Source: a virus. From it: 56,634 bases of DNA. Positions 1 to 56,634 of this stretch are shown here, one piece after another; position 1 is the stretch's first letter, and each line of letters begins with the position of its first letter. Position numbers and translations under genes: made by a program. The stretch is taken from positions 1 through 56,634 of IMG/VR virus record IMGVR_UViG_3300025655_000043, one strand, 5' to 3'. The notes beneath the pieces are model-generated. The model had not been told where the DNA came from. It did no database searches and saw nothing but the letters and a program-made list of their open reading frames with translations.

Positions 1-290
1 TGTTGGCTCCACGGATTGCAGCGCAGTTGCCTAACTGGATGAAAGGCGCAGCGATCGGCGCAGGCGAAGGCGCGATTGCAGGAGCAGGGATGGCTGACCA
101 AGGAGAGTCTCGCGCAGAAGGCGCAGCCATGGGAGCCGCGATTGGCGCACCGCTCGGCGCAGTTGCACCAGTTGCGATCGACGCCGTTCAAGGCGCATTG
201 GACCGCAGAGCGATCCGCCGTGCAGCTTCGCAGGTGCCGGACGATTCGGCTTACGCTGCTTTGCGTCGGCGCATGGAGGAAGAAGGCTCG
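1..290. repeat. Terminal direct repeat, left copy (circular overlap)
   Basis: Bases 1-290 match 56345-56634 with two differences: position 59 is C here and T in the other copy, and position 164 is T here and A in the other copy. Both fall on third codon positions (Gly and Val) of the reading frame they share, so neither changes the protein. The repeat lies in the middle of a gene, which suits an assembly overlap on a circularly permuted genome better than a physical terminal repeat. Confidence 0.9.
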
Positions 291-1664
291 CTGATGTATT
301 CCGTGCAGCCGCAAGGCAACATCAACTTGCAGCCTGCGATCAGCGCCGAAACATTGCGTGGGCCAGACGTTCAGCAGCTTGAAGCGTTTTTGGCGCAGAT
401 CAGAGGCACTCCTGGCGTCACCAAGGATGCATTCGAAGAACTTTCGAGGCGTTACGAGGATCTGCCTGCCGGTTCAAGGATCAGCAAGGCTGACTTCGAG
501 GCGCGCATTCCGCCTTCGCAGTACAATACGATGGACCTGAAGGGCTTGTCTACGCACAGCGAATATGAAATGGACCTTTACAGGGATGAAGCGTTAGATT
601 ACTTGTACGGCAACCCAGAAGAACCTTATCAGAATGTTTTGTACAGACTTGGTATTGAACCGACCGATGAAAACTTTCAGTTGATCGCGGGTCTGAACGA
701 GGGGATGATCGGACTCGAAGAGATGCCTGAGGAGTTCCTCAAAGCATTCCGCAAAGCCGGTTGGGAAGACGATCCTGTTGGGGAACTTTACGCGACCACG
801 GAGGAAGCAAGGACAGAACTTGTCGATCAAATTGCTTATGAACTCGCCGTTGATGCCGGACGCTCCAAAAACTATCAATACATCGACTCTCAACGCTTGT
901 TGTCCGAAAACACCCGCGCTGCGCTAGACGACAACTACTTCGAGATCGGTGTGACGCACCCCGACATGGCTGGCAAAAACTATTGGCACTACCCCGGAGC
1001 GATGAGCGCTGACAAGGGGATGATCGGACACATTCGCGGAACCTACATACCGGCAGACGCAACCGACGCAACCGTGCGTGCAATGTCCACCAAAGGTCGC
1101 GTTATTGTTGAGTCTGAAATGCCTGTCAAGCCCAACAGCGTTGTGATCGAAGAGATTCAATCTGACGCTCAAAAAGGCGAGGCTCAGACTGGCGCGTTGC
1201 GGCAAACGCACGGCACGCTGTTCAAGGCTGCGATTCAAGACGCGCTGAAGCGCGGAGCAACCACTGTTTATTATCCGACGTCAACGGCGATTTCTATCCC
1301 TCGTGGAGGAATCTCGAAGATGGACAACTACGCTCCGATCTACGATCAACAGATCGTCAAGGAAGGCTTGAAACCGCTTTCCAACATTCCGGGTGTAGAA
1401 GTCGAGCCTGCTGGGATTGGCGGCATTCAATCTTACTACGAGATCACGTTCTCGCCGGAAGCCATTGAGACAATCCTGCGCGGTCGCGGTCAGCGCACGC
1501 CTGGATATGCAGTTGGTGGCGCAGTGAGAGCATACGATCCTGCAGCGGTCGAAGCACTCATGGCTTCTGTCGGCAAGGGTTACGCAAAAGGCGGCGCGGT
1601 GCAATACAATCCTGCTGCCGTCGATCAACTGGTAAAAACATTCAGAGAGGGCACCCATGTCTGA
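3..1664 (+). CDS. C-terminal part of large virion (ejection-type) protein, continues from window end
   Basis: This is the 3' part of a gene that begins at 54379 and runs through the circle join; the full product would be 1209 residues. The frame is open at the window edge, so the apparent start is artificial. It begins with a small-residue (Gly/Ala) hydrophobic stretch. Further on is a block with VVIEEIQSD followed by LFKAAIQDALKRGATTVYYPT (about residues 375-425 here), which I recognise as resembling a domain of unknown function in large phage 'polyvalent' proteins. The tail has two GYAxGGAV motifs shared with other virion proteins. It overlaps the portal start by 8 bases. Structural or ejected role is inferred. 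Confidence 0.8.
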   Translation: MAPRIAAQLPNWMKGAAIGAGEGAIAGAGMADQGESRAEGAAMGAAIGAPLGAVAPVAIDAVQGALDRRAIRRAASQVPDDSAYAALRRRMEEEGSLMYSVQPQGNINLQPAISAETLRGPDVQQLEAFLAQIRGTPGVTKDAFEELSRRYEDLPAGSRISKADFEARIPPSQYNTMDLKGLSTHSEYEMDLYRDEALDYLYGNPEEPYQNVLYRLGIEPTDENFQLIAGLNEGMIGLEEMPEEFLKAFRKAGWEDDPVGELYATTEEARTELVDQIAYELAVDAGRSKNYQYIDSQRLLSENTRAALDDNYFEIGVTHPDMAGKNYWHYPGAMSADKGMIGHIRGTYIPADATDATVRAMSTKGRVIVESEMPVKPNSVVIEEIQSDAQKGEAQTGALRQTHGTLFKAAIQDALKRGATTVYYPTSTAISIPRGGISKMDNYAPIYDQQIVKEGLKPLSNIPGVEVEPAGIGGIQSYYEITFSPEAIETILRGRGQRTPGYAVGGAVRAYDPAAVEALMASVGKGYAKGGAVQYNPAAVDQLVKTFREGTHV

Positions 1665-4155
1665 TATCAACGAACGCGACGACGAGTCCCTCGAAGAAGG
1701 CGAAAATGTCTCCTACGAGGATTTGCTTCCAGACGTAGAAGACACCGAAGACGGTGGCGCAGTCCTGCGCATGGAAAACGACGAAGACGAGAAGCGCAAC
1801 CTCGCGCATTTCGCCAACATTGTCGAAGAGGTTGACCAAGCCGCGCTGAAGGAAGCGGTCACCGACCTGCTCGACAAGATCGAAAAAGACAAAGAGGCTC
1901 GCGAAAAACGCGACAAGCAGTACGAGGAAGGTCTGCGCCGCACAGGGTTGGGCGACGACGCTCCTGGAGGCGCGCAGTTCACCGGCGCGAACAAGGTCGT
2001 TCACCCGATGCTGGTCGAGGCGTGCGTGGACTTCTCGGCGCGGTTCATGAAAGAGGTTTTCCCGCCCAACGGTCCAGTGAAGTCGAAGATCTACGGCGAG
2101 CAGGACAAGAAGAAGGTCGAGAAGGCTGAACGCAAGACCGAGTTCCTGAACTGGCAAACCACCAAGCAGATGCCCGAGTTCCGCAGCGAACTTGAACAGC
2201 TGAGCACGCAGTTGCCGCTCGGCGGTGGGCAGTACATGAAGTTCATGTGGAACCCGCAGCGTCGCCGACCCATGAGCGAGTTCGTGCCGATCGACGACAT
2301 TTACCTGCCGTTCGCCGCAACGAACTTCTACACCGCCGAACGCAAGACGCACGTCCAGTACATCACCAAGATGGAATACCAGCGTCGCGTCAAGAGCGGC
2401 ATGTACATCGACGTGGACCTTGGCTACGCTGGCGAGATCGATTGGAGCAAGTCGTCAATCGCCAACGACAAAATCGAAGGTCGCAAGGAATCCAGCTACA
2501 ACGAAGACGGTCTGCGCACCATCTACGAGATCTACACGTTCTTGGAGTTTGAAGACGGGCTGGAACCTTACATCCTCAGCATCGACAAGACCACCGAGTT
2601 GCCGCTGGCGCTCTATCGCAACTGGGAGCCGGACGACGAACTGCGCAATGAACTGGATTGGATCGTTGAGTTCCCGTTCGTTCCGTGGCGTGGTGCTTAC
2701 CCGATCGGGTTGACCCACATGATTGGCGGCTTGAGCGGCGCGGCCACTGGCGCGTTGCGCGCATTGTTGGACAGCGCACACATCCAGAACGTCCCCACAC
2801 TGCTCAAGTTGAAAGGTGGACCGAACGGTCAGACCATCAACGTCCAGCCCACTGAGGTTGTTGAACTGGACGGCGGCGCGATGGTGGACGATGTTCGCAA
2901 GCTGGCGATGCCTCTGCCGTTCAATGGTCCGAGTCCGGTGTTGTTCCAGCTGCTGGGCTTCTTGGTCGATGCGGGCAAAGGCGTCGTGCAAACGTCGTTC
3001 GAGAAACTCAGCGACCAGAACCCCAATCAGCCGGTCGGCACGACGATGGCGCTGATCGAGCAGGGCATGGTGGTGTTCTCGTCCATCCATTCGCGACTGC
3101 ACAACGCGATGGAAAAGTGTTTTTCGATCTTGCACCGCCTGAACAGCGCGTATCTGACCGAAGAAGACATCGAGGCGCACAACGCAGGATTGGAGATCGA
3201 CCCCAGCGATTTCGATGGTCCGATGGACGTGATGCCGGTCAGCGATCCGGCTATCTTCAGCGAGACGCAACGCTTCGCGCAAACGCAAGCCATCATGCAG
3301 CGCGCACAAATGATGCCGCAGCTGTACGATCCGCGCAAGGTCGAAGAGATGTTCTTGCGCACACTGAAGATCGCGCCGGACGATGTCATGCAGCCGCAGA
3401 TGGCCAGCGAGGACATGGATCCGGTCAGCGAGAACGTGGCGGCGTCGATGGGCAGACCGCTTTACGTTTTGCCGCGCCAGGATCATATCGCACATATCAT
3501 GACGCATATGGCGTTCCTGAAGTCGCCGTTGCTGGGTTCCAACCCGCCAATCATGCAGGCGTGCATCTATGCGATTGCGCAACACTTGAAGGATCACTTG
3601 TTGAACTACTACCTTGTGGAGGCTCACAACGCCGTGGACAAAGCGCAGCGCGAAGAACTGATCGAGGCAGAAGCGGAAGAGCAGGTCAAGTTGATCATTC
3701 AGGTTCAACAGCTGATCGAAAAGCAGCTTGGTTCGTTCGGTCAGGAACTGGCCGCGCTCACGGAGTTCGCCGAGCAGTTCAAGCCGCAGCCTCCGATGCC
3801 GCCCGACAACAGCATGCAGATTGCACAGATGAACGCGCAAGTTCAGGGTCAGGCACTGCAAGAGCGTGCGCAGTACAATCAGGCACGCGTCCAACTGGAT
3901 CAGCAGAAGCTGCAAACGCAACAGCAACTGGAAGCCGCAAAGCTGGCCGCACGCCAGCAGGAGCAGGCAGAAAAGCTGCAGGCAGAGCAGATGAAGCAAA
4001 TTGCCGAAAACGAGCGCACCGCTGCGGACATCGCTGCACGCGAGCGCATGAACACGGCAGACAACGACACCGCGAAACTGCTCGCTGCAGCCGAATTGGC
4101 AACTGGCGAACGAGTCTCGGTGAGCACCGGCACAGGCATCAACCCCAACCCTTGA
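1657..4155 (+). CDS. Portal protein
   Basis: An 832-residue protein of portal size and composition, forming the dodecameric DNA gate at one capsid vertex. The N-terminus (about 1-65) is very acidic. The middle (about 190-500) has the mixed portal core, including an LPLGGGQYMKF stretch, a WRGAYPIGLTHM stretch and a conserved run around residues 440-480 (TSFEKLSDQNPNQPVGTTMALIEQ) typical of P22-like and related podovirus portals. The C-terminal 170 residues are a Gln/Ala-rich helix resembling a portal barrel. It starts within the end of the upstream virion gene (8-base overlap) and lies before the chaperonin, scaffold and capsid genes, the usual head order. Confidence 0.88.
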   Translation: MSDINERDDESLEEGENVSYEDLLPDVEDTEDGGAVLRMENDEDEKRNLAHFANIVEEVDQAALKEAVTDLLDKIEKDKEAREKRDKQYEEGLRRTGLGDDAPGGAQFTGANKVVHPMLVEACVDFSARFMKEVFPPNGPVKSKIYGEQDKKKVEKAERKTEFLNWQTTKQMPEFRSELEQLSTQLPLGGGQYMKFMWNPQRRRPMSEFVPIDDIYLPFAATNFYTAERKTHVQYITKMEYQRRVKSGMYIDVDLGYAGEIDWSKSSIANDKIEGRKESSYNEDGLRTIYEIYTFLEFEDGLEPYILSIDKTTELPLALYRNWEPDDELRNELDWIVEFPFVPWRGAYPIGLTHMIGGLSGAATGALRALLDSAHIQNVPTLLKLKGGPNGQTINVQPTEVVELDGGAMVDDVRKLAMPLPFNGPSPVLFQLLGFLVDAGKGVVQTSFEKLSDQNPNQPVGTTMALIEQGMVVFSSIHSRLHNAMEKCFSILHRLNSAYLTEEDIEAHNAGLEIDPSDFDGPMDVMPVSDPAIFSETQRFAQTQAIMQRAQMMPQLYDPRKVEEMFLRTLKIAPDDVMQPQMASEDMDPVSENVAASMGRPLYVLPRQDHIAHIMTHMAFLKSPLLGSNPPIMQACIYAIAQHLKDHLLNYYLVEAHNAVDKAQREELIEAEAEEQVKLIIQVQQLIEKQLGSFGQELAALTEFAEQFKPQPPMPPDNSMQIAQMNAQVQGQALQERAQYNQARVQLDQQKLQTQQQLEAAKLAARQQEQAEKLQAEQMKQIAENERTAADIAARERMNTADNDTAKLLAAAELATGERVSVSTGTGINPNP

Positions 4156-4168
4156 AAAGGAGCGCATC

Positions 4169-4312
4169 ATGAGCGACAATCCCAACAAAGCCAAAGAAGT
4201 TCCAATGAACACGGCTGAAGTTCCCCAGCATCACCGCATGGCCGCAGGCGAAAAGTGTGACGGCCAGCACACACCACCTTCTAAGAGTTCTGGACCGAAA
4301 ACACCGGCATGA
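4169..4312 (+). CDS. Small hypothetical protein, 47 residues
   Basis: Short frame starting at an ATG behind a good ribosome site (AAAGGAG, 8 bases upstream). Its TGA overlaps the ATG of the next gene (ATGA), so the two look translationally coupled. The product is polar, begins MSDNPNKAKEVPMNTAEVP and has one cysteine. There is no recognised domain. Placement and coupling make it more likely real than chance. Confidence 0.6.
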   Translation: MSDNPNKAKEVPMNTAEVPQHHRMAAGEKCDGQHTPPSKSSGPKTPA

Positions 4313-4506
4313 ACTTCGAAACCCTCTTGTTGAACCGTCTCAAGGAAGAGCAGCAGAAGTTTGCTGTTGACGCCTTGAGACGGCCACAGGAACGCGACGC
4401 CTTTGAGTACGGGTTGCGCGTTGGAATATTCGCCGGTTATGAGGCGGCGATAAATGTGCTCTTGAAACTTGTTGATGAGGAGAAAAACGGTGACAATGAC
4501 ATCTGA
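4309..4506 (+). CDS. Small hypothetical protein, 65 residues
   Basis: A predicted helical protein (MNFETLLLNRLKEEQQKFAVDALRRPQERDAFEYG) followed by a Gly/Ala segment and an acidic end. It is coupled by ATGA to the frame before it and overlaps the start of the co-chaperonin gene. I see no domain with known function. Similar short genes often sit between portal and scaffold in podovirus-like phages, so a head-assembly accessory role is possible but unproven. Confidence 0.7.
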   Translation: MNFETLLLNRLKEEQQKFAVDALRRPQERDAFEYGLRVGIFAGYEAAINVLLKLVDEEKNGDNDI

Positions 4507-4912
4507 GAACGCTTTGGCAGAGGCGTTTCCGGCGGCAGACGCCGGAGTGCAGCCTTTCGGAAGCCGCGTTCTGGTTCAAATCCGTACGCCGAAGAGCAAA
4601 ACTTCTGGCGGCATCATTTTGCACAGCGAGTCGCGCGACACTGAAAAGTGGAACACACAAGTTGCCAAGGTGATTAGCATTGGACCGCTCGCGTTCAAAA
4701 ACCGCAACACCATGGAACACTGGCCGGAAGGCTCTTGGTGCAACGTGGGAGACTTTGTTCGGGTGCCGAAATACGGTGGAGACCGTTGGGAGGTGCCTCT
4801 TACAAAAGAAACCATGGGCGAAAAAGAGTCAGCAATGTTCGTAATTTTCAATGACCTCGACATCATCGGGCAGGTAACTGGTGACCCGTTGGCGATCAAG
4901 GCGTTCATCTGA
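4490..4912 (+). CDS. GroES-like co-chaperonin
   Basis: A 140-residue protein with the Cpn10 fold signature: VQPFGSRVLVQI near the start, a mobile-loop-like KSKTSGGIILH stretch, then GDFVRVPKYGG and a C-terminal VIFNDLDIIGQV strand. Phage GroES homologues (as T4 gp31) cap the host GroEL ring and help fold the capsid protein, which fits its place before the capsid gene. I prefer the GTG at 4490 because GAGGAG lies 7 bases upstream; an ATG at 4496 is the alternative. The frame overlaps the previous gene by 17 bases. Confidence 0.8.
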   Translation: MTMTSENALAEAFPAADAGVQPFGSRVLVQIRTPKSKTSGGIILHSESRDTEKWNTQVAKVISIGPLAFKNRNTMEHWPEGSWCNVGDFVRVPKYGGDRWEVPLTKETMGEKESAMFVIFNDLDIIGQVTGDPLAIKAFI

Positions 4913-4925
4913 AAGGAGATGACAA

Positions 4926-5867
4926 ATGAGTGAAGTGATCAAAGAAGAAGACTCCAAAGACGAAGAGATCGTGATCGTTGAAGACGAGTCCAAGCTGAGA
5001 GCCTCAGCTGAAGATGACGACGACGGGCAAGAAGACGACCGCGTCTCTACAGAAGATGATGACGACGAAGAAGAACACGACGACGAGCGTGAAGCAATCC
5101 GCGAACGCCGTCGCAAGGAGAAGTTGGAGCGCAAACAGCGTCGCGAAGAAGCCATCAAGCGTGACAAACTTGAGTTGGATTTCCTGCGCAGCCGCAACGA
5201 CGATCTTGAACGTCGCCTGACTGCACAAGAACAGCGTGCGCACATTGGTGACCTCAAAACAATCGACTCTGCAATCGCGCAAGCCGCCAAAGAAGCCGAG
5301 ATGGCCGACAAGGTCATCGCCAAAGCGGTCGCGGCTGGCAACGGTGAAGACGTCACGCAAGCAATGCGCTACCGCGATCAGGCACTGGCTCGCATCCAGC
5401 AACTGAGCGCGCAAAAACAAAATGTGCAACAGCGTCCGCCGCAACCCAAGCAACAGATCGACGAACGCACAATGCACTACGCGCAGGAGTTCATTAAGGA
5501 GAACCCTTGGTACGACTCACAAGGTCGCGACGAGGATTCATCCATCGTGATCGCCATCGATCAGTCTCTCGCCAAAGACGGTTACGACCCTCGCACAGAG
5601 GAATACTGGACAGAACTGCGCAAGCGTGCTGCGCGCCGGTTGCCGGAGCGGTTCGGCAAAACAGGAACCAAGGAGCAACGCACGCCGCGTGGCGGTCCAG
5701 CAGTTGGGTCTGGACGTGAGCACGCGCCCACCAGCACGCGCAAAGAAGTGTACATCAGTCCTGAGCGCAAACAGGCGTTGATCGACGCAGGTGTTTGGGA
5801 CGACCCAGTGCTGCGACAGAAATATGTAAAGAGGTACGCAGAATATGATCGAGCAAACAGATCGTAA
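4926..5867 (+). CDS. Probable scaffolding protein
   Basis: A 313-residue, strongly charged protein between the portal/chaperonin genes and the capsid gene. Residues 1-60 are almost all Asp/Glu. Residues 60-100 are Arg/Lys/Glu helix, and residues 100-160 are predicted coiled coil with Ala and Gln. A C-terminal part contains a YDPRTEEYWTELRKRAARRLP segment and ends in a basic helix-turn of the kind used to bind capsid protein. Scaffolds are poorly conserved, so the call rests on position, acidity and helical content. The ribosome site is AAAGGAGATGACAAATG. Confidence 0.65.
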   Translation: MSEVIKEEDSKDEEIVIVEDESKLRASAEDDDDGQEDDRVSTEDDDDEEEHDDEREAIRERRRKEKLERKQRREEAIKRDKLELDFLRSRNDDLERRLTAQEQRAHIGDLKTIDSAIAQAAKEAEMADKVIAKAVAAGNGEDVTQAMRYRDQALARIQQLSAQKQNVQQRPPQPKQQIDERTMHYAQEFIKENPWYDSQGRDEDSSIVIAIDQSLAKDGYDPRTEEYWTELRKRAARRLPERFGKTGTKEQRTPRGGPAVGSGREHAPTSTRKEVYISPERKQALIDAGVWDDPVLRQKYVKRYAEYDRANRS

Positions 5868-5873
5868 AACGCT

Positions 5874-5902
5874 TGCCTTTTTCATAGAAACAGATTTTAA
5901 TT
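5874..5902 (+). promoter_or_regulatory. Possible promoter before the 5931 gene
   Basis: TTGCCT at 5874-5879 is followed by TTAATT at 5897-5902 (17-base spacer; TTTAAT with 16). It matches the -35 box used elsewhere in this genome but has a weaker -10. It lies in the 63-base gap between scaffold and the next gene. Confidence 0.45.
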
Positions 5903-5930
5903 CAATCAATCGCTGAAAGGAGCGAGTACC

Positions 5931-6461
5931 ATGACCGACGAACGACTAAAGAAATCCGCTGGCGAAGGTCGCGAGAACCGCGCGATGCAGGATCGTGCAT
6001 CCACACAAAATCGCGCCATTTCCGATGATGAGCGGGTAGAAATGTTCCGTCAGCAATTTCACCAATCCTCTCTACCGGATTTGCCCAAACTAGACGGCTG
6101 GCACTTGTGCTGGCTGACCACGACAAACCCGCGTGACTCCATCCAAATGCGTATCCGTTTGGGCTATGAGCCCGTGAAGCCAGAAGATGTTCCTGGCTGG
6201 GAATATGCAACGCTCAAGACGGGCGATTGGCAGGGGTTCATCGGCGTGAACGAGATGCTTGCCTTCAAACTGCCGCTTTCACTGTACGAAAAGTACATGC
6301 GTGAAGCGCACCACGATGCTCCGTTGCGTGAGGAAGAAAAACTCACCGACACTCAAGACTTCTTGGAACAGCAGGCGCGTGCTTCTAAAACTCGTGTTGA
6401 CATGGGCGACGGAAATAGGGAGTTTGGTGTGGATAGGGAACCGGTCTTTGACCTTTCCTGA
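5931..6461 (+). CDS. Conserved hypothetical head-region protein
   Basis: A 176-residue soluble protein with a polar N-terminal 40 residues, then a compact core (LDGWHLCWLTTTNPRDSIQ, PGWEYATLKTGDWQG, NEMLAFKLP) and a charged tail. I do not recognise a named family. Its place between scaffold and the capsid genes suggests a head component or assembly factor. The start follows GAAAGGAG with good spacing. Confidence 0.75.
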   Translation: MTDERLKKSAGEGRENRAMQDRASTQNRAISDDERVEMFRQQFHQSSLPDLPKLDGWHLCWLTTTNPRDSIQMRIRLGYEPVKPEDVPGWEYATLKTGDWQGFIGVNEMLAFKLPLSLYEKYMREAHHDAPLREEEKLTDTQDFLEQQARASKTRVDMGDGNREFGVDREPVFDLS

Positions 6462-6488
6462 CGAACCATTCAACCTTAGGAGCAAACT

Positions 6489-7082
6489 ATGTCTTCGACT
6501 AGCGCACCCTTTGGCTTTCGTCCGTCTTACCACAACAGTGGCCAGATGCGCCCGAAAGCCTACACGATCGCTAGCACCTACGCTGCCAACATCTTTCAGG
6601 GTGACCCTGTAAAGTTGACGGATGCAGGTGTTATCCAGTTGGGCACCAGTGATGGTACCCGTTCCGGCACCGTGGATGGGATTTCCCTTCTCGGTATTTT
6701 TGCTGGTTGTCAGTACAACGATTCCACCGGTCGTCCGGTTGTTTCGCCGTTCTGGCCCACCGGCACAACGGCAACTAACATCGTTGCATGGGTCTACGAC
6801 GATCCTGAAACGCTGTTTGATGTTCAGTACAACAATCCTTCTGCAGGCACCACGGTTCAAACCGCTGTTGGCGAAGAATGTGATTGGACGGTTGCTTCTC
6901 CGGGCGGTTCTACCAGCACCGGTCTGAGCAGCACGTACCTGACGGCCATCCAAGCGACTTCTGGCCAATTCCAGATCACCGGTTGGGGCTACAACATCAA
7001 CGACTCCTTGACTGACGCTTACGTGGTTGCGACTGTTCGCATCAACGAGCACCAGTACAAGGCTTCTGTCAACTCGGTGTAA
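6489..7082 (+). CDS. Probable capsid decoration or stabilisation protein
   Basis: A 197-residue protein rich in Thr, Ser, Gly and aromatic residues with a beta-rich pattern and no membrane segment. It begins MSSTSAPFGFRPSYHNSGQ; proteins starting this way directly before the capsid gene are common in podovirus-like phages and are usually called head or decoration proteins. It precedes the major capsid gene by 14 bases and probably shares its transcript. The role is inferred from context. Confidence 0.6.
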   Translation: MSSTSAPFGFRPSYHNSGQMRPKAYTIASTYAANIFQGDPVKLTDAGVIQLGTSDGTRSGTVDGISLLGIFAGCQYNDSTGRPVVSPFWPTGTTATNIVAWVYDDPETLFDVQYNNPSAGTTVQTAVGEECDWTVASPGGSTSTGLSSTYLTAIQATSGQFQITGWGYNINDSLTDAYVVATVRINEHQYKASVNSV

Positions 7083-7096
7083 GGAGGGCTTGAACC

Positions 7097-8011
7097 ATGG
7101 CTACACCTATGCGTAGTACTGACTTTCGGTCAGTCGTCGAGCCGATCCTGAACGAGGTCTTCGACGGAGTTTACGATCAGCGTGCTGATGAATGGAAGAT
7201 GGTCTTCCGTGAGCAAAAGGGCATTCCCCGCAACTACCATGAAGAACCCGTCCTGTACGGCTTCGGTGCTGCGCCGGAACTTCCTGATGGCATGGCAGTC
7301 ACCTACCAGTCTGGCGGCGTGCTGTTCATTCAGCGTTACCTCTACAAGGTCTACGGTCTGGCGTTCAGCCTGACCAAGGTTCTGGTGGAGGATGGCGATC
7401 ACATTCGTATCGGTCAGACCTATGCCAAGCACTTGGCTCAGTCTCTGATTGAAACGAAAGAGACGCTGTCGGCCAACATTCTGAACCGTGCATTTAACAG
7501 TTCGTATACGGGTGGTGACGGCGTTTCGCTGATCAACGCTTCGCATCCGATTGTTAACGGCACCTTCAGCAACCAGCTGACCACCGCTGCGGCTCTGTCG
7601 CAGACTTCTCTTGAGCAGATGCTGATTCAGATCCGCAACGCTGTTGACAACAACGGCAAGCGTATCCGCCTGACGCCCAAGAAAATTGTCACTGGTCCCA
7701 GCAACGTCTTCCAAGCAGAAGTTCTGCTGAAGAGCGTGCTGCGTTCGGGAACCGCCGACAACGACATCAACCCCGTGAAATCCATGGGTCTGCTGTCGGA
7801 AGGTCAGGCCAACCTGTCGCGCATCACCTCGACCACCGCATGGTGGGTGCAGACTGATGCGCCGGAAGGTCTGAAGCTGCTGATGCGTCGTCCGCTGGAA
7901 AAGAGCATGGAAGGTGATTTCGAAACCGACTCCATGCGCTACAAGGCGACTGAGCGTTACACCGTTGGTTGGACTGACCCTCGTGGTCTTTTCGGCACAG
8001 CCGGTGTGTAA
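7097..8011 (+). CDS. Major capsid protein
   Basis: A 304-residue protein of HK97-like size. Features typical of such capsid proteins include an early EPILNEVFDGVYDQ helix, a long helical 'spine' (HLAQSLIETKETLSANILNRAF), an Asn-rich loop with HPIVNGTFSNQ, and a late P-domain strand (KKIVTGPSNVFQAEVLLKS, WWVQTDAPEGLKLLMRR). The C-terminus RYTVGWTDPRGLFGTAG resembles the end of Mu gpT-like head proteins. It has a ribosome site (AAGGAGGGC) and a strong hairpin right after the stop codon, as expected for the most highly expressed late gene. Confidence 0.8.
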   Translation: MATPMRSTDFRSVVEPILNEVFDGVYDQRADEWKMVFREQKGIPRNYHEEPVLYGFGAAPELPDGMAVTYQSGGVLFIQRYLYKVYGLAFSLTKVLVEDGDHIRIGQTYAKHLAQSLIETKETLSANILNRAFNSSYTGGDGVSLINASHPIVNGTFSNQLTTAAALSQTSLEQMLIQIRNAVDNNGKRIRLTPKKIVTGPSNVFQAEVLLKSVLRSGTADNDINPVKSMGLLSEGQANLSRITSTTAWWVQTDAPEGLKLLMRRPLEKSMEGDFETDSMRYKATERYTVGWTDPRGLFGTAGV

Positions 8012-8018
8012 ACGGATT

Positions 8019-8039
8019 GGGGGAGCCTAGTGCTCCCCC
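8019..8039 (+). terminator. Hairpin terminator after capsid gene
   Basis: Perfect 8-base-pair GC-rich stem (GGGGGAGC / GCTCCCCC) with loop CTAGT, eight bases after the capsid stop codon. It lacks a long T run, so it may be a partial terminator or an mRNA 3'-end stabiliser that sets the capsid message apart from downstream genes. Confidence 0.7.
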
Positions 8040-8050
8040 TCTCCACAATT

Positions 8051-8108
8051 CCGAGGCAAACTCGGTGTGTTAGACAGTCCTCGGCTGACGTCATGCAGAC
8101 TAACACAC
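8051..8108 (+). promoter_or_regulatory. Structured intergenic segment after capsid terminator
   Basis: In the 94-base gap after the terminator hairpin, GTGTGTTAG (8065-8073) and CTAACACAC (8100-8108) form a perfect 9-base inverted repeat. CCGAG (8051-8055) can pair with CTCGG (8061-8065), and CCGAGG (8051-8056) can instead pair with CCTCGG (8079-8084) inside the large loop, a possible pseudoknot. This may be a 5' leader structure or small RNA for the genes that follow. Function unknown. Confidence 0.5.
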
Positions 8109-8133
8109 TTAACTCGCATGAGAGGAAAATGAA

Positions 8134-8397
8134 ATGGCATCGACTACTTTTTCTGGTCCCGTAACCTCCACCAACGGTTTTGTGGGCGACGTCACTGGTA
8201 GCGTCACTGGCGCTGTTTACGTGGCTGACTTCATCAAAATGACCGCCATCACAACCGCTGAACTGCCTGCTGCAGCTGCAGCGAACGCTGGACAAGTTCG
8301 CTTGATCAACGACAATGGCGCAGGCGACGACGAATATTGCTTGGTCATTTCCACGGGTGCTGCTTGGGTGACCGCTGTTGGCGCGGCTCTCAGCTAA
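8134..8397 (+). CDS. Small structural protein, 87 residues
   Basis: Begins MASTTFSGPVTSTNGFVGDVTGSV, a sequence style common to short phage head-fibre or head-surface proteins, and continues with beta-type segments (GQVRLINDNGAGDDEYCLV). No enzymatic motif. The start follows GAGAGGAAAATGAA. It probably decorates the head or joins the tail; the exact role is not shown. Confidence 0.65.
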   Translation: MASTTFSGPVTSTNGFVGDVTGSVTGAVYVADFIKMTAITTAELPAAAAANAGQVRLINDNGAGDDEYCLVISTGAAWVTAVGAALS

Positions 8398-8413
8398 TTG
8401 AGGAGGTGTCAAC

Positions 8414-8827
8414 ATGGCTGATGCAGTCACGTCACAAACGATTCTTGACGGTGAACGACTGTTCATCGCCAAATTCACCAACATCTCCGACGGCACAGGC
8501 GAAACCACCGTAACCAAAATCGATGTCTCCACCCTAGCCAGGAGTTTTGCAGGCAACGCTTGCAACGGTGTCAAGATCAACAAGATCTGGGCACAAACTC
8601 AAGGCATGGGTGTGGACATCATTTGGGACGCAACGGCAGACGTTCTTTGCGAAACAATCCCAGCTGACAAGTTTTACCTGATGGACTACTCGTCGTTCGG
8701 CGGTTTGCCGAACAACGCTGGCGCAGGTGTCACTGGCGATGTCGCGTTCACCACAGTTGGAGCCGACTCTGGCGACCGTTACACCATCGTCTTGGAGTGC
8801 ATCAAGACTTATGGCACGGCACCGTGA
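8414..8827 (+). CDS. Hypothetical structural protein, 137 residues
   Basis: A beta-rich protein with TTVTKIDVSTLA, GVKINKIWAQTQGMGVDIIWDATADVL and a glycine-containing middle. This pattern is frequent in short phage virion proteins of unknown role lying just after the capsid gene. The start ATG follows TTGAGGAGGTGTCAAC, a strong ribosome site. No signal peptide or membrane segment. Confidence 0.65.
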   Translation: MADAVTSQTILDGERLFIAKFTNISDGTGETTVTKIDVSTLARSFAGNACNGVKINKIWAQTQGMGVDIIWDATADVLCETIPADKFYLMDYSSFGGLPNNAGAGVTGDVAFTTVGADSGDRYTIVLECIKTYGTAP

Positions 8828-8839
8828 GGAGACAACCAA

Positions 8840-9097
8840 GTGGAGATCGCGACACTGTGGAACGTAATACTGTCTTTCGTGAGCGCGATTTTGATTTGGG
8901 GCTGGCGAGGCCACGTCGACGAGGTCAAGCGGCTCCAAATTCTCCTAAACCGCACCCGTGAGGAGATGGCCAAAGAATACGTCACAAAAGAAGAGGTTCA
9001 CGCTGACATCAACCGCGTGATGAACCGACTCGAAGTGCTGGACGCAAAACTAGACCGTCTCATCGAAGGATATCGAACAAGAGGGCAACCAATATGA
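8840..9097 (+). CDS. Small membrane-anchored coiled-coil protein
   Basis: 85 residues. An N-terminal hydrophobic helix (about 6-22, LWNVILSFVSAILIWGW) is followed by a charged coiled coil running to residue 78 (KEEVHADINRVMNRLEVLDAKLDRLIEG). The start is GTG behind GAGGAGACAACCAA. Topology resembles an inner-membrane spanin or an XhlA-type accessory protein, but it lies in the head region rather than with the lysis genes. Function not assigned. Confidence 0.6.
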   Translation: MEIATLWNVILSFVSAILIWGWRGHVDEVKRLQILLNRTREEMAKEYVTKEEVHADINRVMNRLEVLDAKLDRLIEGYRTRGQPI

Positions 9098-9807
9098 GCA
9101 AGTCGTTCAAATATGTCTCAGACTTCGAGTTCCCCAGTGAAGCTGGTTACACCGGCTCCGCAGGGAAAACGATGGTCAAGGGTTACGCACGCGGCGGCAA
9201 GGCTGACGTTGCGCAGGACAAAGCAATGGTGAAAGCTGCCGTGCACAAACACGAAAAGTCGATGCACAAAGGCGAGCCGCTCACCAAACTATCTCACGGC
9301 GGCAAATACCGTGAAGGCGGCAAGATCAAAGACACAATTCGCAATGAGCGCGAGGAAATGTCTAGGATCAAACAGGAAACCCGCAGCGAACGCAAGGATG
9401 CTGGTGAAGAAATGTCTCGCGTGCGCAAAGAGATGCGCTACGACGAGGCAAAGATGAAAAACGACCGCCCTATGCGCAAACAATACCCTGTCGATCGTCG
9501 CGAACCGATGATCGCAATGAAAAGCGGCGGCATGATCAAAAACCGTGGCACGCTTGGCGTTGACAACAACAAAAATCCTGGCGAGACCAAGAAGCACACC
9601 GCTCCGGATCTTCCGCGCCCCAAGACCATGATGGCTAAGGGCGGCATGACCCCGAAGCAGGAAGCCAAAGTCGGACGGGTGATGGGTGAGTTCAAGGAAG
9701 GCAAGCTGCATTCTGGCAGCAAGTCTGGTCCAGAGGTAACAAACCGCAAGCAAGCTGTGGCAATCGCGCTGAACGAGGCAAGGAACATGGGCAAAAAGAA
9801 GAAATGA
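9094..9807 (+). CDS. DUF6496-type basic protein
   Basis: 237 residues, very rich in Lys, Met and Gly. The C-terminal 55 residues (EAKVGRVMGEFKEGKLHSGSKSGPEVTNRKQAVAIALNEA, given in pieces: VGRVMGEFKEGKLHSG then TNRKQAVAIALNEA) match what I know as the DUF6496 motif. Upstream are repeated YARGGK, YREGGK, MKSGGM and MMAKGGM motifs, variants of a glycine motif shared with several other virion proteins here, and a coiled coil about residues 85-125. It is coupled by ATGA to the gene before. A DNA- or virion-associated role is likely but unproven. Confidence 0.7.
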   Translation: MSKSFKYVSDFEFPSEAGYTGSAGKTMVKGYARGGKADVAQDKAMVKAAVHKHEKSMHKGEPLTKLSHGGKYREGGKIKDTIRNEREEMSRIKQETRSERKDAGEEMSRVRKEMRYDEAKMKNDRPMRKQYPVDRREPMIAMKSGGMIKNRGTLGVDNNKNPGETKKHTAPDLPRPKTMMAKGGMTPKQEAKVGRVMGEFKEGKLHSGSKSGPEVTNRKQAVAIALNEARNMGKKKK

Positions 9808-9808
9808 C

Positions 9809-9837
9809 TTGTTATTTCTTCAAAAATGTACCATAAT
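9809..9837 (+). promoter_or_regulatory. Promoter for the 9900 tail transcript
   Basis: TTGTTA (9809-9814), 17-base spacer, CATAAT (9832-9837), in the 92-base gap before the adaptor-like gene. The -10 matches the CATAAT used at other promoters of this genome. Confidence 0.7.
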
Positions 9838-9854
9838 TAAGTGTAAACAAAGAG

Positions 9855-9874
9855 GGCTAGCTGTACCAGCAGCC
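9855..9874 (+). promoter_or_regulatory. Bulged 5' leader hairpin
   Basis: GGCT, a bulged A, GCTG, loop TAC, CAGC, AGCC: an eight-pair hairpin beginning 17 bases after the -10 box. The same inner stem and bulge, with a different but paired outer stem, occurs at 21779-21796 behind another late promoter. Confidence 0.6.
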
Positions 9875-9899
9875 ATATCTGACCATAGATGGAGTTGGA

Positions 9900-10889
9900 A
9901 TGGCGTACTCTGGTGAAATAGGCAACACCACGTTCAATGCGCTGAAGGTCGTAGATCACGCCTTCAGGCGTTGTCGTCTGCCTGCGCAAGCCATTACAGC
10001 AGAAATGCATGACTATGCGGTCGACACTCTCAACACGACTTTAGCAGAACTTGCTAGCGTGAAAACGCCTAGCTGGTGCATCGAGAAAATCATCCTCCCG
10101 ATGTACGAAAATCAACCCGTTGTGACGCTTCCTGAAGGAACGGTCAGCGTGTTGAACTTGAACTACCGCATTCTTCAGCTTTTGAGTGGCGCGACCACCA
10201 CTGCTGGCAACTTGTATCAGGTTTCTTTTACCACCTCGACTGTCGTAGACACGATCGGCATCAAGTGGTCTGGCACTGCGGTGCCGGTTCACTTCCAAGT
10301 CAGCACGAACGGCTCGACCTTCACAACTGTCGGCTCTTCGAGCGCAACGGCTTCAGCCGGTGAGATCACTTGGACAGACATCAGTGGTGCGTTGGCTTAT
10401 CCGTACTTCAGGATCTACACTCAAGACCCGAACGATGTTTTGAGTTACTCTTCGATCACGCTCGGCAACATGCCGCAAGAGATTCCTCTCGGTCAGCTGA
10501 ACCGTGACGGCTACGTGAATCAGTCGAACAAAGTGTTTCCTGGTCGTCCGAGCAACTACTACTTCCAGCGCGACCTGCCAGAGCCAATCGTGCGCATCTG
10601 GCCTGCGCCATTTTCAGCCGCTGAACAAGCGCAACTGGTGTTGTGGCGTCACCGGCAGATCATGAGCAACTCCAACTTGCAACAAGATGTGGAAATCCCC
10701 GCTCGCTGGTTGGAAGCGATAATCAACACACTCGCGGCACGCGTAGCGGCAGAAACGCCACAGGTCGACCCGACCATCATGGCTGTTTTGGAGCAGAAGT
10801 CTGCTATCAGCATGCAGCGTGCTTGGGACGGTGACAACGATGGATCTCCGATTCAGATCAATCCTGGCATCGCGGCGTACACAGCATGA
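9900..10889 (+). CDS. Probable head-tail adaptor / tail tubular A-like protein with inserted beta domain
   Basis: 329 residues. The N-terminal helix region (NALKVVDHAFRRCRLPAQAITAEMHDYAVDTLNTTLAELA) and the C-terminal helix (ARWLEAIINTLAARVAAETP) resemble adaptor proteins of the P22 gp4 / T7 gp11 kind that join portal to tail. Residues about 95-190 form a Thr/Ser-rich beta segment (VDTIGIKWSGTAVPVHFQVS, PYFRIYTQDP) like a discoidin-type sandwich inserted in the adaptor. It has its own promoter and leader hairpin. A tail-structural role is likely; exact position is inferred. Confidence 0.65.
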   Translation: MAYSGEIGNTTFNALKVVDHAFRRCRLPAQAITAEMHDYAVDTLNTTLAELASVKTPSWCIEKIILPMYENQPVVTLPEGTVSVLNLNYRILQLLSGATTTAGNLYQVSFTTSTVVDTIGIKWSGTAVPVHFQVSTNGSTFTTVGSSSATASAGEITWTDISGALAYPYFRIYTQDPNDVLSYSSITLGNMPQEIPLGQLNRDGYVNQSNKVFPGRPSNYYFQRDLPEPIVRIWPAPFSAAEQAQLVLWRHRQIMSNSNLQQDVEIPARWLEAIINTLAARVAAETPQVDPTIMAVLEQKSAISMQRAWDGDNDGSPIQINPGIAAYTA

Positions 10890-11194
10890 GCAACGCACTC
10901 TACTTAGATCCAACAGGTCAAACAACCTATGGCATCGGTATTTGCGGTCGTTGTTCGCGCAAGATGTTCTTGTCTGACTTGCAGCCCGACCCAAACTACC
11001 CAGGACTGATGGTTTGCGAAGCAGACCGCGACCAGTACGATCCTTATCGACTCGCTCCTCGTGCGCCCGACAAGATTGTGTTGCCCTTCAACCGTCCAGA
11101 CACGCCAATCAACACGCGCCCAGCGGGTTTGATTCAGGAAGCTGGCAATGAGTTCATCATCACAGAAGATGGTGACGGATATTTGGAGATTTGA
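10886..11194 (+). CDS. Small zinc-ribbon-like virion protein
   Basis: 102 residues, coupled by ATGA to the adaptor-like gene. It contains GICGRCSRKMFLSDLQPDPNYPG then LMVCEADRDQYDP: a CxxC pair followed by a lone Cys and acidic residues, suggesting a metal-binding knuckle. Similar short proteins occur next to tail adaptor genes in phages of this type. Function unknown. Confidence 0.65.
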   Translation: MSNALYLDPTGQTTYGIGICGRCSRKMFLSDLQPDPNYPGLMVCEADRDQYDPYRLAPRAPDKIVLPFNRPDTPINTRPAGLIQEAGNEFIITEDGDGYLEI

Positions 11195-11197
11195 CGC

Positions 11198-14100
11198 ATG
11201 TCTGACGTTCCGAGCAATTTGATCCCGACCCGCGTCACTCAACTTCCGACTGCGCCGGTTGCGGACGAAAACTCCCTGATGATGATTGTCTATCAGGGCA
11301 ACAACTACCAGATCCGAGTCGGCGACCTGCTTAGCGTCGCTGGCGTGCCGACTTCACGGCAAGTCATCGCTGGAACTGGTCTCACGGGCGGAGGCGCACT
11401 CAGCAGCAACGTGACCTTGAGCGTCGCCAACGGCGGCATCGGCACGACCCAGTTGGCTGCTAGCGGTGTCACCCCTGGAACTTACGGCGACGCCACCAAC
11501 ATCCCTGTGTTCATCGTTGATTCGACTGGGCGCGTGACGGCAGCGACAACTGTCCCTGCTTCTGGGGGCGGCGGCGTCCCAACAACCCGTGAAGTCATTG
11601 CCGGAACCGGCTTGAACGGTGGCGGTGCGCTCAGTTCCAATGTCACGTTGAACGCCAACCTTTCCAGCGCAACTCCGCAATCGTTGGATGGAACTGGTTC
11701 GGCTGGCGTTTCGAACGACATCTCGCGCGCTGATCACACGCACCCCGCTGTCGATCTTGCTGATCAAACTCAAGTCGACGGCATCCTCCCCGTGGACCAA
11801 GGCGGCACGTCACGCAGCCTCGTGCCGGATGAAGGTGCGATCGTTTGGTCTGGTGCAGACGGTCTTTACATTGGTCCAGCTGGCGTCGCCGGTCAGGTTC
11901 TGCTTTCTGGCGGCATTGGCGAATACACTTGGTCGGATCAAGATCAACTCGACGTTGGTCAAGCAGACAACATCAATGGCGGAACGGCCAACCAATTGGT
12001 TGTTCAAACCGCAGCAGACACAACAGGTTTCGTGCCTGCGCCGACTCTTGGCAACACCGTTCTCTATTGGAACGGAACGGACATCGTTTGGGGTTCGGTT
12101 CCTGGCACTGGCACTGTCGTTTCAGTTGGTTTGGCGCTTCCTTCTGAATTCACCGTGACCGGTTCTCCGGTGACAACTTCTGGGACGTTGACGGGTGACT
12201 GGGCAGCGCAAAACCCGAACATCGTTTTTGCTGGTCCTGGAACGGGTGCAACGGCTGCAACACCAACATTCCGCTCTTTGAACAACACAGACATTCCTTC
12301 GGCTTTGTCTGGGAAAACAATCGACAACAGCCCGATCGGCAGCTTGAATCCTTCTACAGGTGTTTTCACGACTGTTGACGCGACCGATGTTTCTGCTTCT
12401 TTGGTGGATGCGACAAACGTCGAAACCTCGAACATCAAAGCCAAAGACGGCACCGCGTCCGCCACGATTGCAGACACGACCGGTGTGATGACGATCGCGT
12501 CCTCCGTGCTTACCACCACCGACATCAACGGCGGCAACATTGACAACACCGTCATCGGCGCAACAACGCCAGTGGCCGGTTCGTTCACCAACATCGCTGG
12601 TGAGCGCATCGACATGGACACAACGCCTCCAGCGCAAACTGACGCTGAAGGTCGGATGTATTGGAACAGTGACGACAACGCCAAGACTCTCAACATCGGC
12701 ATGGCCGGTGGAGCGGTGGTGCAACAAGTCGGTCAGGAAACCTATTACCGCGTCAAAGCGTCCGCAGCAATCACCAACGGTCAAACGGTCATGTTCACGG
12801 GCACCGTCGGTGCCAGCGGAGGGTTGTTGGCTGCGCCAGCGAACGGATTGACCGATGCGACAGCAACTTACTTCATGGGCGTTGCCACAGAAGACATCGC
12901 GTTGAACGGTTGGGGATACATCACGCACTTCGGCGTCGTGCGTGGCATCAACACGACTGGTGGCGCAGAAGCGTGGGTTGACGGGCAGATCCTTTATTAC
13001 AACCCAGCAGTTCCTGGCGGTCTTACCAAGAACGTGCCTGCTGCACCGGCGGCAAAGATCGAAGTCGCGGCGGTCATTTATGCAGCAGCCAACGGCTCTC
13101 TTTTCGTCAGACCGGTCATCGGATATTCTCTCGAAGACTTGAACGACGTTGAGACCGCATCGCCTTCGAACAACGACGTCCTCATCTATTCAACAAACAA
13201 ATGGACGCACGTGCCGCAGTCCAATTTGAATGTGAGCACGGCGACCACGGCAACCAATATCGCTGGCGGTGCGGCAGGCTCGATCCCTTATCAGACCGGT
13301 AGTGGTTCAACATCGTTGCTCGCGACAGGTTCTGGCGTTTTGATCGGCGGCACGACACCTAGTTACAGCACGACCCCGACCCTGACCGGCACGAACTTCA
13401 GTGCGATTCCGAACGCGGCTCTGACCAACAGTTCGGTCACCATCGGCTCCACAAGCGTGGCGCTGGGCGCAACAGCTTCTTCGCTCGCTGGTCTTTCCTC
13501 GGTCACATTGACCGGTGACCCCACGACAGCTTTGCAGGCTGCAACAAAGCAGTACGTAGACACTTTGGCGGCTAGCGGGATTCATTTCCACGACCCTGTT
13601 CGGGTAGAGTCTCCAAATACTGCTGGCAATTTGAACGCCACGTATAACAATGGGGCTTCGGGCGTTGGAGCGACGCTGACCAATGCTGGGGCGCAAACTG
13701 CGCTGGTCATTGACGGTGTAACGCTGAACACCAACGATCGCGTACTGATCTACAACCAGACCAATCAGTACGAAAACGGTGTTTACACGGTCACTGACAC
13801 AGGCTCAGGCTCCACCAACTGGGTGCTGACTCGGGCGACAGACGCAGACACTTATGCCCCATTCAGCCCAAATTCTCTAGGACAAGGCGACGCATTTTTC
13901 GTCACCTCAGGCAACACCGGCGCTGGTGAAACTTACATCTGCAACACCGTAGGCACGATCATTTTCGGCACCACCGCGATCACGTTTGCGCAAGTTTCTT
14001 CCGCGCAAGTGTACACCGCTGGCACAGGGTTAACCCTGACCGGAACGCAATTCTCGTTGACCACTCCGGTTGTCGCGACCAATGGCGGCACAGGCATCAG

Positions 14101-14602
14101 CGGGTACGCGGTTGGTGATTTGATTTTCGCCAACACGACCACAACATTAGATCGGCTGACTGTTGGCGCGGCCAATCGCATCCTCACCTCCAACGGGACG
14201 GCTCCTGGGTGGACAGATCCAGCCAGCGTCACTGTTGGGATCGCAACGACGGCTGGTTCAGTGACCAACTCGGTTACTTTCAACACCACCGGCGGCGCAG
14301 CAGCTGGCACCGCTTATAACGGCTCGGCAGCTTACACGATCGACTACAGCACCGTTGGTGCTCCTAAAGCTGACGGCACGGGTGCTTCTGGCACTTGGAA
14401 CATCAACATCAGCGGCACAGCGGCAACCGCCACCAGCGCGACAACAGCGACAAACCTCGCAGGTGGTTCGGCGAGCCAAATTCCTTACCAAACAGGCGGC
14501 GGTGCAACGAGTTTCATCGCCAATGGAACCGCTGGTCAGGTTCTCTTGTCGAACGGCAGCAGCGCGCCAAGCTGGGGCGGAATGGACGGAGGGACGTTCT
14601 GA
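11198..14602 (+). CDS. Long tail fibre protein
   Basis: 1134 residues, almost wholly Thr/Ser/Gly/Asn/Ala with no charged helices after the N-terminus, typical of a trimeric beta fibre. The N-terminus (IPTRVTQLPTAPVADENSLMMIVYQG) would be the virion attachment part. Internal repeats are visible: VIAGTGLTGGGALSSNVTLS near residues 54-75 recurs as VIAGTGLNGGGALSSNVTLN near 137-158, and TATNIAGGAAGSIPYQTGSG near 685 recurs as TATNLAGGSASQIPYQTGGG near 1095. It ends GGMDGGTF, similar to the ending of the 22448 protein. It probably mediates host contact. Confidence 0.75.
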   Translation: MSDVPSNLIPTRVTQLPTAPVADENSLMMIVYQGNNYQIRVGDLLSVAGVPTSRQVIAGTGLTGGGALSSNVTLSVANGGIGTTQLAASGVTPGTYGDATNIPVFIVDSTGRVTAATTVPASGGGGVPTTREVIAGTGLNGGGALSSNVTLNANLSSATPQSLDGTGSAGVSNDISRADHTHPAVDLADQTQVDGILPVDQGGTSRSLVPDEGAIVWSGADGLYIGPAGVAGQVLLSGGIGEYTWSDQDQLDVGQADNINGGTANQLVVQTAADTTGFVPAPTLGNTVLYWNGTDIVWGSVPGTGTVVSVGLALPSEFTVTGSPVTTSGTLTGDWAAQNPNIVFAGPGTGATAATPTFRSLNNTDIPSALSGKTIDNSPIGSLNPSTGVFTTVDATDVSASLVDATNVETSNIKAKDGTASATIADTTGVMTIASSVLTTTDINGGNIDNTVIGATTPVAGSFTNIAGERIDMDTTPPAQTDAEGRMYWNSDDNAKTLNIGMAGGAVVQQVGQETYYRVKASAAITNGQTVMFTGTVGASGGLLAAPANGLTDATATYFMGVATEDIALNGWGYITHFGVVRGINTTGGAEAWVDGQILYYNPAVPGGLTKNVPAAPAAKIEVAAVIYAAANGSLFVRPVIGYSLEDLNDVETASPSNNDVLIYSTNKWTHVPQSNLNVSTATTATNIAGGAAGSIPYQTGSGSTSLLATGSGVLIGGTTPSYSTTPTLTGTNFSAIPNAALTNSSVTIGSTSVALGATASSLAGLSSVTLTGDPTTALQAATKQYVDTLAASGIHFHDPVRVESPNTAGNLNATYNNGASGVGATLTNAGAQTALVIDGVTLNTNDRVLIYNQTNQYENGVYTVTDTGSGSTNWVLTRATDADTYAPFSPNSLGQGDAFFVTSGNTGAGETYICNTVGTIIFGTTAITFAQVSSAQVYTAGTGLTLTGTQFSLTTPVVATNGGTGISGYAVGDLIFANTTTTLDRLTVGAANRILTSNGTAPGWTDPASVTVGIATTAGSVTNSVTFNTTGGAAAGTAYNGSAAYTIDYSTVGAPKADGTGASGTWNINISGTAATATSATTATNLAGGSASQIPYQTGGGATSFIANGTAGQVLLSNGSSAPSWGGMDGGTF

Positions 14603-14613
14603 TGAATCAATCG

Positions 14614-14642
14614 TTGCCTTGTAGTGAACTTGAAGGCATAAT
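14614..14642 (+). promoter_or_regulatory. Promoter before the 14673 gene
   Basis: TTGCCT (14614-14619), 17-base spacer, CATAAT (14637-14642), in the 70-base gap after the fibre gene. A 6-base inverted repeat TTTCTT / AAGAAA (14644-14660) lies right behind it, around the expected transcription start. Confidence 0.7.
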
Positions 14643-14672
14643 GTTTCTTAACTCAAGAAAGAGGTAACAGCA

Positions 14673-14990
14673 ATGGCACAGACAGGCTACACACCGATTC
14701 AGCTGTACCGCAGCACGACCGCGAGTGCGGTGCCTTCTGCGGCCAACCTGAATCCTGGTGAACTCGCAATCAACATAAACGACGCCGATATGGCTTTGTA
14801 CGCTGAAAATGCGTCTGGCACAGTCAAGCGCATCATCAACAATCCTGCTGGGTTGAAATACCCGACAGCAGATGGATCAAACGGCCAAGTAATCAGCACC
14901 GACGGTTCTGGGAACTTGACATTCTCAACACCGTCAGCTGGTGTGACAACCGGCAAGGCCATCGCCATGGCCATGATCTTTGGATTCTAA
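14673..14990 (+). CDS. Short fibre-associated protein
   Basis: 105 residues. The N-terminal part (TPIQLYRSTTASAVPSAANLNPGELAININDADMALYAENASG) matches the common phage tail-fibre attachment pattern 'ANLxxGELAxNxxDxxLY'. It ends in a small hydrophobic stretch (AIAMAMIFGF). It reads like a fibre N-terminal domain without a long shaft, so it may be a short collar or plug protein, or a truncated fibre. It has its own promoter. Confidence 0.6.
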   Translation: MAQTGYTPIQLYRSTTASAVPSAANLNPGELAININDADMALYAENASGTVKRIINNPAGLKYPTADGSNGQVISTDGSGNLTFSTPSAGVTTGKAIAMAMIFGF

Positions 14991-15002
14991 GGAGCTAACG
15001 AA

Positions 15003-15374
15003 ATGGCCAACCCGAATATCGTCAACGTAACCTCGATTTACGGCAACACGTCGTATCTCATCCCCACGACAACCAGCGCAACAACTTGGACCGCACTGAC
15101 GCCTGCAAGCGGCACTGTCAACAAGGTCAACAACATCGTCGCCTCGAACGTAACAGGCTCTGCTGTGGCGGTGACTGTTTCGGTCAATAGCGCGACTGGC
15201 GGTGGCGGAACGGCGTATCGAATCGCTTACCAGATCAGCGTTCCTGCGAACGCTTCGTTGATCATCGTCGACAAGACGACTTCCATCTACGTTGGTGAGT
15301 CGCAGTCTGTGGTCGCAACTGTTGGAACAGCAAACGCCATCGAACTCACAGCCAGTTACGAAGCACTGACCTGA
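15003..15374 (+). CDS. Hypothetical beta-rich tail protein, 123 residues
   Basis: Small Thr/Val/Ala-rich protein with alternating hydrophobic pattern (VAVTVSVNSATGGGGTAYRIAYQISVPANASLIIVDK), predicted all-beta. No catalytic motif. It lies between fibre-like genes, preceded by AAGGAGCTAACGAA. Probably a virion surface or tail protein; no family recognised. Confidence 0.65.
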   Translation: MANPNIVNVTSIYGNTSYLIPTTTSATTWTALTPASGTVNKVNNIVASNVTGSAVAVTVSVNSATGGGGTAYRIAYQISVPANASLIIVDKTTSIYVGESQSVVATVGTANAIELTASYEALT

Positions 15375-15389
15375 TAAGGAGTCGCCGCA

Positions 15390-16478
15390 ATGTCGATGCG
15401 CTATCAGGCTGGTATTTTAACAGCTTCGCACTTTCCGCTGAAAACGCCAAGTGCGCCTACAATTGGCGCAGCAACCGTTGGCAATGCTCAAGTTTCGGTT
15501 GCTTTCACCGCGCCTTCTGACATTGGCGGAGGAGCAATCACGTCTTATCAAGTCGTTGTCACGGATTCGTCCAGCGGCGCGGTGTTCACGAACACCGGTG
15601 CATCTTCGCCGATCGTTGTGACGGGTTTGACGAACGGCAACACGTACACCGCAAAAGTCGCGGCAACCAACGCTTTCGGCACTGGCCCTTACAGTTCAAA
15701 CAGCGCGTCATTTAGTCCGCTCACCCAAGGTCAGCAAGCCTACACAACATCCGGAACTTATTCTTGGGTTGCACCGAGTGGTGTGACTAGTGTTTCCGTG
15801 GTTGCTGTTGGCGCAGGAAGCGGAAGGAAGGATTGGAGCAGCGAAGGCAAGGCTGGTGGCGGTGGTGGCGCACTAGCTTACATCAACAACTACACCGTGA
15901 CTCCTGGAAACAGCTATACTGTCATCGTTGGAGGAACAGGATTTTCCAGCAGCGGCGGTGCTTCTACATTCATAAGTTCTGCCGTCTTGTCTGCTGGCGG
16001 AGGCACGATTAGTTCGACTCCATACAACGGAGGCATAGGCGGTGTTGTCATTGCTGGAACAGGATATTCTGGCGGTAACGGTGGAAACGTAGGCGGAGCA
16101 TCTTCTGTTGCTTCTGGTGGCGGCGGCGCAGGCGGTTACGCTGGTGTCGGCGGCAACGGCGCAGGCATCGGCAGCAGCGGTGGAACAGGCGCAGGCGGCG
16201 CAGGCGGCGGCGGTGCCGTCACAGACACACCAACATCTTGGTCTGGAGGGCGAGGCGGCGGCGTCGGCATTCTTGGTCAGGGTTCAAACGGGACAGGCGG
16301 CGTTTTCTACGGCACGAATCCTGGAACGGTTCAAGGCGGCGCAGGCTCTGGAGGCTCTGGACAACTTTACGGTGCGGGCGGAGGCACGACTTCTGCTGAT
16401 GCAGGCGGCGGCGCAGTTCGCATCATCTGGCCCGGAACAAGCCGTTCGTTCCCGAGCACTAACACGGGGGATCTGTGA
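15390..16478 (+). CDS. Fibronectin-III plus glycine-rich adhesin
   Basis: 362 residues. Residues about 20-112 form a fibronectin type III domain (GASSPIVVTGLTNGNTYTAKVAATNAFGTGP). Next is a GTYSWVAPSGVTSVSVVAVG strand, then a long glycine-rich domain (about 150-345) interrupted by INNYTVTPGNSYTV. The end is VRIIWPGTSRSFPSTNT. The glycine-rich part resembles distal tail-fibre adhesins of the T-even gp38 kind, which recognise host surface proteins; that role is inferred. Its domains are shared with the proteins at 16478 (fibronectin) and 18312 (glycine-rich). Confidence 0.7.
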   Translation: MSMRYQAGILTASHFPLKTPSAPTIGAATVGNAQVSVAFTAPSDIGGGAITSYQVVVTDSSSGAVFTNTGASSPIVVTGLTNGNTYTAKVAATNAFGTGPYSSNSASFSPLTQGQQAYTTSGTYSWVAPSGVTSVSVVAVGAGSGRKDWSSEGKAGGGGGALAYINNYTVTPGNSYTVIVGGTGFSSSGGASTFISSAVLSAGGGTISSTPYNGGIGGVVIAGTGYSGGNGGNVGGASSVASGGGGAGGYAGVGGNGAGIGSSGGTGAGGAGGGGAVTDTPTSWSGGRGGGVGILGQGSNGTGGVFYGTNPGTVQGGAGSGGSGQLYGAGGGTTSADAGGGAVRIIWPGTSRSFPSTNTGDL

Positions 16479-17809
16479 TGCCTAATTTCAACGGAATGTG
16501 GACCTCCCGGCAGCAGATGCAGGCACGCGGGACTAATTTGTGGCCCGCAAATCCGGGTGCGCCGACGAGCGTGTCGGCGACGGCGGGTAACGCGCAGGCA
16601 ACGGTGACTTTTACAGCCCCCACTGATGCGGGTTATCCGACAACGCTCACTTATACTGTAACGTCTAGTCCCGGCGGAATCACCGCCACAGGCGCTTCTT
16701 CACCGATTACTGTGACTGGGTTGACGAACTACACGTCGTACACTTTTACAGTTACCGCAACCAATGCTACTGGAACTGGGCCAGCTAGTTCTGCTTCGAG
16801 CGCGGTCACTCCGGCTGCTCCACAGTTGTTAGTTTTCTACACGAGCGCGGGCGGCACTGTTTTGCGAAGTGACACGCTGGCTAATGTGACTTCCACGTAT
16901 ATTAACAGTTCTGCTTCAACTGTCATCTGGGCGGCGAGTCATGAACGTATGTACAAGCCGACACATCAGAACACTTTGATCGGTTACGGAACTTGGGCGG
17001 GCTCGGGCGGCACCACCTGTGCGGTGGCCAACACTAGCACTACACCTTGGACTTGGTACGTCGGTTATTCTGGCATTTCCAATCCTGGCGGCGGAAACGC
17101 TTTTTACCCATACTGTATACCGAACTCTTACGGCGGCACCGTCATCAACAGCACTTCAGACGAAGGTGTTTGTAACACCGTTTCTCGTTCTGAGGTGGGT
17201 GGCTACCCCGCTTCTTTTACGAGTTACGGGCAAAGTGCGGCATTCACTGTGCAAGGTGATTACTGTTACATGTGGAGCAGCGGGGGTCTTTACAAGTACT
17301 TGTTCAACTCCACGACTTTGAGTTTGTCAAGCAGCAATGCTAGCTATACTTGGAACGGTATTGACAGTCCGGTCGCGGCTTCGCCTGACAACTCTCTAAT
17401 CGCTGCTGGCAAGGGCTCCACGGTTTACATTTTCAATTCGTCTTGTTCTCTGGTGACGACCTTGACCAGCTGGCCGATCACGATCACACGCCCCACCTGT
17501 TTGGCTTTTAGCCCTGATGGGCGCTACATTTTGGCCGGAGGTTACACGGCGTCCCAGCCTTTCATGTTCTCGATTGACACTCAGAACTCATACGCCGTGA
17601 CCAACTTGAACGTCCCGACGGCGAGTGGCACCAACAACTACATTCGCGGTATCGCTTGGTATCCAGACAACGACACTTACGCTGTTTCTGGCTATGTAAA
17701 CACGTACAGCCACATTGGTAAACTCAGTTCAGGCGGTTTGACCACTAATTTGTATAGCGGCGGACAAATAACAAGCAGTTCTTGTGGCGTAGCCGTCATA
17801 CCGCTGTGA
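16478..17809 (+). CDS. Fibronectin-III plus beta-propeller-like tail protein
   Basis: 443 residues from an ATG overlapping the previous TGA (TGATG; a GTG lies one codon earlier). Residues about 25-112 are a fibronectin-III domain (GASSPITVTGLTNYTSYTFTVTATNATGTGP). The remaining 330 residues have repeated blade-like units such as DSPVAASPDNSLIAAGKGSTVYIFN, TCLAFSPDGRYILAGGY and IRGIAWYPDNDTYAVSGY, the pattern of WD-type beta-propellers. A host- or glycan-binding tip is plausible. I infer function from architecture only. Confidence 0.65.
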   Translation: MPNFNGMWTSRQQMQARGTNLWPANPGAPTSVSATAGNAQATVTFTAPTDAGYPTTLTYTVTSSPGGITATGASSPITVTGLTNYTSYTFTVTATNATGTGPASSASSAVTPAAPQLLVFYTSAGGTVLRSDTLANVTSTYINSSASTVIWAASHERMYKPTHQNTLIGYGTWAGSGGTTCAVANTSTTPWTWYVGYSGISNPGGGNAFYPYCIPNSYGGTVINSTSDEGVCNTVSRSEVGGYPASFTSYGQSAAFTVQGDYCYMWSSGGLYKYLFNSTTLSLSSSNASYTWNGIDSPVAASPDNSLIAAGKGSTVYIFNSSCSLVTTLTSWPITITRPTCLAFSPDGRYILAGGYTASQPFMFSIDTQNSYAVTNLNVPTASGTNNYIRGIAWYPDNDTYAVSGYVNTYSHIGKLSSGGLTTNLYSGGQITSSSCGVAVIPL

Positions 17810-17838
17810 AATCGGAAATCTGCAAAGGAGAAAACCAA

Positions 17839-18315
17839 GTGGAACTTTTTATTCGTATCAAAGATGGTGAGCCGTTTCAGCACCCTATCTTCGGTGACAA
17901 TTTCCGACAGGCTTTCCCGGACGTTGACGTCAATAACTTGCCCGCCGGTTACATGCGTTTCATTCGTAAAGAACCCCCACAACTTGGCCCGTATCGCAAA
18001 AACCTACGTGCCAAATATGTCGTCATGGGTGAATACTGCACGGATGAGTTCGTTTGGGATGAAATGACCGATGAAGAGCGCAAAGCGTTGCAAGAAGCTG
18101 TTAAAGCCGAATGGGCTTCCAACAACGGTTTTGCATCATGGTGGTTTGACGAACTCACTTGTCGGTTCATGCCTCCGACACCTATGCCTGACCCGACCAA
18201 ACCTTATGTGTGGAGAGAGTCTGATCAGACTTGGGTTTTGATCCCCCCTCAACCAGAACCTTCGGTTGAAGGTTGGGAGTTTGACGTTGAATCTGAGGCC
18301 TGGAGAAAAGTATGA
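17839..18315 (+). CDS. Possible tail-fibre assembly or accessory protein
   Basis: 158 residues from a GTG behind AAAGGAGAAAACCAA; an in-frame earlier start would lack a ribosome site. Sequence: VELFIRIKDGEPFQHPIFGDNFRQAFP at the start, an acidic helix (DEMTDEERKALQEAVKAEW), then Pro- and Trp-rich segments (MPPTPMPDPTKPYVWRESDQTWV). It lies between two adhesin genes and overlaps the second by ATGA, the usual location of a fibre chaperone. No firm family match. Confidence 0.6.
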   Translation: MELFIRIKDGEPFQHPIFGDNFRQAFPDVDVNNLPAGYMRFIRKEPPQLGPYRKNLRAKYVVMGEYCTDEFVWDEMTDEERKALQEAVKAEWASNNGFASWWFDELTCRFMPPTPMPDPTKPYVWRESDQTWVLIPPQPEPSVEGWEFDVESEAWRKV

Positions 18316-20291
18316 GCGAGCAATATCCTGGTGGTTTCATCACCAAAACTCCTCCCACACCTGATGGCGACACGGCAGTTGGGCTCTGGACGCTGAACCA
18401 ACAGGCTGCTTATCAAAAACAAGGTCTGTGGCCTGGGTTGGGACCACCTTTTAGTGCTACTTCGGCTTACACTTACACAACTGTTCTGAATTATTACCCC
18501 GGAACCACGATTAACACAGCAGACTCTTATTACCCGTACTTTCAAGCCATCGACATCGGATTGACAATCGAGGACTTTTCGGACCAAGAGTCTCTTTATT
18601 TGGTTCCTGGGACTTATTCTTGGGTGGCACCGGCTGGTGTGACATCGGTTTGTGTTGCTTGTTTGGGCGGCGGTGGTGGTGGGCAAAAACCTTCCAGCGG
18701 TAACGGTTCCGGTGGCGGTGGTGGCGGTTTGGGCTATATAAACAACTACACCGTCACTCCGGGAAGTTCTTACACCGTTCAAGTTGGGCGTGGCGGTTAC
18801 GCTTTCTCTACTTATTCTGGCACAGGAACCCCGACAGACGGAACAGACTCTTACTTTGTGAGCACTTCTGTGTGTAAGGGTGGTAAGGGTTACAGTGGTG
18901 ACACCCGCACCGGAGGCACTTATGTTGGAGACGGCGGTGGTAACGGTGGGGCTGGTGGTGCCACAAACGGGTATTCTGGCGGCGGCGGTGGGGCTGGAGG
19001 TTATTCTGGTAACGGTGGTAACGGTGGGGCTGGGTCTGGTACAGGAGATTATGGTTCTGGCGGCGGCGGTGGCGGTGGTGGCGGCAACACTTCTAGCGGC
19101 GGTGGCTGGGGCGGCGGTGGTGGCGGTGTCTGGTGGTACGGCGAAGGTGCTAACGGCGCTGGTGGTGGAACAGGTGCTTACGGCATCGGTGGCGGTGGTG
19201 GCAGCGGAGGCGAAAGCGGCGAAGGGCCATACGGGAACGTTGCTGTACGCGTTTTCGGTGCAGGCGGCGGCGGCGGGTCTGCTGCGCGTTCGGCCGGCTA
19301 TGGAGGCAACGGTTGGGTAAGGATAATTTGGGGTTCCGGCAGGAGTTTTCCGTCCACGAACACGGCGATGACTTACAAAACAACACCAGCCGAAGCTGTC
19401 GTCTTCAGTGTGCGATACAACACCTCTGGTTCGCCTCCAAGTTCAGTTGCTTACTCGTATCAAATGGACTCCAACATCCAGTTTCAAACACGCAGCACTT
19501 TTTCCGGCACAACAAATTCCAATTTAAATACCACTGCTTTGTTGAGCGGCAACGGTCTTTACATAACAAGTCAAGGAGCAGTCACGACTTCCACAGGATT
19601 CGCTTATGAAACAACAGCTGCAATCGGTGATGTTGCAAACATCACAACTTGTTTCACGCAGGATCAAACAAAGCGTTGGATGCAACTTGTCACTTACACT
19701 GGAAACGGCGCAAGCAGTCAAACCGTAAATCACAACTTGGGCACGACACCGGCGATGATGGTTTGGTTGCCGTACGGCACGAGTGCTGCAAAGATCACCT
19801 ACCACAAAAACATGGGTGCCAATCCAGAAACAAAGTCGATGTTGCTTGATACGAATGCGGCTCCCGTTGTTTCGAGCACTTATTGGAACAACACTGCGCC
19901 AACGTCTTCCACTTTCACAGTCGGATCGGTGCCGAACGTCAATGCTGTTCAATACCGCATGTGGTTGATAGCCGATTTTCCTGGAAAAGTGAAAGTCGGT
20001 GGTTATACCGGCAACGGCACCAATCAAACAATCAACACAGGATTGAGCGGTGCCGTTCGTTCTCTTTGGATCAAAAAAGTCAATGTTGGCAGCTGGTGGT
20101 GTTGGAACGGACAAACGGGAATACCTTCTTCCGGCAACGATCTTTGTTTTGCCATAGACTTGACTGGTGCTTGGGTCTCTGGTGTTCAGAGTGTCAACTC
20201 TTCCGGAAACGATTTTATTGTCTATGAAAATGCAACAACCGCTGTCAACACCAATGGTGAAGAATACATTTATTTCGCGATAGGGACTTGA
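18312..20291 (+). CDS. Glycine-rich adhesin with DUF7483-like C-terminal region
   Basis: 659 residues. After a 95-residue N-terminal part comes GTYSWVAPAGVTSVCVACLGG and a very glycine-rich domain (about 115-345) containing INNYTVTPGSSYTV and ending VRIIWGSGRSFPSTNT, all close to the 15390 protein. The C-terminal half has repeated strands (GNGASSQTVNHNLGTTPAMMVW, VKVGGYTGNGTNQTINTGL, PDF-like ENATTAVNTNGEEYIYFAIGT) like the phage DUF7483 type. Probable receptor-binding protein. The two glycine-rich proteins may be alternative or co-assembled tips. Confidence 0.7.
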   Translation: MSEQYPGGFITKTPPTPDGDTAVGLWTLNQQAAYQKQGLWPGLGPPFSATSAYTYTTVLNYYPGTTINTADSYYPYFQAIDIGLTIEDFSDQESLYLVPGTYSWVAPAGVTSVCVACLGGGGGGQKPSSGNGSGGGGGGLGYINNYTVTPGSSYTVQVGRGGYAFSTYSGTGTPTDGTDSYFVSTSVCKGGKGYSGDTRTGGTYVGDGGGNGGAGGATNGYSGGGGGAGGYSGNGGNGGAGSGTGDYGSGGGGGGGGGNTSSGGGWGGGGGGVWWYGEGANGAGGGTGAYGIGGGGGSGGESGEGPYGNVAVRVFGAGGGGGSAARSAGYGGNGWVRIIWGSGRSFPSTNTAMTYKTTPAEAVVFSVRYNTSGSPPSSVAYSYQMDSNIQFQTRSTFSGTTNSNLNTTALLSGNGLYITSQGAVTTSTGFAYETTAAIGDVANITTCFTQDQTKRWMQLVTYTGNGASSQTVNHNLGTTPAMMVWLPYGTSAAKITYHKNMGANPETKSMLLDTNAAPVVSSTYWNNTAPTSSTFTVGSVPNVNAVQYRMWLIADFPGKVKVGGYTGNGTNQTINTGLSGAVRSLWIKKVNVGSWWCWNGQTGIPSSGNDLCFAIDLTGAWVSGVQSVNSSGNDFIVYENATTAVNTNGEEYIYFAIGT

Positions 20292-20293
20292 CG

Positions 20294-20334
20294 ATGCTAG
20301 AAAACTGCTCGGCAAGGTCTTTGGAGGTGTGCTG
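20294..20334 (+). pseudogene. Degenerate copy of the holin gene start
   Basis: ATGCTAGAAA-ACTGCTCGG... to GTGCTG over 41 bases aligns with the first 42 bases of the holin gene at 20819 with one missing base. With the base restored it would read MLExLLGKVFGGVL against MLETLLGGVFGGVL in the holin. It looks like a leftover of a tandem duplication that now overlaps the 5' end of the next gene. Confidence 0.6.
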
Positions 20335-20341
20335 GAATCAA

Positions 20342-20812
20342 ATGGAACTCGAATCAATCACCAAAACAGTCGGGGCGGTCAGCGCAGTCATTGCGATGGC
20401 TGGCGGCGGTTACACGCTTGCCGACAAAGTTGGTTGGCTCAAAAAAGACATCTTGACTTGGGCACCGGAACATTTCCAAATTTCCAGCGCACCGGCTTCT
20501 GGCGAGTTTACAGTTGTTGTCGCTCGTCAAAAGTTGCGAGACGATTGCGAAGTCGTCAACTTCAAACTAGAAGTCCGTGACGCAGACCATGTCGTGCACC
20601 CAGCGACACCGAGCATCGCTGTTTTCAGCGGTCCAGCTTCAGCGACGGTGGACAAGTTTGGTTACAGGTTCACCATCGAGCAAGACCACCAACAAAGAGT
20701 GGCAACAGGGACAGCGACTTTGCTGGCGCACATCAAATACAAGTGTCCAGAAGGCGAGGTTTTCGTCAACTATCCAAACCACCCAAACCTCAATTTCCAA
20801 ATACAGGAGTGA
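20342..20812 (+). CDS. Membrane-anchored protein of the lysis cassette, function unknown
   Basis: 156 residues from the ATG at 20342 (an ATG at 20294 is in frame but lies in the holin-like remnant). An N-terminal hydrophobic helix (about 8-27, VGAVSAVIAMAGGGYTLADKV) is followed by a soluble beta-type domain with two cysteines (RDDCEVVNF and KYKCPEG). That topology suits a single-pass protein with a periplasmic domain, possibly a lysis accessory. It sits directly before holin and endolysin. It is not a recognised spanin. Confidence 0.6.
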   Translation: MELESITKTVGAVSAVIAMAGGGYTLADKVGWLKKDILTWAPEHFQISSAPASGEFTVVVARQKLRDDCEVVNFKLEVRDADHVVHPATPSIAVFSGPASATVDKFGYRFTIEQDHQQRVATGTATLLAHIKYKCPEGEVFVNYPNHPNLNFQIQE

Positions 20813-20818
20813 ACGGAA

Positions 20819-21289
20819 ATGTTGGAAACGCTACTAGGAGGAGTTTTTGGAGGTGTGCTGCGGCTTGCGCCGGAAATCTTCAAGATCTTCGACAAGAAGA
20901 ATGAGCGGTCGCACGAGTTGGCGATGCTCAACGCAGAAATGGAGTTCACCCGTCTGCGCGGCGAAATCGCCATGCGACAAACTGAAGCCGCCATGACCGT
21001 GGCGGAACTGGACACAATGGCCGAGGCGTTCAAGGAACAAAGCCGCACGGCGTCCAATGCAGGGAGGTTCGTTTCTGCGATCTCTGCTCTGGTGCGTCCG
21101 TTCGTGACTTACCTGTTCGTTTTCTTGTTCGCGGCGGTGAAGGTGGCTGGTTACTTGATCGCGTTGCAACAAGGCGGCGAATGGAAGACCGTTCTGGTCG
21201 AGTTGTGGGGTGTCGACGACATGGCCGTGCTCAACATGATCCTTTCGTTCTGGTTTGTGGGTCGGGTCTATGAGCGCACCCGTAAATGA
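20819..21289 (+). CDS. Holin, 3TM (GTA-type) family
   Basis: 156 residues. The N-terminus MLETLLGGVFGGVLRLAPEIFKIFDKKNERSHELAML, a central helix and two late hydrophobic helices (about 85-110, ALVRPFVTYLFVFLFAAVKVAGYL, and 137-150, MILSFWFVGRVYE) fit the GTA_holin_3TM family, which permeabilises the inner membrane to trigger lysis. The endolysin gene starts 20 bases before its stop, a standard holin-endolysin pair. Its first 42 bases have a damaged copy 525 bases upstream. Confidence 0.8.
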   Translation: MLETLLGGVFGGVLRLAPEIFKIFDKKNERSHELAMLNAEMEFTRLRGEIAMRQTEAAMTVAELDTMAEAFKEQSRTASNAGRFVSAISALVRPFVTYLFVFLFAAVKVAGYLIALQQGGEWKTVLVELWGVDDMAVLNMILSFWFVGRVYERTRK

Positions 21290-21728
21290 AGCGGTCGAAA
21301 TCGCAGCCTCTCTTTGCCGACCCTTTGAGGGGTTGCGCTTGAAACCGTACATCTGTCCGGCTGGCTATCCAACGATCGGCTACGGCACGGTCTACAAGCC
21401 GGACGGCACGACCGTGACGATGAATCACCCGCCGATCAGCAAGGAAACTGCTGAGGAGTGGCTGATGCACGAACTTCGAAAGACCTACGTTGCAGGTGTT
21501 TTGAAGGCGTCGCCGCACTTGATTGCGTATCCAAAAGTCTTGGGTGCGCTCGGCGATTTTGCCTACAATCTTGGTGTTCCGCGATATCGCGCTAGCACTT
21601 TGAAGGGCAGAATCGACGAGAAAGACTGGGACGGAGCGAAAGAGCAGCTGATGCGCTGGGTTCGTGGAGGAGGTCGGGTTCTGCCAGGATTGGTAAAAAG
21701 AAGGAAGGCAGAATGTGAAATCTTCTGA
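21270..21728 (+). CDS. Endolysin, GH24 lysozyme (T4-type muramidase)
   Basis: 152 residues from the ATG at 21270 (a TTG at 21255 is the other in-frame start). FEGLRLKPYICPAGYPTIGYGT carries the GH24 triad in the E-8-C-5-T form: Glu in FEG, Cys where many family members have Asp, and Thr in TIGYGT. It cuts the glycan strands of peptidoglycan. There is no signal peptide or SAR-type helix, so release should depend on the overlapping holin. The C-terminus has LMRWVRGGGRVLPGLVKRRKAE, typical of the family. Confidence 0.88.
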   Translation: MSAPVNEAVEIAASLCRPFEGLRLKPYICPAGYPTIGYGTVYKPDGTTVTMNHPPISKETAEEWLMHELRKTYVAGVLKASPHLIAYPKVLGALGDFAYNLGVPRYRASTLKGRIDEKDWDGAKEQLMRWVRGGGRVLPGLVKRRKAECEIF

Positions 21729-21734
21729 AATCGC

Positions 21735-21764
21735 TTGTCTTTTACAGACTTTCGAGACTATAAT
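21735..21764 (+). promoter_or_regulatory. Promoter after endolysin
   Basis: TTGTCT (21735-21740), 18-base spacer, TATAAT (21759-21764), beginning just past the endolysin stop and driving the second adaptor-like gene and downstream tail genes. Confidence 0.7.
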
Positions 21765-21778
21765 TAACACAAAACGGC

Positions 21779-21796
21779 GCATGCTGTATCAGCTGC
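21779..21796 (+). promoter_or_regulatory. Bulged 5' leader hairpin
   Basis: GCA, a bulged T, GCTG, loop TAT, CAGC, TGC, starting 15 bases after the -10 box. It shares inner stem, loop size and bulge position with the hairpin at 9855-9874, while the outer stem differs in sequence but still pairs. Confidence 0.6.
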
Positions 21797-21815
21797 TTGA
21801 ACCTACGGAGTGGTC

Positions 21816-22448
21816 ATGGCATACAGTATGACATATGACAGCTTGCTGACAGACGTGCGCCGTTATCTTGAACGCGGTTTCACCGCTGAAAGTGACGAAA
21901 TCGTCTATCAGCAATTGCCTCGCCTAGTTACACTAGGTGAGCGTCGCATTGCGCGCGAACTAAAGATCCAAGGATTCATCCGCGCCGTGCAAACCCCGCT
22001 GACCGCTGGAGTGGCGGTCTACATGAAGCCAGATCGTTGGCGCGACACCATCTCCATGACTGTGGACGGTTCGCCGATCTACGCACGCTCCTACGAGTAT
22101 TGCCGCAGCTACTGGCCGGATGAAGCTGAAACAGGCTCTCCAAATTTCTACGCCGACTACGATTATCAGCACTGGCTGATCACGCCGACGCCGGATTCTG
22201 CCCAAACATTGGAAGTTATGTACTACGAACAACCAGCGTTGCTGGGCGATGATTCTCAAACCAACTGGCTCACCGAGTATGCACCCGACTTGTTGACTTA
22301 CGCGACACTGTTGGAGGCGACACCGTTCTTGAAAAACGACGAGCGCATCCAGACTTGGCAGGCCATGTACGACCGTGCAGCGCAGGCATTGAACGGCGAA
22401 GACCTCAAGCGCATCATGGATCGTTCTGCAAATAGGAGTGAAGCGTAA
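21816..22448 (+). CDS. Adaptor-like (SU10-type) head-tail connector protein
   Basis: 210 residues from the ATG at 21816 (GGAG 5 bases upstream; a GTG at 21810 is in frame). The pattern MTYDSLLTDVRRYLERG, DEIVYQQLPRLVTLGERRIARELKIQGF and a late WLTEYAPDLLTYATLLEATPFLK is what I know from SU10-type phage adaptor proteins, which bind the portal and connect it to the tail. It is the second adaptor-type gene in this genome. Its stop overlaps the next start (TAATG). Confidence 0.72.
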   Translation: MAYSMTYDSLLTDVRRYLERGFTAESDEIVYQQLPRLVTLGERRIARELKIQGFIRAVQTPLTAGVAVYMKPDRWRDTISMTVDGSPIYARSYEYCRSYWPDEAETGSPNFYADYDYQHWLITPTPDSAQTLEVMYYEQPALLGDDSQTNWLTEYAPDLLTYATLLEATPFLKNDERIQTWQAMYDRAAQALNGEDLKRIMDRSANRSEA

Positions 22449-23650
22449 TGCCAATCTACACAGACGTGTTCGGCGGCGCGAACATCTATCCCAGCGAAAT
22501 AAGCTACAGCGCAATCTCGCTAACGGCTGATGTGACGCTGAGTTGGCCAGAGGAAACTTCCACCAACACCAACCTAGCCACTCGCATCATTGACGTAACG
22601 CCTTCGACTGCTGGCCTCAACATCATTTTGCCAGACGCTGACAAAACCGGCACGGGCAACACGATCCTCTTCAACAACCGTGGTGCGCAGACTTTCACGG
22701 TCAAGAACGCAGACGGCGTGCAAGTCGTTAGCATTGCGGCTGGGACGCTTTGGCAGGTTTACGTTGCAAGCAACACCACTGCTGCTGGCACGTGGCGCTC
22801 TCTTCAGTACGGCGCGACGACTTCGACGGCTAACGCTTCTGCGCTCGCCGGGACTGGCATCGTGGCAGTTGGTGCGTTGCTCAGCCAGTCGGTTCCGGTC
22901 ACTCAATTCAATTCGAACTTCACCACGACGCTCGCCGACCGAGCGAAGATGTACAACTGGACGGGCGGTGGCGGCACGTTGACGTTGCCGGATCCTTCGG
23001 TCGTTGGCAACAACTGGTTCATGTATCTGCGCAACTCTGGTTCTGGCAACGTCAATGCTGACGCTCCTGGCCTGACGACGATCGACGGTGACTCTTATTT
23101 GGCATTCCAACCAGGAGAGTCCGCCATCATCGCGTGCGACGGCTCGAACTTCTACACAATCGGCTTCGGTCAGTCTGCAGCGTTCGCGTTCGATTACACT
23201 GTGATCGACATTTCTGGAACCGGCACTTACACGCTGACCGGCACCGAGTTGAATCGCGTTTCCTACCGTTTCACGGGAACGCTGACCGGCAACCGCATCG
23301 TGGTCGTGCCAGCAACCGTGCAACAGTATTGGGTTGACAACCAGACAACCGGAGCCTACACTCTCACGATCTCGCCTTCTGGAGGCGGGACCAGCTTCGT
23401 TGTTTCTCAAGGCGAGCGCGTGATACTTTATTGCGACGGCACGGACGTGCTGAACGCAGCAACGCAGGGCATTTCTGTTCCTCTGACTATTGCAGAAGGA
23501 GGCACAGGCGCGACGACTTCTGGTGCAGCATTGATCAACCTTGGAGGCACATCGGTCGGCATTGGTGTTTTCACTGCAGCTGATCAAGCCGCAGCATGGG
23601 CCGTGCTTGGATCCATTCCTGCTGGTGCTGTTAATGGGGGCTCGTTCTGA
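22448..23650 (+). CDS. Fibre-like tail protein
   Basis: 400 residues, beta-rich. Repeated strands such as NTILFNNRGAQTFTVKNADGVQVVSI and YWVDNQTTGAYTLTISPSGGGTSFVVSQGERVILYCDG occur, with a fibre-type segment LTIAEGGTGATTSGAALINLGG near the C-terminus. It ends NGGSF, echoing the DGGTF end of the long fibre at 11198. It lies between the adaptor and the gp10-like gene and is joined to both by overlapping stop/start codons. Probably a tail spike or appendage base; no enzyme motif seen. Confidence 0.65.
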   Translation: MPIYTDVFGGANIYPSEISYSAISLTADVTLSWPEETSTNTNLATRIIDVTPSTAGLNIILPDADKTGTGNTILFNNRGAQTFTVKNADGVQVVSIAAGTLWQVYVASNTTAAGTWRSLQYGATTSTANASALAGTGIVAVGALLSQSVPVTQFNSNFTTTLADRAKMYNWTGGGGTLTLPDPSVVGNNWFMYLRNSGSGNVNADAPGLTTIDGDSYLAFQPGESAIIACDGSNFYTIGFGQSAAFAFDYTVIDISGTGTYTLTGTELNRVSYRFTGTLTGNRIVVVPATVQQYWVDNQTTGAYTLTISPSGGGTSFVVSQGERVILYCDGTDVLNAATQGISVPLTIAEGGTGATTSGAALINLGGTSVGIGVFTAADQAAAWAVLGSIPAGAVNGGSF

Positions 23651-25497
23651 TGCCTGAAAGCACCATCATCCTGCGTTCCAATCCTGGAATAAAACGGGAC
23701 GGGACCAAATTCGAAGGCGACCACTACACCGACGGCCAGTGGGTTCGTTGGCAGCGCGGTTTGCCTCGGAAGATGGGCGGCTATCGCGCAACGCAAAAGT
23801 ACCTCTCAGAAATCAGCCGTGGGTTCAGCAACTTCACACAGCAGACGTACATTTACTGCCACTCTGGCGGTGCGACGAAGATGGAGCGTTTCACGCTGGA
23901 TTCCACAGCCAACAGTTCCATCGTAACGGATCGTACGCCGGTCGCAGCACCAGCAAGCTGCACGGTCACGCTCGCGGCGGGTGCGGCAGGTTCTGTGGAC
24001 AGCATCACGATCAACAGCGTCAACGTCATGTCGGGTGCAGTTTCGTTCACGACAGATCTCGCCACAACGGCAGCGGCGGTCGCAGCCAACATCACGGCTC
24101 ACACGTCCACCCCGAACTACACGGCAACTTCTGCAGGCAACGTCATAACGATAACGGCAGACGACAACGGCTCTGGCCAAAACGGCTACGCAGTGGTGAC
24201 CAGCACCACGACGATCGTTGCAACCGACACCGACATGGACGGCGGGTGCGATGCATACGTCACCAGTGCGAACAACATGTGGATGTTCGATTATCAGTAC
24301 GACTCGTCTACCAACCAAAACTACATCATCGCTCAAGTGTCGCCGAACTTGGAGTGTTCGTGCAACGACGAAGGCGGACAAATTTTCTTCGGTGAGGTGC
24401 TCGGCACCGCGCCGTTCCAGAGCGTCAACCTCCCTCCAGACGCCAACTGTACGGGTGGGATCGTTTCACTCCACCCGTACCTTTTCTACTATGGCACGGA
24501 CGGAATCGTCGGTTGGTCGAAGCCGGGAGAACCGACGAACCTCACCGACCTAGCGGGCGGTGCAGGGTTGGCTCGGGTTTGGGGCCAAAAGATCATCAAA
24601 GGCATGCCGCTGCGAGCCGGTTCTGGTTCCGCACCCGCTGGCATCTTCTGGGCGTATGACGCCGTCATCCGTGCGACCTTCACCGGCGGCGCGACGACGT
24701 TCCAGTTCGACGTGGTTGCGACCGACACCTCGATCATCTCGCCGAACAGCGTGGTGGACTACGACGGCGTTTTCTTCTGGTGTGGTGTTGATCGGTTCTT
24801 GATGTTCAACGGCGTCGTGCGGGAAGTCCCGAACACGATGAACCTGAACTATTTCTTCGACAACATCAACAAGCGCCAAGGCATGAAGGTCTTCGCCTTC
24901 AAGGTTCCTAAATATGGCGAGATCTGGTGGTGCTATCCTCGTGGCGATGCGACCGAATGCACGCACGCCGTTGTTTACAACGTCCGCGAGAACACTTGGT
25001 ACGACACCGAGTTGCCCAACGAAGGTCGAGCAGCCGGTCAGTTCAACAACTCTTTCCGCGCTCCGATCCTTGCTGGAACACAAGCAACGAACAACGACTA
25101 TCGCGTTTGGGTGCACGAACAAGGCTACGACGAATTTGATGGGTCCAACATCTCCCCGATCAAGTCCTACTTCGAAACGGCAGACCTTTCCAACCTCGTT
25201 CAAGGGAAAAACCAATACGTGCGCATCACGCGCATCGAACCCGACTTCGTGCAAAATGGCCCAATGACGGTGCAAGTGACCGGTCGTGCCAATGCACGCG
25301 CTCCAGAAGTTTACAGCAGCTTGTTCACTTTTGTTGATCCTAGCAACATCGTTGAACCGCAACAGCAGATCGTTATGTTGAAAGAACAGCGCAGGGAACT
25401 TCGGGTGCGGTTTGAAAGCGATGCTGTTTATGGCAACTACCAAATGGGACAGATCATCGGTCACATATCGACCGGAGACGGGACGGTGCTGGGATGA
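23650..25497 (+). CDS. Tail hub / packaged-DNA stabilisation protein, P22 gp10-like
   Basis: 615 residues. The ordered pattern GQWVRWQRGLPRKMGGYRATQKYL near the start, SLHPYLFYYGTDGIVGWSKPGEPTNL in the middle, DGVFFWCGVDRFLMFNGVVREVP and later EIWWCYPRGDATECTHAVVYNVRENTWYD is what I associate with P22 gp10-like tail nozzle proteins, which close the portal channel after packaging. Residues about 95-195 hold a Thr/Ala-rich insertion. Its presence supports a short-tailed virion. Confidence 0.7.
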   Translation: MPESTIILRSNPGIKRDGTKFEGDHYTDGQWVRWQRGLPRKMGGYRATQKYLSEISRGFSNFTQQTYIYCHSGGATKMERFTLDSTANSSIVTDRTPVAAPASCTVTLAAGAAGSVDSITINSVNVMSGAVSFTTDLATTAAAVAANITAHTSTPNYTATSAGNVITITADDNGSGQNGYAVVTSTTTIVATDTDMDGGCDAYVTSANNMWMFDYQYDSSTNQNYIIAQVSPNLECSCNDEGGQIFFGEVLGTAPFQSVNLPPDANCTGGIVSLHPYLFYYGTDGIVGWSKPGEPTNLTDLAGGAGLARVWGQKIIKGMPLRAGSGSAPAGIFWAYDAVIRATFTGGATTFQFDVVATDTSIISPNSVVDYDGVFFWCGVDRFLMFNGVVREVPNTMNLNYFFDNINKRQGMKVFAFKVPKYGEIWWCYPRGDATECTHAVVYNVRENTWYDTELPNEGRAAGQFNNSFRAPILAGTQATNNDYRVWVHEQGYDEFDGSNISPIKSYFETADLSNLVQGKNQYVRITRIEPDFVQNGPMTVQVTGRANARAPEVYSSLFTFVDPSNIVEPQQQIVMLKEQRRELRVRFESDAVYGNYQMGQIIGHISTGDGTVLG

Positions 25498-25727
25498 GCC
25501 TTCGAGTCACTCTTCCGACCGGAATGGGGTTGCGCGACTGGGCAGACCAGATTGCACTCGACCTCGACCCTTATGGCGCGTTCGGTCGGTTGGATGCCGA
25601 AGATCAGTGGCAGAATTGGGCGATGCAGTTTTTGAACAACATGACCTTGAAAGAAAACATTCCGGTTCCCTACAACTTTGAAAACTGGCGGGAATGGGCT
25701 GAAAGGTTCTGTCAGGTGTTGGAATGA
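25494..25727 (+). CDS. Small hypothetical protein, 77 residues
   Basis: Coupled by ATGA at both ends. Sequence is Trp-rich and acidic: LRDWADQIALDLDPYGAFGRLDAEDQWQNWAMQFLNN then FENWREWAERFCQVLE. No known domain. Tight coupling to a tail gene on one side and the GNAT-like gene on the other suggests a virion or assembly role. Confidence 0.7.
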   Translation: MSLRVTLPTGMGLRDWADQIALDLDPYGAFGRLDAEDQWQNWAMQFLNNMTLKENIPVPYNFENWREWAERFCQVLE

Positions 25728-26161
25728 GAGTGATCGGGTTCGTGAAAGAGGAAGAGGCTGAACAATGGGCAAGAAAGAAGTTGGGTTTGGAGCACGCGCC
25801 GGAGTTTTTCCGAGCGTTGAGTGCTGTGGACGAATCCAACGAATTCATGTGCGTTGTGGTGATGACGAACTTCAGTTCAACGAACGTCGACGTAAACATC
25901 GCGATGGACAGTAAAAAGATGAGACCAAAGGCAACAATCGAGATGTTCAATGAGGTGTTCGGCTTTTTGTTCGACCGGTTGCACGTCTTGCGTGCGACAG
26001 GTTTGACAGACAGCGAAAACAAGTCTGCGCAGCGAATCATTGAGCACTTTGGGTTTAAGTTAGAAGGCGTCATGCGCAAAGCAGCAGTGCGTGGACGCGA
26101 CCTGATGGTCTACGGTTTCTTGGCCGAAGAGTATCAAAATCACGCTTGGCGGAGAGGTTAA
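25724..26161 (+). CDS. GNAT-like acetyltransferase
   Basis: 145 residues with the shape of a GNAT domain: MCVVVMTNFSSTNVDVNIAMDS as the central strands, a helix (ATIEMFNEVFGFLFDRL), then VLRATGLTDSENKSAQRIIEHFGFKLEGVMRKAAVRGRDLMVYGFL, where the N-x-x-SxR helix and G-F-x-x-EG turn are the usual acetyl-CoA-binding region. The canonical QxxGxG/A loop is not clear, so activity is uncertain. It is embedded in the tail and ejection operon; a protein-modifying or purely structural role is possible. Confidence 0.6.
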   Translation: MRVIGFVKEEEAEQWARKKLGLEHAPEFFRALSAVDESNEFMCVVVMTNFSSTNVDVNIAMDSKKMRPKATIEMFNEVFGFLFDRLHVLRATGLTDSENKSAQRIIEHFGFKLEGVMRKAAVRGRDLMVYGFLAEEYQNHAWRRG

Positions 26162-26162
26162 A

Positions 26163-28085
26163 ATGCAGATCAGAAACGCAATCATGGAGATGGCCAGCGG
26201 CGACCCCTCGTTCGCTCAAGGCGTCAATGCAATCGAAGCCCAGCTTGGCGCAACACCGATTGTTCCTGAAGACCTCGACGAAGCGATCAAGCTGCTCGAA
26301 TTCGTGCTGCAAAACCCCGACCGCTACGAAGAAGTCGTAGCAGCGGCAATCCGTGACGGCATCATCGACGAGGGCATGGTGCCGCCGCAGTTCGATCAGG
26401 CGTTCATCGTTTCGCTCTTGATGGCGTTGTACGGTCTGCAGGATCGCACCGCGCAGAAGATGGCGCGTGGCGGATTGACTTACGCCGGTCGCCGTGCGAT
26501 GACCGGCGGTCAAGGCGGCGACACCGAGTTGGTGCACGTCAACCGTCGCGAAGCCGAGATGCTGCGTCGCATGGGCGGTCAGGGAACAATCAACCCAAAC
26601 ACCGGTCTGCGTGAATACAAAAGTCTGAAGAAGGTTCTTGGCGCGGTGCTGCCAATCGCCGCTGCGATCTTTGTTCCTGGTCTGGGTGCTGCAATCGGCA
26701 GCGCGTTGGGTGCTTCTGGTATTGGCGCGTCGATGCTGGGCAGCGCGATCATCGGCGGTGCTTCTTCCGCACTGACTGGTGGCAACGTCCTGCAGGGCGC
26801 ACTGATGGGCGGTCTCGGCGGCGGCTTGGGTGGCGTGGTCGGCGGCGCGGCAAACAGCGCACTCGGTCTCGGTCTGGGTCAAACCGGTCAAGCGATCCTC
26901 GGCAGCGGTTTGGTCGGAGGTTTGTCAGGATTGGCCACAGGACAGGGATTCCTCAAGGGCGCAGGCCAAGGTGTTCTCGGCGGCGCAATCGGCGAACTCG
27001 CTGGCGGTGCGGCTGGTCCCACCGCTTTCCAACAAGGAATCAGTTCGGCTGGTCGGACATTCGGTCAAGCACTCACGGCTGGCTACGACCCGAAGACCGC
27101 AGCCGTTGCTGGCGGGTTGAGCGGGTTGGCCGCAGGCTTGACTTACAAACCTTCTGACGCTGCTGTGAACAACCTGCGCACAGGGGAACAACCTGCAGCC
27201 GCTGGCGAACCGGTGGAAGTCCGGCTGCCCGACGGGACAACAACGACCAACGTTCCTGGAACCCAAGGCGTCAACGCTGCTGGTCAGACTGGAACCTATC
27301 AGCTGAACCCGCAGACCGGTGCGATAGAATTCAAGGTGGCTCCTGGAACATATCAGTTCAATCCGCAGACCAACGCTGTCGAATGGACTGCGGCAGAGCC
27401 GACGTTCTGGCAACGGGTCACCGCTGGTGGTCCGTTAGCCGAAACCGGTGCTTCTGGAGCGACTGGCGCGCAAGGAAGCACTTCTCTCGGCGGACTCGGC
27501 AAAGTTGCGTTAGCCGCTACGGCACTGAGCGGATTGGCAGAGGCTCCGCCTGAAGTTCAACAAGCGGTTTCAACGCTTTCTCCAGAGCAACAAGAATATT
27601 TCAATCGTCCAAGTGTTGCTTGGGACTGGAATAAGTTGCAAAATGACGCTAACGCCAACAACATGAGCCTCAGCCAATACATGGCGCGCAACTGGAACAA
27701 CATCGCATCGGGCCAATACAACATGGCTACGGCTCCTCCTCCTGGAATGGCGCGTGGCGGCTACCACATGATGCCGGACGGTTCGATGATGCGCAACTCT
27801 GACCACATGATGGCCAATGGTGGTGCGCTCAACGCGATGGCGCGGTTCGCACGAGGCTCTGGTTCTGGTCGTGACGACACGATCAACGCTCGCCTCTCTG
27901 ACGGCGAATACGTCATGGACGCAGAAACGGTCGCAATGCTTGGGGACGGCTCCAGCGAGGACGGCGCACGCAAGTTGGATGCGATGCGGTCTCAATTGCG
28001 CAAACACAAAGGCAAGACAATGGCCAAAGGCAAATTCAGCCCTGACGCCAAGTCCCCGCTGGCTTACATCAAAGGAGTCGCATAA
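26163..28085 (+). CDS. Probable internal virion (ejection) protein, glycine-zipper type
   Basis: 640 residues. Residues about 155-330 are a long chain of Gly/Ala-rich hydrophobic segments (IGSALGASGIGASMLGSAIIGGASSALTGG in pieces), capable of inserting in membrane. Flanking parts are soluble. The C-terminal part has MARGGYHMMPDGSMM, MANGGALNAMARFARG and DDTINARLSDGEYVMDAETV, motifs seen in phage virion proteins. Membrane-active ejection proteins that form a DNA conduit have this composition, so that role is inferred. It precedes three further large putative ejection proteins. Confidence 0.6.
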   Translation: MQIRNAIMEMASGDPSFAQGVNAIEAQLGATPIVPEDLDEAIKLLEFVLQNPDRYEEVVAAAIRDGIIDEGMVPPQFDQAFIVSLLMALYGLQDRTAQKMARGGLTYAGRRAMTGGQGGDTELVHVNRREAEMLRRMGGQGTINPNTGLREYKSLKKVLGAVLPIAAAIFVPGLGAAIGSALGASGIGASMLGSAIIGGASSALTGGNVLQGALMGGLGGGLGGVVGGAANSALGLGLGQTGQAILGSGLVGGLSGLATGQGFLKGAGQGVLGGAIGELAGGAAGPTAFQQGISSAGRTFGQALTAGYDPKTAAVAGGLSGLAAGLTYKPSDAAVNNLRTGEQPAAAGEPVEVRLPDGTTTTNVPGTQGVNAAGQTGTYQLNPQTGAIEFKVAPGTYQFNPQTNAVEWTAAEPTFWQRVTAGGPLAETGASGATGAQGSTSLGGLGKVALAATALSGLAEAPPEVQQAVSTLSPEQQEYFNRPSVAWDWNKLQNDANANNMSLSQYMARNWNNIASGQYNMATAPPPGMARGGYHMMPDGSMMRNSDHMMANGGALNAMARFARGSGSGRDDTINARLSDGEYVMDAETVAMLGDGSSEDGARKLDAMRSQLRKHKGKTMAKGKFSPDAKSPLAYIKGVA

Positions 28086-29527
28086 TGGGCAGCATCTTTC
28101 AAGGCACGCCGCAAACTGCCACTTCGTATGCGACGTCTTCGACCGAAACACCGAAGTGGATGCAAGACGCCATCTACAATCAGGTGCAGTGGGCGCAAAA
28201 CATCGCCAACACCCCCTATCAACCTTACGAGTTGCCGACGGTTGCTGAACTTTCGCCGTTGCAACAGCAAGCCTACGCCAATGTCGTCGCCAACCAAGGC
28301 TCTTGGGCACCGGCGATGGGCAAAGCGCAAGCCGGAATGGAAGGGTTCAGCACCAAAGGCACAGCCGATCAGTTGCGTCAAGAACAAGGGCAGTATTTGC
28401 GCCAAGACTTGGTTGGCAAAGGTCTCGATGCCGGACAGGAATTGTTCGGCAGAGCCGGTGGAATGGACGTTGTCGGAGCGGCACAGCCTTACCTGAGCCG
28501 AGCCGGTGAAATGGACGTTGTCGGAGCGGCACAACCTTACCTAAATCAAGCAGGAACGACGACCGCGCAGGCGCTGTCTGAGCGTGCGTTGGCGGCGGCT
28601 TCGCCTTATCTTCAGGGTGCTGGTCAAACTGCGGCGAGCCAAGTTGGCCAGTACATGTCGCCTTATCAGCAAGGTGTGTTGGACGTAATCGCCAAGCAAG
28701 GCGCACGCAACCTGACTGAAAACATTCTTCCTGGGGTTTCAGACGCCTTCATCAAAGCCGGTCAGTTCGGCTCCAGCCGAATGGGTGAGATGGGCGCACG
28801 CGCTCTGCGGGATACGCAGGAAGCTGTCCTCAACCAGCAGGCTCAGGCGGCTCAACAAGGTTACGGCCAAGCGATGCAAGCTGCTCAAGCAGACCTCGCA
28901 CGCCAAGCGCAACTGGCCGGAACGGTCGGCAGCATCAGCGGTGCAGACCTTTCCCGCATCATGCAAGGCGGTGCGCAGTACGGCAACCTCGGGCAGACAG
29001 CCGGTCAGCTGACGAGCCAGCAGATGCAGAACCTCGCCAACCTCGGGCAGACCAGCGGTCAAGTCACCAGCCAGCAGATGCAGAACCTCGCCAACCTTGG
29101 TCAGGCACAAACGCAAGCTGGTCAGGCGCAACAGCAATTCGGTCTCAACGCCGCGCAACAGGCTCAACAAGCGCAGGCGCAAGACTACCAGCGTCAGATG
29201 ACCGCGTTGCAGCAAATGGCTGCGATGGCTCAACAGGAACAGGGCATGCGTGCGGCAGACGTCGCCGCGCTGGAAACCGCTGGCGCTGCTCAACAGGCAC
29301 AACAACAGCGTCAGCTGGACGCCGCGCAAGCGCAGTACCAAGCCGAGCAGCTTTACCCGAAACAACAGATGGATTGGCTCAGCACGCAGGTTCGCGGTCT
29401 GGCTCCGATCACGCCACAAACACAAACTCAGTCTTCAACGACCACGGGTGCGACTTACTCGCCATCGCCGCTTTCACAGCTGGCAACAGGCTTGTACACG
29501 TACAAAGGTCTGAGCAGCCTAGGTTAA
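28085..29527 (+). CDS. Probable internal virion protein, Gln/Ala-rich
   Basis: 480 residues, helical, dominated by Gln and Ala from residue 240 on. Two internal tandem duplications are visible: MDVVGAAQPYL repeated around residues 127-155, and TSQQMQNLANLGQ repeated around residues 308-338. The DNA is duplicated as well (near 28460-28540 and 29000-29100). The composition resembles ejected core proteins of podoviruses. Joined to the previous gene by TAATG. Confidence 0.6.
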   Translation: MGSIFQGTPQTATSYATSSTETPKWMQDAIYNQVQWAQNIANTPYQPYELPTVAELSPLQQQAYANVVANQGSWAPAMGKAQAGMEGFSTKGTADQLRQEQGQYLRQDLVGKGLDAGQELFGRAGGMDVVGAAQPYLSRAGEMDVVGAAQPYLNQAGTTTAQALSERALAAASPYLQGAGQTAASQVGQYMSPYQQGVLDVIAKQGARNLTENILPGVSDAFIKAGQFGSSRMGEMGARALRDTQEAVLNQQAQAAQQGYGQAMQAAQADLARQAQLAGTVGSISGADLSRIMQGGAQYGNLGQTAGQLTSQQMQNLANLGQTSGQVTSQQMQNLANLGQAQTQAGQAQQQFGLNAAQQAQQAQAQDYQRQMTALQQMAAMAQQEQGMRAADVAALETAGAAQQAQQQRQLDAAQAQYQAEQLYPKQQMDWLSTQVRGLAPITPQTQTQSSTTTGATYSPSPLSQLATGLYTYKGLSSLG

Positions 29528-29536
29528 GGAGCCGTC

Positions 29537-32347
29537 ATGGGATACGAACTCACCAGATTGATGAAGCAATACGGGGTCGCATCCCCGACCATGGCCAGCG
29601 CACCGCAGATGCCTGGATCGCCGCCCGTTGCGCCGACAATCGCTGACAATGCGACCACGGCTCAAAGGACACAATATGAAAAAGACCTAGAGACCTACAA
29701 CAAAGACAAAGCGGCGTTCGACGAGAGCGTGCGCAAGTACGGTCTGGCGCAAAAAGAATACGACCAATACAAAAGCGCGTATCAGGATCGGTTGGCGAAC
29801 ACCAACATGTACAACCAAGCGCAATTCAGCACGACCGGTGCGAGCGTGCCCGCCATCAACACCTTGTCGGACATGCAGAAGCGTGCCATGGGTTATGGCA
29901 CTCCGCCGACTGTCGCGCCTGCTCCTGCGGATTACTTGAATTCTGACGCCTATAAGAAGTTTCAAAAAGATCAAGAAGGCGCTGTCGGAACGATGGACAT
30001 GTACGAGTCGCCTTATTTTGGGATGTTCACCTCAGGATCTATAGGTCGTGCGCAAGACGCAGCATATGAAGAGTGGTTGAAAGCCAACCCGACGCAAGTG
30101 GTTCCAGCCTCTAAGAGCGGGTTCGGCATCGGTCAAGAAGCCGCCAACAAGAACATCCGCGACTGGATGGCGGCTAACCCCAACGTATCACCGGCTGAGT
30201 TCGCTGACATAAAGCAGCGTTACGGCGTGAACGACTACGACATTCGCAACGCGATGGGAACCGGCACGCAGTACGGCACGCCGCAGTGGACGGACACCGT
30301 CAATGCTCCGATTTACGACACGGCTCCGATCTCTCTGGCTGGGAAATCCCCGCAGGAAATTGCCAACTGGTACCTCGGTCGGCGTGACATCGGTTACACA
30401 GACGCAGACTTGCGTGCTGCTGGCGAGAAGACTTTCGGCAAACTGCCAGAATCGGCTTGGCGAGACATGCTCAGTGCTGCGTATCCTCAATACGTCAATC
30501 CTGTGAATTCTGCTTACGCTCAACTTGGGCGCAGCGGTTTCGGCACCAACATCAATCAGATCGACGACTCTGGGTACAACTATTGGTTGAACCAACTGAG
30601 CAGCGGTGCTGTGAATCCAGAAGGTCTGAACGCTGCAGTTTACAAAGCCGGAGTGGATTGGAACCCCGCTCAGGGAGACGCTTACGACCTCAGCAATGTC
30701 CCGCAAAACTTCGATTGGACTTATTACGTCAATAACAACCCCGACCTTCCTGGGGCAGGAATCGACACCCTCCCTGAAGCGCAGATGCACTACGCTGCAT
30801 ACGGCATGAACGAAGGTCGTTCTCCTTACGAAGGTTACGTCAAGCCGATGCCAGACATCGGCACGGGTTCTCCGAACCCTCAATACGATTCTTTGTCGAA
30901 AATGACACTCGATGGAAAACCGATTTCCAGCAGCATTGTCGCTGGAAATCCGCTTTTCAAAACCATCCTCGGCTCTTATGGAGATGGATACCTTGGACAA
31001 TATAGAAAAGGAGGCCAAGTCCGTGCATACGCAGAAGGCGGTGCAGTGAAAGGCTATCAAGACGGCGGTCTCGAAGACCGTGGCATCGTCGATCCTGAAA
31101 CAGGCGCGATCGTTTATCCTGTTCCTGAACAGCCTAAAATCACCAGCCGTCCGATCTACAACGATCCGGTTCTGGAAGGCGCGGCGAGAGCGATTGACCG
31201 AGCGCGCACAAATGACGCAAACATTCCGGCTCCTGCTGTGGCGGGAACCCGTAGCGTCGCTGCTGCCGCACCGCCACTCGATGCGCGTGCAGCCGCTCTG
31301 CAATCAATGCTCGACAGGTATGGGCCGAGAGACGTTGATTACGGCTCTCAAATAACTGAGGCTCGAACTCGCGCGGCTGACGAACAGCGAGCGTTCGAAC
31401 AGATGTTGCGCGCACAACTTGAGTCTCCCGAGGACGCAGCTTCTTCCAAAGCTGAAATGTACTTCCGCCTTGCAGCTGCATTCGGTTCGCCGACCAAAAC
31501 AGGGCACTTCACAGAGAACCTTTCGCTGGCTGGCAAAGAAATGGCTGAAACAGCCAAATCACAGCGCGAGTCCCGTGCCAAGAAGTTGGGCATCCGGATG
31601 GAACTGCAGAAGATGAAGATGGACGCCGCAAACAAAGAGCTAGACACTTTGCGTGCGTTGGAACAAGAAGGTGCTCGCGATCGCCGCGCCATCGCGCAAG
31701 AAATGATTCGCGAATACATCGCTTCCGGCAAACCGCAATCCACCGCTGGCAAAACAGCCGTGGACATGGGTTTTACGCCAGGAACACCAGAGTTCAACGC
31801 GAAAGTTGAAGAGTTGGCGGCTTTGGAAATCCAGCGGCAAACCGCCTTGATCAACGCGCAGTTGGCTTCCGCTGCAGCGACCACTCAGCGTGCCGGTCAA
31901 ATGTCGCCGACCGAGATCAATCTGCGCACCGAAACCGAGAACAATATCGCCAACATCGATCAAGCAATCAGAGATGTTGCCGAGGCTTATCGACTCAACC
32001 CCAACAGCTACGCTGGTGGTTGGCTCGATCGCGGTCAGCGTTGGTTGTATGAAGTCGCTGGTTCTGATGATCCGCGCATCGTCAACACTCGCCGCATCGA
32101 CAACTTGCTGGGTGCACAGGCTCTCAGTTCGTTGCGTGCGATTTTCGGCGGGAACCCGACCGAAGGTGAACGCGCCATCTTGCTGGAGTTGCAAGGTATC
32201 GGTTCTAGGTCGCTGGAAGAGCGTCGGCAAATCATGTTGCGTCTGGCCGAAGTGTTGGAAGATCGCAAAGCGTCGGCACAAACGCGGCTCGACAGAATTC
32301 TCAGCGGTGCATACCGCACCTACACGCCGCTCGAAGGAGAACAATGA
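29537..32347 (+). CDS. Large internal virion protein, 936 residues
   Basis: N-terminal coiled coil (about 45-90), then soluble segments including FDWTYYVNNNPDLPGAGIDT followed by AQMHYAAYGMNEGRSPY (about 394-435), a short motif known from several surface and virion proteins. Near residues 490-515 are [24 protein letters not shown] motifs shared with other virion proteins here. The C-terminal 300 residues are helical. Likely part of the ejectosome; no enzyme signature seen. Preceded by AAGGAGCCGTC. Confidence 0.6.
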   Translation: MGYELTRLMKQYGVASPTMASAPQMPGSPPVAPTIADNATTAQRTQYEKDLETYNKDKAAFDESVRKYGLAQKEYDQYKSAYQDRLANTNMYNQAQFSTTGASVPAINTLSDMQKRAMGYGTPPTVAPAPADYLNSDAYKKFQKDQEGAVGTMDMYESPYFGMFTSGSIGRAQDAAYEEWLKANPTQVVPASKSGFGIGQEAANKNIRDWMAANPNVSPAEFADIKQRYGVNDYDIRNAMGTGTQYGTPQWTDTVNAPIYDTAPISLAGKSPQEIANWYLGRRDIGYTDADLRAAGEKTFGKLPESAWRDMLSAAYPQYVNPVNSAYAQLGRSGFGTNINQIDDSGYNYWLNQLSSGAVNPEGLNAAVYKAGVDWNPAQGDAYDLSNVPQNFDWTYYVNNNPDLPGAGIDTLPEAQMHYAAYGMNEGRSPYEGYVKPMPDIGTGSPNPQYDSLSKMTLDGKPISSSIVAGNPLFKTILGSYGDGYLGQYRKGGQVRAYAEGGAVKGYQDGGLEDRGIVDPETGAIVYPVPEQPKITSRPIYNDPVLEGAARAIDRARTNDANIPAPAVAGTRSVAAAAPPLDARAAALQSMLDRYGPRDVDYGSQITEARTRAADEQRAFEQMLRAQLESPEDAASSKAEMYFRLAAAFGSPTKTGHFTENLSLAGKEMAETAKSQRESRAKKLGIRMELQKMKMDAANKELDTLRALEQEGARDRRAIAQEMIREYIASGKPQSTAGKTAVDMGFTPGTPEFNAKVEELAALEIQRQTALINAQLASAAATTQRAGQMSPTEINLRTETENNIANIDQAIRDVAEAYRLNPNSYAGGWLDRGQRWLYEVAGSDDPRIVNTRRIDNLLGAQALSSLRAIFGGNPTEGERAILLELQGIGSRSLEERRQIMLRLAEVLEDRKASAQTRLDRILSGAYRTYTPLEGEQ

Positions 32348-34449
32348 TGGGAGACGCAGCAAATTTCACCCGTGCTTTGCTCGGTCAAGGTCTTGGGATG
32401 GGTTGGGGCGACGAAGCCGAAGCGTGGCTTCGTTCCAAGATCGGCGAAAAGACTTATGAAGAAAACCTCAGAGACATCAACCGCGAATACGCCGAATACG
32501 CTCAACGCAACCCTCTCCTGACGGCTGGCACTGAATTCGCGGGTGGTGTGCTGCCGATGGTCGCCTCTTACGCCGCAACGCCATTCACAGGCGGTGCTGC
32601 AGCACCCGCCGCTGCTGCGACCACGGCTCGAACGGCTGGCGCATTGGCGCGGTTGGCTCAAAACCCAGTGGTGCGCGGTGCTTTGACTGGCATGGGAACA
32701 GGCGCAGTGGCTGGTGCAGGAACTGCTGAACCAGGAAGACGAGGCGAAGGAGCGGTGGTCGGCGGAACGGTCGGTACTATTGTTGGTGGCGGTGCACCGG
32801 TCGTGATCCGAGGAGCCGGCAACGCAGCGGGTTGGCTGCGCGACCGCCTCGCTCCGAGCGAGGAAGCCATCCGTCGAGGCTCGACACGCAGGGTTAACCG
32901 TGCTCTTGAACAGGCTCGGGAAGGCGCAGGCATGACGCCGCAAGAAGCCGCAGATGTCGTCGCCGCTGACCGCGCTCGTGGCATTCCGTCAACGCTCGCG
33001 AACGTCGATCCGTCGATGGTGGACTTGGCTGAAACCGCTGCGCAACGCACAGGCGTTGGTGCACGGCAAATTGAAGGAACTCTCGGCAGGCAGACATCTG
33101 GTGCGAGAGAGCGCGTCTACGGGCGCGTGCGCTCAGAAATCAGCGGCGGAAACTACTACGACGACGAAATGCGCATGGTGGAAGAGTTGCGCAATCAGGC
33201 TCGCACGCTTTACGACGACGCGTATGCATTCGGTGAAGTGAGCGACCCAAGGATCAGGCAAATTCTTGAGTCTCCGCAATTCAGAAGTTTCTACAATCGT
33301 GCGCGCGAAATCGCCGACAACGAGCGTTTGGCTGCTCAGCTGCGCGGCGAAGACACCAGCCGCTTCGACCTCAACCCGATCTACATGGTTGACTCGGAAG
33401 GCAACGCCGTCGTGCAACGCATCCCTGACGTGCGCACGCTCGATTACATCAAGCGCGGCATCGACGCAACGATCGAACGCGGTTTCGATGGCAAAGGTCT
33501 CAGTTCCGCTGAAGCCAGTGCCTTGCGCCAGCTGCGTCGTGAGTTTGTGAACGTTATAGACGAAGCGACCATTGACCCGAACACCGGAGTTTCTGCTTAC
33601 GCACAAGCCAGAGCAGGTTACGCCGGTGACATGGAGGTGCTGGACGCACTGCGCGCAGGGCGCAACGACTTCAACCGCCTCGACCACGAGGAAATCGCTC
33701 GCATGATTCAAGACATGAGCGAAGCTGAACGCGATGCATTCCGCACGGGTGCTGTGCGTAACATTTACGACCGCTTGATGGATCCGTCCGGCAACATCAA
33801 CGCCGCGCAACGCATCATCGGTTCGCCGGAATACGCAGCCAAGATGGCACCGTTGTTTGATTCGCCTGCGCAGTTCGACCTGTTCCGGTCGGCGATGCAG
33901 CGCGAGATGCAACTGTTCCAGCAATCCAACCGCATCCTTGGCGGTGCAGCGACAGCCAGACGCACGCAGGCACGTGGTGCTTTCGAAGAAGGCACGCCGG
34001 TTGGGGAAGTTGTGGCCGACACGATCACCGGTACGTTCGGAGGTTCGTTGACAAACCTTGTTGCGCGCATCGCTCGTAGCGCGACGATGACAGACGACAT
34101 TGCAACAGACGTTTCACGCATGTTGATGTCGAGCGATCCGACCGAGGTTGCCGCCGCTGTCAAGATCTTGGAAGATTATGGGCAACGAGCAGCAACCGGT
34201 GCAGCACAACTCAACCGTGCAGAAACCGGCGCGATCATGGGGACTGTGATCGCCGCTCAACCTGCCCCAACAACGGACGAAGCGCCAAATGTGGCTGAAG
34301 ACATTGCCAGAGAAACTCAAACGCGCATCGACCAAGGTGGTCCAGACATTCAAGCGGATTTGGACGCGTTGCGCAGATCTCGTGCGCAAACTGCAGAGCC
34401 TCGCGGATTGAACCTGACCATCGACGAACCTGCTGATGCAGGCAACTGA
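32344..34449 (+). CDS. Internal virion protein with duplicated N-terminal module
   Basis: 701 residues; ATG overlaps the previous stop (ATGATG). Residues about 9-85 (LLGQGLGMGWGDEAEAWLRSK, then [33 protein letters not shown]) repeat closely, in protein and DNA, the module at residues about 565-655 of the protein starting at 54379. A GxGDExEA module of this type is known to me from phage injection proteins. The rest is helical and charged with no transmembrane helix beyond the Gly/Ala segment. It is the last late gene before the bidirectional terminator. Confidence 0.65.
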   Translation: MMGDAANFTRALLGQGLGMGWGDEAEAWLRSKIGEKTYEENLRDINREYAEYAQRNPLLTAGTEFAGGVLPMVASYAATPFTGGAAAPAAAATTARTAGALARLAQNPVVRGALTGMGTGAVAGAGTAEPGRRGEGAVVGGTVGTIVGGGAPVVIRGAGNAAGWLRDRLAPSEEAIRRGSTRRVNRALEQAREGAGMTPQEAADVVAADRARGIPSTLANVDPSMVDLAETAAQRTGVGARQIEGTLGRQTSGARERVYGRVRSEISGGNYYDDEMRMVEELRNQARTLYDDAYAFGEVSDPRIRQILESPQFRSFYNRAREIADNERLAAQLRGEDTSRFDLNPIYMVDSEGNAVVQRIPDVRTLDYIKRGIDATIERGFDGKGLSSAEASALRQLRREFVNVIDEATIDPNTGVSAYAQARAGYAGDMEVLDALRAGRNDFNRLDHEEIARMIQDMSEAERDAFRTGAVRNIYDRLMDPSGNINAAQRIIGSPEYAAKMAPLFDSPAQFDLFRSAMQREMQLFQQSNRILGGAATARRTQARGAFEEGTPVGEVVADTITGTFGGSLTNLVARIARSATMTDDIATDVSRMLMSSDPTEVAAAVKILEDYGQRAATGAAQLNRAETGAIMGTVIAAQPAPTTDEAPNVAEDIARETQTRIDQGGPDIQADLDALRRSRAQTAEPRGLNLTIDEPADAGN

Positions 34450-34457
34450 AGCCATGA

Positions 34458-34475
34458 GGGGTCATCGCTGACCCC
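34458..34475 (+). terminator. Hairpin after last late gene
   Basis: GGGGTCA / TGACCCC, 7-pair stem with TCGC loop, 8 bases after the stop codon and 32 bases before a stronger terminator. No T run follows. Confidence 0.45.
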
Positions 34476-34507
34476 TGTCTCCTCGCCGCTGTTGGAACGG
34501 CGTTAAA

Positions 34508-34534
34508 AACCCCGCCTAGTGCGGGGTTCTTTTT
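34508..34534. terminator. Bidirectional intrinsic terminator
   Basis: AACCCCGC / GCGGGGTT stem with CTAGT loop, followed by CTTTTT on the plus strand and by TTTTT on the minus strand (AAAAA at 34505-34509). It lies between the converging late (plus) and early (minus) blocks. Confidence 0.88.
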
Positions 34535-34749
34535 CACATGTTGCAGGGCACTTCTTCACCTTTGTAAGGTGGCCATCCGGCACGCTGGTCTGGGGCGATG
34601 CCTTTGGCGGCGTCCATCTCCCAGAGACGGACCATGTCGCAGTAGTGTTGTTCTTGGCGCACGGCTTCTTCGTAGTCAGACTGGCCAGCGATGCCGATCA
34701 GCAACAAGAAACCAAAAACACCAGCGGTGTAGAGCAAAGCGTTTTTCAT
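34534..34749 (-). CDS. Small membrane protein, 71 residues
   Basis: An N-terminal hydrophobic helix (residues 4-21, ALLYTAGVFGFLLLIGIAG) is followed by a soluble acidic part with two cysteines (HYCDMVRLWEMDAAKGIAPDQ and EEVPCNM). One pass, tail probably outside the cytoplasm. No known domain. The start carries the GGAGAACTGAG leader motif shared by other early genes; it is the last gene of the early block. Confidence 0.65.
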   Translation of the reverse strand: MKNALLYTAGVFGFLLLIGIAGQSDYEEAVRQEQHYCDMVRLWEMDAAKGIAPDQRAGWPPYKGEEVPCNM

Positions 34750-34770
34750 TCTCAGTTCTCCAAAGGTTGC

Positions 34771-34790
34771 CTCCCCCGAAGGGGAGGCTT
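34771..34790 (-). terminator. Intercistronic hairpin with TTCG loop
   Basis: On the minus strand GCCTCCCC, loop TTCG, GGGGAGGC, between the DUF932 gene and the small membrane gene. The C(UUCG)G-type loop is exceptionally stable. No T run follows, so it may protect the 3' end of the DUF932 message or reduce read-through. Confidence 0.55.
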
Positions 34791-34797
34791 GACCGAC

Positions 34798-35793
34798 TTA
34801 GGCTGCTTCGAGCAGGCGGTTGGTGACGTTCACCTTGAGTGATGCGCGGTCGGTGAGGTGCGCACGCTCGAAGGCGCGGCTCTTGTCGCCTTTGCCACCA
34901 GCTTCATGGTCGAAGAACTGGGTCACGGCGTTCACCAGACCCCATGCGGTGCCTTTGGAGGAGCGGAAGTCGTTGCCGAGGCTCTCGCCGTCGTACAGCT
35001 TCATGATGCGGCGCAGGACGATGGACGAGTCAACCATCTCATCGCGGGTCATGTCGTCGCCTTCCTTGTTCTTCCACTCAGCCTTGAGTTCGTCGGCAAC
35101 GATGTCGATCGCAAAGTCGCGGTCGATTTGCAGGTTGGCCAACTTGTCAATGTTCTGCAGGAAGTTGTCCCATGCGCCTTCAACGATGCCCAGCTGCTGC
35201 TTGACGCTGTCAGCGTGGAAGGTCGCCGAGTGCGGCACGCGGATCTGAGCGTTCTGACCTTCAGCGCCGATCGACATGCGCAGCGTGTTGTTGCAAACAA
35301 CGCGGACGCTGGTCAGGTGCACGGCGGTGGCCATAGAGCCATCGCAAGAGGACGCCATGAGCAGGTAGGGCTTGATCTCGTCCTGACCCATGATGCGTGC
35401 GGCTTCACCACACTTGGCCAGTGCCCAGAACTTGCGACCGCCGAACAAGCAGCCAGCGGTTTCCATCTTGAACCCTTGGTCAGCGATCAGGTCGCGGAAG
35501 AATTCCAGAGCCTCACCAGGATGGACGATCTTGTAGTTGTTGGAAACAACACCCAGCGCACCGCTGCTGTCAGAGCGGTAGAGCACGCGGCGGTCGGGAA
35601 AGATCACGTCCTGACCCTGTGCGCCTTTGTAGACCAGCGCGGTGTCGTTGACGTTCCAGTTCATGCCAGCTTCAACACGCCACGTGTCGAGGTCTGCATC
35701 TTCGGTCAGAGCCTGACCAAGTCCGTGCCAAGGAAGCGAACCAACGTAAGCCATGTTAGCGCGGTCGTTCGTCATGTCGAGTTCGTGTGCCAT
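34798..35793 (-). CDS. DUF932 domain protein (phage/plasmid-like)
   Basis: 331 residues from the ATG that follows GGAGAATGAAA at good spacing; an ATG two codons earlier is too close to the ribosome site. The sequence (NRANMAYVGSLPWHGLGQAL..., VLYRSDSSGALGVVSNNYKIVHPGEALEFFRDLI, VRVVCNNTLRMSI) fits the DUF932 / phage-plasmid primase-associated family, whose biochemical role is not settled. It has a clear promoter (35845-35873) with a hairpin leader and may be one of the more highly expressed early genes. Confidence 0.85.
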   Translation of the reverse strand: MAHELDMTNDRANMAYVGSLPWHGLGQALTEDADLDTWRVEAGMNWNVNDTALVYKGAQGQDVIFPDRRVLYRSDSSGALGVVSNNYKIVHPGEALEFFRDLIADQGFKMETAGCLFGGRKFWALAKCGEAARIMGQDEIKPYLLMASSCDGSMATAVHLTSVRVVCNNTLRMSIGAEGQNAQIRVPHSATFHADSVKQQLGIVEGAWDNFLQNIDKLANLQIDRDFAIDIVADELKAEWKNKEGDDMTRDEMVDSSIVLRRIMKLYDGESLGNDFRSSKGTAWGLVNAVTQFFDHEAGGKGDKSRAFERAHLTDRASLKVNVTNRLLEAA

Positions 35794-35824
35794 TTTCATT
35801 CTCCAGTTCTAAGTTGGGTTGAGT

Positions 35825-35838
35825 AGGTCAATCGACCT
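35825..35838 (-). promoter_or_regulatory. 5' leader hairpin of DUF932 transcript
   Basis: AGGTC / GACCT stem with 4-base loop, starting about 7 bases after the -10 box, at or near the transcript 5' end. Two other early promoters carry hairpins in the same place. Confidence 0.5.
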
Positions 35839-35844
35839 GAGTGT

Positions 35845-35873
35845 ATCATGCCTGAAGTTTTCACCTCAGGCAA
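35845..35873 (-). promoter_or_regulatory. Early promoter of DUF932 gene
   Basis: Minus strand TTGCCT (35873-35868), 17-base spacer, CATGAT (35850-35845). An AT-rich stretch (AAAATAGTTTCAAAAAG) lies upstream. GCCTGA and TCAGGC (35850-35855 and 35866-35871) form an inverted repeat between the boxes, a possible operator. Confidence 0.75.
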
Positions 35874-35892
35874 CTACTTTTTGAAACTATTT

Positions 35893-36363
35893 TCAGTTCT
35901 CCTCCTTCTTGGTGATTTTGTAGACCGAGATGGCGCGCATCGCACGACCGTTGGTCCAGTCGTGATTGGTGCCGTTGATGACGGTGAGCACGTGACGCTT
36001 GGTGAACATCAGGTAGGTGTTGCCGTCTGCCCAGACGTTGTTGAACCGAGCGGGGTGGTGCGTGGTCACGTTGCGGAGCACGTCACGGTGTCCTTTGGGG
36101 TACTGGTCGATGAAGCCCTGAATGCTGACACGCTCTGCTTTGAAACCAAGGTCAGCGATCGCCTTGAGGATGTCTTGGGTGTACGCGCCACGACCTTTGC
36201 GGCGACCGTTGGAGGCAAGTGCGCGGTGGGCCACTTCGTACTCTGCACCACAGGCCAGCGCAACAGCCTTGACCGAGCAGTCGTTCTTTTCACCCATCGC
36301 GTTGCTCGCTGCAACCAGTTGGTTGAATTCGCCGGTGCGGATCGAGGTGTTGATTCGTGCCAT
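35893..36363 (-). CDS. Possible papain-like cysteine protein, 156 residues
   Basis: KNDCSVKAVALACG places a cysteine (C29) at the start of a helix after Asn-Asp, and KRHVLTVINGTNHDW places a histidine (H124) on a late strand followed by Asn and Asp. That order (Cys at helix start, His on a strand, then Asn/Asp) is the layout of papain-fold or C39-like peptidases and is seen in small phage proteins. The glycine-rich GRRKGRGAYTQDI lies between. I rate protease or deamidase activity as a hypothesis. It has its own promoter with a leader hairpin and a triple GAACTG leader. Confidence 0.6.
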   Translation of the reverse strand: MARINTSIRTGEFNQLVAASNAMGEKNDCSVKAVALACGAEYEVAHRALASNGRRKGRGAYTQDILKAIADLGFKAERVSIQGFIDQYPKGHRDVLRNVTTHHPARFNNVWADGNTYLMFTKRHVLTVINGTNHDWTNGRAMRAISVYKITKKEEN

Positions 36364-36393
36364 CTTCAGTTCTCCAGTTCTTCAGTTCTAGTT

Positions 36394-36412
36394 CGGTTGA
36401 ACCCCTCAACCG
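36394..36412 (-). promoter_or_regulatory. 5' leader hairpin
   Basis: CGGTTGA / TCAACCG, a perfect 7-pair inverted repeat with 5-base loop, about 8 bases behind the -10 box of the promoter at 36420-36448, near the start of the transcript. Confidence 0.6.
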
Positions 36413-36419
36413 TAAGTGT

Positions 36420-36448
36420 ATTATGCCTGAGTGTTTCATAGTCGGCAA
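36420..36448 (-). promoter_or_regulatory. Early promoter of the 35893-36363 gene
   Basis: Minus strand TTGCCG (36448-36443), 17-base spacer, CATAAT (36425-36420) followed by ACACT. An AAAATATTTTCAAAAATG stretch lies upstream, nearly the same as at the DUF932 promoter. Confidence 0.82.
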
Positions 36449-36492
36449 CACATTTTTGAAAATATTTTCATATTTCTGCAAGTCGTTGTTTT

Positions 36493-38043
36493 TCAACGAG
36501 AAAACAGAGCCAAACCTTTGTCGATGATGGTGTCGGCGATGTCTTTCTTGCTCATCAGGGTGCGGATCACCACCTCGTCGATGGTGCCTTTGGCGGCGAT
36601 GTTGATGTAGGTTACGTTCTTCTTCTGGCCGATGCGATGGGCGCGGTCTTCCGACTGCAGCCGGTCGCGCAAGCTGAAGTTGTTGCTGAAGTAGATCACG
36701 TAGGACGCCGCCACGAGCGTGATGCCTGTGCCACCGGCTTGCTGGTTGCCGACGAACACCTGCGCGTCGCCGCGCTCGAAACGCTCAATGGCGTCCGTGC
36801 GGTCATCCTTGTTCACGCCGCCGTGGTACTCAACGCACGGGATTCCGTCCAAGCGCAGTCGCTTGACGATGTCCTCAATCTCAACACGGTAGCGTGCCCA
36901 CACGATCACCTTCTCGCCGCTTTCGACGATCTTGTTCACGCGGTCCACCAACAGGTCCAACTTGGGGTTGTCGCCTTCGATGCGCACAGGTTCGTCGGAC
37001 ATTGGGTGAATGTAGTAGCCAGACGTGATCTGCGCCAGCTTAGTGACGGCCACCAGCTTGTTGAACGGAGTCTCCTCATTCTCGAACACGATGCGGCACT
37101 CGTCCTCGGCTTTCTTGTAGACCTTGATCTGCTCTGGCGTCATGCTGAAGACCAGTGTCTTGTAGATTTTCTCCGGCAAGTCCAAGCATTCGCTCTTGAG
37201 CACGCGGAAGCTGTGGGGTGCGATCAGGCGCGACAATTTGTCTAGGTTGCGGTACTTGGGTCTGCCTCCTGGACCACGGGCAACAACCTGCGGCACGCCG
37301 CGCGAGTTGGTGCGACGGCGGATGTTCTCAAGCAAGGGATTCCCCTGCTGCAGCATCTCGGCGTACTCAGCCTTGAACGCATAGAAACTGGTCGTCCCGA
37401 GGATGTGCTCGTCCAAGAACGAAAACTGGCTGAAGGCGTCGAACGGTGCGTTGTTGATGGGCGTTCCAGACATGATGCGCCGCCAGTAGCTGAGGTTGCG
37501 CAACTTCATCAGGTTCTTGGTGCGCTTGGCGGTGGGGTTCTTGACGCTGTCGCTCTCGTCGCATACGATCATCAAGCGGCGTGCGCACAACCCGAACCGC
37601 TCAGCTTCGGCCATGCCTTTGGTGGTTTGCAGGGCTTCCCAGTTCATGGTCAACACTTTGAGTTCGCCGTTGGACGGTTCGTACAGCCGATCCAACTCTT
37701 CTTTTTCGGCTTTGCGCGGCGTTGCAGCCCACGCTGCGGAGCGGTACCTGACCCAGTCGGGCATGTGCTTGGGCAACTCTAGGCGCGTCCAGTTTGTGTG
37801 CACACCGTTGGGCGCGAACACCAGCACGGCGTCACAGTCTCCTGACGCCCAAAGGTCGGCGACGTTGTTGATGACGATCCAAGTTTTGCCTGTGCCCATC
37901 TCGGCCAGCAAAGCAAACACCCGCTCTCGACCGAACTTGTTCAGGCACTCTAGCTGGTGGCGGTAGGGTTTGGTTTTGAACTTAGTGTCTGGCGTAATTT
38001 GGTCCATGATTCTTTGTCCCGTACTGGTTTGGTTGTGTGCCAT
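36493..38043 (-). CDS. SNF2/DEAD-type superfamily 2 helicase
   Basis: 516 residues with full SF2 motifs: Walker A AEMGTGKT (47-54), DESD box (162-165), SGTPINN (192-198) and motif VI QSEDRAHRIGQ (about 463-473), which is the SNF2 form. It should be an ATP-driven DNA translocase or helicase used in replication or recombination. The start overlaps the 3' end of the nuclease gene by 94 bases and follows GGGGGTCGCACT. Its gene neighbours are a VRR-NUC-like nuclease, DNA polymerase and exonuclease. Confidence 0.88.
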   Translation of the reverse strand: MAHNQTSTGQRIMDQITPDTKFKTKPYRHQLECLNKFGRERVFALLAEMGTGKTWIVINNVADLWASGDCDAVLVFAPNGVHTNWTRLELPKHMPDWVRYRSAAWAATPRKAEKEELDRLYEPSNGELKVLTMNWEALQTTKGMAEAERFGLCARRLMIVCDESDSVKNPTAKRTKNLMKLRNLSYWRRIMSGTPINNAPFDAFSQFSFLDEHILGTTSFYAFKAEYAEMLQQGNPLLENIRRRTNSRGVPQVVARGPGGRPKYRNLDKLSRLIAPHSFRVLKSECLDLPEKIYKTLVFSMTPEQIKVYKKAEDECRIVFENEETPFNKLVAVTKLAQITSGYYIHPMSDEPVRIEGDNPKLDLLVDRVNKIVESGEKVIVWARYRVEIEDIVKRLRLDGIPCVEYHGGVNKDDRTDAIERFERGDAQVFVGNQQAGGTGITLVAASYVIYFSNNFSLRDRLQSEDRAHRIGQKKNVTYINIAAKGTIDEVVIRTLMSKKDIADTIIDKGLALFSR

Positions 38044-38402
38044 AGTGCGACCCCCATCAACTCATTGACGGTCATTTCATTGATCTTGTCGGCGTGCTCT
38101 CCACCGATCAGCATCCAACGCTTGTCGGTCACGATCAAGAAGTAAGCATTCCCCTCAGCCTTCATCTGCCGCAAGAACCAGTTGGTCTGCTCCTGCGACA
38201 CCTTGTGGTTGGAACCGAACAGCTTGGTCGTGGCGCGGACAGGCTCCTTTGGCGACTTTTGCTCGATCCAGCACTCCACCCCGTCAGAGCAGAAGTTGAT
38301 GTCGGGCATGCCGTTCACCACCACGTTCTCAACCCTGTCCAACCGGTCTCGACCTTGAGGCAGGTTTGCTTTCAACACCTTGTAATCGTTGCTTTCAGCC
38401 AT
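37950..38402 (-). CDS. VRR-NUC-like (PD-(D/E)XK) nuclease
   Basis: 150 residues from the ATG behind CGGAGGCTCG. VVVNGMPDINFCSDGVECWIEQKS gives G-x-PD (D34) and E47-x-K49, the PD-(D/E)XK catalytic core in VRR-NUC order. A Q-rich helix (SQEQTNWFLRQM) and a strand (AYFLIVTDKRWMLIG) follow, as usual for the family. Small stand-alone VRR-NUC proteins are common beside phage helicases and may cut branched DNA. It overlaps the polymerase gene by 8 bases. Confidence 0.78.
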   Translation of the reverse strand: MAESNDYKVLKANLPQGRDRLDRVENVVVNGMPDINFCSDGVECWIEQKSPKEPVRATTKLFGSNHKVSQEQTNWFLRQMKAEGNAYFLIVTDKRWMLIGGEHADKINEMTVNELMGVALWHTTKPVRDKESWTKLRQTLSSKPNPTATS

Positions 38403-41151
38403 CGAGCCTCCGCCACTTGGTGATGAACGCATAGCGAATGTTGTTGAAGAACTTGGCTCGGATCATCAGGTGCGACCCCGTCGGCACCCGCTCCAACAAC
38501 TCCCTGCCGAAACGCTCGAAGTCGTACCGGCCAATGCGACCGCCGATCGTCCCAGAGTCGTCCCGCAACCGCACGTCCACGAATTCCAGTGGTCCGGTGC
38601 CGACCTTGCCTCCGCGCTTCTTGACGTTGACCTCTTCGTTGTAGTTGCGAGCGTTCTTGTAGATCAACTCGCCGAGGAACACGCGCTCTTCGTTGTGGCG
38701 GATGTTTTCCAGATCCTTGATCTCGACAACGTCGCTGGCGATTCCGTGCGTGGACGGATCCTCGTACAAGTGCAGGTAGTGGCGACGGAACGGAAAGATG
38801 TCGGCGAAAATGTTCTCAGCCTTGTCGATGTCTTCGCGCTGCTTGTCGGTGAGCGTGCCGGAGTTGCGTGCTTCGATCAGCTTGGCGGCTTTGCTTTCGC
38901 CGATGCCTTTCAACGCCATGAACCCGCCGTAAAGCATTCCGTCCTTCGCCGACCAATTCATCTCTGACTTGTGCAGGTCGAACGGCACGTACTCGATGCC
39001 TTCACGAACCATCTCGCGCAGCAACTCGACCGCGCTGTCTTCGTCCTTGGCGTTGCGCAGGTTGGCCGCAGCAAACTCCAGCGGGTGGTGCGCCTTGAGA
39101 TACGCTGTCCAGTAGCTGATCACAGCATAGCTGAACGTGTGCGCTTTGTTCATCTGCCAAGCACCCATCGCGTTGATGGTTTCCCAAGTGGCGCGTGCTT
39201 CGGGTTCGCCGATGCCTTGGCTCGCCGCTCCGTCCTTGAACTTGGTCCAGTAGGTGTCGAAGAACTCCTTGCCCATGCGCTTGGACATCGCCTTGCGGAT
39301 GGTGGATGTTTCCTTCCAGTCGAACTTGCCGATCTCGCGCACGATGGCGAGCGTTTGCTCTTGATAGACAGGCAGTCCGTAGGTCTCCTTCATGTGCTCT
39401 TCCACCAGCGGGTGGATGGGCGTGTAGGCTTCGCCTTTCTTGCGACGAACGTACTTTTCAGTCACGCCACCGCCGAAAGGTCCAGGACGCGCCAGAGCCG
39501 TAACCGCGTCGATCTCGACAATGGTCTTGAAGTCGATGTCGCGGCTGATGGCTCGCAGAGCGTTGCCTTCAAACTGGAAGATGCCGCAAAGCCGACCTGC
39601 GTTGAACACGTCGTAGGTCTTCTCGTCATCGAACGGCAAGCTGTACCAGTCGATGCCCAAGCCGCTGTCTTCAAGCACGCCGAGCGTTCGCAGACCGAGC
39701 ACGTCAATCTTGAGCAACCCCAGCTGTTCAGCCGCGCCTTTTTCGATGTGGGCGATGCCGTCGGCGTCCACGGTTGCGTAGTTGGTGATCTCTTCGTTAC
39801 AAACCAGCAGCCCTGCGGCGTGCACACCGGTGTGGGACGCGTGACCTTCCAAGAGCATGGCGGCTTTGGCTTGTGGGTATTGCTTGATGAACTCTTGTCC
39901 AGGAGTGGTTTCGTTGAACGTGTCTTCCAAGCAGTTGTTGGCGCGTGAGTCGGCGGACGACCGCTCGATCATTGCAACCTTCACCGCACCGGTCGCCTGC
40001 GCAGGGATGTTCAACGCCTTGCACACCTGAATGAGCGCAGACTTGGGGCGGAACTGACCGATGGTGCCGATGTGGGCGACGTTGGTCGCGCCGTACTTGT
40101 CGGCCATGTATTCGAAGACCATGTGACGCTTGGAGTCAGGGAAGTCCAAGTCGATGTCGGGCAGGTCGGTGCGGCTCACGTCGATGAAACGCTCAAAGTA
40201 CAGCTTGGGCGGGATCGGGTCGATCTCGGTGATGCGGGTCAGGTAACAAACCAACGAACCAGCCGCTGAACCGCGCGATGGACCAACAAGCATGTGTTGC
40301 TTGGCGTAGTGCACCATGTCAGCGACGATCAAGAAGTACGACTCAAAGTCCTTGGACCGGATCAAGTCCAGTTCGTACAGCATGCGCTCTTCATACTCTT
40401 GCGTCCAGCGGTCTTCCATCTTGCGGAACTTGATGCCTGCGCGGCACAGTTCTTCAAGGTTGCCTGCGGTGCGCACCATTGGTGCTTGCGGCAGCTTCAA
40501 CTCAGCGCATTCAGCAGCAATCTCGGCAGCTGTATCTTGATGGTCGAGCGTGTCCAGGATCCACTGCGGCGTGGTCTTGGCACCCGCCTTGGACGCCAAC
40601 TCGAACACAGCGTCGTCCTCTGGGTAGGCGTAGGCGTTGTCGCCGGTGCTCACGACGCGCAACCCGTGCTGTTCAGCGATGCGCTGCTTGCGGACGTTCA
40701 GGATGCGGCTCGACGGGTTGAGGTCGACGATCGCGCCGATCTCCTTGAGGAACTCACCGTCAACGATCTCGCCAGCGAACTTCAGAATGTTGTCCGACAT
40801 GTTGAGGACGTCGTTGCGGTACAGGCGCGGCAACGCACCCGTACGCGTAGGGATGGTCTGCTGGTGGCTTTTGCTGGTGGCCCTATACAACTCCCCAAGA
40901 CCGTCCTTGTTCTTGGCTAGAAACCACATCCTGTGGGCCAGTTCTTCGTCCGAAACGACGCACTCAACGCCAAGCATCGGTTGGATGCCTGCAGCCTTGC
41001 ATTTCTTGAACCAAGTGACGTGTCCCCACGTTGATCTGTCCACGATCGCCGCAGCTGTGCAGCCGGTTTCTTTCAGCCGCTGGATGACGCGGTCGATCGG
41101 AGCGAACGTGTCGCCGAAAGAATATTCAGTCTTGATTTTTAGATGGATCAT
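38395..41151 (-). CDS. dnaE: DNA polymerase III alpha subunit-like replicative polymerase
   Basis: 918 residues from the ATG after GAGGAGGACAAAGCCG. Family C polymerase motifs: GPSRGSAAGSL (290-300), PDIDLDF with D332 and D334, and KIDVLGLRTL with D483 as third catalytic Asp. An HhH-type MALKGIGESKAAKLIEA (about 760) and a C-terminal OB-like FVDVRLRDDSGTIGGRIG follow. The N-terminal PHP domain is degraded: the usual HxH is HLKIK and the later HG(N/D) site is IVDRSTWGH, so no PHP proofreading is expected. It is shorter than the bacterial alpha subunit (about 1160). Confidence 0.92.
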   Translation of the reverse strand: MIHLKIKTEYSFGDTFAPIDRVIQRLKETGCTAAAIVDRSTWGHVTWFKKCKAAGIQPMLGVECVVSDEELAHRMWFLAKNKDGLGELYRATSKSHQQTIPTRTGALPRLYRNDVLNMSDNILKFAGEIVDGEFLKEIGAIVDLNPSSRILNVRKQRIAEQHGLRVVSTGDNAYAYPEDDAVFELASKAGAKTTPQWILDTLDHQDTAAEIAAECAELKLPQAPMVRTAGNLEELCRAGIKFRKMEDRWTQEYEERMLYELDLIRSKDFESYFLIVADMVHYAKQHMLVGPSRGSAAGSLVCYLTRITEIDPIPPKLYFERFIDVSRTDLPDIDLDFPDSKRHMVFEYMADKYGATNVAHIGTIGQFRPKSALIQVCKALNIPAQATGAVKVAMIERSSADSRANNCLEDTFNETTPGQEFIKQYPQAKAAMLLEGHASHTGVHAAGLLVCNEEITNYATVDADGIAHIEKGAAEQLGLLKIDVLGLRTLGVLEDSGLGIDWYSLPFDDEKTYDVFNAGRLCGIFQFEGNALRAISRDIDFKTIVEIDAVTALARPGPFGGGVTEKYVRRKKGEAYTPIHPLVEEHMKETYGLPVYQEQTLAIVREIGKFDWKETSTIRKAMSKRMGKEFFDTYWTKFKDGAASQGIGEPEARATWETINAMGAWQMNKAHTFSYAVISYWTAYLKAHHPLEFAAANLRNAKDEDSAVELLREMVREGIEYVPFDLHKSEMNWSAKDGMLYGGFMALKGIGESKAAKLIEARNSGTLTDKQREDIDKAENIFADIFPFRRHYLHLYEDPSTHGIASDVVEIKDLENIRHNEERVFLGELIYKNARNYNEEVNVKKRGGKVGTGPLEFVDVRLRDDSGTIGGRIGRYDFERFGRELLERVPTGSHLMIRAKFFNNIRYAFITKWRRLDG

Positions 41152-41704
41152 CGGCTTTGTCCTCCTCAAACAAAAGTTCAAGGAACCCGTCCTTGGCGAT
41201 GCATTCGTGCAACGCCTTCACGTCGTCCAACGCTCGGTGCGTTTGTGCCAGTGGGAACCCCATGATCCGCTCGTACAACTCCAACAGCTTGGGACGCTTG
41301 CCGAATTGCGAGTGATATTCTTGGACCGTGCAGACAACCTGCTCTGGCCACGGGAAGTCCGTGCACTCAACTCGCTCCAAGTCCAACTCCAGCATCTTCT
41401 TGTCGAACGGCGCGTTGTGCGCGATCAACACTTGCGTGTCGGTGAAGAACTCCTTGAGGTGCGGCAGGAAGTCTGTGAAGGTCGGCTTGTCTGCCAGCAT
41501 TTCGTTGGTGATGCCGGTGATCTTGGTGATCTCCTCAGTGATTTCAACCTCTGGATTCAGCATCTGGTTCAACTCGCGCACCACGCCGTCTTTGTTGACG
41601 ACCACAGCCCCTAGTTCGATGATGCGCGGTTGCTTGTCGAGCGGCGCGGTCTTCGGCAGAGGCAAGCCAGTTGTCTCTGTGTCAAATATTACGATGTTGG
41701 TCAT
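41126..41704 (-). CDS. dnaQ: DnaQ-like 3'-5' exonuclease (DEDDh)
   Basis: 192 residues from the ATG behind AAAGAGGAGTCAAA. Exo I motif FDTETTG (D8, E10), Exo II HNAPFD (D101) and Exo III HRALDD (H156, D161) are all present, as in the proofreading epsilon subunit. The gene directly precedes, and overlaps by 26 bases, the DnaE-like polymerase gene, so the two probably form a phage-encoded Pol III core, with proofreading supplied in trans. Confidence 0.9.
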   Translation of the reverse strand: MTNIVIFDTETTGLPLPKTAPLDKQPRIIELGAVVVNKDGVVRELNQMLNPEVEITEEITKITGITNEMLADKPTFTDFLPHLKEFFTDTQVLIAHNAPFDKKMLELDLERVECTDFPWPEQVVCTVQEYHSQFGKRPKLLELYERIMGFPLAQTHRALDDVKALHECIAKDGFLELLFEEDKADDPSKNQD

Positions 41705-41913
41705 TTTGACTCCTCTTTCTTTTGCGCGTCCTTCAGCCACCTGTAAATGGACCTCGACGACACTTTACATTCTGCGGCAGCCAAAACTACACTTGTGGCT
41801 TTCGCTCGATACAAGGCCTCCACTCGCACTTCGTCGCTGTAGCCGTAATCAGGGTGATATCCCAGACTCATGATCTGATTGCTCCCACTGGTTTGTTTTG
41901 CCGTTGAGATCAT
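41701..41913 (-). CDS. Small helix-turn-helix protein
   Basis: 70 residues. VRVEALYRAKATSVVLAAAECKVSSRSIYRWLKDA is a helix-turn-helix of the homeodomain-like / transposase-resolvase type with a clear recognition helix. The rest is short and polar. Its TGA overlaps the exonuclease ATG (ATGA). It may regulate phage or host promoters or be a DNA-binding partner of the replication genes. Confidence 0.7.
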   Translation of the reverse strand: MISTAKQTSGSNQIMSLGYHPDYGYSDEVRVEALYRAKATSVVLAAAECKVSSRSIYRWLKDAQKKEESK

Positions 41914-41918
41914 TTGAC

Positions 41919-42395
41919 CTATTCCTGTGCCTGATCGATGCGCACGATGAACTTCAGGTCTACCCCAAGAACTTGCTTGGTGTCGAAGATCACGTAGTTG
42001 TACTTGCGCTTGCCAGCGATGACGGGGTTGGTGTGCGAGTCGGTGAACACCTCCTGCGCCACAGCATATCCGCGCTCATGGAAGAACTTGCGCCACTCGA
42101 CCAACTCCTCCGCCGTGCAATGCATGCCGAGGTGGCTGACCGTGTTGCGACCGCGCATCAAAGAGTCAACCCAGTTCTCACCATCGGTGTAGTCAAGAAC
42201 CTCGAACTCTTTGCCGCCGAACAGTTCATAGTTGAAACTGAGGTCGGCTTCATTGGTGCCTGTCTTGCCGAAAACTTTGCCGGTGGCGACAACATGGTCG
42301 TTGTGCCATTCGACCGCACCCATCTCTGAGAGAAGTACTTTGGCGCGGATAGGGTCTGCGGGTGCGATGGCGATTTGTTCAATGACGAATTTCAT
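41919..42395 (-). CDS. VOC-superfamily-like protein
   Basis: 158 residues from the ATG behind GGAGCCTAACC. The sequence SHLGMHCTAEELVEWRKFFHERGY followed by NYVIFDTKQVLGVDLKFIVR matches the half-barrel pattern of glyoxalase/vicinal-oxygen-chelate proteins as I know it from phages. Candidate metal ligands are His in SHLGMH, but the full set is not clear. It begins 2 bases after the dehydrogenase stop and ends 5 bases before the HTH start. Substrate unknown. Confidence 0.55.
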   Translation of the reverse strand: MKFVIEQIAIAPADPIRAKVLLSEMGAVEWHNDHVVATGKVFGKTGTNEADLSFNYELFGGKEFEVLDYTDGENWVDSLMRGRNTVSHLGMHCTAEELVEWRKFFHERGYAVAQEVFTDSHTNPVIAGKRKYNYVIFDTKQVLGVDLKFIVRIDQAQE

Positions 42396-42397
42396 GG

Positions 42398-43066
42398 TTA
42401 GGCTCCATAGGGAAGAATGCAACCGGTGAGGTGCTTGTGGTGGTTCTTGTCTTGCAACAAGAAGGCGATGAACTCAGCAACGCGCTCTGGGGGAGTTTCC
42501 TCGCCGCAAAGCAAACCGTTCAGTTGGTATTGCTGGGCGTACTCTTTGGTCCAGCCGCGAGTCTTGACGACCTGATTGTCGATCGCATCGCTCATGCCTG
42601 TTCCTTTGAGTTTGTTGGGCGCGATGCCGAACACGGTGATGCCGTGCTTCTTGGTCAACTCACGCGCCAGTTGCAACGTCATGATGTGCGCCGCGCCTTT
42701 GGAGGCGTTGTATGCCAGCGAACACGTCATCGGCATGTGCGCCGCGTTGCTCACGATGTTTAGGACGGTGCCTTTGCTTTCGATCAGCAGCGGCAGGTAC
42801 GCTTGGGTCATCTTGAAGATGCCCTTGGCGTTGACGTTCATGACTTCGTCCCACTGATCTTCGGTGAAGTTTTCCAACCAATCGATCAGGTTGACGCCTG
42901 CACAGTTGATCAGCACGTCCAGCTTTTCGCAAGCGATTCTCGGCTTCAGGATGTCGTCGCCGGAGTTGCGGTCGTAGGCGATCACTTCGTGGTTGTCTTT
43001 TTCCAACGCTTTGTAGATGGCAAGACCAAGACCCTTGGCTGCGCCGGTTACGAGAATGGTGCTCAT
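42398..43066 (-). CDS. Short-chain dehydrogenase/reductase (SDR)
   Basis: 222 residues from the ATG behind AAAAGGAGCAGAAGCA. Rossmann motif TGAAKGLGLA (7-16), NCAG-type N54-C55-A56-G57, catalytic S106 (NIVSNAAHM), Y119 and K123 (YNASK). It is a NAD(P)-dependent oxidoreductase of the classical SDR fold; the substrate cannot be read from the sequence. It is an unusual cargo for a phage replication block and pairs with the VOC-like gene directly downstream and the FAD-type oxidoreductase at 46043. Metabolic or nucleotide-modification role is speculative. Confidence 0.85.
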   Translation of the reverse strand: MSTILVTGAAKGLGLAIYKALEKDNHEVIAYDRNSGDDILKPRIACEKLDVLINCAGVNLIDWLENFTEDQWDEVMNVNAKGIFKMTQAYLPLLIESKGTVLNIVSNAAHMPMTCSLAYNASKGAAHIMTLQLARELTKKHGITVFGIAPNKLKGTGMSDAIDNQVVKTRGWTKEYAQQYQLNGLLCGEETPPERVAEFIAFLLQDKNHHKHLTGCILPYGA

Positions 43067-43356
43067 TGCTTCTGCTCCTTTTCGATTAGGGATTGAACCA
43101 TGGCTGCGTAAACTGCGCAGTCGTGAATGCTGTCGACGTGGGTTAGGTTGCTGTTGGCGAAGCGTGTCAGCTTCACGATCATCAACTCGAAAAGGTGCCA
43201 CGTGTTGAAGTCTTCCTGCGTCTTCAACTCGACGCCTTCAGGGAACAACGCGACCATCACGTCGCCGACACGCTTGTAGTTGTCGCCATAGACCTTGTTG
43301 CGTTCGCGGAAGGTCTCGGCCATTTCCGCGAGGATGTCTGCTGCGTTCTTTTTCAT
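43063..43356 (-). CDS. DUF6378-like protein
   Basis: 97 residues from the ATG overlapping the HAD stop codon. Pattern MAETFRERNKVYGDNYKRVGDVMVALFPEG, then FNTWHLFELMIVKLTRF and HVDSIHDCAVYAAMVQ, fits a small all-helical phage family I know as DUF6378, possibly related to MazG-like nucleotide pyrophosphohydrolases. Histidine and aspartate of IHD could bind a metal. Coupled by ATGA on both sides to the HAD and SDR genes. Confidence 0.65.
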   Translation of the reverse strand: MKKNAADILAEMAETFRERNKVYGDNYKRVGDVMVALFPEGVELKTQEDFNTWHLFELMIVKLTRFANSNLTHVDSIHDCAVYAAMVQSLIEKEQKQ

Positions 43357-43832
43357 CTGATCTTCCTTGGGTTGGTATAGGCGCACACGTTGTGGATGCA
43401 GGTGTGGTAGCCCTTGATGTTGTGATCGCGGTACATCTGCACCACGTCCTGCCGGTCGTCGTACGCGCAAAGCACATCGGTCGGATCGGCGTCCATCAGC
43501 TTGAAGAACTTGCGCAGCTGGCGCTGTTTCAAGTCAATCGATTGCGAATGGTCGTCGGTCGGGCGCATGAGCAACGCGGCGCAATCGATGCCATTGCGTT
43601 CGAGCCACTCTTGCGTGATCGCTGCGTAAAACTCTGGGCGAGCCGTGAACACGACGATCTCAGTGCCTTCCGGCAGCTTGCGCACGAGGTCTTGGTTGCC
43701 GAAAGCGTCGAACCCTGCCAACAAGTGGTACCGGTGGTAACGCTCGAAGGGATGGTCTTTGGACCAGTCGATTTCATTAATGCGCCAGCCGTCATCGCTG
43801 ATGGTGTTGTCTAGATCGAAGATGGCGTACAC
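43353..43832 (-). CDS. HAD-family phosphatase (polynucleotide phosphatase-like)
   Basis: 159 residues. FDLDNTISDD gives the HAD nucleophile pair D6 and D8, VVFTARPE the second motif, and CAYDDRQDVVQMYRDHNIKGYHTCI the acidic third motif. The FDLDNT...TAR...DDR layout resembles the phosphatase domain of phage polynucleotide kinases, without the kinase. It could remove 3' phosphates from DNA or RNA or act on nucleotides. Stop overlaps the DUF6378-like start. Confidence 0.8.
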   Translation of the reverse strand: MYAIFDLDNTISDDGWRINEIDWSKDHPFERYHRYHLLAGFDAFGNQDLVRKLPEGTEIVVFTARPEFYAAITQEWLERNGIDCAALLMRPTDDHSQSIDLKQRQLRKFFKLMDADPTDVLCAYDDRQDVVQMYRDHNIKGYHTCIHNVCAYTNPRKIR

Positions 43833-43834
43833 GG

Positions 43835-44197
43835 TTATTTGCTCCTCTCTGCGATGCGAGCGCGGTTGGCAGAGATTGCTTCACCGTCGGGGATCCAATG
43901 GCACCACCAGTCCTTGGCAAGGATGCCGGTGGGCGGCGGCGTGTCGTAACCGACCTTGTAGCCGCGACGCAGCATCTCGCCGCGCAGCTGGTAGAAGCGT
44001 TGCGTGCAGAACGTGAGCCGCTTGTAAAAGAACTTCACGTGACCGGTGCCGAGAGTATACCGCTCTGGGGCGGTGACCTTGCGGTTGGCGTGGTAGGCTT
44101 TGGCAGCCAACGTGAACACGCGAGGCAACTCTTTCCATTCAGCCAACAGGTGTTGGCGCGACAACTCTTGCGGTGGGACGCAGTTGATCCGTGTCAT
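43835..44197 (-). CDS. denV: T4 endonuclease V homologue (pyrimidine-dimer glycosylase)
   Basis: 120 residues, starting MTRINCVPPQELSRQHLLAEWKELPRVF, which closely follows T4 DenV ([28 protein letters not shown]). The nucleophile Thr2, Arg3, catalytic Glu23 and Arg26 are kept; T4 Arg22 is Lys here. GTGHVKFFYKRLTF matches T4 GAGHVTFFYDKLEF. It should remove cyclobutane pyrimidine dimers from UV-damaged DNA. Next to ThyX in the early block. Slightly shorter than T4 DenV (138). Confidence 0.93.
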   Translation of the reverse strand: MTRINCVPPQELSRQHLLAEWKELPRVFTLAAKAYHANRKVTAPERYTLGTGHVKFFYKRLTFCTQRFYQLRGEMLRRGYKVGYDTPPPTGILAKDWWCHWIPDGEAISANRARIAERSK

Positions 44198-44200
44198 GGC

Positions 44201-44920
44201 TCAACCTCCCTTGCGCATCTTGTCGACGATCTTGAGCAGCTTGCCCTTCTTGAGCAGGTCACCGCCGTACTCACGTTGCGCGAATTCCTCGATCTCGGCA
44301 AAGTAGTCGCGTCCCTCTTGGAACAAGAACTTCTCTGCCCATGGGTGCACTTCGAGCACAGCGTCCACCATTGCGTTGACGACCTGCTGGTACTCGCCTT
44401 GCGTGCGACCACCGGTGCGGGACTTGGCCAGATCGACGAAGGTTCGCAGGTTGAACTTGCACACGATGTTGGTGGAGATGTTGGTGGGCAGAACGCCGCG
44501 TGCGTCCTCGACCGCGTGACCCATGTCGAGCAGCTTGTTGTAGGTGTGCTTGATGACGGCGAGGCACTGGTTGACGGCTTCCATGGCGGCGGGATCGGCT
44601 TTGATCTTGTCGCTGTGGATGTATTCGAACTCTCCCATGTTCAGCACGCGCATCGTCTGCTGGGCGTAGGACGCCTGACGGGTGCGAACTTGTTGATGCG
44701 TGTACGCTCGGCTCACGCCTTCCACGAGGAACACGTAGTCCACGAACTCCCAACTGGAGGGAATCGTGTTGGCCATGTATTCCAACTCAGCCATCTTCTC
44801 GGTGTGGGACTTGGCGCGGATCTCGTCCAGCAGTCCTGGGGACATTGTCAGACGCGTCGCCTTCGTGAACATCAAGAGGTTCTCGGCGTCAGGGGTGTAG
44901 CTAATTAAAGTGACTTTCAT
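44201..44920 (-). CDS. thyX: Flavin-dependent thymidylate synthase ThyX
   Basis: 239 residues. The ThyX signature appears as RTRQASYAQQTMR (79-91): RxRxxS is present, with Thr in the place of the usual His. VKFNLRTFVDL is replaced here by CKFNLRTFVDLAKS, another conserved block binding dUMP/FAD. It makes dTMP from dUMP using FAD and methylene-tetrahydrofolate, supplying thymidine for phage DNA. The start follows the GGAGAACTGCA leader. Confidence 0.92.
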   Translation of the reverse strand: MKVTLISYTPDAENLLMFTKATRLTMSPGLLDEIRAKSHTEKMAELEYMANTIPSSWEFVDYVFLVEGVSRAYTHQQVRTRQASYAQQTMRVLNMGEFEYIHSDKIKADPAAMEAVNQCLAVIKHTYNKLLDMGHAVEDARGVLPTNISTNIVCKFNLRTFVDLAKSRTGGRTQGEYQQVVNAMVDAVLEVHPWAEKFLFQEGRDYFAEIEEFAQREYGGDLLKKGKLLKIVDKMRKGG

Positions 44921-44945
44921 TGCAGTTCTCCGTTCTGAGGTTTTT

Positions 44946-44968
44946 GCGAGGGGTGGTCAGCCCCTCGC
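44946..44968 (-). other. Intercistronic hairpin before thyX
   Basis: GCGAGGGG / CCCCTCGC, a perfect 8-pair stem with a 7-base loop, between the 44977-45387 gene and thyX. On the minus strand it is followed by AAAAA rather than T, so it is not a standard terminator; it may stabilise or separate the messages. Confidence 0.55.
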
Positions 44969-44976
44969 GGTTGGGG

Positions 44977-45387
44977 TTACATCAATACGAATTCATGACC
45001 ATCGAATTCAGCCTTGCCATCCGCTTTGAGTTTCATGCGGAACTTGATGTGGGAGCCAATCGGCAGTCCTAGCGCGACGAACGCTGCTCGCACCGACTTG
45101 TATTCGGCTTTGCCGTTAACCAGCACACCGTTGCGTTGAGAACGAGCAGCCTTCACGCCAGCGTCAGACCAGCTGGCCGCTACTGCCGTGCTGCGTGCTT
45201 CGTTCTTGGGCTTGGTTTCAACTTGGGTTTCCATAGGTTTCTCCTGAAGGGATGGGTGTGCAGCACGCGCATTCTTCAGTTGCCGGATGCCTGCTGCACG
45301 CGATGAAAACTTCTTGATGCACTTGCCGGTGAGTTGGTTGTACTCGGCAACCATCGATGAAGTGGTCATTTGGTTGATGTCAAACAT
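44977..45387 (-). CDS. Hypothetical protein with two likely starts
   Basis: 136 residues from 45387 behind GGAGAACTGCT. An internal ATG at 45234 (METQVETKPKNEAR) has its own strong site, AGGAGAAACCT, and would give an 85-residue protein. The N-terminal part (MVAEYNQLTGKCIKKFSSRAAGIRQL) is a small helical module I have seen in phage and plasmid proteins. The C-terminal part (GVLVNGKAEYKSVRAAFVALGLPIG) looks like a small nucleic-acid-binding or SAP/HTH-like fold. No firm function. Confidence 0.65.
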   Translation of the reverse strand: MFDINQMTTSSMVAEYNQLTGKCIKKFSSRAAGIRQLKNARAAHPSLQEKPMETQVETKPKNEARSTAVAASWSDAGVKAARSQRNGVLVNGKAEYKSVRAAFVALGLPIGSHIKFRMKLKADGKAEFDGHEFVLM

Positions 45388-45402
45388 AGCAGTTCTCCGT
45401 TC

Positions 45403-45570
45403 TCAGTTAACTCGCGCACGGGTGATCCACCCCTGCTCGTACAACTCGCCTACGGTCATGTCACCGCATTCGAGCAGCATTGCGAAATGTTCGATTGCCT
45501 TTTCTTCGCTGTCGTAGAGCGTGAACTCCGTGCGGTCGTCAAGGTCGATGTAGCAGACGTAAACTTCCAT
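45403..45570 (-). CDS. Small hypothetical protein, 55 residues
   Basis: Starts at an ATG behind GAGGAGCGCGGCC. Acidic, with MEVYVCYIDLDDRTEFTLYDSEEKAIEHFAMLLE then a short C-terminal helix-turn. No known domain; fits the run of short early proteins that often act on host functions. Confidence 0.6.
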   Translation of the reverse strand: MEVYVCYIDLDDRTEFTLYDSEEKAIEHFAMLLECGDMTVGELYEQGWITRARVN

Positions 45571-45581
45571 GGCCGCGCTCC

Positions 45582-45755
45582 TCACAGGGTTGGTTGCTGC
45601 ACGGAGACCGTGTAGCCCAAGTCTCGGATCTGCGCGATTGCGCGGTCGGTGAAGGTCTTGGTGCCGATCAGGTCGGCCAGCTTGCGCGCAGTGTCGCAAA
45701 CGGGATACACTGCGCGGTTGCCGAAGTTGTTGGTGATGCGGACGATGATGTTCAT
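45582..45755 (-). CDS. Small hypothetical protein, 57 residues
   Basis: Starts at an ATG behind TTGAGGAGGTCGCC. MNIIVRITNNFGNRAVYPVCDTARKLADLIGTKTF then IAQIRDLGYTVSVQQP: a beta-alpha-beta-like miniature fold. No known domain. Lies 11 bases before the next gene in the early cluster. Confidence 0.6.
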   Translation of the reverse strand: MNIIVRITNNFGNRAVYPVCDTARKLADLIGTKTFTDRAIAQIRDLGYTVSVQQPTL

Positions 45756-45765
45756 GGCGACCTCC

Positions 45766-45963
45766 TCAACCAACAACATTGAAGTGAAAGTGGATGCCGT
45801 TCTGCATGGCGACTTCGCCGACGAACACGGGGAAGAACCGTCCGTCCTCGCTCGTCATGATGAAGTGGCGCAGACCCTCGAAACCTTTCTTGGCAACAGC
45901 TTTGCGGGCATTGTCAGCGGTGGCATAGGTCTTCGGGGCGGTGATGGTGAATTCGCGGTTCAT
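45766..45963 (-). CDS. Small hypothetical protein, 65 residues
   Basis: MNREFTITAPKTYATADNARKAVAKKGFEGLRHFIMTSEDGRFFPVF: basic N-terminal half, beta-rich C-terminal half. No domain recognised. It is first on an early transcript with its own promoter (46011-46039), leader hairpin and two GAACTG-type leader repeats, so it is probably strongly expressed early. Confidence 0.65.
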   Translation of the reverse strand: MNREFTITAPKTYATADNARKAVAKKGFEGLRHFIMTSEDGRFFPVFVGEVAMQNGIHFHFNVVG

Positions 45964-45988
45964 GGTGTTCTCCAGTTCTTCAGTTCTC

Positions 45989-46003
45989 CGGTCACGTCGA
46001 CCG
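45989..46003 (-). promoter_or_regulatory. 5' leader hairpin
   Basis: CGGTC / GACCG, 5-pair stem with 5-base loop, 7 bases behind the -10 box of the promoter at 46011-46039. Confidence 0.5.
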
Positions 46004-46010
46004 TAACAGT

Positions 46011-46039
46011 ATTATCCAACATATTTTTCTGTCCGGCAA
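46011..46039 (-). promoter_or_regulatory. Early promoter of small-gene cluster
   Basis: Minus strand TTGCCG (46039-46034), 17-base spacer, GATAAT (46016-46011). Confidence 0.8.
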
Positions 46040-46042
46040 CAT

Positions 46043-46954
46043 TTATTTTGCATTCGCTCGCATGCGGTCGTAAGTCGTTGTGTTCATTAGCTTTTTCAAC
46101 ACTGCCACGTCCTGAATCACGTCGTCTAGGAGCAGGTTGCGCCACGTTCCGAACCGTCCGAGGCTGAAGATGTTGTGCTCGTGGGTGAGGTAGAAGATGA
46201 ACTGCTTGCGCCAGGAGTCGTTGATCTTGGCGATCTTGCCGTAGCGTTGTGACACCTTCTCTATAGGCACGCAGTCGCGCTCGCTCAACCCGAACGCTTC
46301 GAACAGTGGGTAGTCGTCAGAGGCGTCCACGTACTCCGCGATGAGCAGGTCGCCAGTGATGCTGGCGCGGTACAAACTGGTTTCCAGTCCTGGGAAGTAC
46401 ACCGTCTGAAACACATCAGCGTTCGGCACGCGCCACCGCCGCACCGTGATCGCCTCGTGGCTGAAGGTTGGTGCTGATTCAATGAACTCGCGGCTCAGTT
46501 CGTTGGCCATGAACTTGACCATCACGTTCATCGGGAGCGTGCTGATGGCCGGTTCTTTTTCGGTCAACACCTCCTCACGCGTCAAGGCGTGGTTCCAAGT
46601 GATGCGACCGGCGCACCGCTCGATCAGGAGGCTGATGAAGTCTTCCGGTGCGATGAACCGCTCGGACGTTTCGAGGTTCCAGATGCTGCGGTCAGCCAAC
46701 CGCCCGATCACTTTGCGCGAGTACCAGTTGGCGAGTTGGATGCTCGGCGCAACACTCTTGCCGTCCAGCCACAACCCCTTGTGCACCTTCACCTTGCGGA
46801 AGTCGATGCCGACCGCGTCTCCAACGGCTGAACTCCTGAACCGCAAAACAGCCTTGTGCTGACCGGTGTTCTCTGGCGACGCTTCGAAGAGACGCGCCTG
46901 TTGAAACATGCATCCGGCGAGCAAACCCGCGATGCCAGCACCATAGATCTTCAT
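46043..46954 (-). CDS. FAD-type oxidoreductase, UDP-galactopyranose-mutase-like
   Basis: 303 residues. The N-terminus MKIYGAGIAGLLAGCMF is a dinucleotide-binding GxGxxG Rossmann motif. Near the C-terminus FSLGRFGTWRNLLLDDVIQDV resembles the GR-(F/Y) then helix block of UDP-galactopyranose mutase and related amine-oxidase-like flavoproteins. The middle is divergent. Substrate unknown; it may act on sugar nucleotides, DNA modification or the host surface. It is the first gene of the leftward early block, with its own promoter and GGAGAACATAAC leader. Confidence 0.7.
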   Translation of the reverse strand: MKIYGAGIAGLLAGCMFQQARLFEASPENTGQHKAVLRFRSSAVGDAVGIDFRKVKVHKGLWLDGKSVAPSIQLANWYSRKVIGRLADRSIWNLETSERFIAPEDFISLLIERCAGRITWNHALTREEVLTEKEPAISTLPMNVMVKFMANELSREFIESAPTFSHEAITVRRWRVPNADVFQTVYFPGLETSLYRASITGDLLIAEYVDASDDYPLFEAFGLSERDCVPIEKVSQRYGKIAKINDSWRKQFIFYLTHEHNIFSLGRFGTWRNLLLDDVIQDVAVLKKLMNTTTYDRMRANAK

Positions 46955-46986
46955 GTTATGTTCTCCGTTCTGAGTTCAGTCACGTT

Positions 46987-47015
46987 ATTATGACGCAGTC
47001 CTGCAACGATGGCAA
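46987..47015 (-). promoter_or_regulatory. Leftward early promoter of oxidoreductase gene
   Basis: Minus strand TTGCCA (47015-47010), 17-base spacer, CATAAT (46992-46987). It stands back to back with the rightward promoter at 47042-47070. Confidence 0.82.
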
Positions 47016-47041
47016 CTTATTTTTGCATCACAAGAAATAGT

Positions 47042-47070
47042 TTGCCTTCTTGGCGAAGACGACCGATAAT
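47042..47070 (+). promoter_or_regulatory. Rightward early promoter of replication block
   Basis: TTGCCT (47042-47047), 17-base spacer, GATAAT (47065-47070), 77 bases before the 47147 gene. Confidence 0.8.
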
Positions 47071-47090
47071 ATCAGAGCCGAAAATAACCG

Positions 47091-47119
47091 TTGCGAAAGT
47101 TTGAAGACCACGGCATACT
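47091..47119 (+). promoter_or_regulatory. Possible second rightward promoter
   Basis: TTGCGA (47091-47096), 17-base spacer, CATACT (47114-47119), with the GGAGAACTGAAG leader just behind. Weaker match than the promoter at 47042. Confidence 0.45.
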
Positions 47120-47146
47120 CGCAACACCAAACTGGAGAACTGAAGA

Positions 47147-47485
47147 ATGCCGAAAGTTTACATAACACAAGTGCCGAACCGGCGCGACCCTGAGACGAAC
47201 ACATTCGTCCCTACGGTCAACATTGCTCCCGCAGCTGAACACGGTGAACCCGTGATCCTCATGCCTCCTCGGTCGTCGTTCTTCGCGACGTCGGACTTGG
47301 TGAAGCAGCTGCGTGAGAAACTAGAGCACTACGACTACGAAGCTGGCGACAGCATCGTGGCCATGGGCGACCCCGCTGTCATCGCTGTTGCTTGTGCACT
47401 GCTCGGCAAGTTGCACGGGCGGTTCCAAGTGTTGAAGTGGGACAAGAATGTGGGGCGGTACATACCGTCACACGTGAGTGTTTAA
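47147..47485 (+). CDS. Conserved hypothetical replication-block protein, 112 residues
   Basis: MPKVYITQVPNRRDPETNTFVPTVNIAPAAEHGEPVILMPP then LVKQLREKLEHYDYEAGDSIVAMGDPAVIAVACALLGKLHGRFQVLKWD. The C-terminal half has a nucleotide-binding-like helix-strand pattern but no known motif. It is the first gene after the divergent promoter pair, behind the GGAGAACTGAAG leader, so early expression is likely. Confidence 0.68.
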   Translation: MPKVYITQVPNRRDPETNTFVPTVNIAPAAEHGEPVILMPPRSSFFATSDLVKQLREKLEHYDYEAGDSIVAMGDPAVIAVACALLGKLHGRFQVLKWDKNVGRYIPSHVSV

Positions 47486-47505
47486 CTGAGAAAGGAGAAA
47501 GTAGG

Positions 47506-48006
47506 ATGTCTATCACACTAGACGAAATGACCGCCTTGGCTCGCGCCTTGGTGGATGCGGACTCGGCTGTTGAAGAGGCTGAAGCCGCGCTGAAGCACAC
47601 CAAGGAGGTTGCGCGCATCTTGCGCGAAGAAACAATCCCCTCGGCAATGCAAGAACTGGGCATCGAGAAACTTGAACTCAGCACCGGTCAGAAGATCACC
47701 ATCTCCCAAGAGGTGTACGCTTCCATCCCAGCTGCGAGCAAAGACGACGCTCACCGTTGGCTGGAGGCGAATGGGTTCGGCGGCTTGATCAAGGTCGGCG
47801 TCACCACCCAGTACGGCAAGGGCGAACGCGACGCCGCTCTCACGTTGTTCCGTGACCTTGTTGGTCGCGGTCTCAGCGCCAAGTTCGACGAGAGCGTTCA
47901 CCCTCAGACGTTGAAGGCGTTCCTCAAGGAACAAATTTCCTCCGGCAACAACGTGCCGCTGGAACTGTTTGGTGCGCGTCCTGTCTGGACCGCAAAGATC
48001 AAGTAA
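47506..48006 (+). CDS. Conserved hypothetical protein near ssDNA-binding gene
   Basis: 166 residues from the ATG behind AAAGGAGAAAGTAGG (upstream in-frame codons have no ribosome site). An N-terminal helix (MSITLDEMTALARALVDADSAVEEAEAALKHTKEVARILREE in pieces) is coiled coil. The centre reads ELSTGQKITISQEVYASIPAASKDDAHRWLEANGFGGLIKVGV, a pattern I know from small phage proteins next to ssDNA-binding proteins. Function not established; likely a replication or recombination partner. Confidence 0.7.
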   Translation: MSITLDEMTALARALVDADSAVEEAEAALKHTKEVARILREETIPSAMQELGIEKLELSTGQKITISQEVYASIPAASKDDAHRWLEANGFGGLIKVGVTTQYGKGERDAALTLFRDLVGRGLSAKFDESVHPQTLKAFLKEQISSGNNVPLELFGARPVWTAKIK

Positions 48007-48029
48007 CCCAACTCTCAAGGAGAATCATC

Positions 48030-48812
48030 ATGGCTACAAAACCCAAAACCGATGTCGCAGTGAAAGACGACAAGAACCTCCCGATGGCAATGATGGCGGA
48101 CATGGCCGCCGACGCTGGCATGGGGCTGGAAGGCGCGGACAAAGACTCGTTCGCAATACCGTTCATCGCGATGCTGCAAGGTCTTTCGCCGCAACTGGAA
48201 ACAGTCGAAAGCGCAAAGCCCGGACTGTTCATCAACACCATCACCAACGAGGTGTTCAAGGAGGCGTTGGTCGTGCCGTGCGCGTACCAGCGGCGTTACC
48301 TGCGTTGGGCTCCGCGCGACGCTGGCGGCGGCTACAAGGGCGACTTCAGCCCGATCGATGTCGAAACCGGCAAGCTGCTCAACGTGGAACGCGGCGACGA
48401 TGGGCGTCTGCGGATCGACGGCGACGAGTTGAAGGACACGCGCAATCACTTTGTCCTCGTGCGCTCGACGAGCGGCGTGTGGCAACCAGCGTTGCTGTCG
48501 CTCAGTTCCACGCAGATCAAGAAGTCGAAGCGTTGGATGAGCCTCATTCAAGGCATCGAGATGCGCAACCCGCAAGGCAAGCCGTTCACCCCTCCCTCGT
48601 TCAGCCACGTGTACAAACTCACAGGCGTGAAGGAGGAAAACTCGAAAGGCTCTTGGTGGGGCATCAACATCGAGGTTGTGGAGCCGGTGGCTGATCAAGA
48701 CCTCTACCTCAAGGCTCGTGAGTTCAGCAAGCAGGTCGCTGCAGGCGAGGTGAAAGTCTCTGAGCCCGTCTCTGACGCGGTGCACGAAGAAGGCGGCGAC
48801 GACCGCTTCTAA
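48030..48812 (+). CDS. Probable ssDNA-binding protein
   Basis: 260 residues. IPFIAMLQGLSPQLETVESAKPG and FNTITNEVFKEALVVPCAYQRRYLRWAPRDAGGGYKGDF are the conserved region of a phage family often predicted to bind ssDNA. The C-terminus is acidic and ends in an aromatic residue (HEEGGDDRF), the hallmark of bacterial and T7 ssDNA-binding proteins used to recruit partners. It precedes the primase-polymerase. The assignment is inferred from neighbours and tail. A strong terminator follows. Confidence 0.65.
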   Translation: MATKPKTDVAVKDDKNLPMAMMADMAADAGMGLEGADKDSFAIPFIAMLQGLSPQLETVESAKPGLFINTITNEVFKEALVVPCAYQRRYLRWAPRDAGGGYKGDFSPIDVETGKLLNVERGDDGRLRIDGDELKDTRNHFVLVRSTSGVWQPALLSLSSTQIKKSKRWMSLIQGIEMRNPQGKPFTPPSFSHVYKLTGVKEENSKGSWWGINIEVVEPVADQDLYLKAREFSKQVAAGEVKVSEPVSDAVHEEGGDDRF

Positions 48813-48831
48813 GCCGCATCGCAATCAACTG

Positions 48832-48871
48832 AAAGGCGTGCGGCTGTCCAACAACAGTCGTGCGCCTTTTT
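48832..48871 (+). terminator. Intrinsic terminator after ssDNA-binding gene
   Basis: AAAGGCG-TGCGG-CTGT pairs with ACAG-TCGTG-CGCCTTT (GU pairs allowed) to make a stem of about 16 pairs with a short CCAACA-type loop, followed by TTTTT (48867-48871). It would lower expression of the primase-polymerase relative to the ssDNA-binding protein. Confidence 0.78.
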
Positions 48872-48891
48872 CATCAGAGAGGAGTTCATGA

Positions 48892-51051
48892 ATGAACGAA
48901 ACGCACACAGCTGCGGTCGATTATGCCAAGCGCGGATGGATGGTCTTCCCGCTGCATTCGATCGCTGACGATGGTGTGTGCACTTGTGGGAACGCGGCTT
49001 GCTCAGACGCTGGCAAGCACCCAAGAGTTGCACGCGGCTTGAAGGAAGCGTCGCGCGACCTGAAGCAAATAGACGACTGGTTCGGCGCGAGTGCGCCGCG
49101 CTCCAACATCGGCATCGTCACCGGAGAAATCTCCGGCATCACGGTGCTCGACATCGACGTGGGTGAAGGCAAGTTCGGCGCAGAGTCTTGGGCTGACGCG
49201 ATTGCAGACCACGGCGAACCCAACACGCTCATCGCTGAGACTGGTTCCGGCGGGATGCACGTGATCTTTCAATACAACTCCGCGCTCAAGACAGCCAGCA
49301 ACGTGCTCGGCAAAGGCGTGGACAGCCGCAACGACGGCGGCTACATTGTCGCTGCGCCTTCGCGCCACCGGTCGGGAGGGACTTACAAGTGGCTCAATTG
49401 GGGAACCGCGTTGGCTGTTCTCCCCGCGCATCTCTCGCGCCGCAAAGAAACCCGTGGCCGTCCGAAGAAGGACGACATGTATCGCGGCAAGTACACCATC
49501 GAACAAGTGGCGACGATGCTGGAAAGCGTTCCCGCAGACGACAGGGACTTGTGGCGGTCGGTGGGAATCATTCTCGGCAGAGAGTTTGACCGCGTGGACG
49601 AGGCTTGGACGGTTTACCAAGAGTGGTCTGCAAAGTTCAGCGGCAAGAAAGGTCGCAACCACAACGAGATCATGCACGAGGCGTTCTATGAGTTGAGCCA
49701 GCAGAACGCCGAAAAGCAACTCACCGTCGGCACCATCGTGAAGGCTGCGCTCGACAACGGTTGGGCTCCCAAGAGCGGTGAGGTGCCGCTCGGCAACTTC
49801 ATCTACTACGGTCCAGGCAACAACTACATCTACCGCCCCACCAACAGCTTCTGGATTGCTGCTGCTGTGGACTCAGCCGTGTCGCCGGTGAACGAGAATG
49901 GCAAGTTGATGAAGGCGTCAGATTGGCTGCGCAAGAACGCGCTGGTCACCTCCATGACTTCCGACCCCTCGATCGAAGACGACTACGTGAAAGGCTACGA
50001 TTGCCGCGACGGAGAGGTGGTGGTGAGCGCGGGTGCGGCGTTGTTCAATGCGTACCGCCGCCCGACGATCGAACTGGGCGTGCCCAAGATGGCGCAACCG
50101 TTCCTCGACCACGTGCACCGCATCTTCAACAAGGCAGGCGACGCCGAGCAGTTCCTGAACTACATGGCTCACCGCGTGCAAAAGCCATGGGAGAAACCTC
50201 GGTTCGCGCTGCTGATTGCCGGTGGGCAAGGCGTGGGCAAAGACACGGCGATCGAGTTTTGCTGTCCGGCGATCGGCGCATGGAACGTCTCGAACATCGA
50301 CCCTGGAGCCTTCGAGCAATCCTTCAACGAGTACGCTGCCGCAACGCTCGTGCGCATCTCGGAAGCCGCCAATTTGCACGAGATGTCCAAGTGGGCGTTC
50401 AACGAACGCACCAAGGTGCTGATCGCCGGTTCACCCGACACCTGCCAGATCAATCCCAAGTATGGCCAGAAGTTCTCGGTGCGCATGTACTGCGGCGTGA
50501 TCATCACCACCAACCACCTCGCCAACGGCATCTACATCCCTGAGGACGACCGCCGCTACGACGTGATCGACTGCGCCACCATGGACGAGATGGGACTGCG
50601 CAAGGAAGACGTCCGCCGCCAGTACTTCAGCGACCTGTGGGAGTGGTTCTTCGAAGGCGGTGCGAGCCACGTGGCCGCGTACCTCCACGAGCACGACATC
50701 TCCAAGTTCAACGCAAGCAACGGCCAACGCAAAACCGACGCGCACAAAACGGTCGTGGCTTCCGGCATGACGGGCGACCAATGGCTCGACGACATCCTCG
50801 AAGACATGAACTACCCCGTGGCTGTTCGGTCGGATTGGCTGCTCACCAAGGCGGTTGCCGAAGGCGAAAAGGAAGGCGACATCAAGCGCAAGTTGGCCAA
50901 CTCCATGACCCGCTCCGGCTACACGCTCCATCGCTCGGACAGGAAAGACGGTCGGTGGAAGATCGGCAACAAGGTTGTCACCGTCTACGTGAAAGCAGGC
51001 ACACCCAACGATTACGACCCAACACAGGAGTTGGCCAATGAACCGTTCTAA
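48892..51051 (+). CDS. Primase-polymerase / helicase
   Basis: 719 residues. N-terminal PrimPol (archaeo-eukaryotic primase) domain: cysteine cluster CTCGNAAC (30-37), KHPR, VLDIDV with D87 and D89, and GGMHVIF with H123. A PriCT-like linker (about 200-290) follows. The C-terminal half is an ATPase: Walker A GGQGVGKDT (444-452), then KVLIAGSPD and IITTNH, like the D5/SF3-type helicases fused to such primases. It should make primers and unwind DNA in phage replication. GGAG lies 7 bases before the ATG. Confidence 0.85.
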   Translation: MNETHTAAVDYAKRGWMVFPLHSIADDGVCTCGNAACSDAGKHPRVARGLKEASRDLKQIDDWFGASAPRSNIGIVTGEISGITVLDIDVGEGKFGAESWADAIADHGEPNTLIAETGSGGMHVIFQYNSALKTASNVLGKGVDSRNDGGYIVAAPSRHRSGGTYKWLNWGTALAVLPAHLSRRKETRGRPKKDDMYRGKYTIEQVATMLESVPADDRDLWRSVGIILGREFDRVDEAWTVYQEWSAKFSGKKGRNHNEIMHEAFYELSQQNAEKQLTVGTIVKAALDNGWAPKSGEVPLGNFIYYGPGNNYIYRPTNSFWIAAAVDSAVSPVNENGKLMKASDWLRKNALVTSMTSDPSIEDDYVKGYDCRDGEVVVSAGAALFNAYRRPTIELGVPKMAQPFLDHVHRIFNKAGDAEQFLNYMAHRVQKPWEKPRFALLIAGGQGVGKDTAIEFCCPAIGAWNVSNIDPGAFEQSFNEYAAATLVRISEAANLHEMSKWAFNERTKVLIAGSPDTCQINPKYGQKFSVRMYCGVIITTNHLANGIYIPEDDRRYDVIDCATMDEMGLRKEDVRRQYFSDLWEWFFEGGASHVAAYLHEHDISKFNASNGQRKTDAHKTVVASGMTGDQWLDDILEDMNYPVAVRSDWLLTKAVAEGEKEGDIKRKLANSMTRSGYTLHRSDRKDGRWKIGNKVVTVYVKAGTPNDYDPTQELANEPF

Positions 51052-51424
51052 GATGTTCGATCCGTTCGACCCGAACAATCGCGACAAACGCAAACGCCGC
51101 ACCAAGGCGCAAATTGCCGCCGACACCGCTGCTTGGAACGCTCGAATCGACGATGCGTTCCGGATTGCGTTGGAGGAACTCAACGACCCAAACTACGCGC
51201 AAGGCGACTTCCTGCTCGAAGTTGCCGCGCAACATCACGACAACTACTACGCGCTGCGACGCAACATCACGCCTGCGATGGAGCGGCTCGGCTACAAAAT
51301 TCTGCCCAACGAAAACTCCTCCGACAAGCGGTGGAAGGCGTTCGGCAAGAGCCTCACCGTCTACCGGAAAGTGGACGCGCCTGTCCTCGAACGCGACGCG
51401 CTGGCCGTCGAATTGGAGTGGTGA
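51038..51424 (+). CDS. Small hypothetical basic protein, 128 residues
   Basis: Overlaps the end of the primase-polymerase by 14 bases. Basic N-terminus (NNRDKRKRRTKAQIAADTAAWN), then a helical part (FLLEVAAQHHDNYYALRRNITPAMERLGYKIL) that could be a winged-helix or HTH domain, and a short acidic end. No named family. Coupled to the replicase; a DNA-binding accessory role is plausible. Confidence 0.68.
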   Translation: MNRSKMFDPFDPNNRDKRKRRTKAQIAADTAAWNARIDDAFRIALEELNDPNYAQGDFLLEVAAQHHDNYYALRRNITPAMERLGYKILPNENSSDKRWKAFGKSLTVYRKVDAPVLERDALAVELEW

Positions 51425-51427
51425 GGG

Positions 51428-51670
51428 ATGGGCACGCCGCTGACACCTTGGATCAAGATCAACAAGGGCGACCGCCGCCCAACCGAGCGCGTCCTCGTCT
51501 CGTACGATTACAAAGACCTTGACGCTGAAACGCTGGAGTGGGTCACACGTTGGGGCGTCACCGGCGCATGGTGGAACCCTAAGCGCCAACATTGGGTTGC
51601 TGATCACGGCAAGCCGATCACGAACGTGACACATTGGATGCCGATGCCTGGAGTGAATGATGACCGATGA
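51428..51670 (+). CDS. DUF551-like protein
   Basis: 80 residues. TPWIKINKGDRRPTERVLVSYDY, WWNPKRQHWVAD and VTHWMPMPGVNDD show the pattern of DUF551 proteins, small phage proteins of unknown function ending in a 'THWMPxP' motif. Preceded by GAGGG. Overlaps the next short frame by 11 bases. Confidence 0.72.
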   Translation: MGTPLTPWIKINKGDRRPTERVLVSYDYKDLDAETLEWVTRWGVTGAWWNPKRQHWVADHGKPITNVTHWMPMPGVNDDR

Positions 51671-51791
51671 AGAGCGAATCGCTCAACTCGAAGCAACCGT
51701 GGCCATGCTCGAAAGACGCATCGAACAACTGCGAGATGAGATAAAATATCTGAAACGGAAGGTTGGAAAGTGGCCCGACAAACACGTTTAA
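51660..51791 (+). CDS. Small coiled-coil protein, 43 residues
   Basis: MTDEERIAQLEATVAMLERRIEQLRDEIKYLKRKVGKWP is an almost perfect heptad coiled coil, SlyX-like. It overlaps the DUF551-like stop by 11 bases and is followed by the AT-rich gap. No catalytic residues. Probably dimerises; function unknown. Confidence 0.55.
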   Translation: MTDEERIAQLEATVAMLERRIEQLRDEIKYLKRKVGKWPDKHV

Positions 51792-52018
51792 AAGTGTTAG
51801 AACAGATATTTTTGGAGAGAAAATTGCGTGGAGTTAAGTTCGACGATGTTGGTTTTAACGGGCTGAAACAGAAGATGGATTTTCGGCGATGGAATGGCGT
51901 AAGTCGTTGTTCGACGAGGGGAAATCGACGATTGCACGCCGGTGGTGGGAGAGTGCGTAGCCCGTCAAACGTGGTAATACTCCCAAAGATATTTAATTAT
52001 ATAACGAGGAGAATATAG
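51770..52018 (+). CDS. Uncertain small gene, possibly frameshifted
   Basis: GTG at 51770 behind GGAAGGTTGGAAA opens an 82-residue frame. The first 30 residues (ARQTRLKVLEQIFLERKLRGVKFDDVGF) look protein-like, but from about 51857 on the frame becomes Arg/Gly-rich and poor. Another frame from 51859 to 51960 reads RAETEDGFSAMEWRKSLFDEGK then STIARRWWESA and stops, which looks more natural. A single -1 shift near 51857 would join the two into a protein of about 63 residues. Real gene, indel or AT-rich non-coding DNA are all possible. Confidence 0.35.
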   Translation: MARQTRLKVLEQIFLERKLRGVKFDDVGFNGLKQKMDFRRWNGVSRCSTRGNRRLHAGGGRVRSPSNVVILPKIFNYITRRI

Positions 52019-52069
52019 GGAAAATCAGAATAATAAACGATTAAATATCCGGACGATATTTACCACGTT
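51968..52069. repeat. Separated 10-base inverted repeat
   Basis: AACGTGGTAA at 51968-51977 and TTACCACGTT at 52060-52069 are exact complements with 82 bases between them. The span encloses the 8-pair palindrome and the most AT-rich stretch of the genome. Confidence 0.6.
52042..52062. repeat. 8-pair inverted repeat
   Basis: TAAATATC, 5-base spacer CGGAC, GATATTTA. Perfect palindrome in the AT-rich gap before the terminase promoter; candidate operator or origin element. Confidence 0.6.
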
Positions 52070-52090
52070 CATCGGGCTGAGGACTTTCCC

Positions 52091-52119
52091 TTGCCTTTGC
52101 CGTGCAGTCAGCACATAAT
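52091..52119 (+). promoter_or_regulatory. Late promoter of terminase genes
   Basis: TTGCCT (52091-52096), 17-base spacer, CATAAT (52114-52119), 30 bases before the small terminase start. It probably starts the main late transcript. Confidence 0.82.
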
Positions 52120-52148
52120 TCAAACAAACATTCGACGGAGCGTGCCAG

Positions 52149-52640
52149 ATGGCGACCAAATACACGGACGCAGACAAGCGCAAAATTGCAGACAAAGTCT
52201 TCAGGCTCATGGAGACAGGCATGCCTCTGGGCAAGTCGTGCAAAGAAACTGGCGTTCCGAAAGCTACCGTGCAGGGTTGGATCGCCGCTGACACGGCCAT
52301 CGCCGGCCAGTACGCGCTCGCGCGCGAGGCGCTGCTGGAACATTGGGCTGAGGAAGTGGTCACTGTTGCCGACGACGATCCCGCGCAAGTGGTCGATCAA
52401 AACGGCGTCGCTCGTTATGACTCTGCCGCCGTGCAACATCAACGTCTGCGCGTTGACTCACGCAAGTGGGTGCTCAGCAAACTCAAGCCGAAACAATACG
52501 GCGACAAGATCACCAACGAACACACGGGTGTCGACGGTGGACCAATCGCGCTGGCGGCGGTCGACCTGAAGAACCTCAGCGACAAAGAACTTGCAGAAAT
52601 GAAAGCCCTGATGGCGAAGATATCTGGTGGGAAGGAATAA
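52149..52640 (+). CDS. terS: Terminase small subunit
   Basis: 163 residues. N-terminal helix-turn-helix (DKVFRLMETGMPLGKSCKETGVPKATVQGWIAAD), a central helical oligomerisation part with WVLSKLKPKQYGDKITNEHTG, the usual TerS 'KWxLSKLxPKxYGDK' motif, and a polar tail. It recognises phage DNA and feeds the large subunit. Placed directly upstream of TerL with the terminase promoter in front. Confidence 0.88.
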   Translation: MATKYTDADKRKIADKVFRLMETGMPLGKSCKETGVPKATVQGWIAADTAIAGQYALAREALLEHWAEEVVTVADDDPAQVVDQNGVARYDSAAVQHQRLRVDSRKWVLSKLKPKQYGDKITNEHTGVDGGPIALAAVDLKNLSDKELAEMKALMAKISGGKE

Positions 52641-52644
52641 CACA

Positions 52645-52821
52645 TTGTTTGAAAATGAAACGAAGTTCAAACTCATCGATGTCCTCTGGCCGTGGGGGAG
52701 GATCAAGCGTTTGAAGATTGCCTTGAATCAATCTTTGCAAGACAATCAAGCCCTCGCCGACAAACTGTCGGAATTGACAGACCGCGATGAACGCGGCAGA
52801 TTCGTGAAGAAGCCGAAATGA
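52645..52821 (+). CDS. Small hypothetical protein between terminase subunits
   Basis: 58 residues from a TTG behind AAGGAATAACACA; a GTG at 52627 would add six residues and overlap TerS. Sequence FKLIDVLWPWGRIKRLKIALNQSLQDNQALADKLSELTDRDERG: an amphipathic helix then a coiled coil. Its stop overlaps the TerL start (ATGA). No known domain. Confidence 0.55.
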   Translation: MFENETKFKLIDVLWPWGRIKRLKIALNQSLQDNQALADKLSELTDRDERGRFVKKPK

Positions 52822-54389
52822 ACTCTGTTGTTGAGCCTGCATTGCTGTTGAAGATGATCGAGGTGGAAGAAAGCCGCCGCGCAGCTTCAGGCTCACTGTA
52901 CGAGTTCGTGCGTCAATGTTGGCCAACAGTCGAACCAGGAGTGAAGTTCGTCGAGTCATGGCACATTGAAACAATCTGCGAGCACCTTGAAGCGATCACC
53001 GCTGGCGAGATCCGCAAGCTGCTCATCAACATCCCGCCGCGCCATTCAAAGTCCACGATCGTTTCGGTCATTTGGCCGATGTGGGAGTGGCTGACAGATC
53101 CAGCACACAAGTACCTGTGCGCATCCTACTCCGGCAACCTCAGCATCCGCGACAACCTGAAGGCAAGACGCTTAGTCCAATCACCATGGTATCAGGAACG
53201 ATGGGGACACATGTTCAGGCTTGCCGGAGACCAGAACGCCAAGCAGCGATTCGAGAACGACAAGACCGGCTACCGGCTTGCAACCTCGGTGGGCGGCACG
53301 GCGACGGGTGAAGGCGGATCGCGCCTGATCCTGGACGATCCACACTCTGCGCAAGAGGCTCAATCGGACGTGATCCGTGAGAGTGCGTTGGAGTGGTTCG
53401 ATGTTGTTTGGTCGACCCGTCTGAACGACCCGAAGAAAGACGCCATGGTGACCATCATGCAGCGTCTGCACGAGCGCGACATCTCAGGCCACATCCTTGA
53501 GGACATTGGCGGCTGGGAACACTTGATGATCCCCGCTGAGTGGGACGGCGTGAAGCGCAAGACGTTGCTGGGTGCGTATGATCCGCGCAAGAAGAAGGGT
53601 GACTTGATCTGCCCTGAACGCTTCGGCGAGAAAGAGATCACCGAACTGAAACAGCTGCTCGGCACGTATGGCACGGCAGGCCAACTGCAGCAAGACCCGA
53701 CGCCGTCTGAAGGCGGCATCTTGAAGACCGCGCACATCCAGATGTGGCCACACGACAAAGCGTTGCCGCAGTTCGAATACATTCTGCAGTCCTACGATTG
53801 CGCGTTCACCGAGAAAACGACCGGCGACCCGACCGCATGCAGCGTCTGGGCAATGTTCACGCACGAAGGCAAGCGCAACGCGATGCTGATCGACGCATGG
53901 GACGAGCACCTGTCGTACCCTGAGTTGCGCACCCGCGCCATCAAGGACTGGGGAACAGAGTACGGCGGCACATCCATCAAGGACGGCGTGCGCCGCGCTC
54001 GCAGACCCGACCGCGTGCTTGTTGAAGCCAAGGCGTCTGGCCAGTCGTTGCTCCAAGACCTGCGGTTGGCGAAGGTTCCAGCCATCCCCTACAATCCTGG
54101 ACTGGCGGACAAAGTCAGCCGTGCGCACCAAGCCGCGCCGACGTTGGAACTGGGGTTGATCTGGGTTCCTGAGTCAGCCAAGAACCCCGGACAGCCGGTC
54201 AGTTGGGCTGCGGCATTCCTGAAACAGCTTGCCAAATTCCCAGTTGCAGAGCATGATGACTATGTTGACACGTTCACGCAGGCGATAATCTACCTCAAGA
54301 ACAGCCAGTGGTTTGAACTGCCGCAAGCACGTGACCACGACGAACCGCAAAGGCTCAACGAACCTAGGGTGAATCCTTATGCCGCCTAA
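52818..54389 (+). CDS. terL: Terminase large subunit
   Basis: 523 residues. Walker A-like [11 protein letters not shown] (71-80), Walker B RLILDDPH (169-176, D173 and D174), coupling region, then the nuclease domain with SYDCAF (D327) and [13 protein letters not shown]. The PPRHSKS form of the P-loop is common in podovirus and prophage terminases. It is the ATPase motor and nuclease that packages DNA into the portal. Its stop overlaps the following virion gene by 11 bases. Confidence 0.93.
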
Positions 54390-56634
54390 AGTTGACAAAG
54401 ACAGTCTCCCTTTGGACAAGCCTCGGCGCACACCGAGCCACCCAACCAAGTCGCACATTGTCAAGACGAAGATCGACGGGAAGGAAAAGATCCTGCGCTT
54501 CGGCGAGCAAGGAGCCGAGACCGCAGGCAAGCCCAAGGCAGGCGAGTCTGAACGCATGAAAAACAAACGCGCCTCATTCAAGTCACGCCATGCCAAGAAC
54601 ATCGCCAAAGGCAAGAGCAGTCCCGCATACTGGGCCAACAAAGTCAAGTGGGCTGACGGCGGCGAGGTGAAGGGCATGGCTCCCGGAGGCGGTTGGGGGA
54701 CGATGGCCGAGGCCAACAAAGCTGCTGCGGCGAAGGACAAGGAAAAGCAGGCTCGCGCAGAAGCGGCTGCGTCGATGAAAGCTGCAGGCGTCACCGGAAT
54801 CGGAGGTGGTGCGAAACCCGCTGATCGTCAAGGGCCAATGACGATGGAGACCGTGCGGGGCGACTCGCCCGGAATGCTTGAGGTGATCGACCGCACCGTC
54901 TTCGACGACACGCCGACCATAACGCCGACCATAACGCCGACCATAACGCCGACCCCTGTGAACGTCAACGTGGCGCAGCCTTCGCAGCCGATGGGATTTT
55001 TAGAAACACTCAAGTCAATCCCCTCAGGCATCGCCAACGATCTGAAGATGGGTTGGCAAGCTGGCATGTTCCGTGGCCGCGACACGCAGCGTGAGAACTT
55101 GATGAACGCCGGTTATAACCCCGCGCAGATTCAAGACTACTTTGCACGCACAGACGCGACGCTGGCTCGGAACGCTGCTGAAGCCGCCATGCGCCAAGAT
55201 CGAGGCGACACGCCTCCGCAGAACCCGATGGACAAATATTCAGAACTGGCCAAGGGTTTCGCGCAGGAGTACAACATCGTTGGACGCAACCGTTCTCAGC
55301 TGATGCCGTTGTTGGAGAACTTCCTGCGCTCACGCGGAATCTTTCAGCCAACAGATTACAGCGACAAGATCTTCGAGGTTCTTTCTGTGCCGATGCAGCA
55401 AGGCGGCTCTGTGAACCTCGAAGACATGTATCAGAAGTACGAACAAGGCGGCAAGGTTCGCGGCTCGTTGCTCGAAGGGTTCATGGCTGAGTTGAATCGT
55501 CTGCGTTCGCTGCAGCGCAAGCAAGACGCGCAAGAGTTCCGCGTGGACACGGCTGAGACGCCTGCCTCGCGCAGCCCGACGCGTCCGCCGCCGCGACCGA
55601 CAACAACCGCCGCCGTGCCGACTGGCGAAACTGTTGCGCTCACCGGAGACGTTTACCGCGACACAGCTGTGATGCTCGCTGAACGGTACGGTCTGCCGCC
55701 GAATGTGTTCGTGTCGTTAATTCAAAACGAAAGCGCATACAACCCCAACGCTCGCAGCCCCAAGGGTGCGATTGGTTTGGCGCAGTTGATGCCTGGAACG
55801 GCTCGTGACTTGGGCGTCGACCCGACGGATTGGCGACAGAACCTCGAAGGCGGCGCACGTTACTTGCGCCAGCAGTGGGACGAGTTCGGTTCATTGCCTC
55901 TCGCATTGGCGGCGTACAACGCTGGTCCAGGCAACGTCCGCAAGCACAATGGCATTCCGCCGTTCCGCGAGACGCAGAACTACGTCACGAGTGTGTTGCG
56001 CGACGCAGGCGTTCCTGGATACGCCGAAGGCGGTGCTGTGAAGGGTTACGAAGCTGGCGGACTGAAGGACATTGCACGCTCTGTCCTCGGTCAAGGTCTT
56101 GGGTTAGGCTGGGGTGACGAGGGCGAGGCTTGGTTGCGGTCTAAACTTGGCGATGAGCGTTATGAAGACGCGCTCGCCGAAATTCAAGCATCGAACCGCG
56201 CCTATGCCGAAAACAACCCGATCGGCTCAATCGTTGGTGAGGTTGCTGGAGGGTTGATCCCGACAGCGGCGGCATATCTTGCAACGCCGTTCACGGGTGG
56301 CGCAGCAGCACCCGCCGCCGCCGCGACCACGGCTCGCATGGGCATGTTGGCTCCACGGATTGCAGCGCAGTTGCCTAACTGGATGAAAGGCGCAGCGATC
56401 GGTGCAGGCGAAGGCGCGATTGCAGGAGCAGGGATGGCTGACCAAGGAGAGTCTCGCGCAGAAGGCGCAGCCATGGGAGCCGCGATTGGCGCACCGCTCG
56501 GCGCAGTAGCACCAGTTGCGATCGACGCCGTTCAAGGCGCATTGGACCGCAGAGCGATCCGCCGTGCAGCTTCGCAGGTGCCGGACGATTCGGCTTACGC
56601 TGCTTTGCGTCGGCGCATGGAGGAAGAAGGCTCG
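54379..56634 (+). CDS. Large virion protein with lytic transglycosylase domain (5' part, continues at position 3)
   Basis: 752 residues visible of an inferred 1209. In order: a basic Lys-rich N-terminus (about 1-140, with [10 protein letters not shown]), a TPTI tandem repeat (about 178-192), helical segments, an SLT lytic transglycosylase domain (about 430-550: [53 protein letters not shown]), then [15 protein letters not shown] and the [19 protein letters not shown] module also found at 32344. E in QNESAYN is the catalytic acid. The enzyme would open peptidoglycan for DNA entry. The frame runs off the end; the downstream part is at 3-1664. Confidence 0.82.
54910..54954 (+). repeat. 12-base tandem repeat
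   Basis: ACGCCGACCATA repeated three times and then partly a fourth time, encoding [14 protein letters not shown] inside the large transglycosylase-bearing protein. Likely a flexible linker; copy number may vary between phages. Confidence 0.85.
56345..56634. repeat. Terminal direct repeat, right copy (circular overlap)
   Basis: Second copy of bases 1-290. Joining the two copies keeps one reading frame open from 54379 through to 1664, which supports circular closure. Two silent mismatches separate the copies. Confidence 0.9.

Follow-up and report, generated by a model that had tools for sequence, protein, structure and literature searches.

Promoter N25 of phage T5 (TTGCTT-17-TATAAT; boxes are given here with the spacer length between them) and promoter PR of phage lambda (TTGACT-17-GATAAT) are both read by the host polymerase, and both carry an UP element (PMC12464699). 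UP elements are also present in the early promoters of T4, while the MotA box of T4 is centred at -30 (PMC2988021). According to a review, G at position -14 can compensate for a base other than T at -12 (PMC2613000).

We analyzed a 56,634-base record of an uncultured phage (IMGVR_UViG_3300025655_000043), referred to in its full length as the window, for which genes were called mechanically. A structural block occupies the plus strand (about 90-34449), replication and nucleotide genes follow on the minus strand (34534-46954; helicase, DNA polymerase and its exonuclease, ThyX, a polynucleotide kinase/phosphatase-like protein and a short-chain reductase), and a third block lies on the plus strand (47147-54389; Pam3 gp32/33/34-like genes, primase and terminase). 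Where the structural and replication blocks converge, positions 34508-34528 hold a strong terminator-like hairpin, AACCCCGCCTAGTGCGGGGTT followed by a T run. The replication module shares ~40% protein identity with that of Myosmarvirus, Wifcevirus, Carpasinavirus and Pbunavirus phages. The record may be incomplete, as its final reading frame is cut off at the right edge of the window. No tRNAs were found in the window or in its relatives.

The window contains a real promoter family. The pattern TTGCC-N18-[CG]ATAAT occurs in six exact copies, each fully inside a gap between genes (14614, 47042 and 52091 on the plus strand; 36420, 46011 and 46987 on the minus strand), compared to a mean of 0.03 and a maximum of one in 100 dinucleotide shuffles; TTGAC-N18-[CG]ATAAT does not occur in the window, and gaps were put at about 3-4% of the sequence in this search. 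We then built a weight matrix from 40 sites in relatives alone, excluding those of the window. It returned 19 matches at a score of at least 12, and 11 of these fall in gaps, which make up 4.1% of the sequence (p about 3e-11). The seven top-scoring matches are all located in gaps, and below a score of 12 chance matches within genes predominate. A matrix scan had been proposed in the preliminary description as a check of gap confinement: at high score, matches were not as frequent inside genes as in gaps, and the 11 gap matches at this threshold are exactly the sites that it had listed. As had been described, all 11 lie in gaps upstream of genes; each place holds a two-box element facing the adjacent gene, with 27-76 bases between the end of the -10 box and the start codon. 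The boxes precede genes in both the early and the late blocks (classes assigned from gene content only), which supports the proposed genome-wide family serving both. What the sequences show directly is that the sites exist, where they lie, which way they face, how they are spaced and conserved, and that A-tracts accompany some of them; the polymerase that reads them, the UP contact, and promoter strength and timing are inferred. In a 19 kb section of the genome, matches to the consensus TTGACA/TATAAT were no commoner than in shuffled sequence, and such promoters are therefore easily overlooked; our literature search found no paper that names TTGCC promoters in such phages.

Although all 11 listed positions hold the element, several letters and coordinates required correction. 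In front of the structural gene at 5931-6461, the TTGCCT box and its 17-base spacer are present, but the site starts at 5873 instead of 5874 and its -10 box is TTTAAT (5873..5901, plus strand); its orthologs mostly read TTGCCT-17-TATAAT or CATAAT. The site before the gene at 9900-10889 (9809..9837, plus strand), described as TTGCC type, is actually TTGTTA-17-CATAAT, and the one before the structural gene at 21816-22448 (21735..21764, plus strand), listed among the variants, is TTGTCT-18-TATAAT. TTGCCT-17-CATAAT is located both before the gene at 14673-14990 (14614..14642, plus strand) and before the terminase small subunit gene at 52149-52640 (52091..52119, plus strand). On the minus strand, the promoter of a DUF932 gene (34798-35793) with its UP element is TTGCCT-17-CATGAT (35845..35873), in contrast to the (C/G)ATAAT reported for it. 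TTGCCG-17-CATAAT (36420..36448) precedes the gene at 35893-36363 and is directly followed upstream by an UP-like element, TATGAAAATATTTTCAAAAATGTG (36449..36472). Two further minus-strand promoters carry an A-tract, namely TTGCCG-17-GATAAT (46011..46039) before a block of small genes (44977-45963) and TTGCCA-17-CATAAT (46987..47015) before the gene at 46043-46954. The divergent partner of the latter, TTGCCT-17-GATAAT (47042..47070, plus strand), precedes the gene at 47147-47485 and the primase operon. The reported variant at 47091 exists as a second, weaker box before gene 47147, with a -35 of TTGCGA, a spacer of 17 and a -10 of CATACT (47091..47119, plus strand); its matrix score of 12.46 is the lowest of the eleven.

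Relatives were retrieved by way of the gene at 46043-46954; in them, boxes stand in front of the same genes, but the spacer sequences have drifted. At 47042, for instance, the window has tcttggcgaagacgacc as its spacer and relative G003 has ttttgcgcaggacgcag. The promoters at 9809 and 14614 are kept in G003, the one at 52091 in G003, G004 and G008, and the one at 46987 in G003, G005, G006, G007 and G008, and 46987/47042 are retained as a divergent pair in G003, G005, G006 and G008. TTGC-type boxes occur in genomes from ~45% GC (G007) to 66% GC (G015). For larger ortholog samples, the 80 top loci of each gene were taken, with 43-49 distinct upstream regions among them. The late promoters at 5873 and 21735 (about 46-49 distinct relatives per gene) mostly correspond to TTGCCT-17/18-TATAAT where a TTG box was found, orthologs of 9809 are more variable, and in each of the three sets some orthologs lack a recognisable TTG box. 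The only GTDB relative, a phage contig in a Methylomonas bin, has AT-richer boxes and no match to the replication genes tested. The cultured structural relatives are Caulobacter RW-type phages (41-58% identity), in which no such boxes precede the two genes inspected.

The regions around the promoters contain additional elements. Late genes 9900 and 21816 share, in their leaders (about 9866-9884 and 21795-21807), a GGGC-N-GCTGnAnCAGCnGCCA-like hairpin motif that is kept in many relatives and has no Rfam match; in the Methylomonas-bin relative its stem becomes ACTG/CAGT with pairing preserved. The leader of gene 5931 (5908-5926), TCGCTGAAAGGAGCGA, forms a hairpin with the ribosome-binding site at the loop and is nearly invariant in relatives. 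Early genes are preceded by an extended ribosome-binding leader of GAAC(GG/TGG/TGA)AGAAC units, often after AACT(C/T)A, with copies at 47137 on the plus strand and at 46972, 45986, 45402, 44937, 36390 and 35809 on the minus strand; distant relatives have a related AACTTAGAAAGGA leader. Ahead of the gene for the terminase small subunit lies an AT-rich tract (51967-52068), which is flanked by AACGTGGTAA/TTACCACGTT in the window and by the repeats AGTCCTTCAAAC/GTTTGAAGGACT and AGTCCTCTG/CAGAGGACT in G007 and G008, and is a candidate origin or packaging site.

The departure of the family from the sigma70 consensus is narrow and consists of C for A at -32 and C or G for T at -12. Compared to TTGACA, the TTGCC sites match at four of six positions and 46987 at five; TTG and the C at -31 are retained. 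The earlier statement that the -35 box lacks ACA was overstated, as the one consistent mismatch is the change from A to C at -32. The -10 box is near TATAAT, with NATAAT at 8 of the 11 window sites and CATGAT, TTTAAT and CATACT at the others. The spacer lies within 16-18 bases throughout (17 at 10 of the 11 sites, as had been noted for nearly all, and 18 at one), and it is 17 in 32/40 sites of relatives. Because TTG and ATAAT (plus two window variants) served as seeds in collecting the sites, information comes from the remaining free positions only. Among 42 clade sites, counted with the 93%-identical G003 left out, -32 is C in 38 and T in 4, and the absence of A (0/42; p about 5e-5 versus TTGN in gaps) is to be read with the relatives not being independent samples. 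At -12 we counted C 19, G 18, T 4 and A 1, in line with the preference for C or G first noticed before. Phages with related replication modules and known gammaproteobacterial hosts differ at both positions (p about 2e-5 at -32 and 3e-6 at -12), with C 18, A 11 and T 2 at -32 and mostly T at -12. Because late-promoter orthologs mostly combine TTGCCT with TATAAT, C at -32 is a broad-clade trait and C/G at -12 is typical of the closer lineage of the window. Position -14 is G in 24/50 sites.

Early and late sites differ upstream of the -35 box. All five presumed early window sites contain 5-7 A in the eight bases from -45 to -38, while only 2.4% of background 8-mers are that A-rich and the late window sites carry 1-5 A. 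A/T-rich subsites for the alpha-CTD at -38 to -59 are present at all five early-type sites and absent from most late-type ones. At 36420 and 35845, A/T tracts of the GAAAATATTTTC type are present distally as well, which fits full UP elements; such elements imply contact with the alpha-CTD.

The 17-base spacing, NATAAT, the A-tract UP elements and the single design for early and late genes together argue that these are sigma70-type promoters, probably read by the unmodified holoenzyme of the host's primary sigma factor. Gap confinement, enrichment and the conservation of the boxes in relatives of widely differing GC content also speak for this, as do replication-module relatives infecting Serratia, Aeromonas and E. 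coli, the sigma70 of which is standard and which likewise use TTGCC or TTGCT. Sigma region 2 would read NATAAT at -10, and region 4 would read TTGCC 17 bases further upstream, in the usual place of a -35 box. At the replication genes, alpha-CTDs would grip the A-tracts at -38 to -45 and create strong early promoters; the late, structural promoters, with the same boxes mostly without A-tract, would be intrinsically weaker and may be helped by genome copy number or by other means of control. Of the two readers named in the preliminary description, the host factor is the best reading, since NATAAT at a 17-base distance together with UP elements is the hallmark of a host holoenzyme with alpha-CTD, whereas we found no positive evidence for a modified host polymerase. 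Its remark that no phage RNA polymerase gene was seen agrees with our scans: neither an RNA polymerase nor a sigma gene was detected among the scanned window proteins with PHROGs, Pfam and NCBIfam, and for a phage RNA polymerase this includes the large unassigned virion proteins (PHROGs or Pfam) of a possibly incomplete record.

The count of 0/42 for A at -32 is not accounted for by chance loss, which speaks against the host reading. T at -12 is among the best kept sigma70 positions, and its rarity here (4/42) means that some extra constraint exists. UP elements combined with perfect consensus boxes may bind the polymerase too tightly; for this reason we prefer the idea that the exclusion of A at -32 possibly reflects tuning of promoter escape, and preference of a host or phage factor is possibly an alternative.

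Such a preference could reside in the hosts' primary sigma factor, or another sigma70-family factor, with a shifted -35 preference that the phage matches. We consider this unlikely: it would account for the clade-specific consistency at -32 and -12, but the ~45 to 66% GC range of the relatives suggests different hosts. Moreover, among E. coli phages phiEco32 uses TTGACA while Eco4M-7 mixes TTGC and TTGA, and hence the host does not dictate the -35 choice.

T4 AsiA and MotA exemplify sigma appropriation, and a phage protein could similarly alter sigma region 4 or bridge sigma to DNA such that TTGCC is preferred over TTGACA. The absence of A at -32 over the clade sampled and several small early proteins without assigned function, among them a 70 aa protein (41701-41913) with a sub-threshold helix-turn-helix match, are compatible with this, yet the presumed first-expressed genes carry the same box and would be read before any phage protein exists. 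Relatives with standard hosts mix TTGCC, TTGCT and TTGAC. The box also keeps the usual -35 location and a 17-base spacer, whereas the MotA box is centred at -30 (PMC2988021). We therefore regard a phage protein of this kind as quite improbable, and see only a slim chance that a conserved, undescribed protein of the clade retunes host sigma region 4 toward C at -32 and thereby creates a phage-specific, genome-wide promoter code. Finally, a repressor operator overlapping the boxes, a TGCC-N16-GGCA dyad spanning -34 to -11 (35846-35872, 36421-36447, 14615-14638) that would explain C at -32/-31 and -12, has perfect in-register arms of 4-7 bases at 35845, 36420 and 14614 and in single Aeromonas and Serratia phage sites, with arms of at least 5 in this register only among those scanned from -34, but is very improbable and was rejected for weak statistics, as it is seen in 8/55 sites only, reaches p = 0.04-0.44 in the clade alone for three arm-length counts and does not fit the GATAAT sites.

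For a large clade of uncultured phages, the sites provide a transcription map with about eleven promoters and two gene blocks, together with a promoter matrix for the annotation of its members. They also pose the question why A, the consensus base at -32, is avoided by these related phages although the rest of the sigma70 promoter is kept.

Among known systems, the middle promoters of T4, which depend on AsiA/MotA, likewise combine a sigma70 -10 box with a non-consensus upstream box. The MotA box replaces the -35, however, whereas the window box sits at -35 with a 17-base spacer, and PHROGs, Pfam and NCBIfam scans covering all but a few small structural-block genes found no AsiA or MotA family. 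The early promoters of T4 share sigma70 boxes, UP elements and independence from a phage polymerase; in contrast to them, the window sites have no conserved TGn, their -35 box is TTGCC, and late genes are served by the same boxes. T5 N25 and lambda PR resemble the window sites in the UP element, the TTG-led -35 box, the 17-base spacer, NATAAT and, as we infer here, the host holoenzyme. The C at -32 recurs in N25 and the G at -12 in PR (PMC12464699), and both odd letters thus have well-studied precedents in strong host-read phage promoters. In T5 and lambda the letters vary between promoters; in the window and its close clade, C at -32 and C/G at -12 are kept nearly throughout, and it is this consistency across genome and clade that is unusual.
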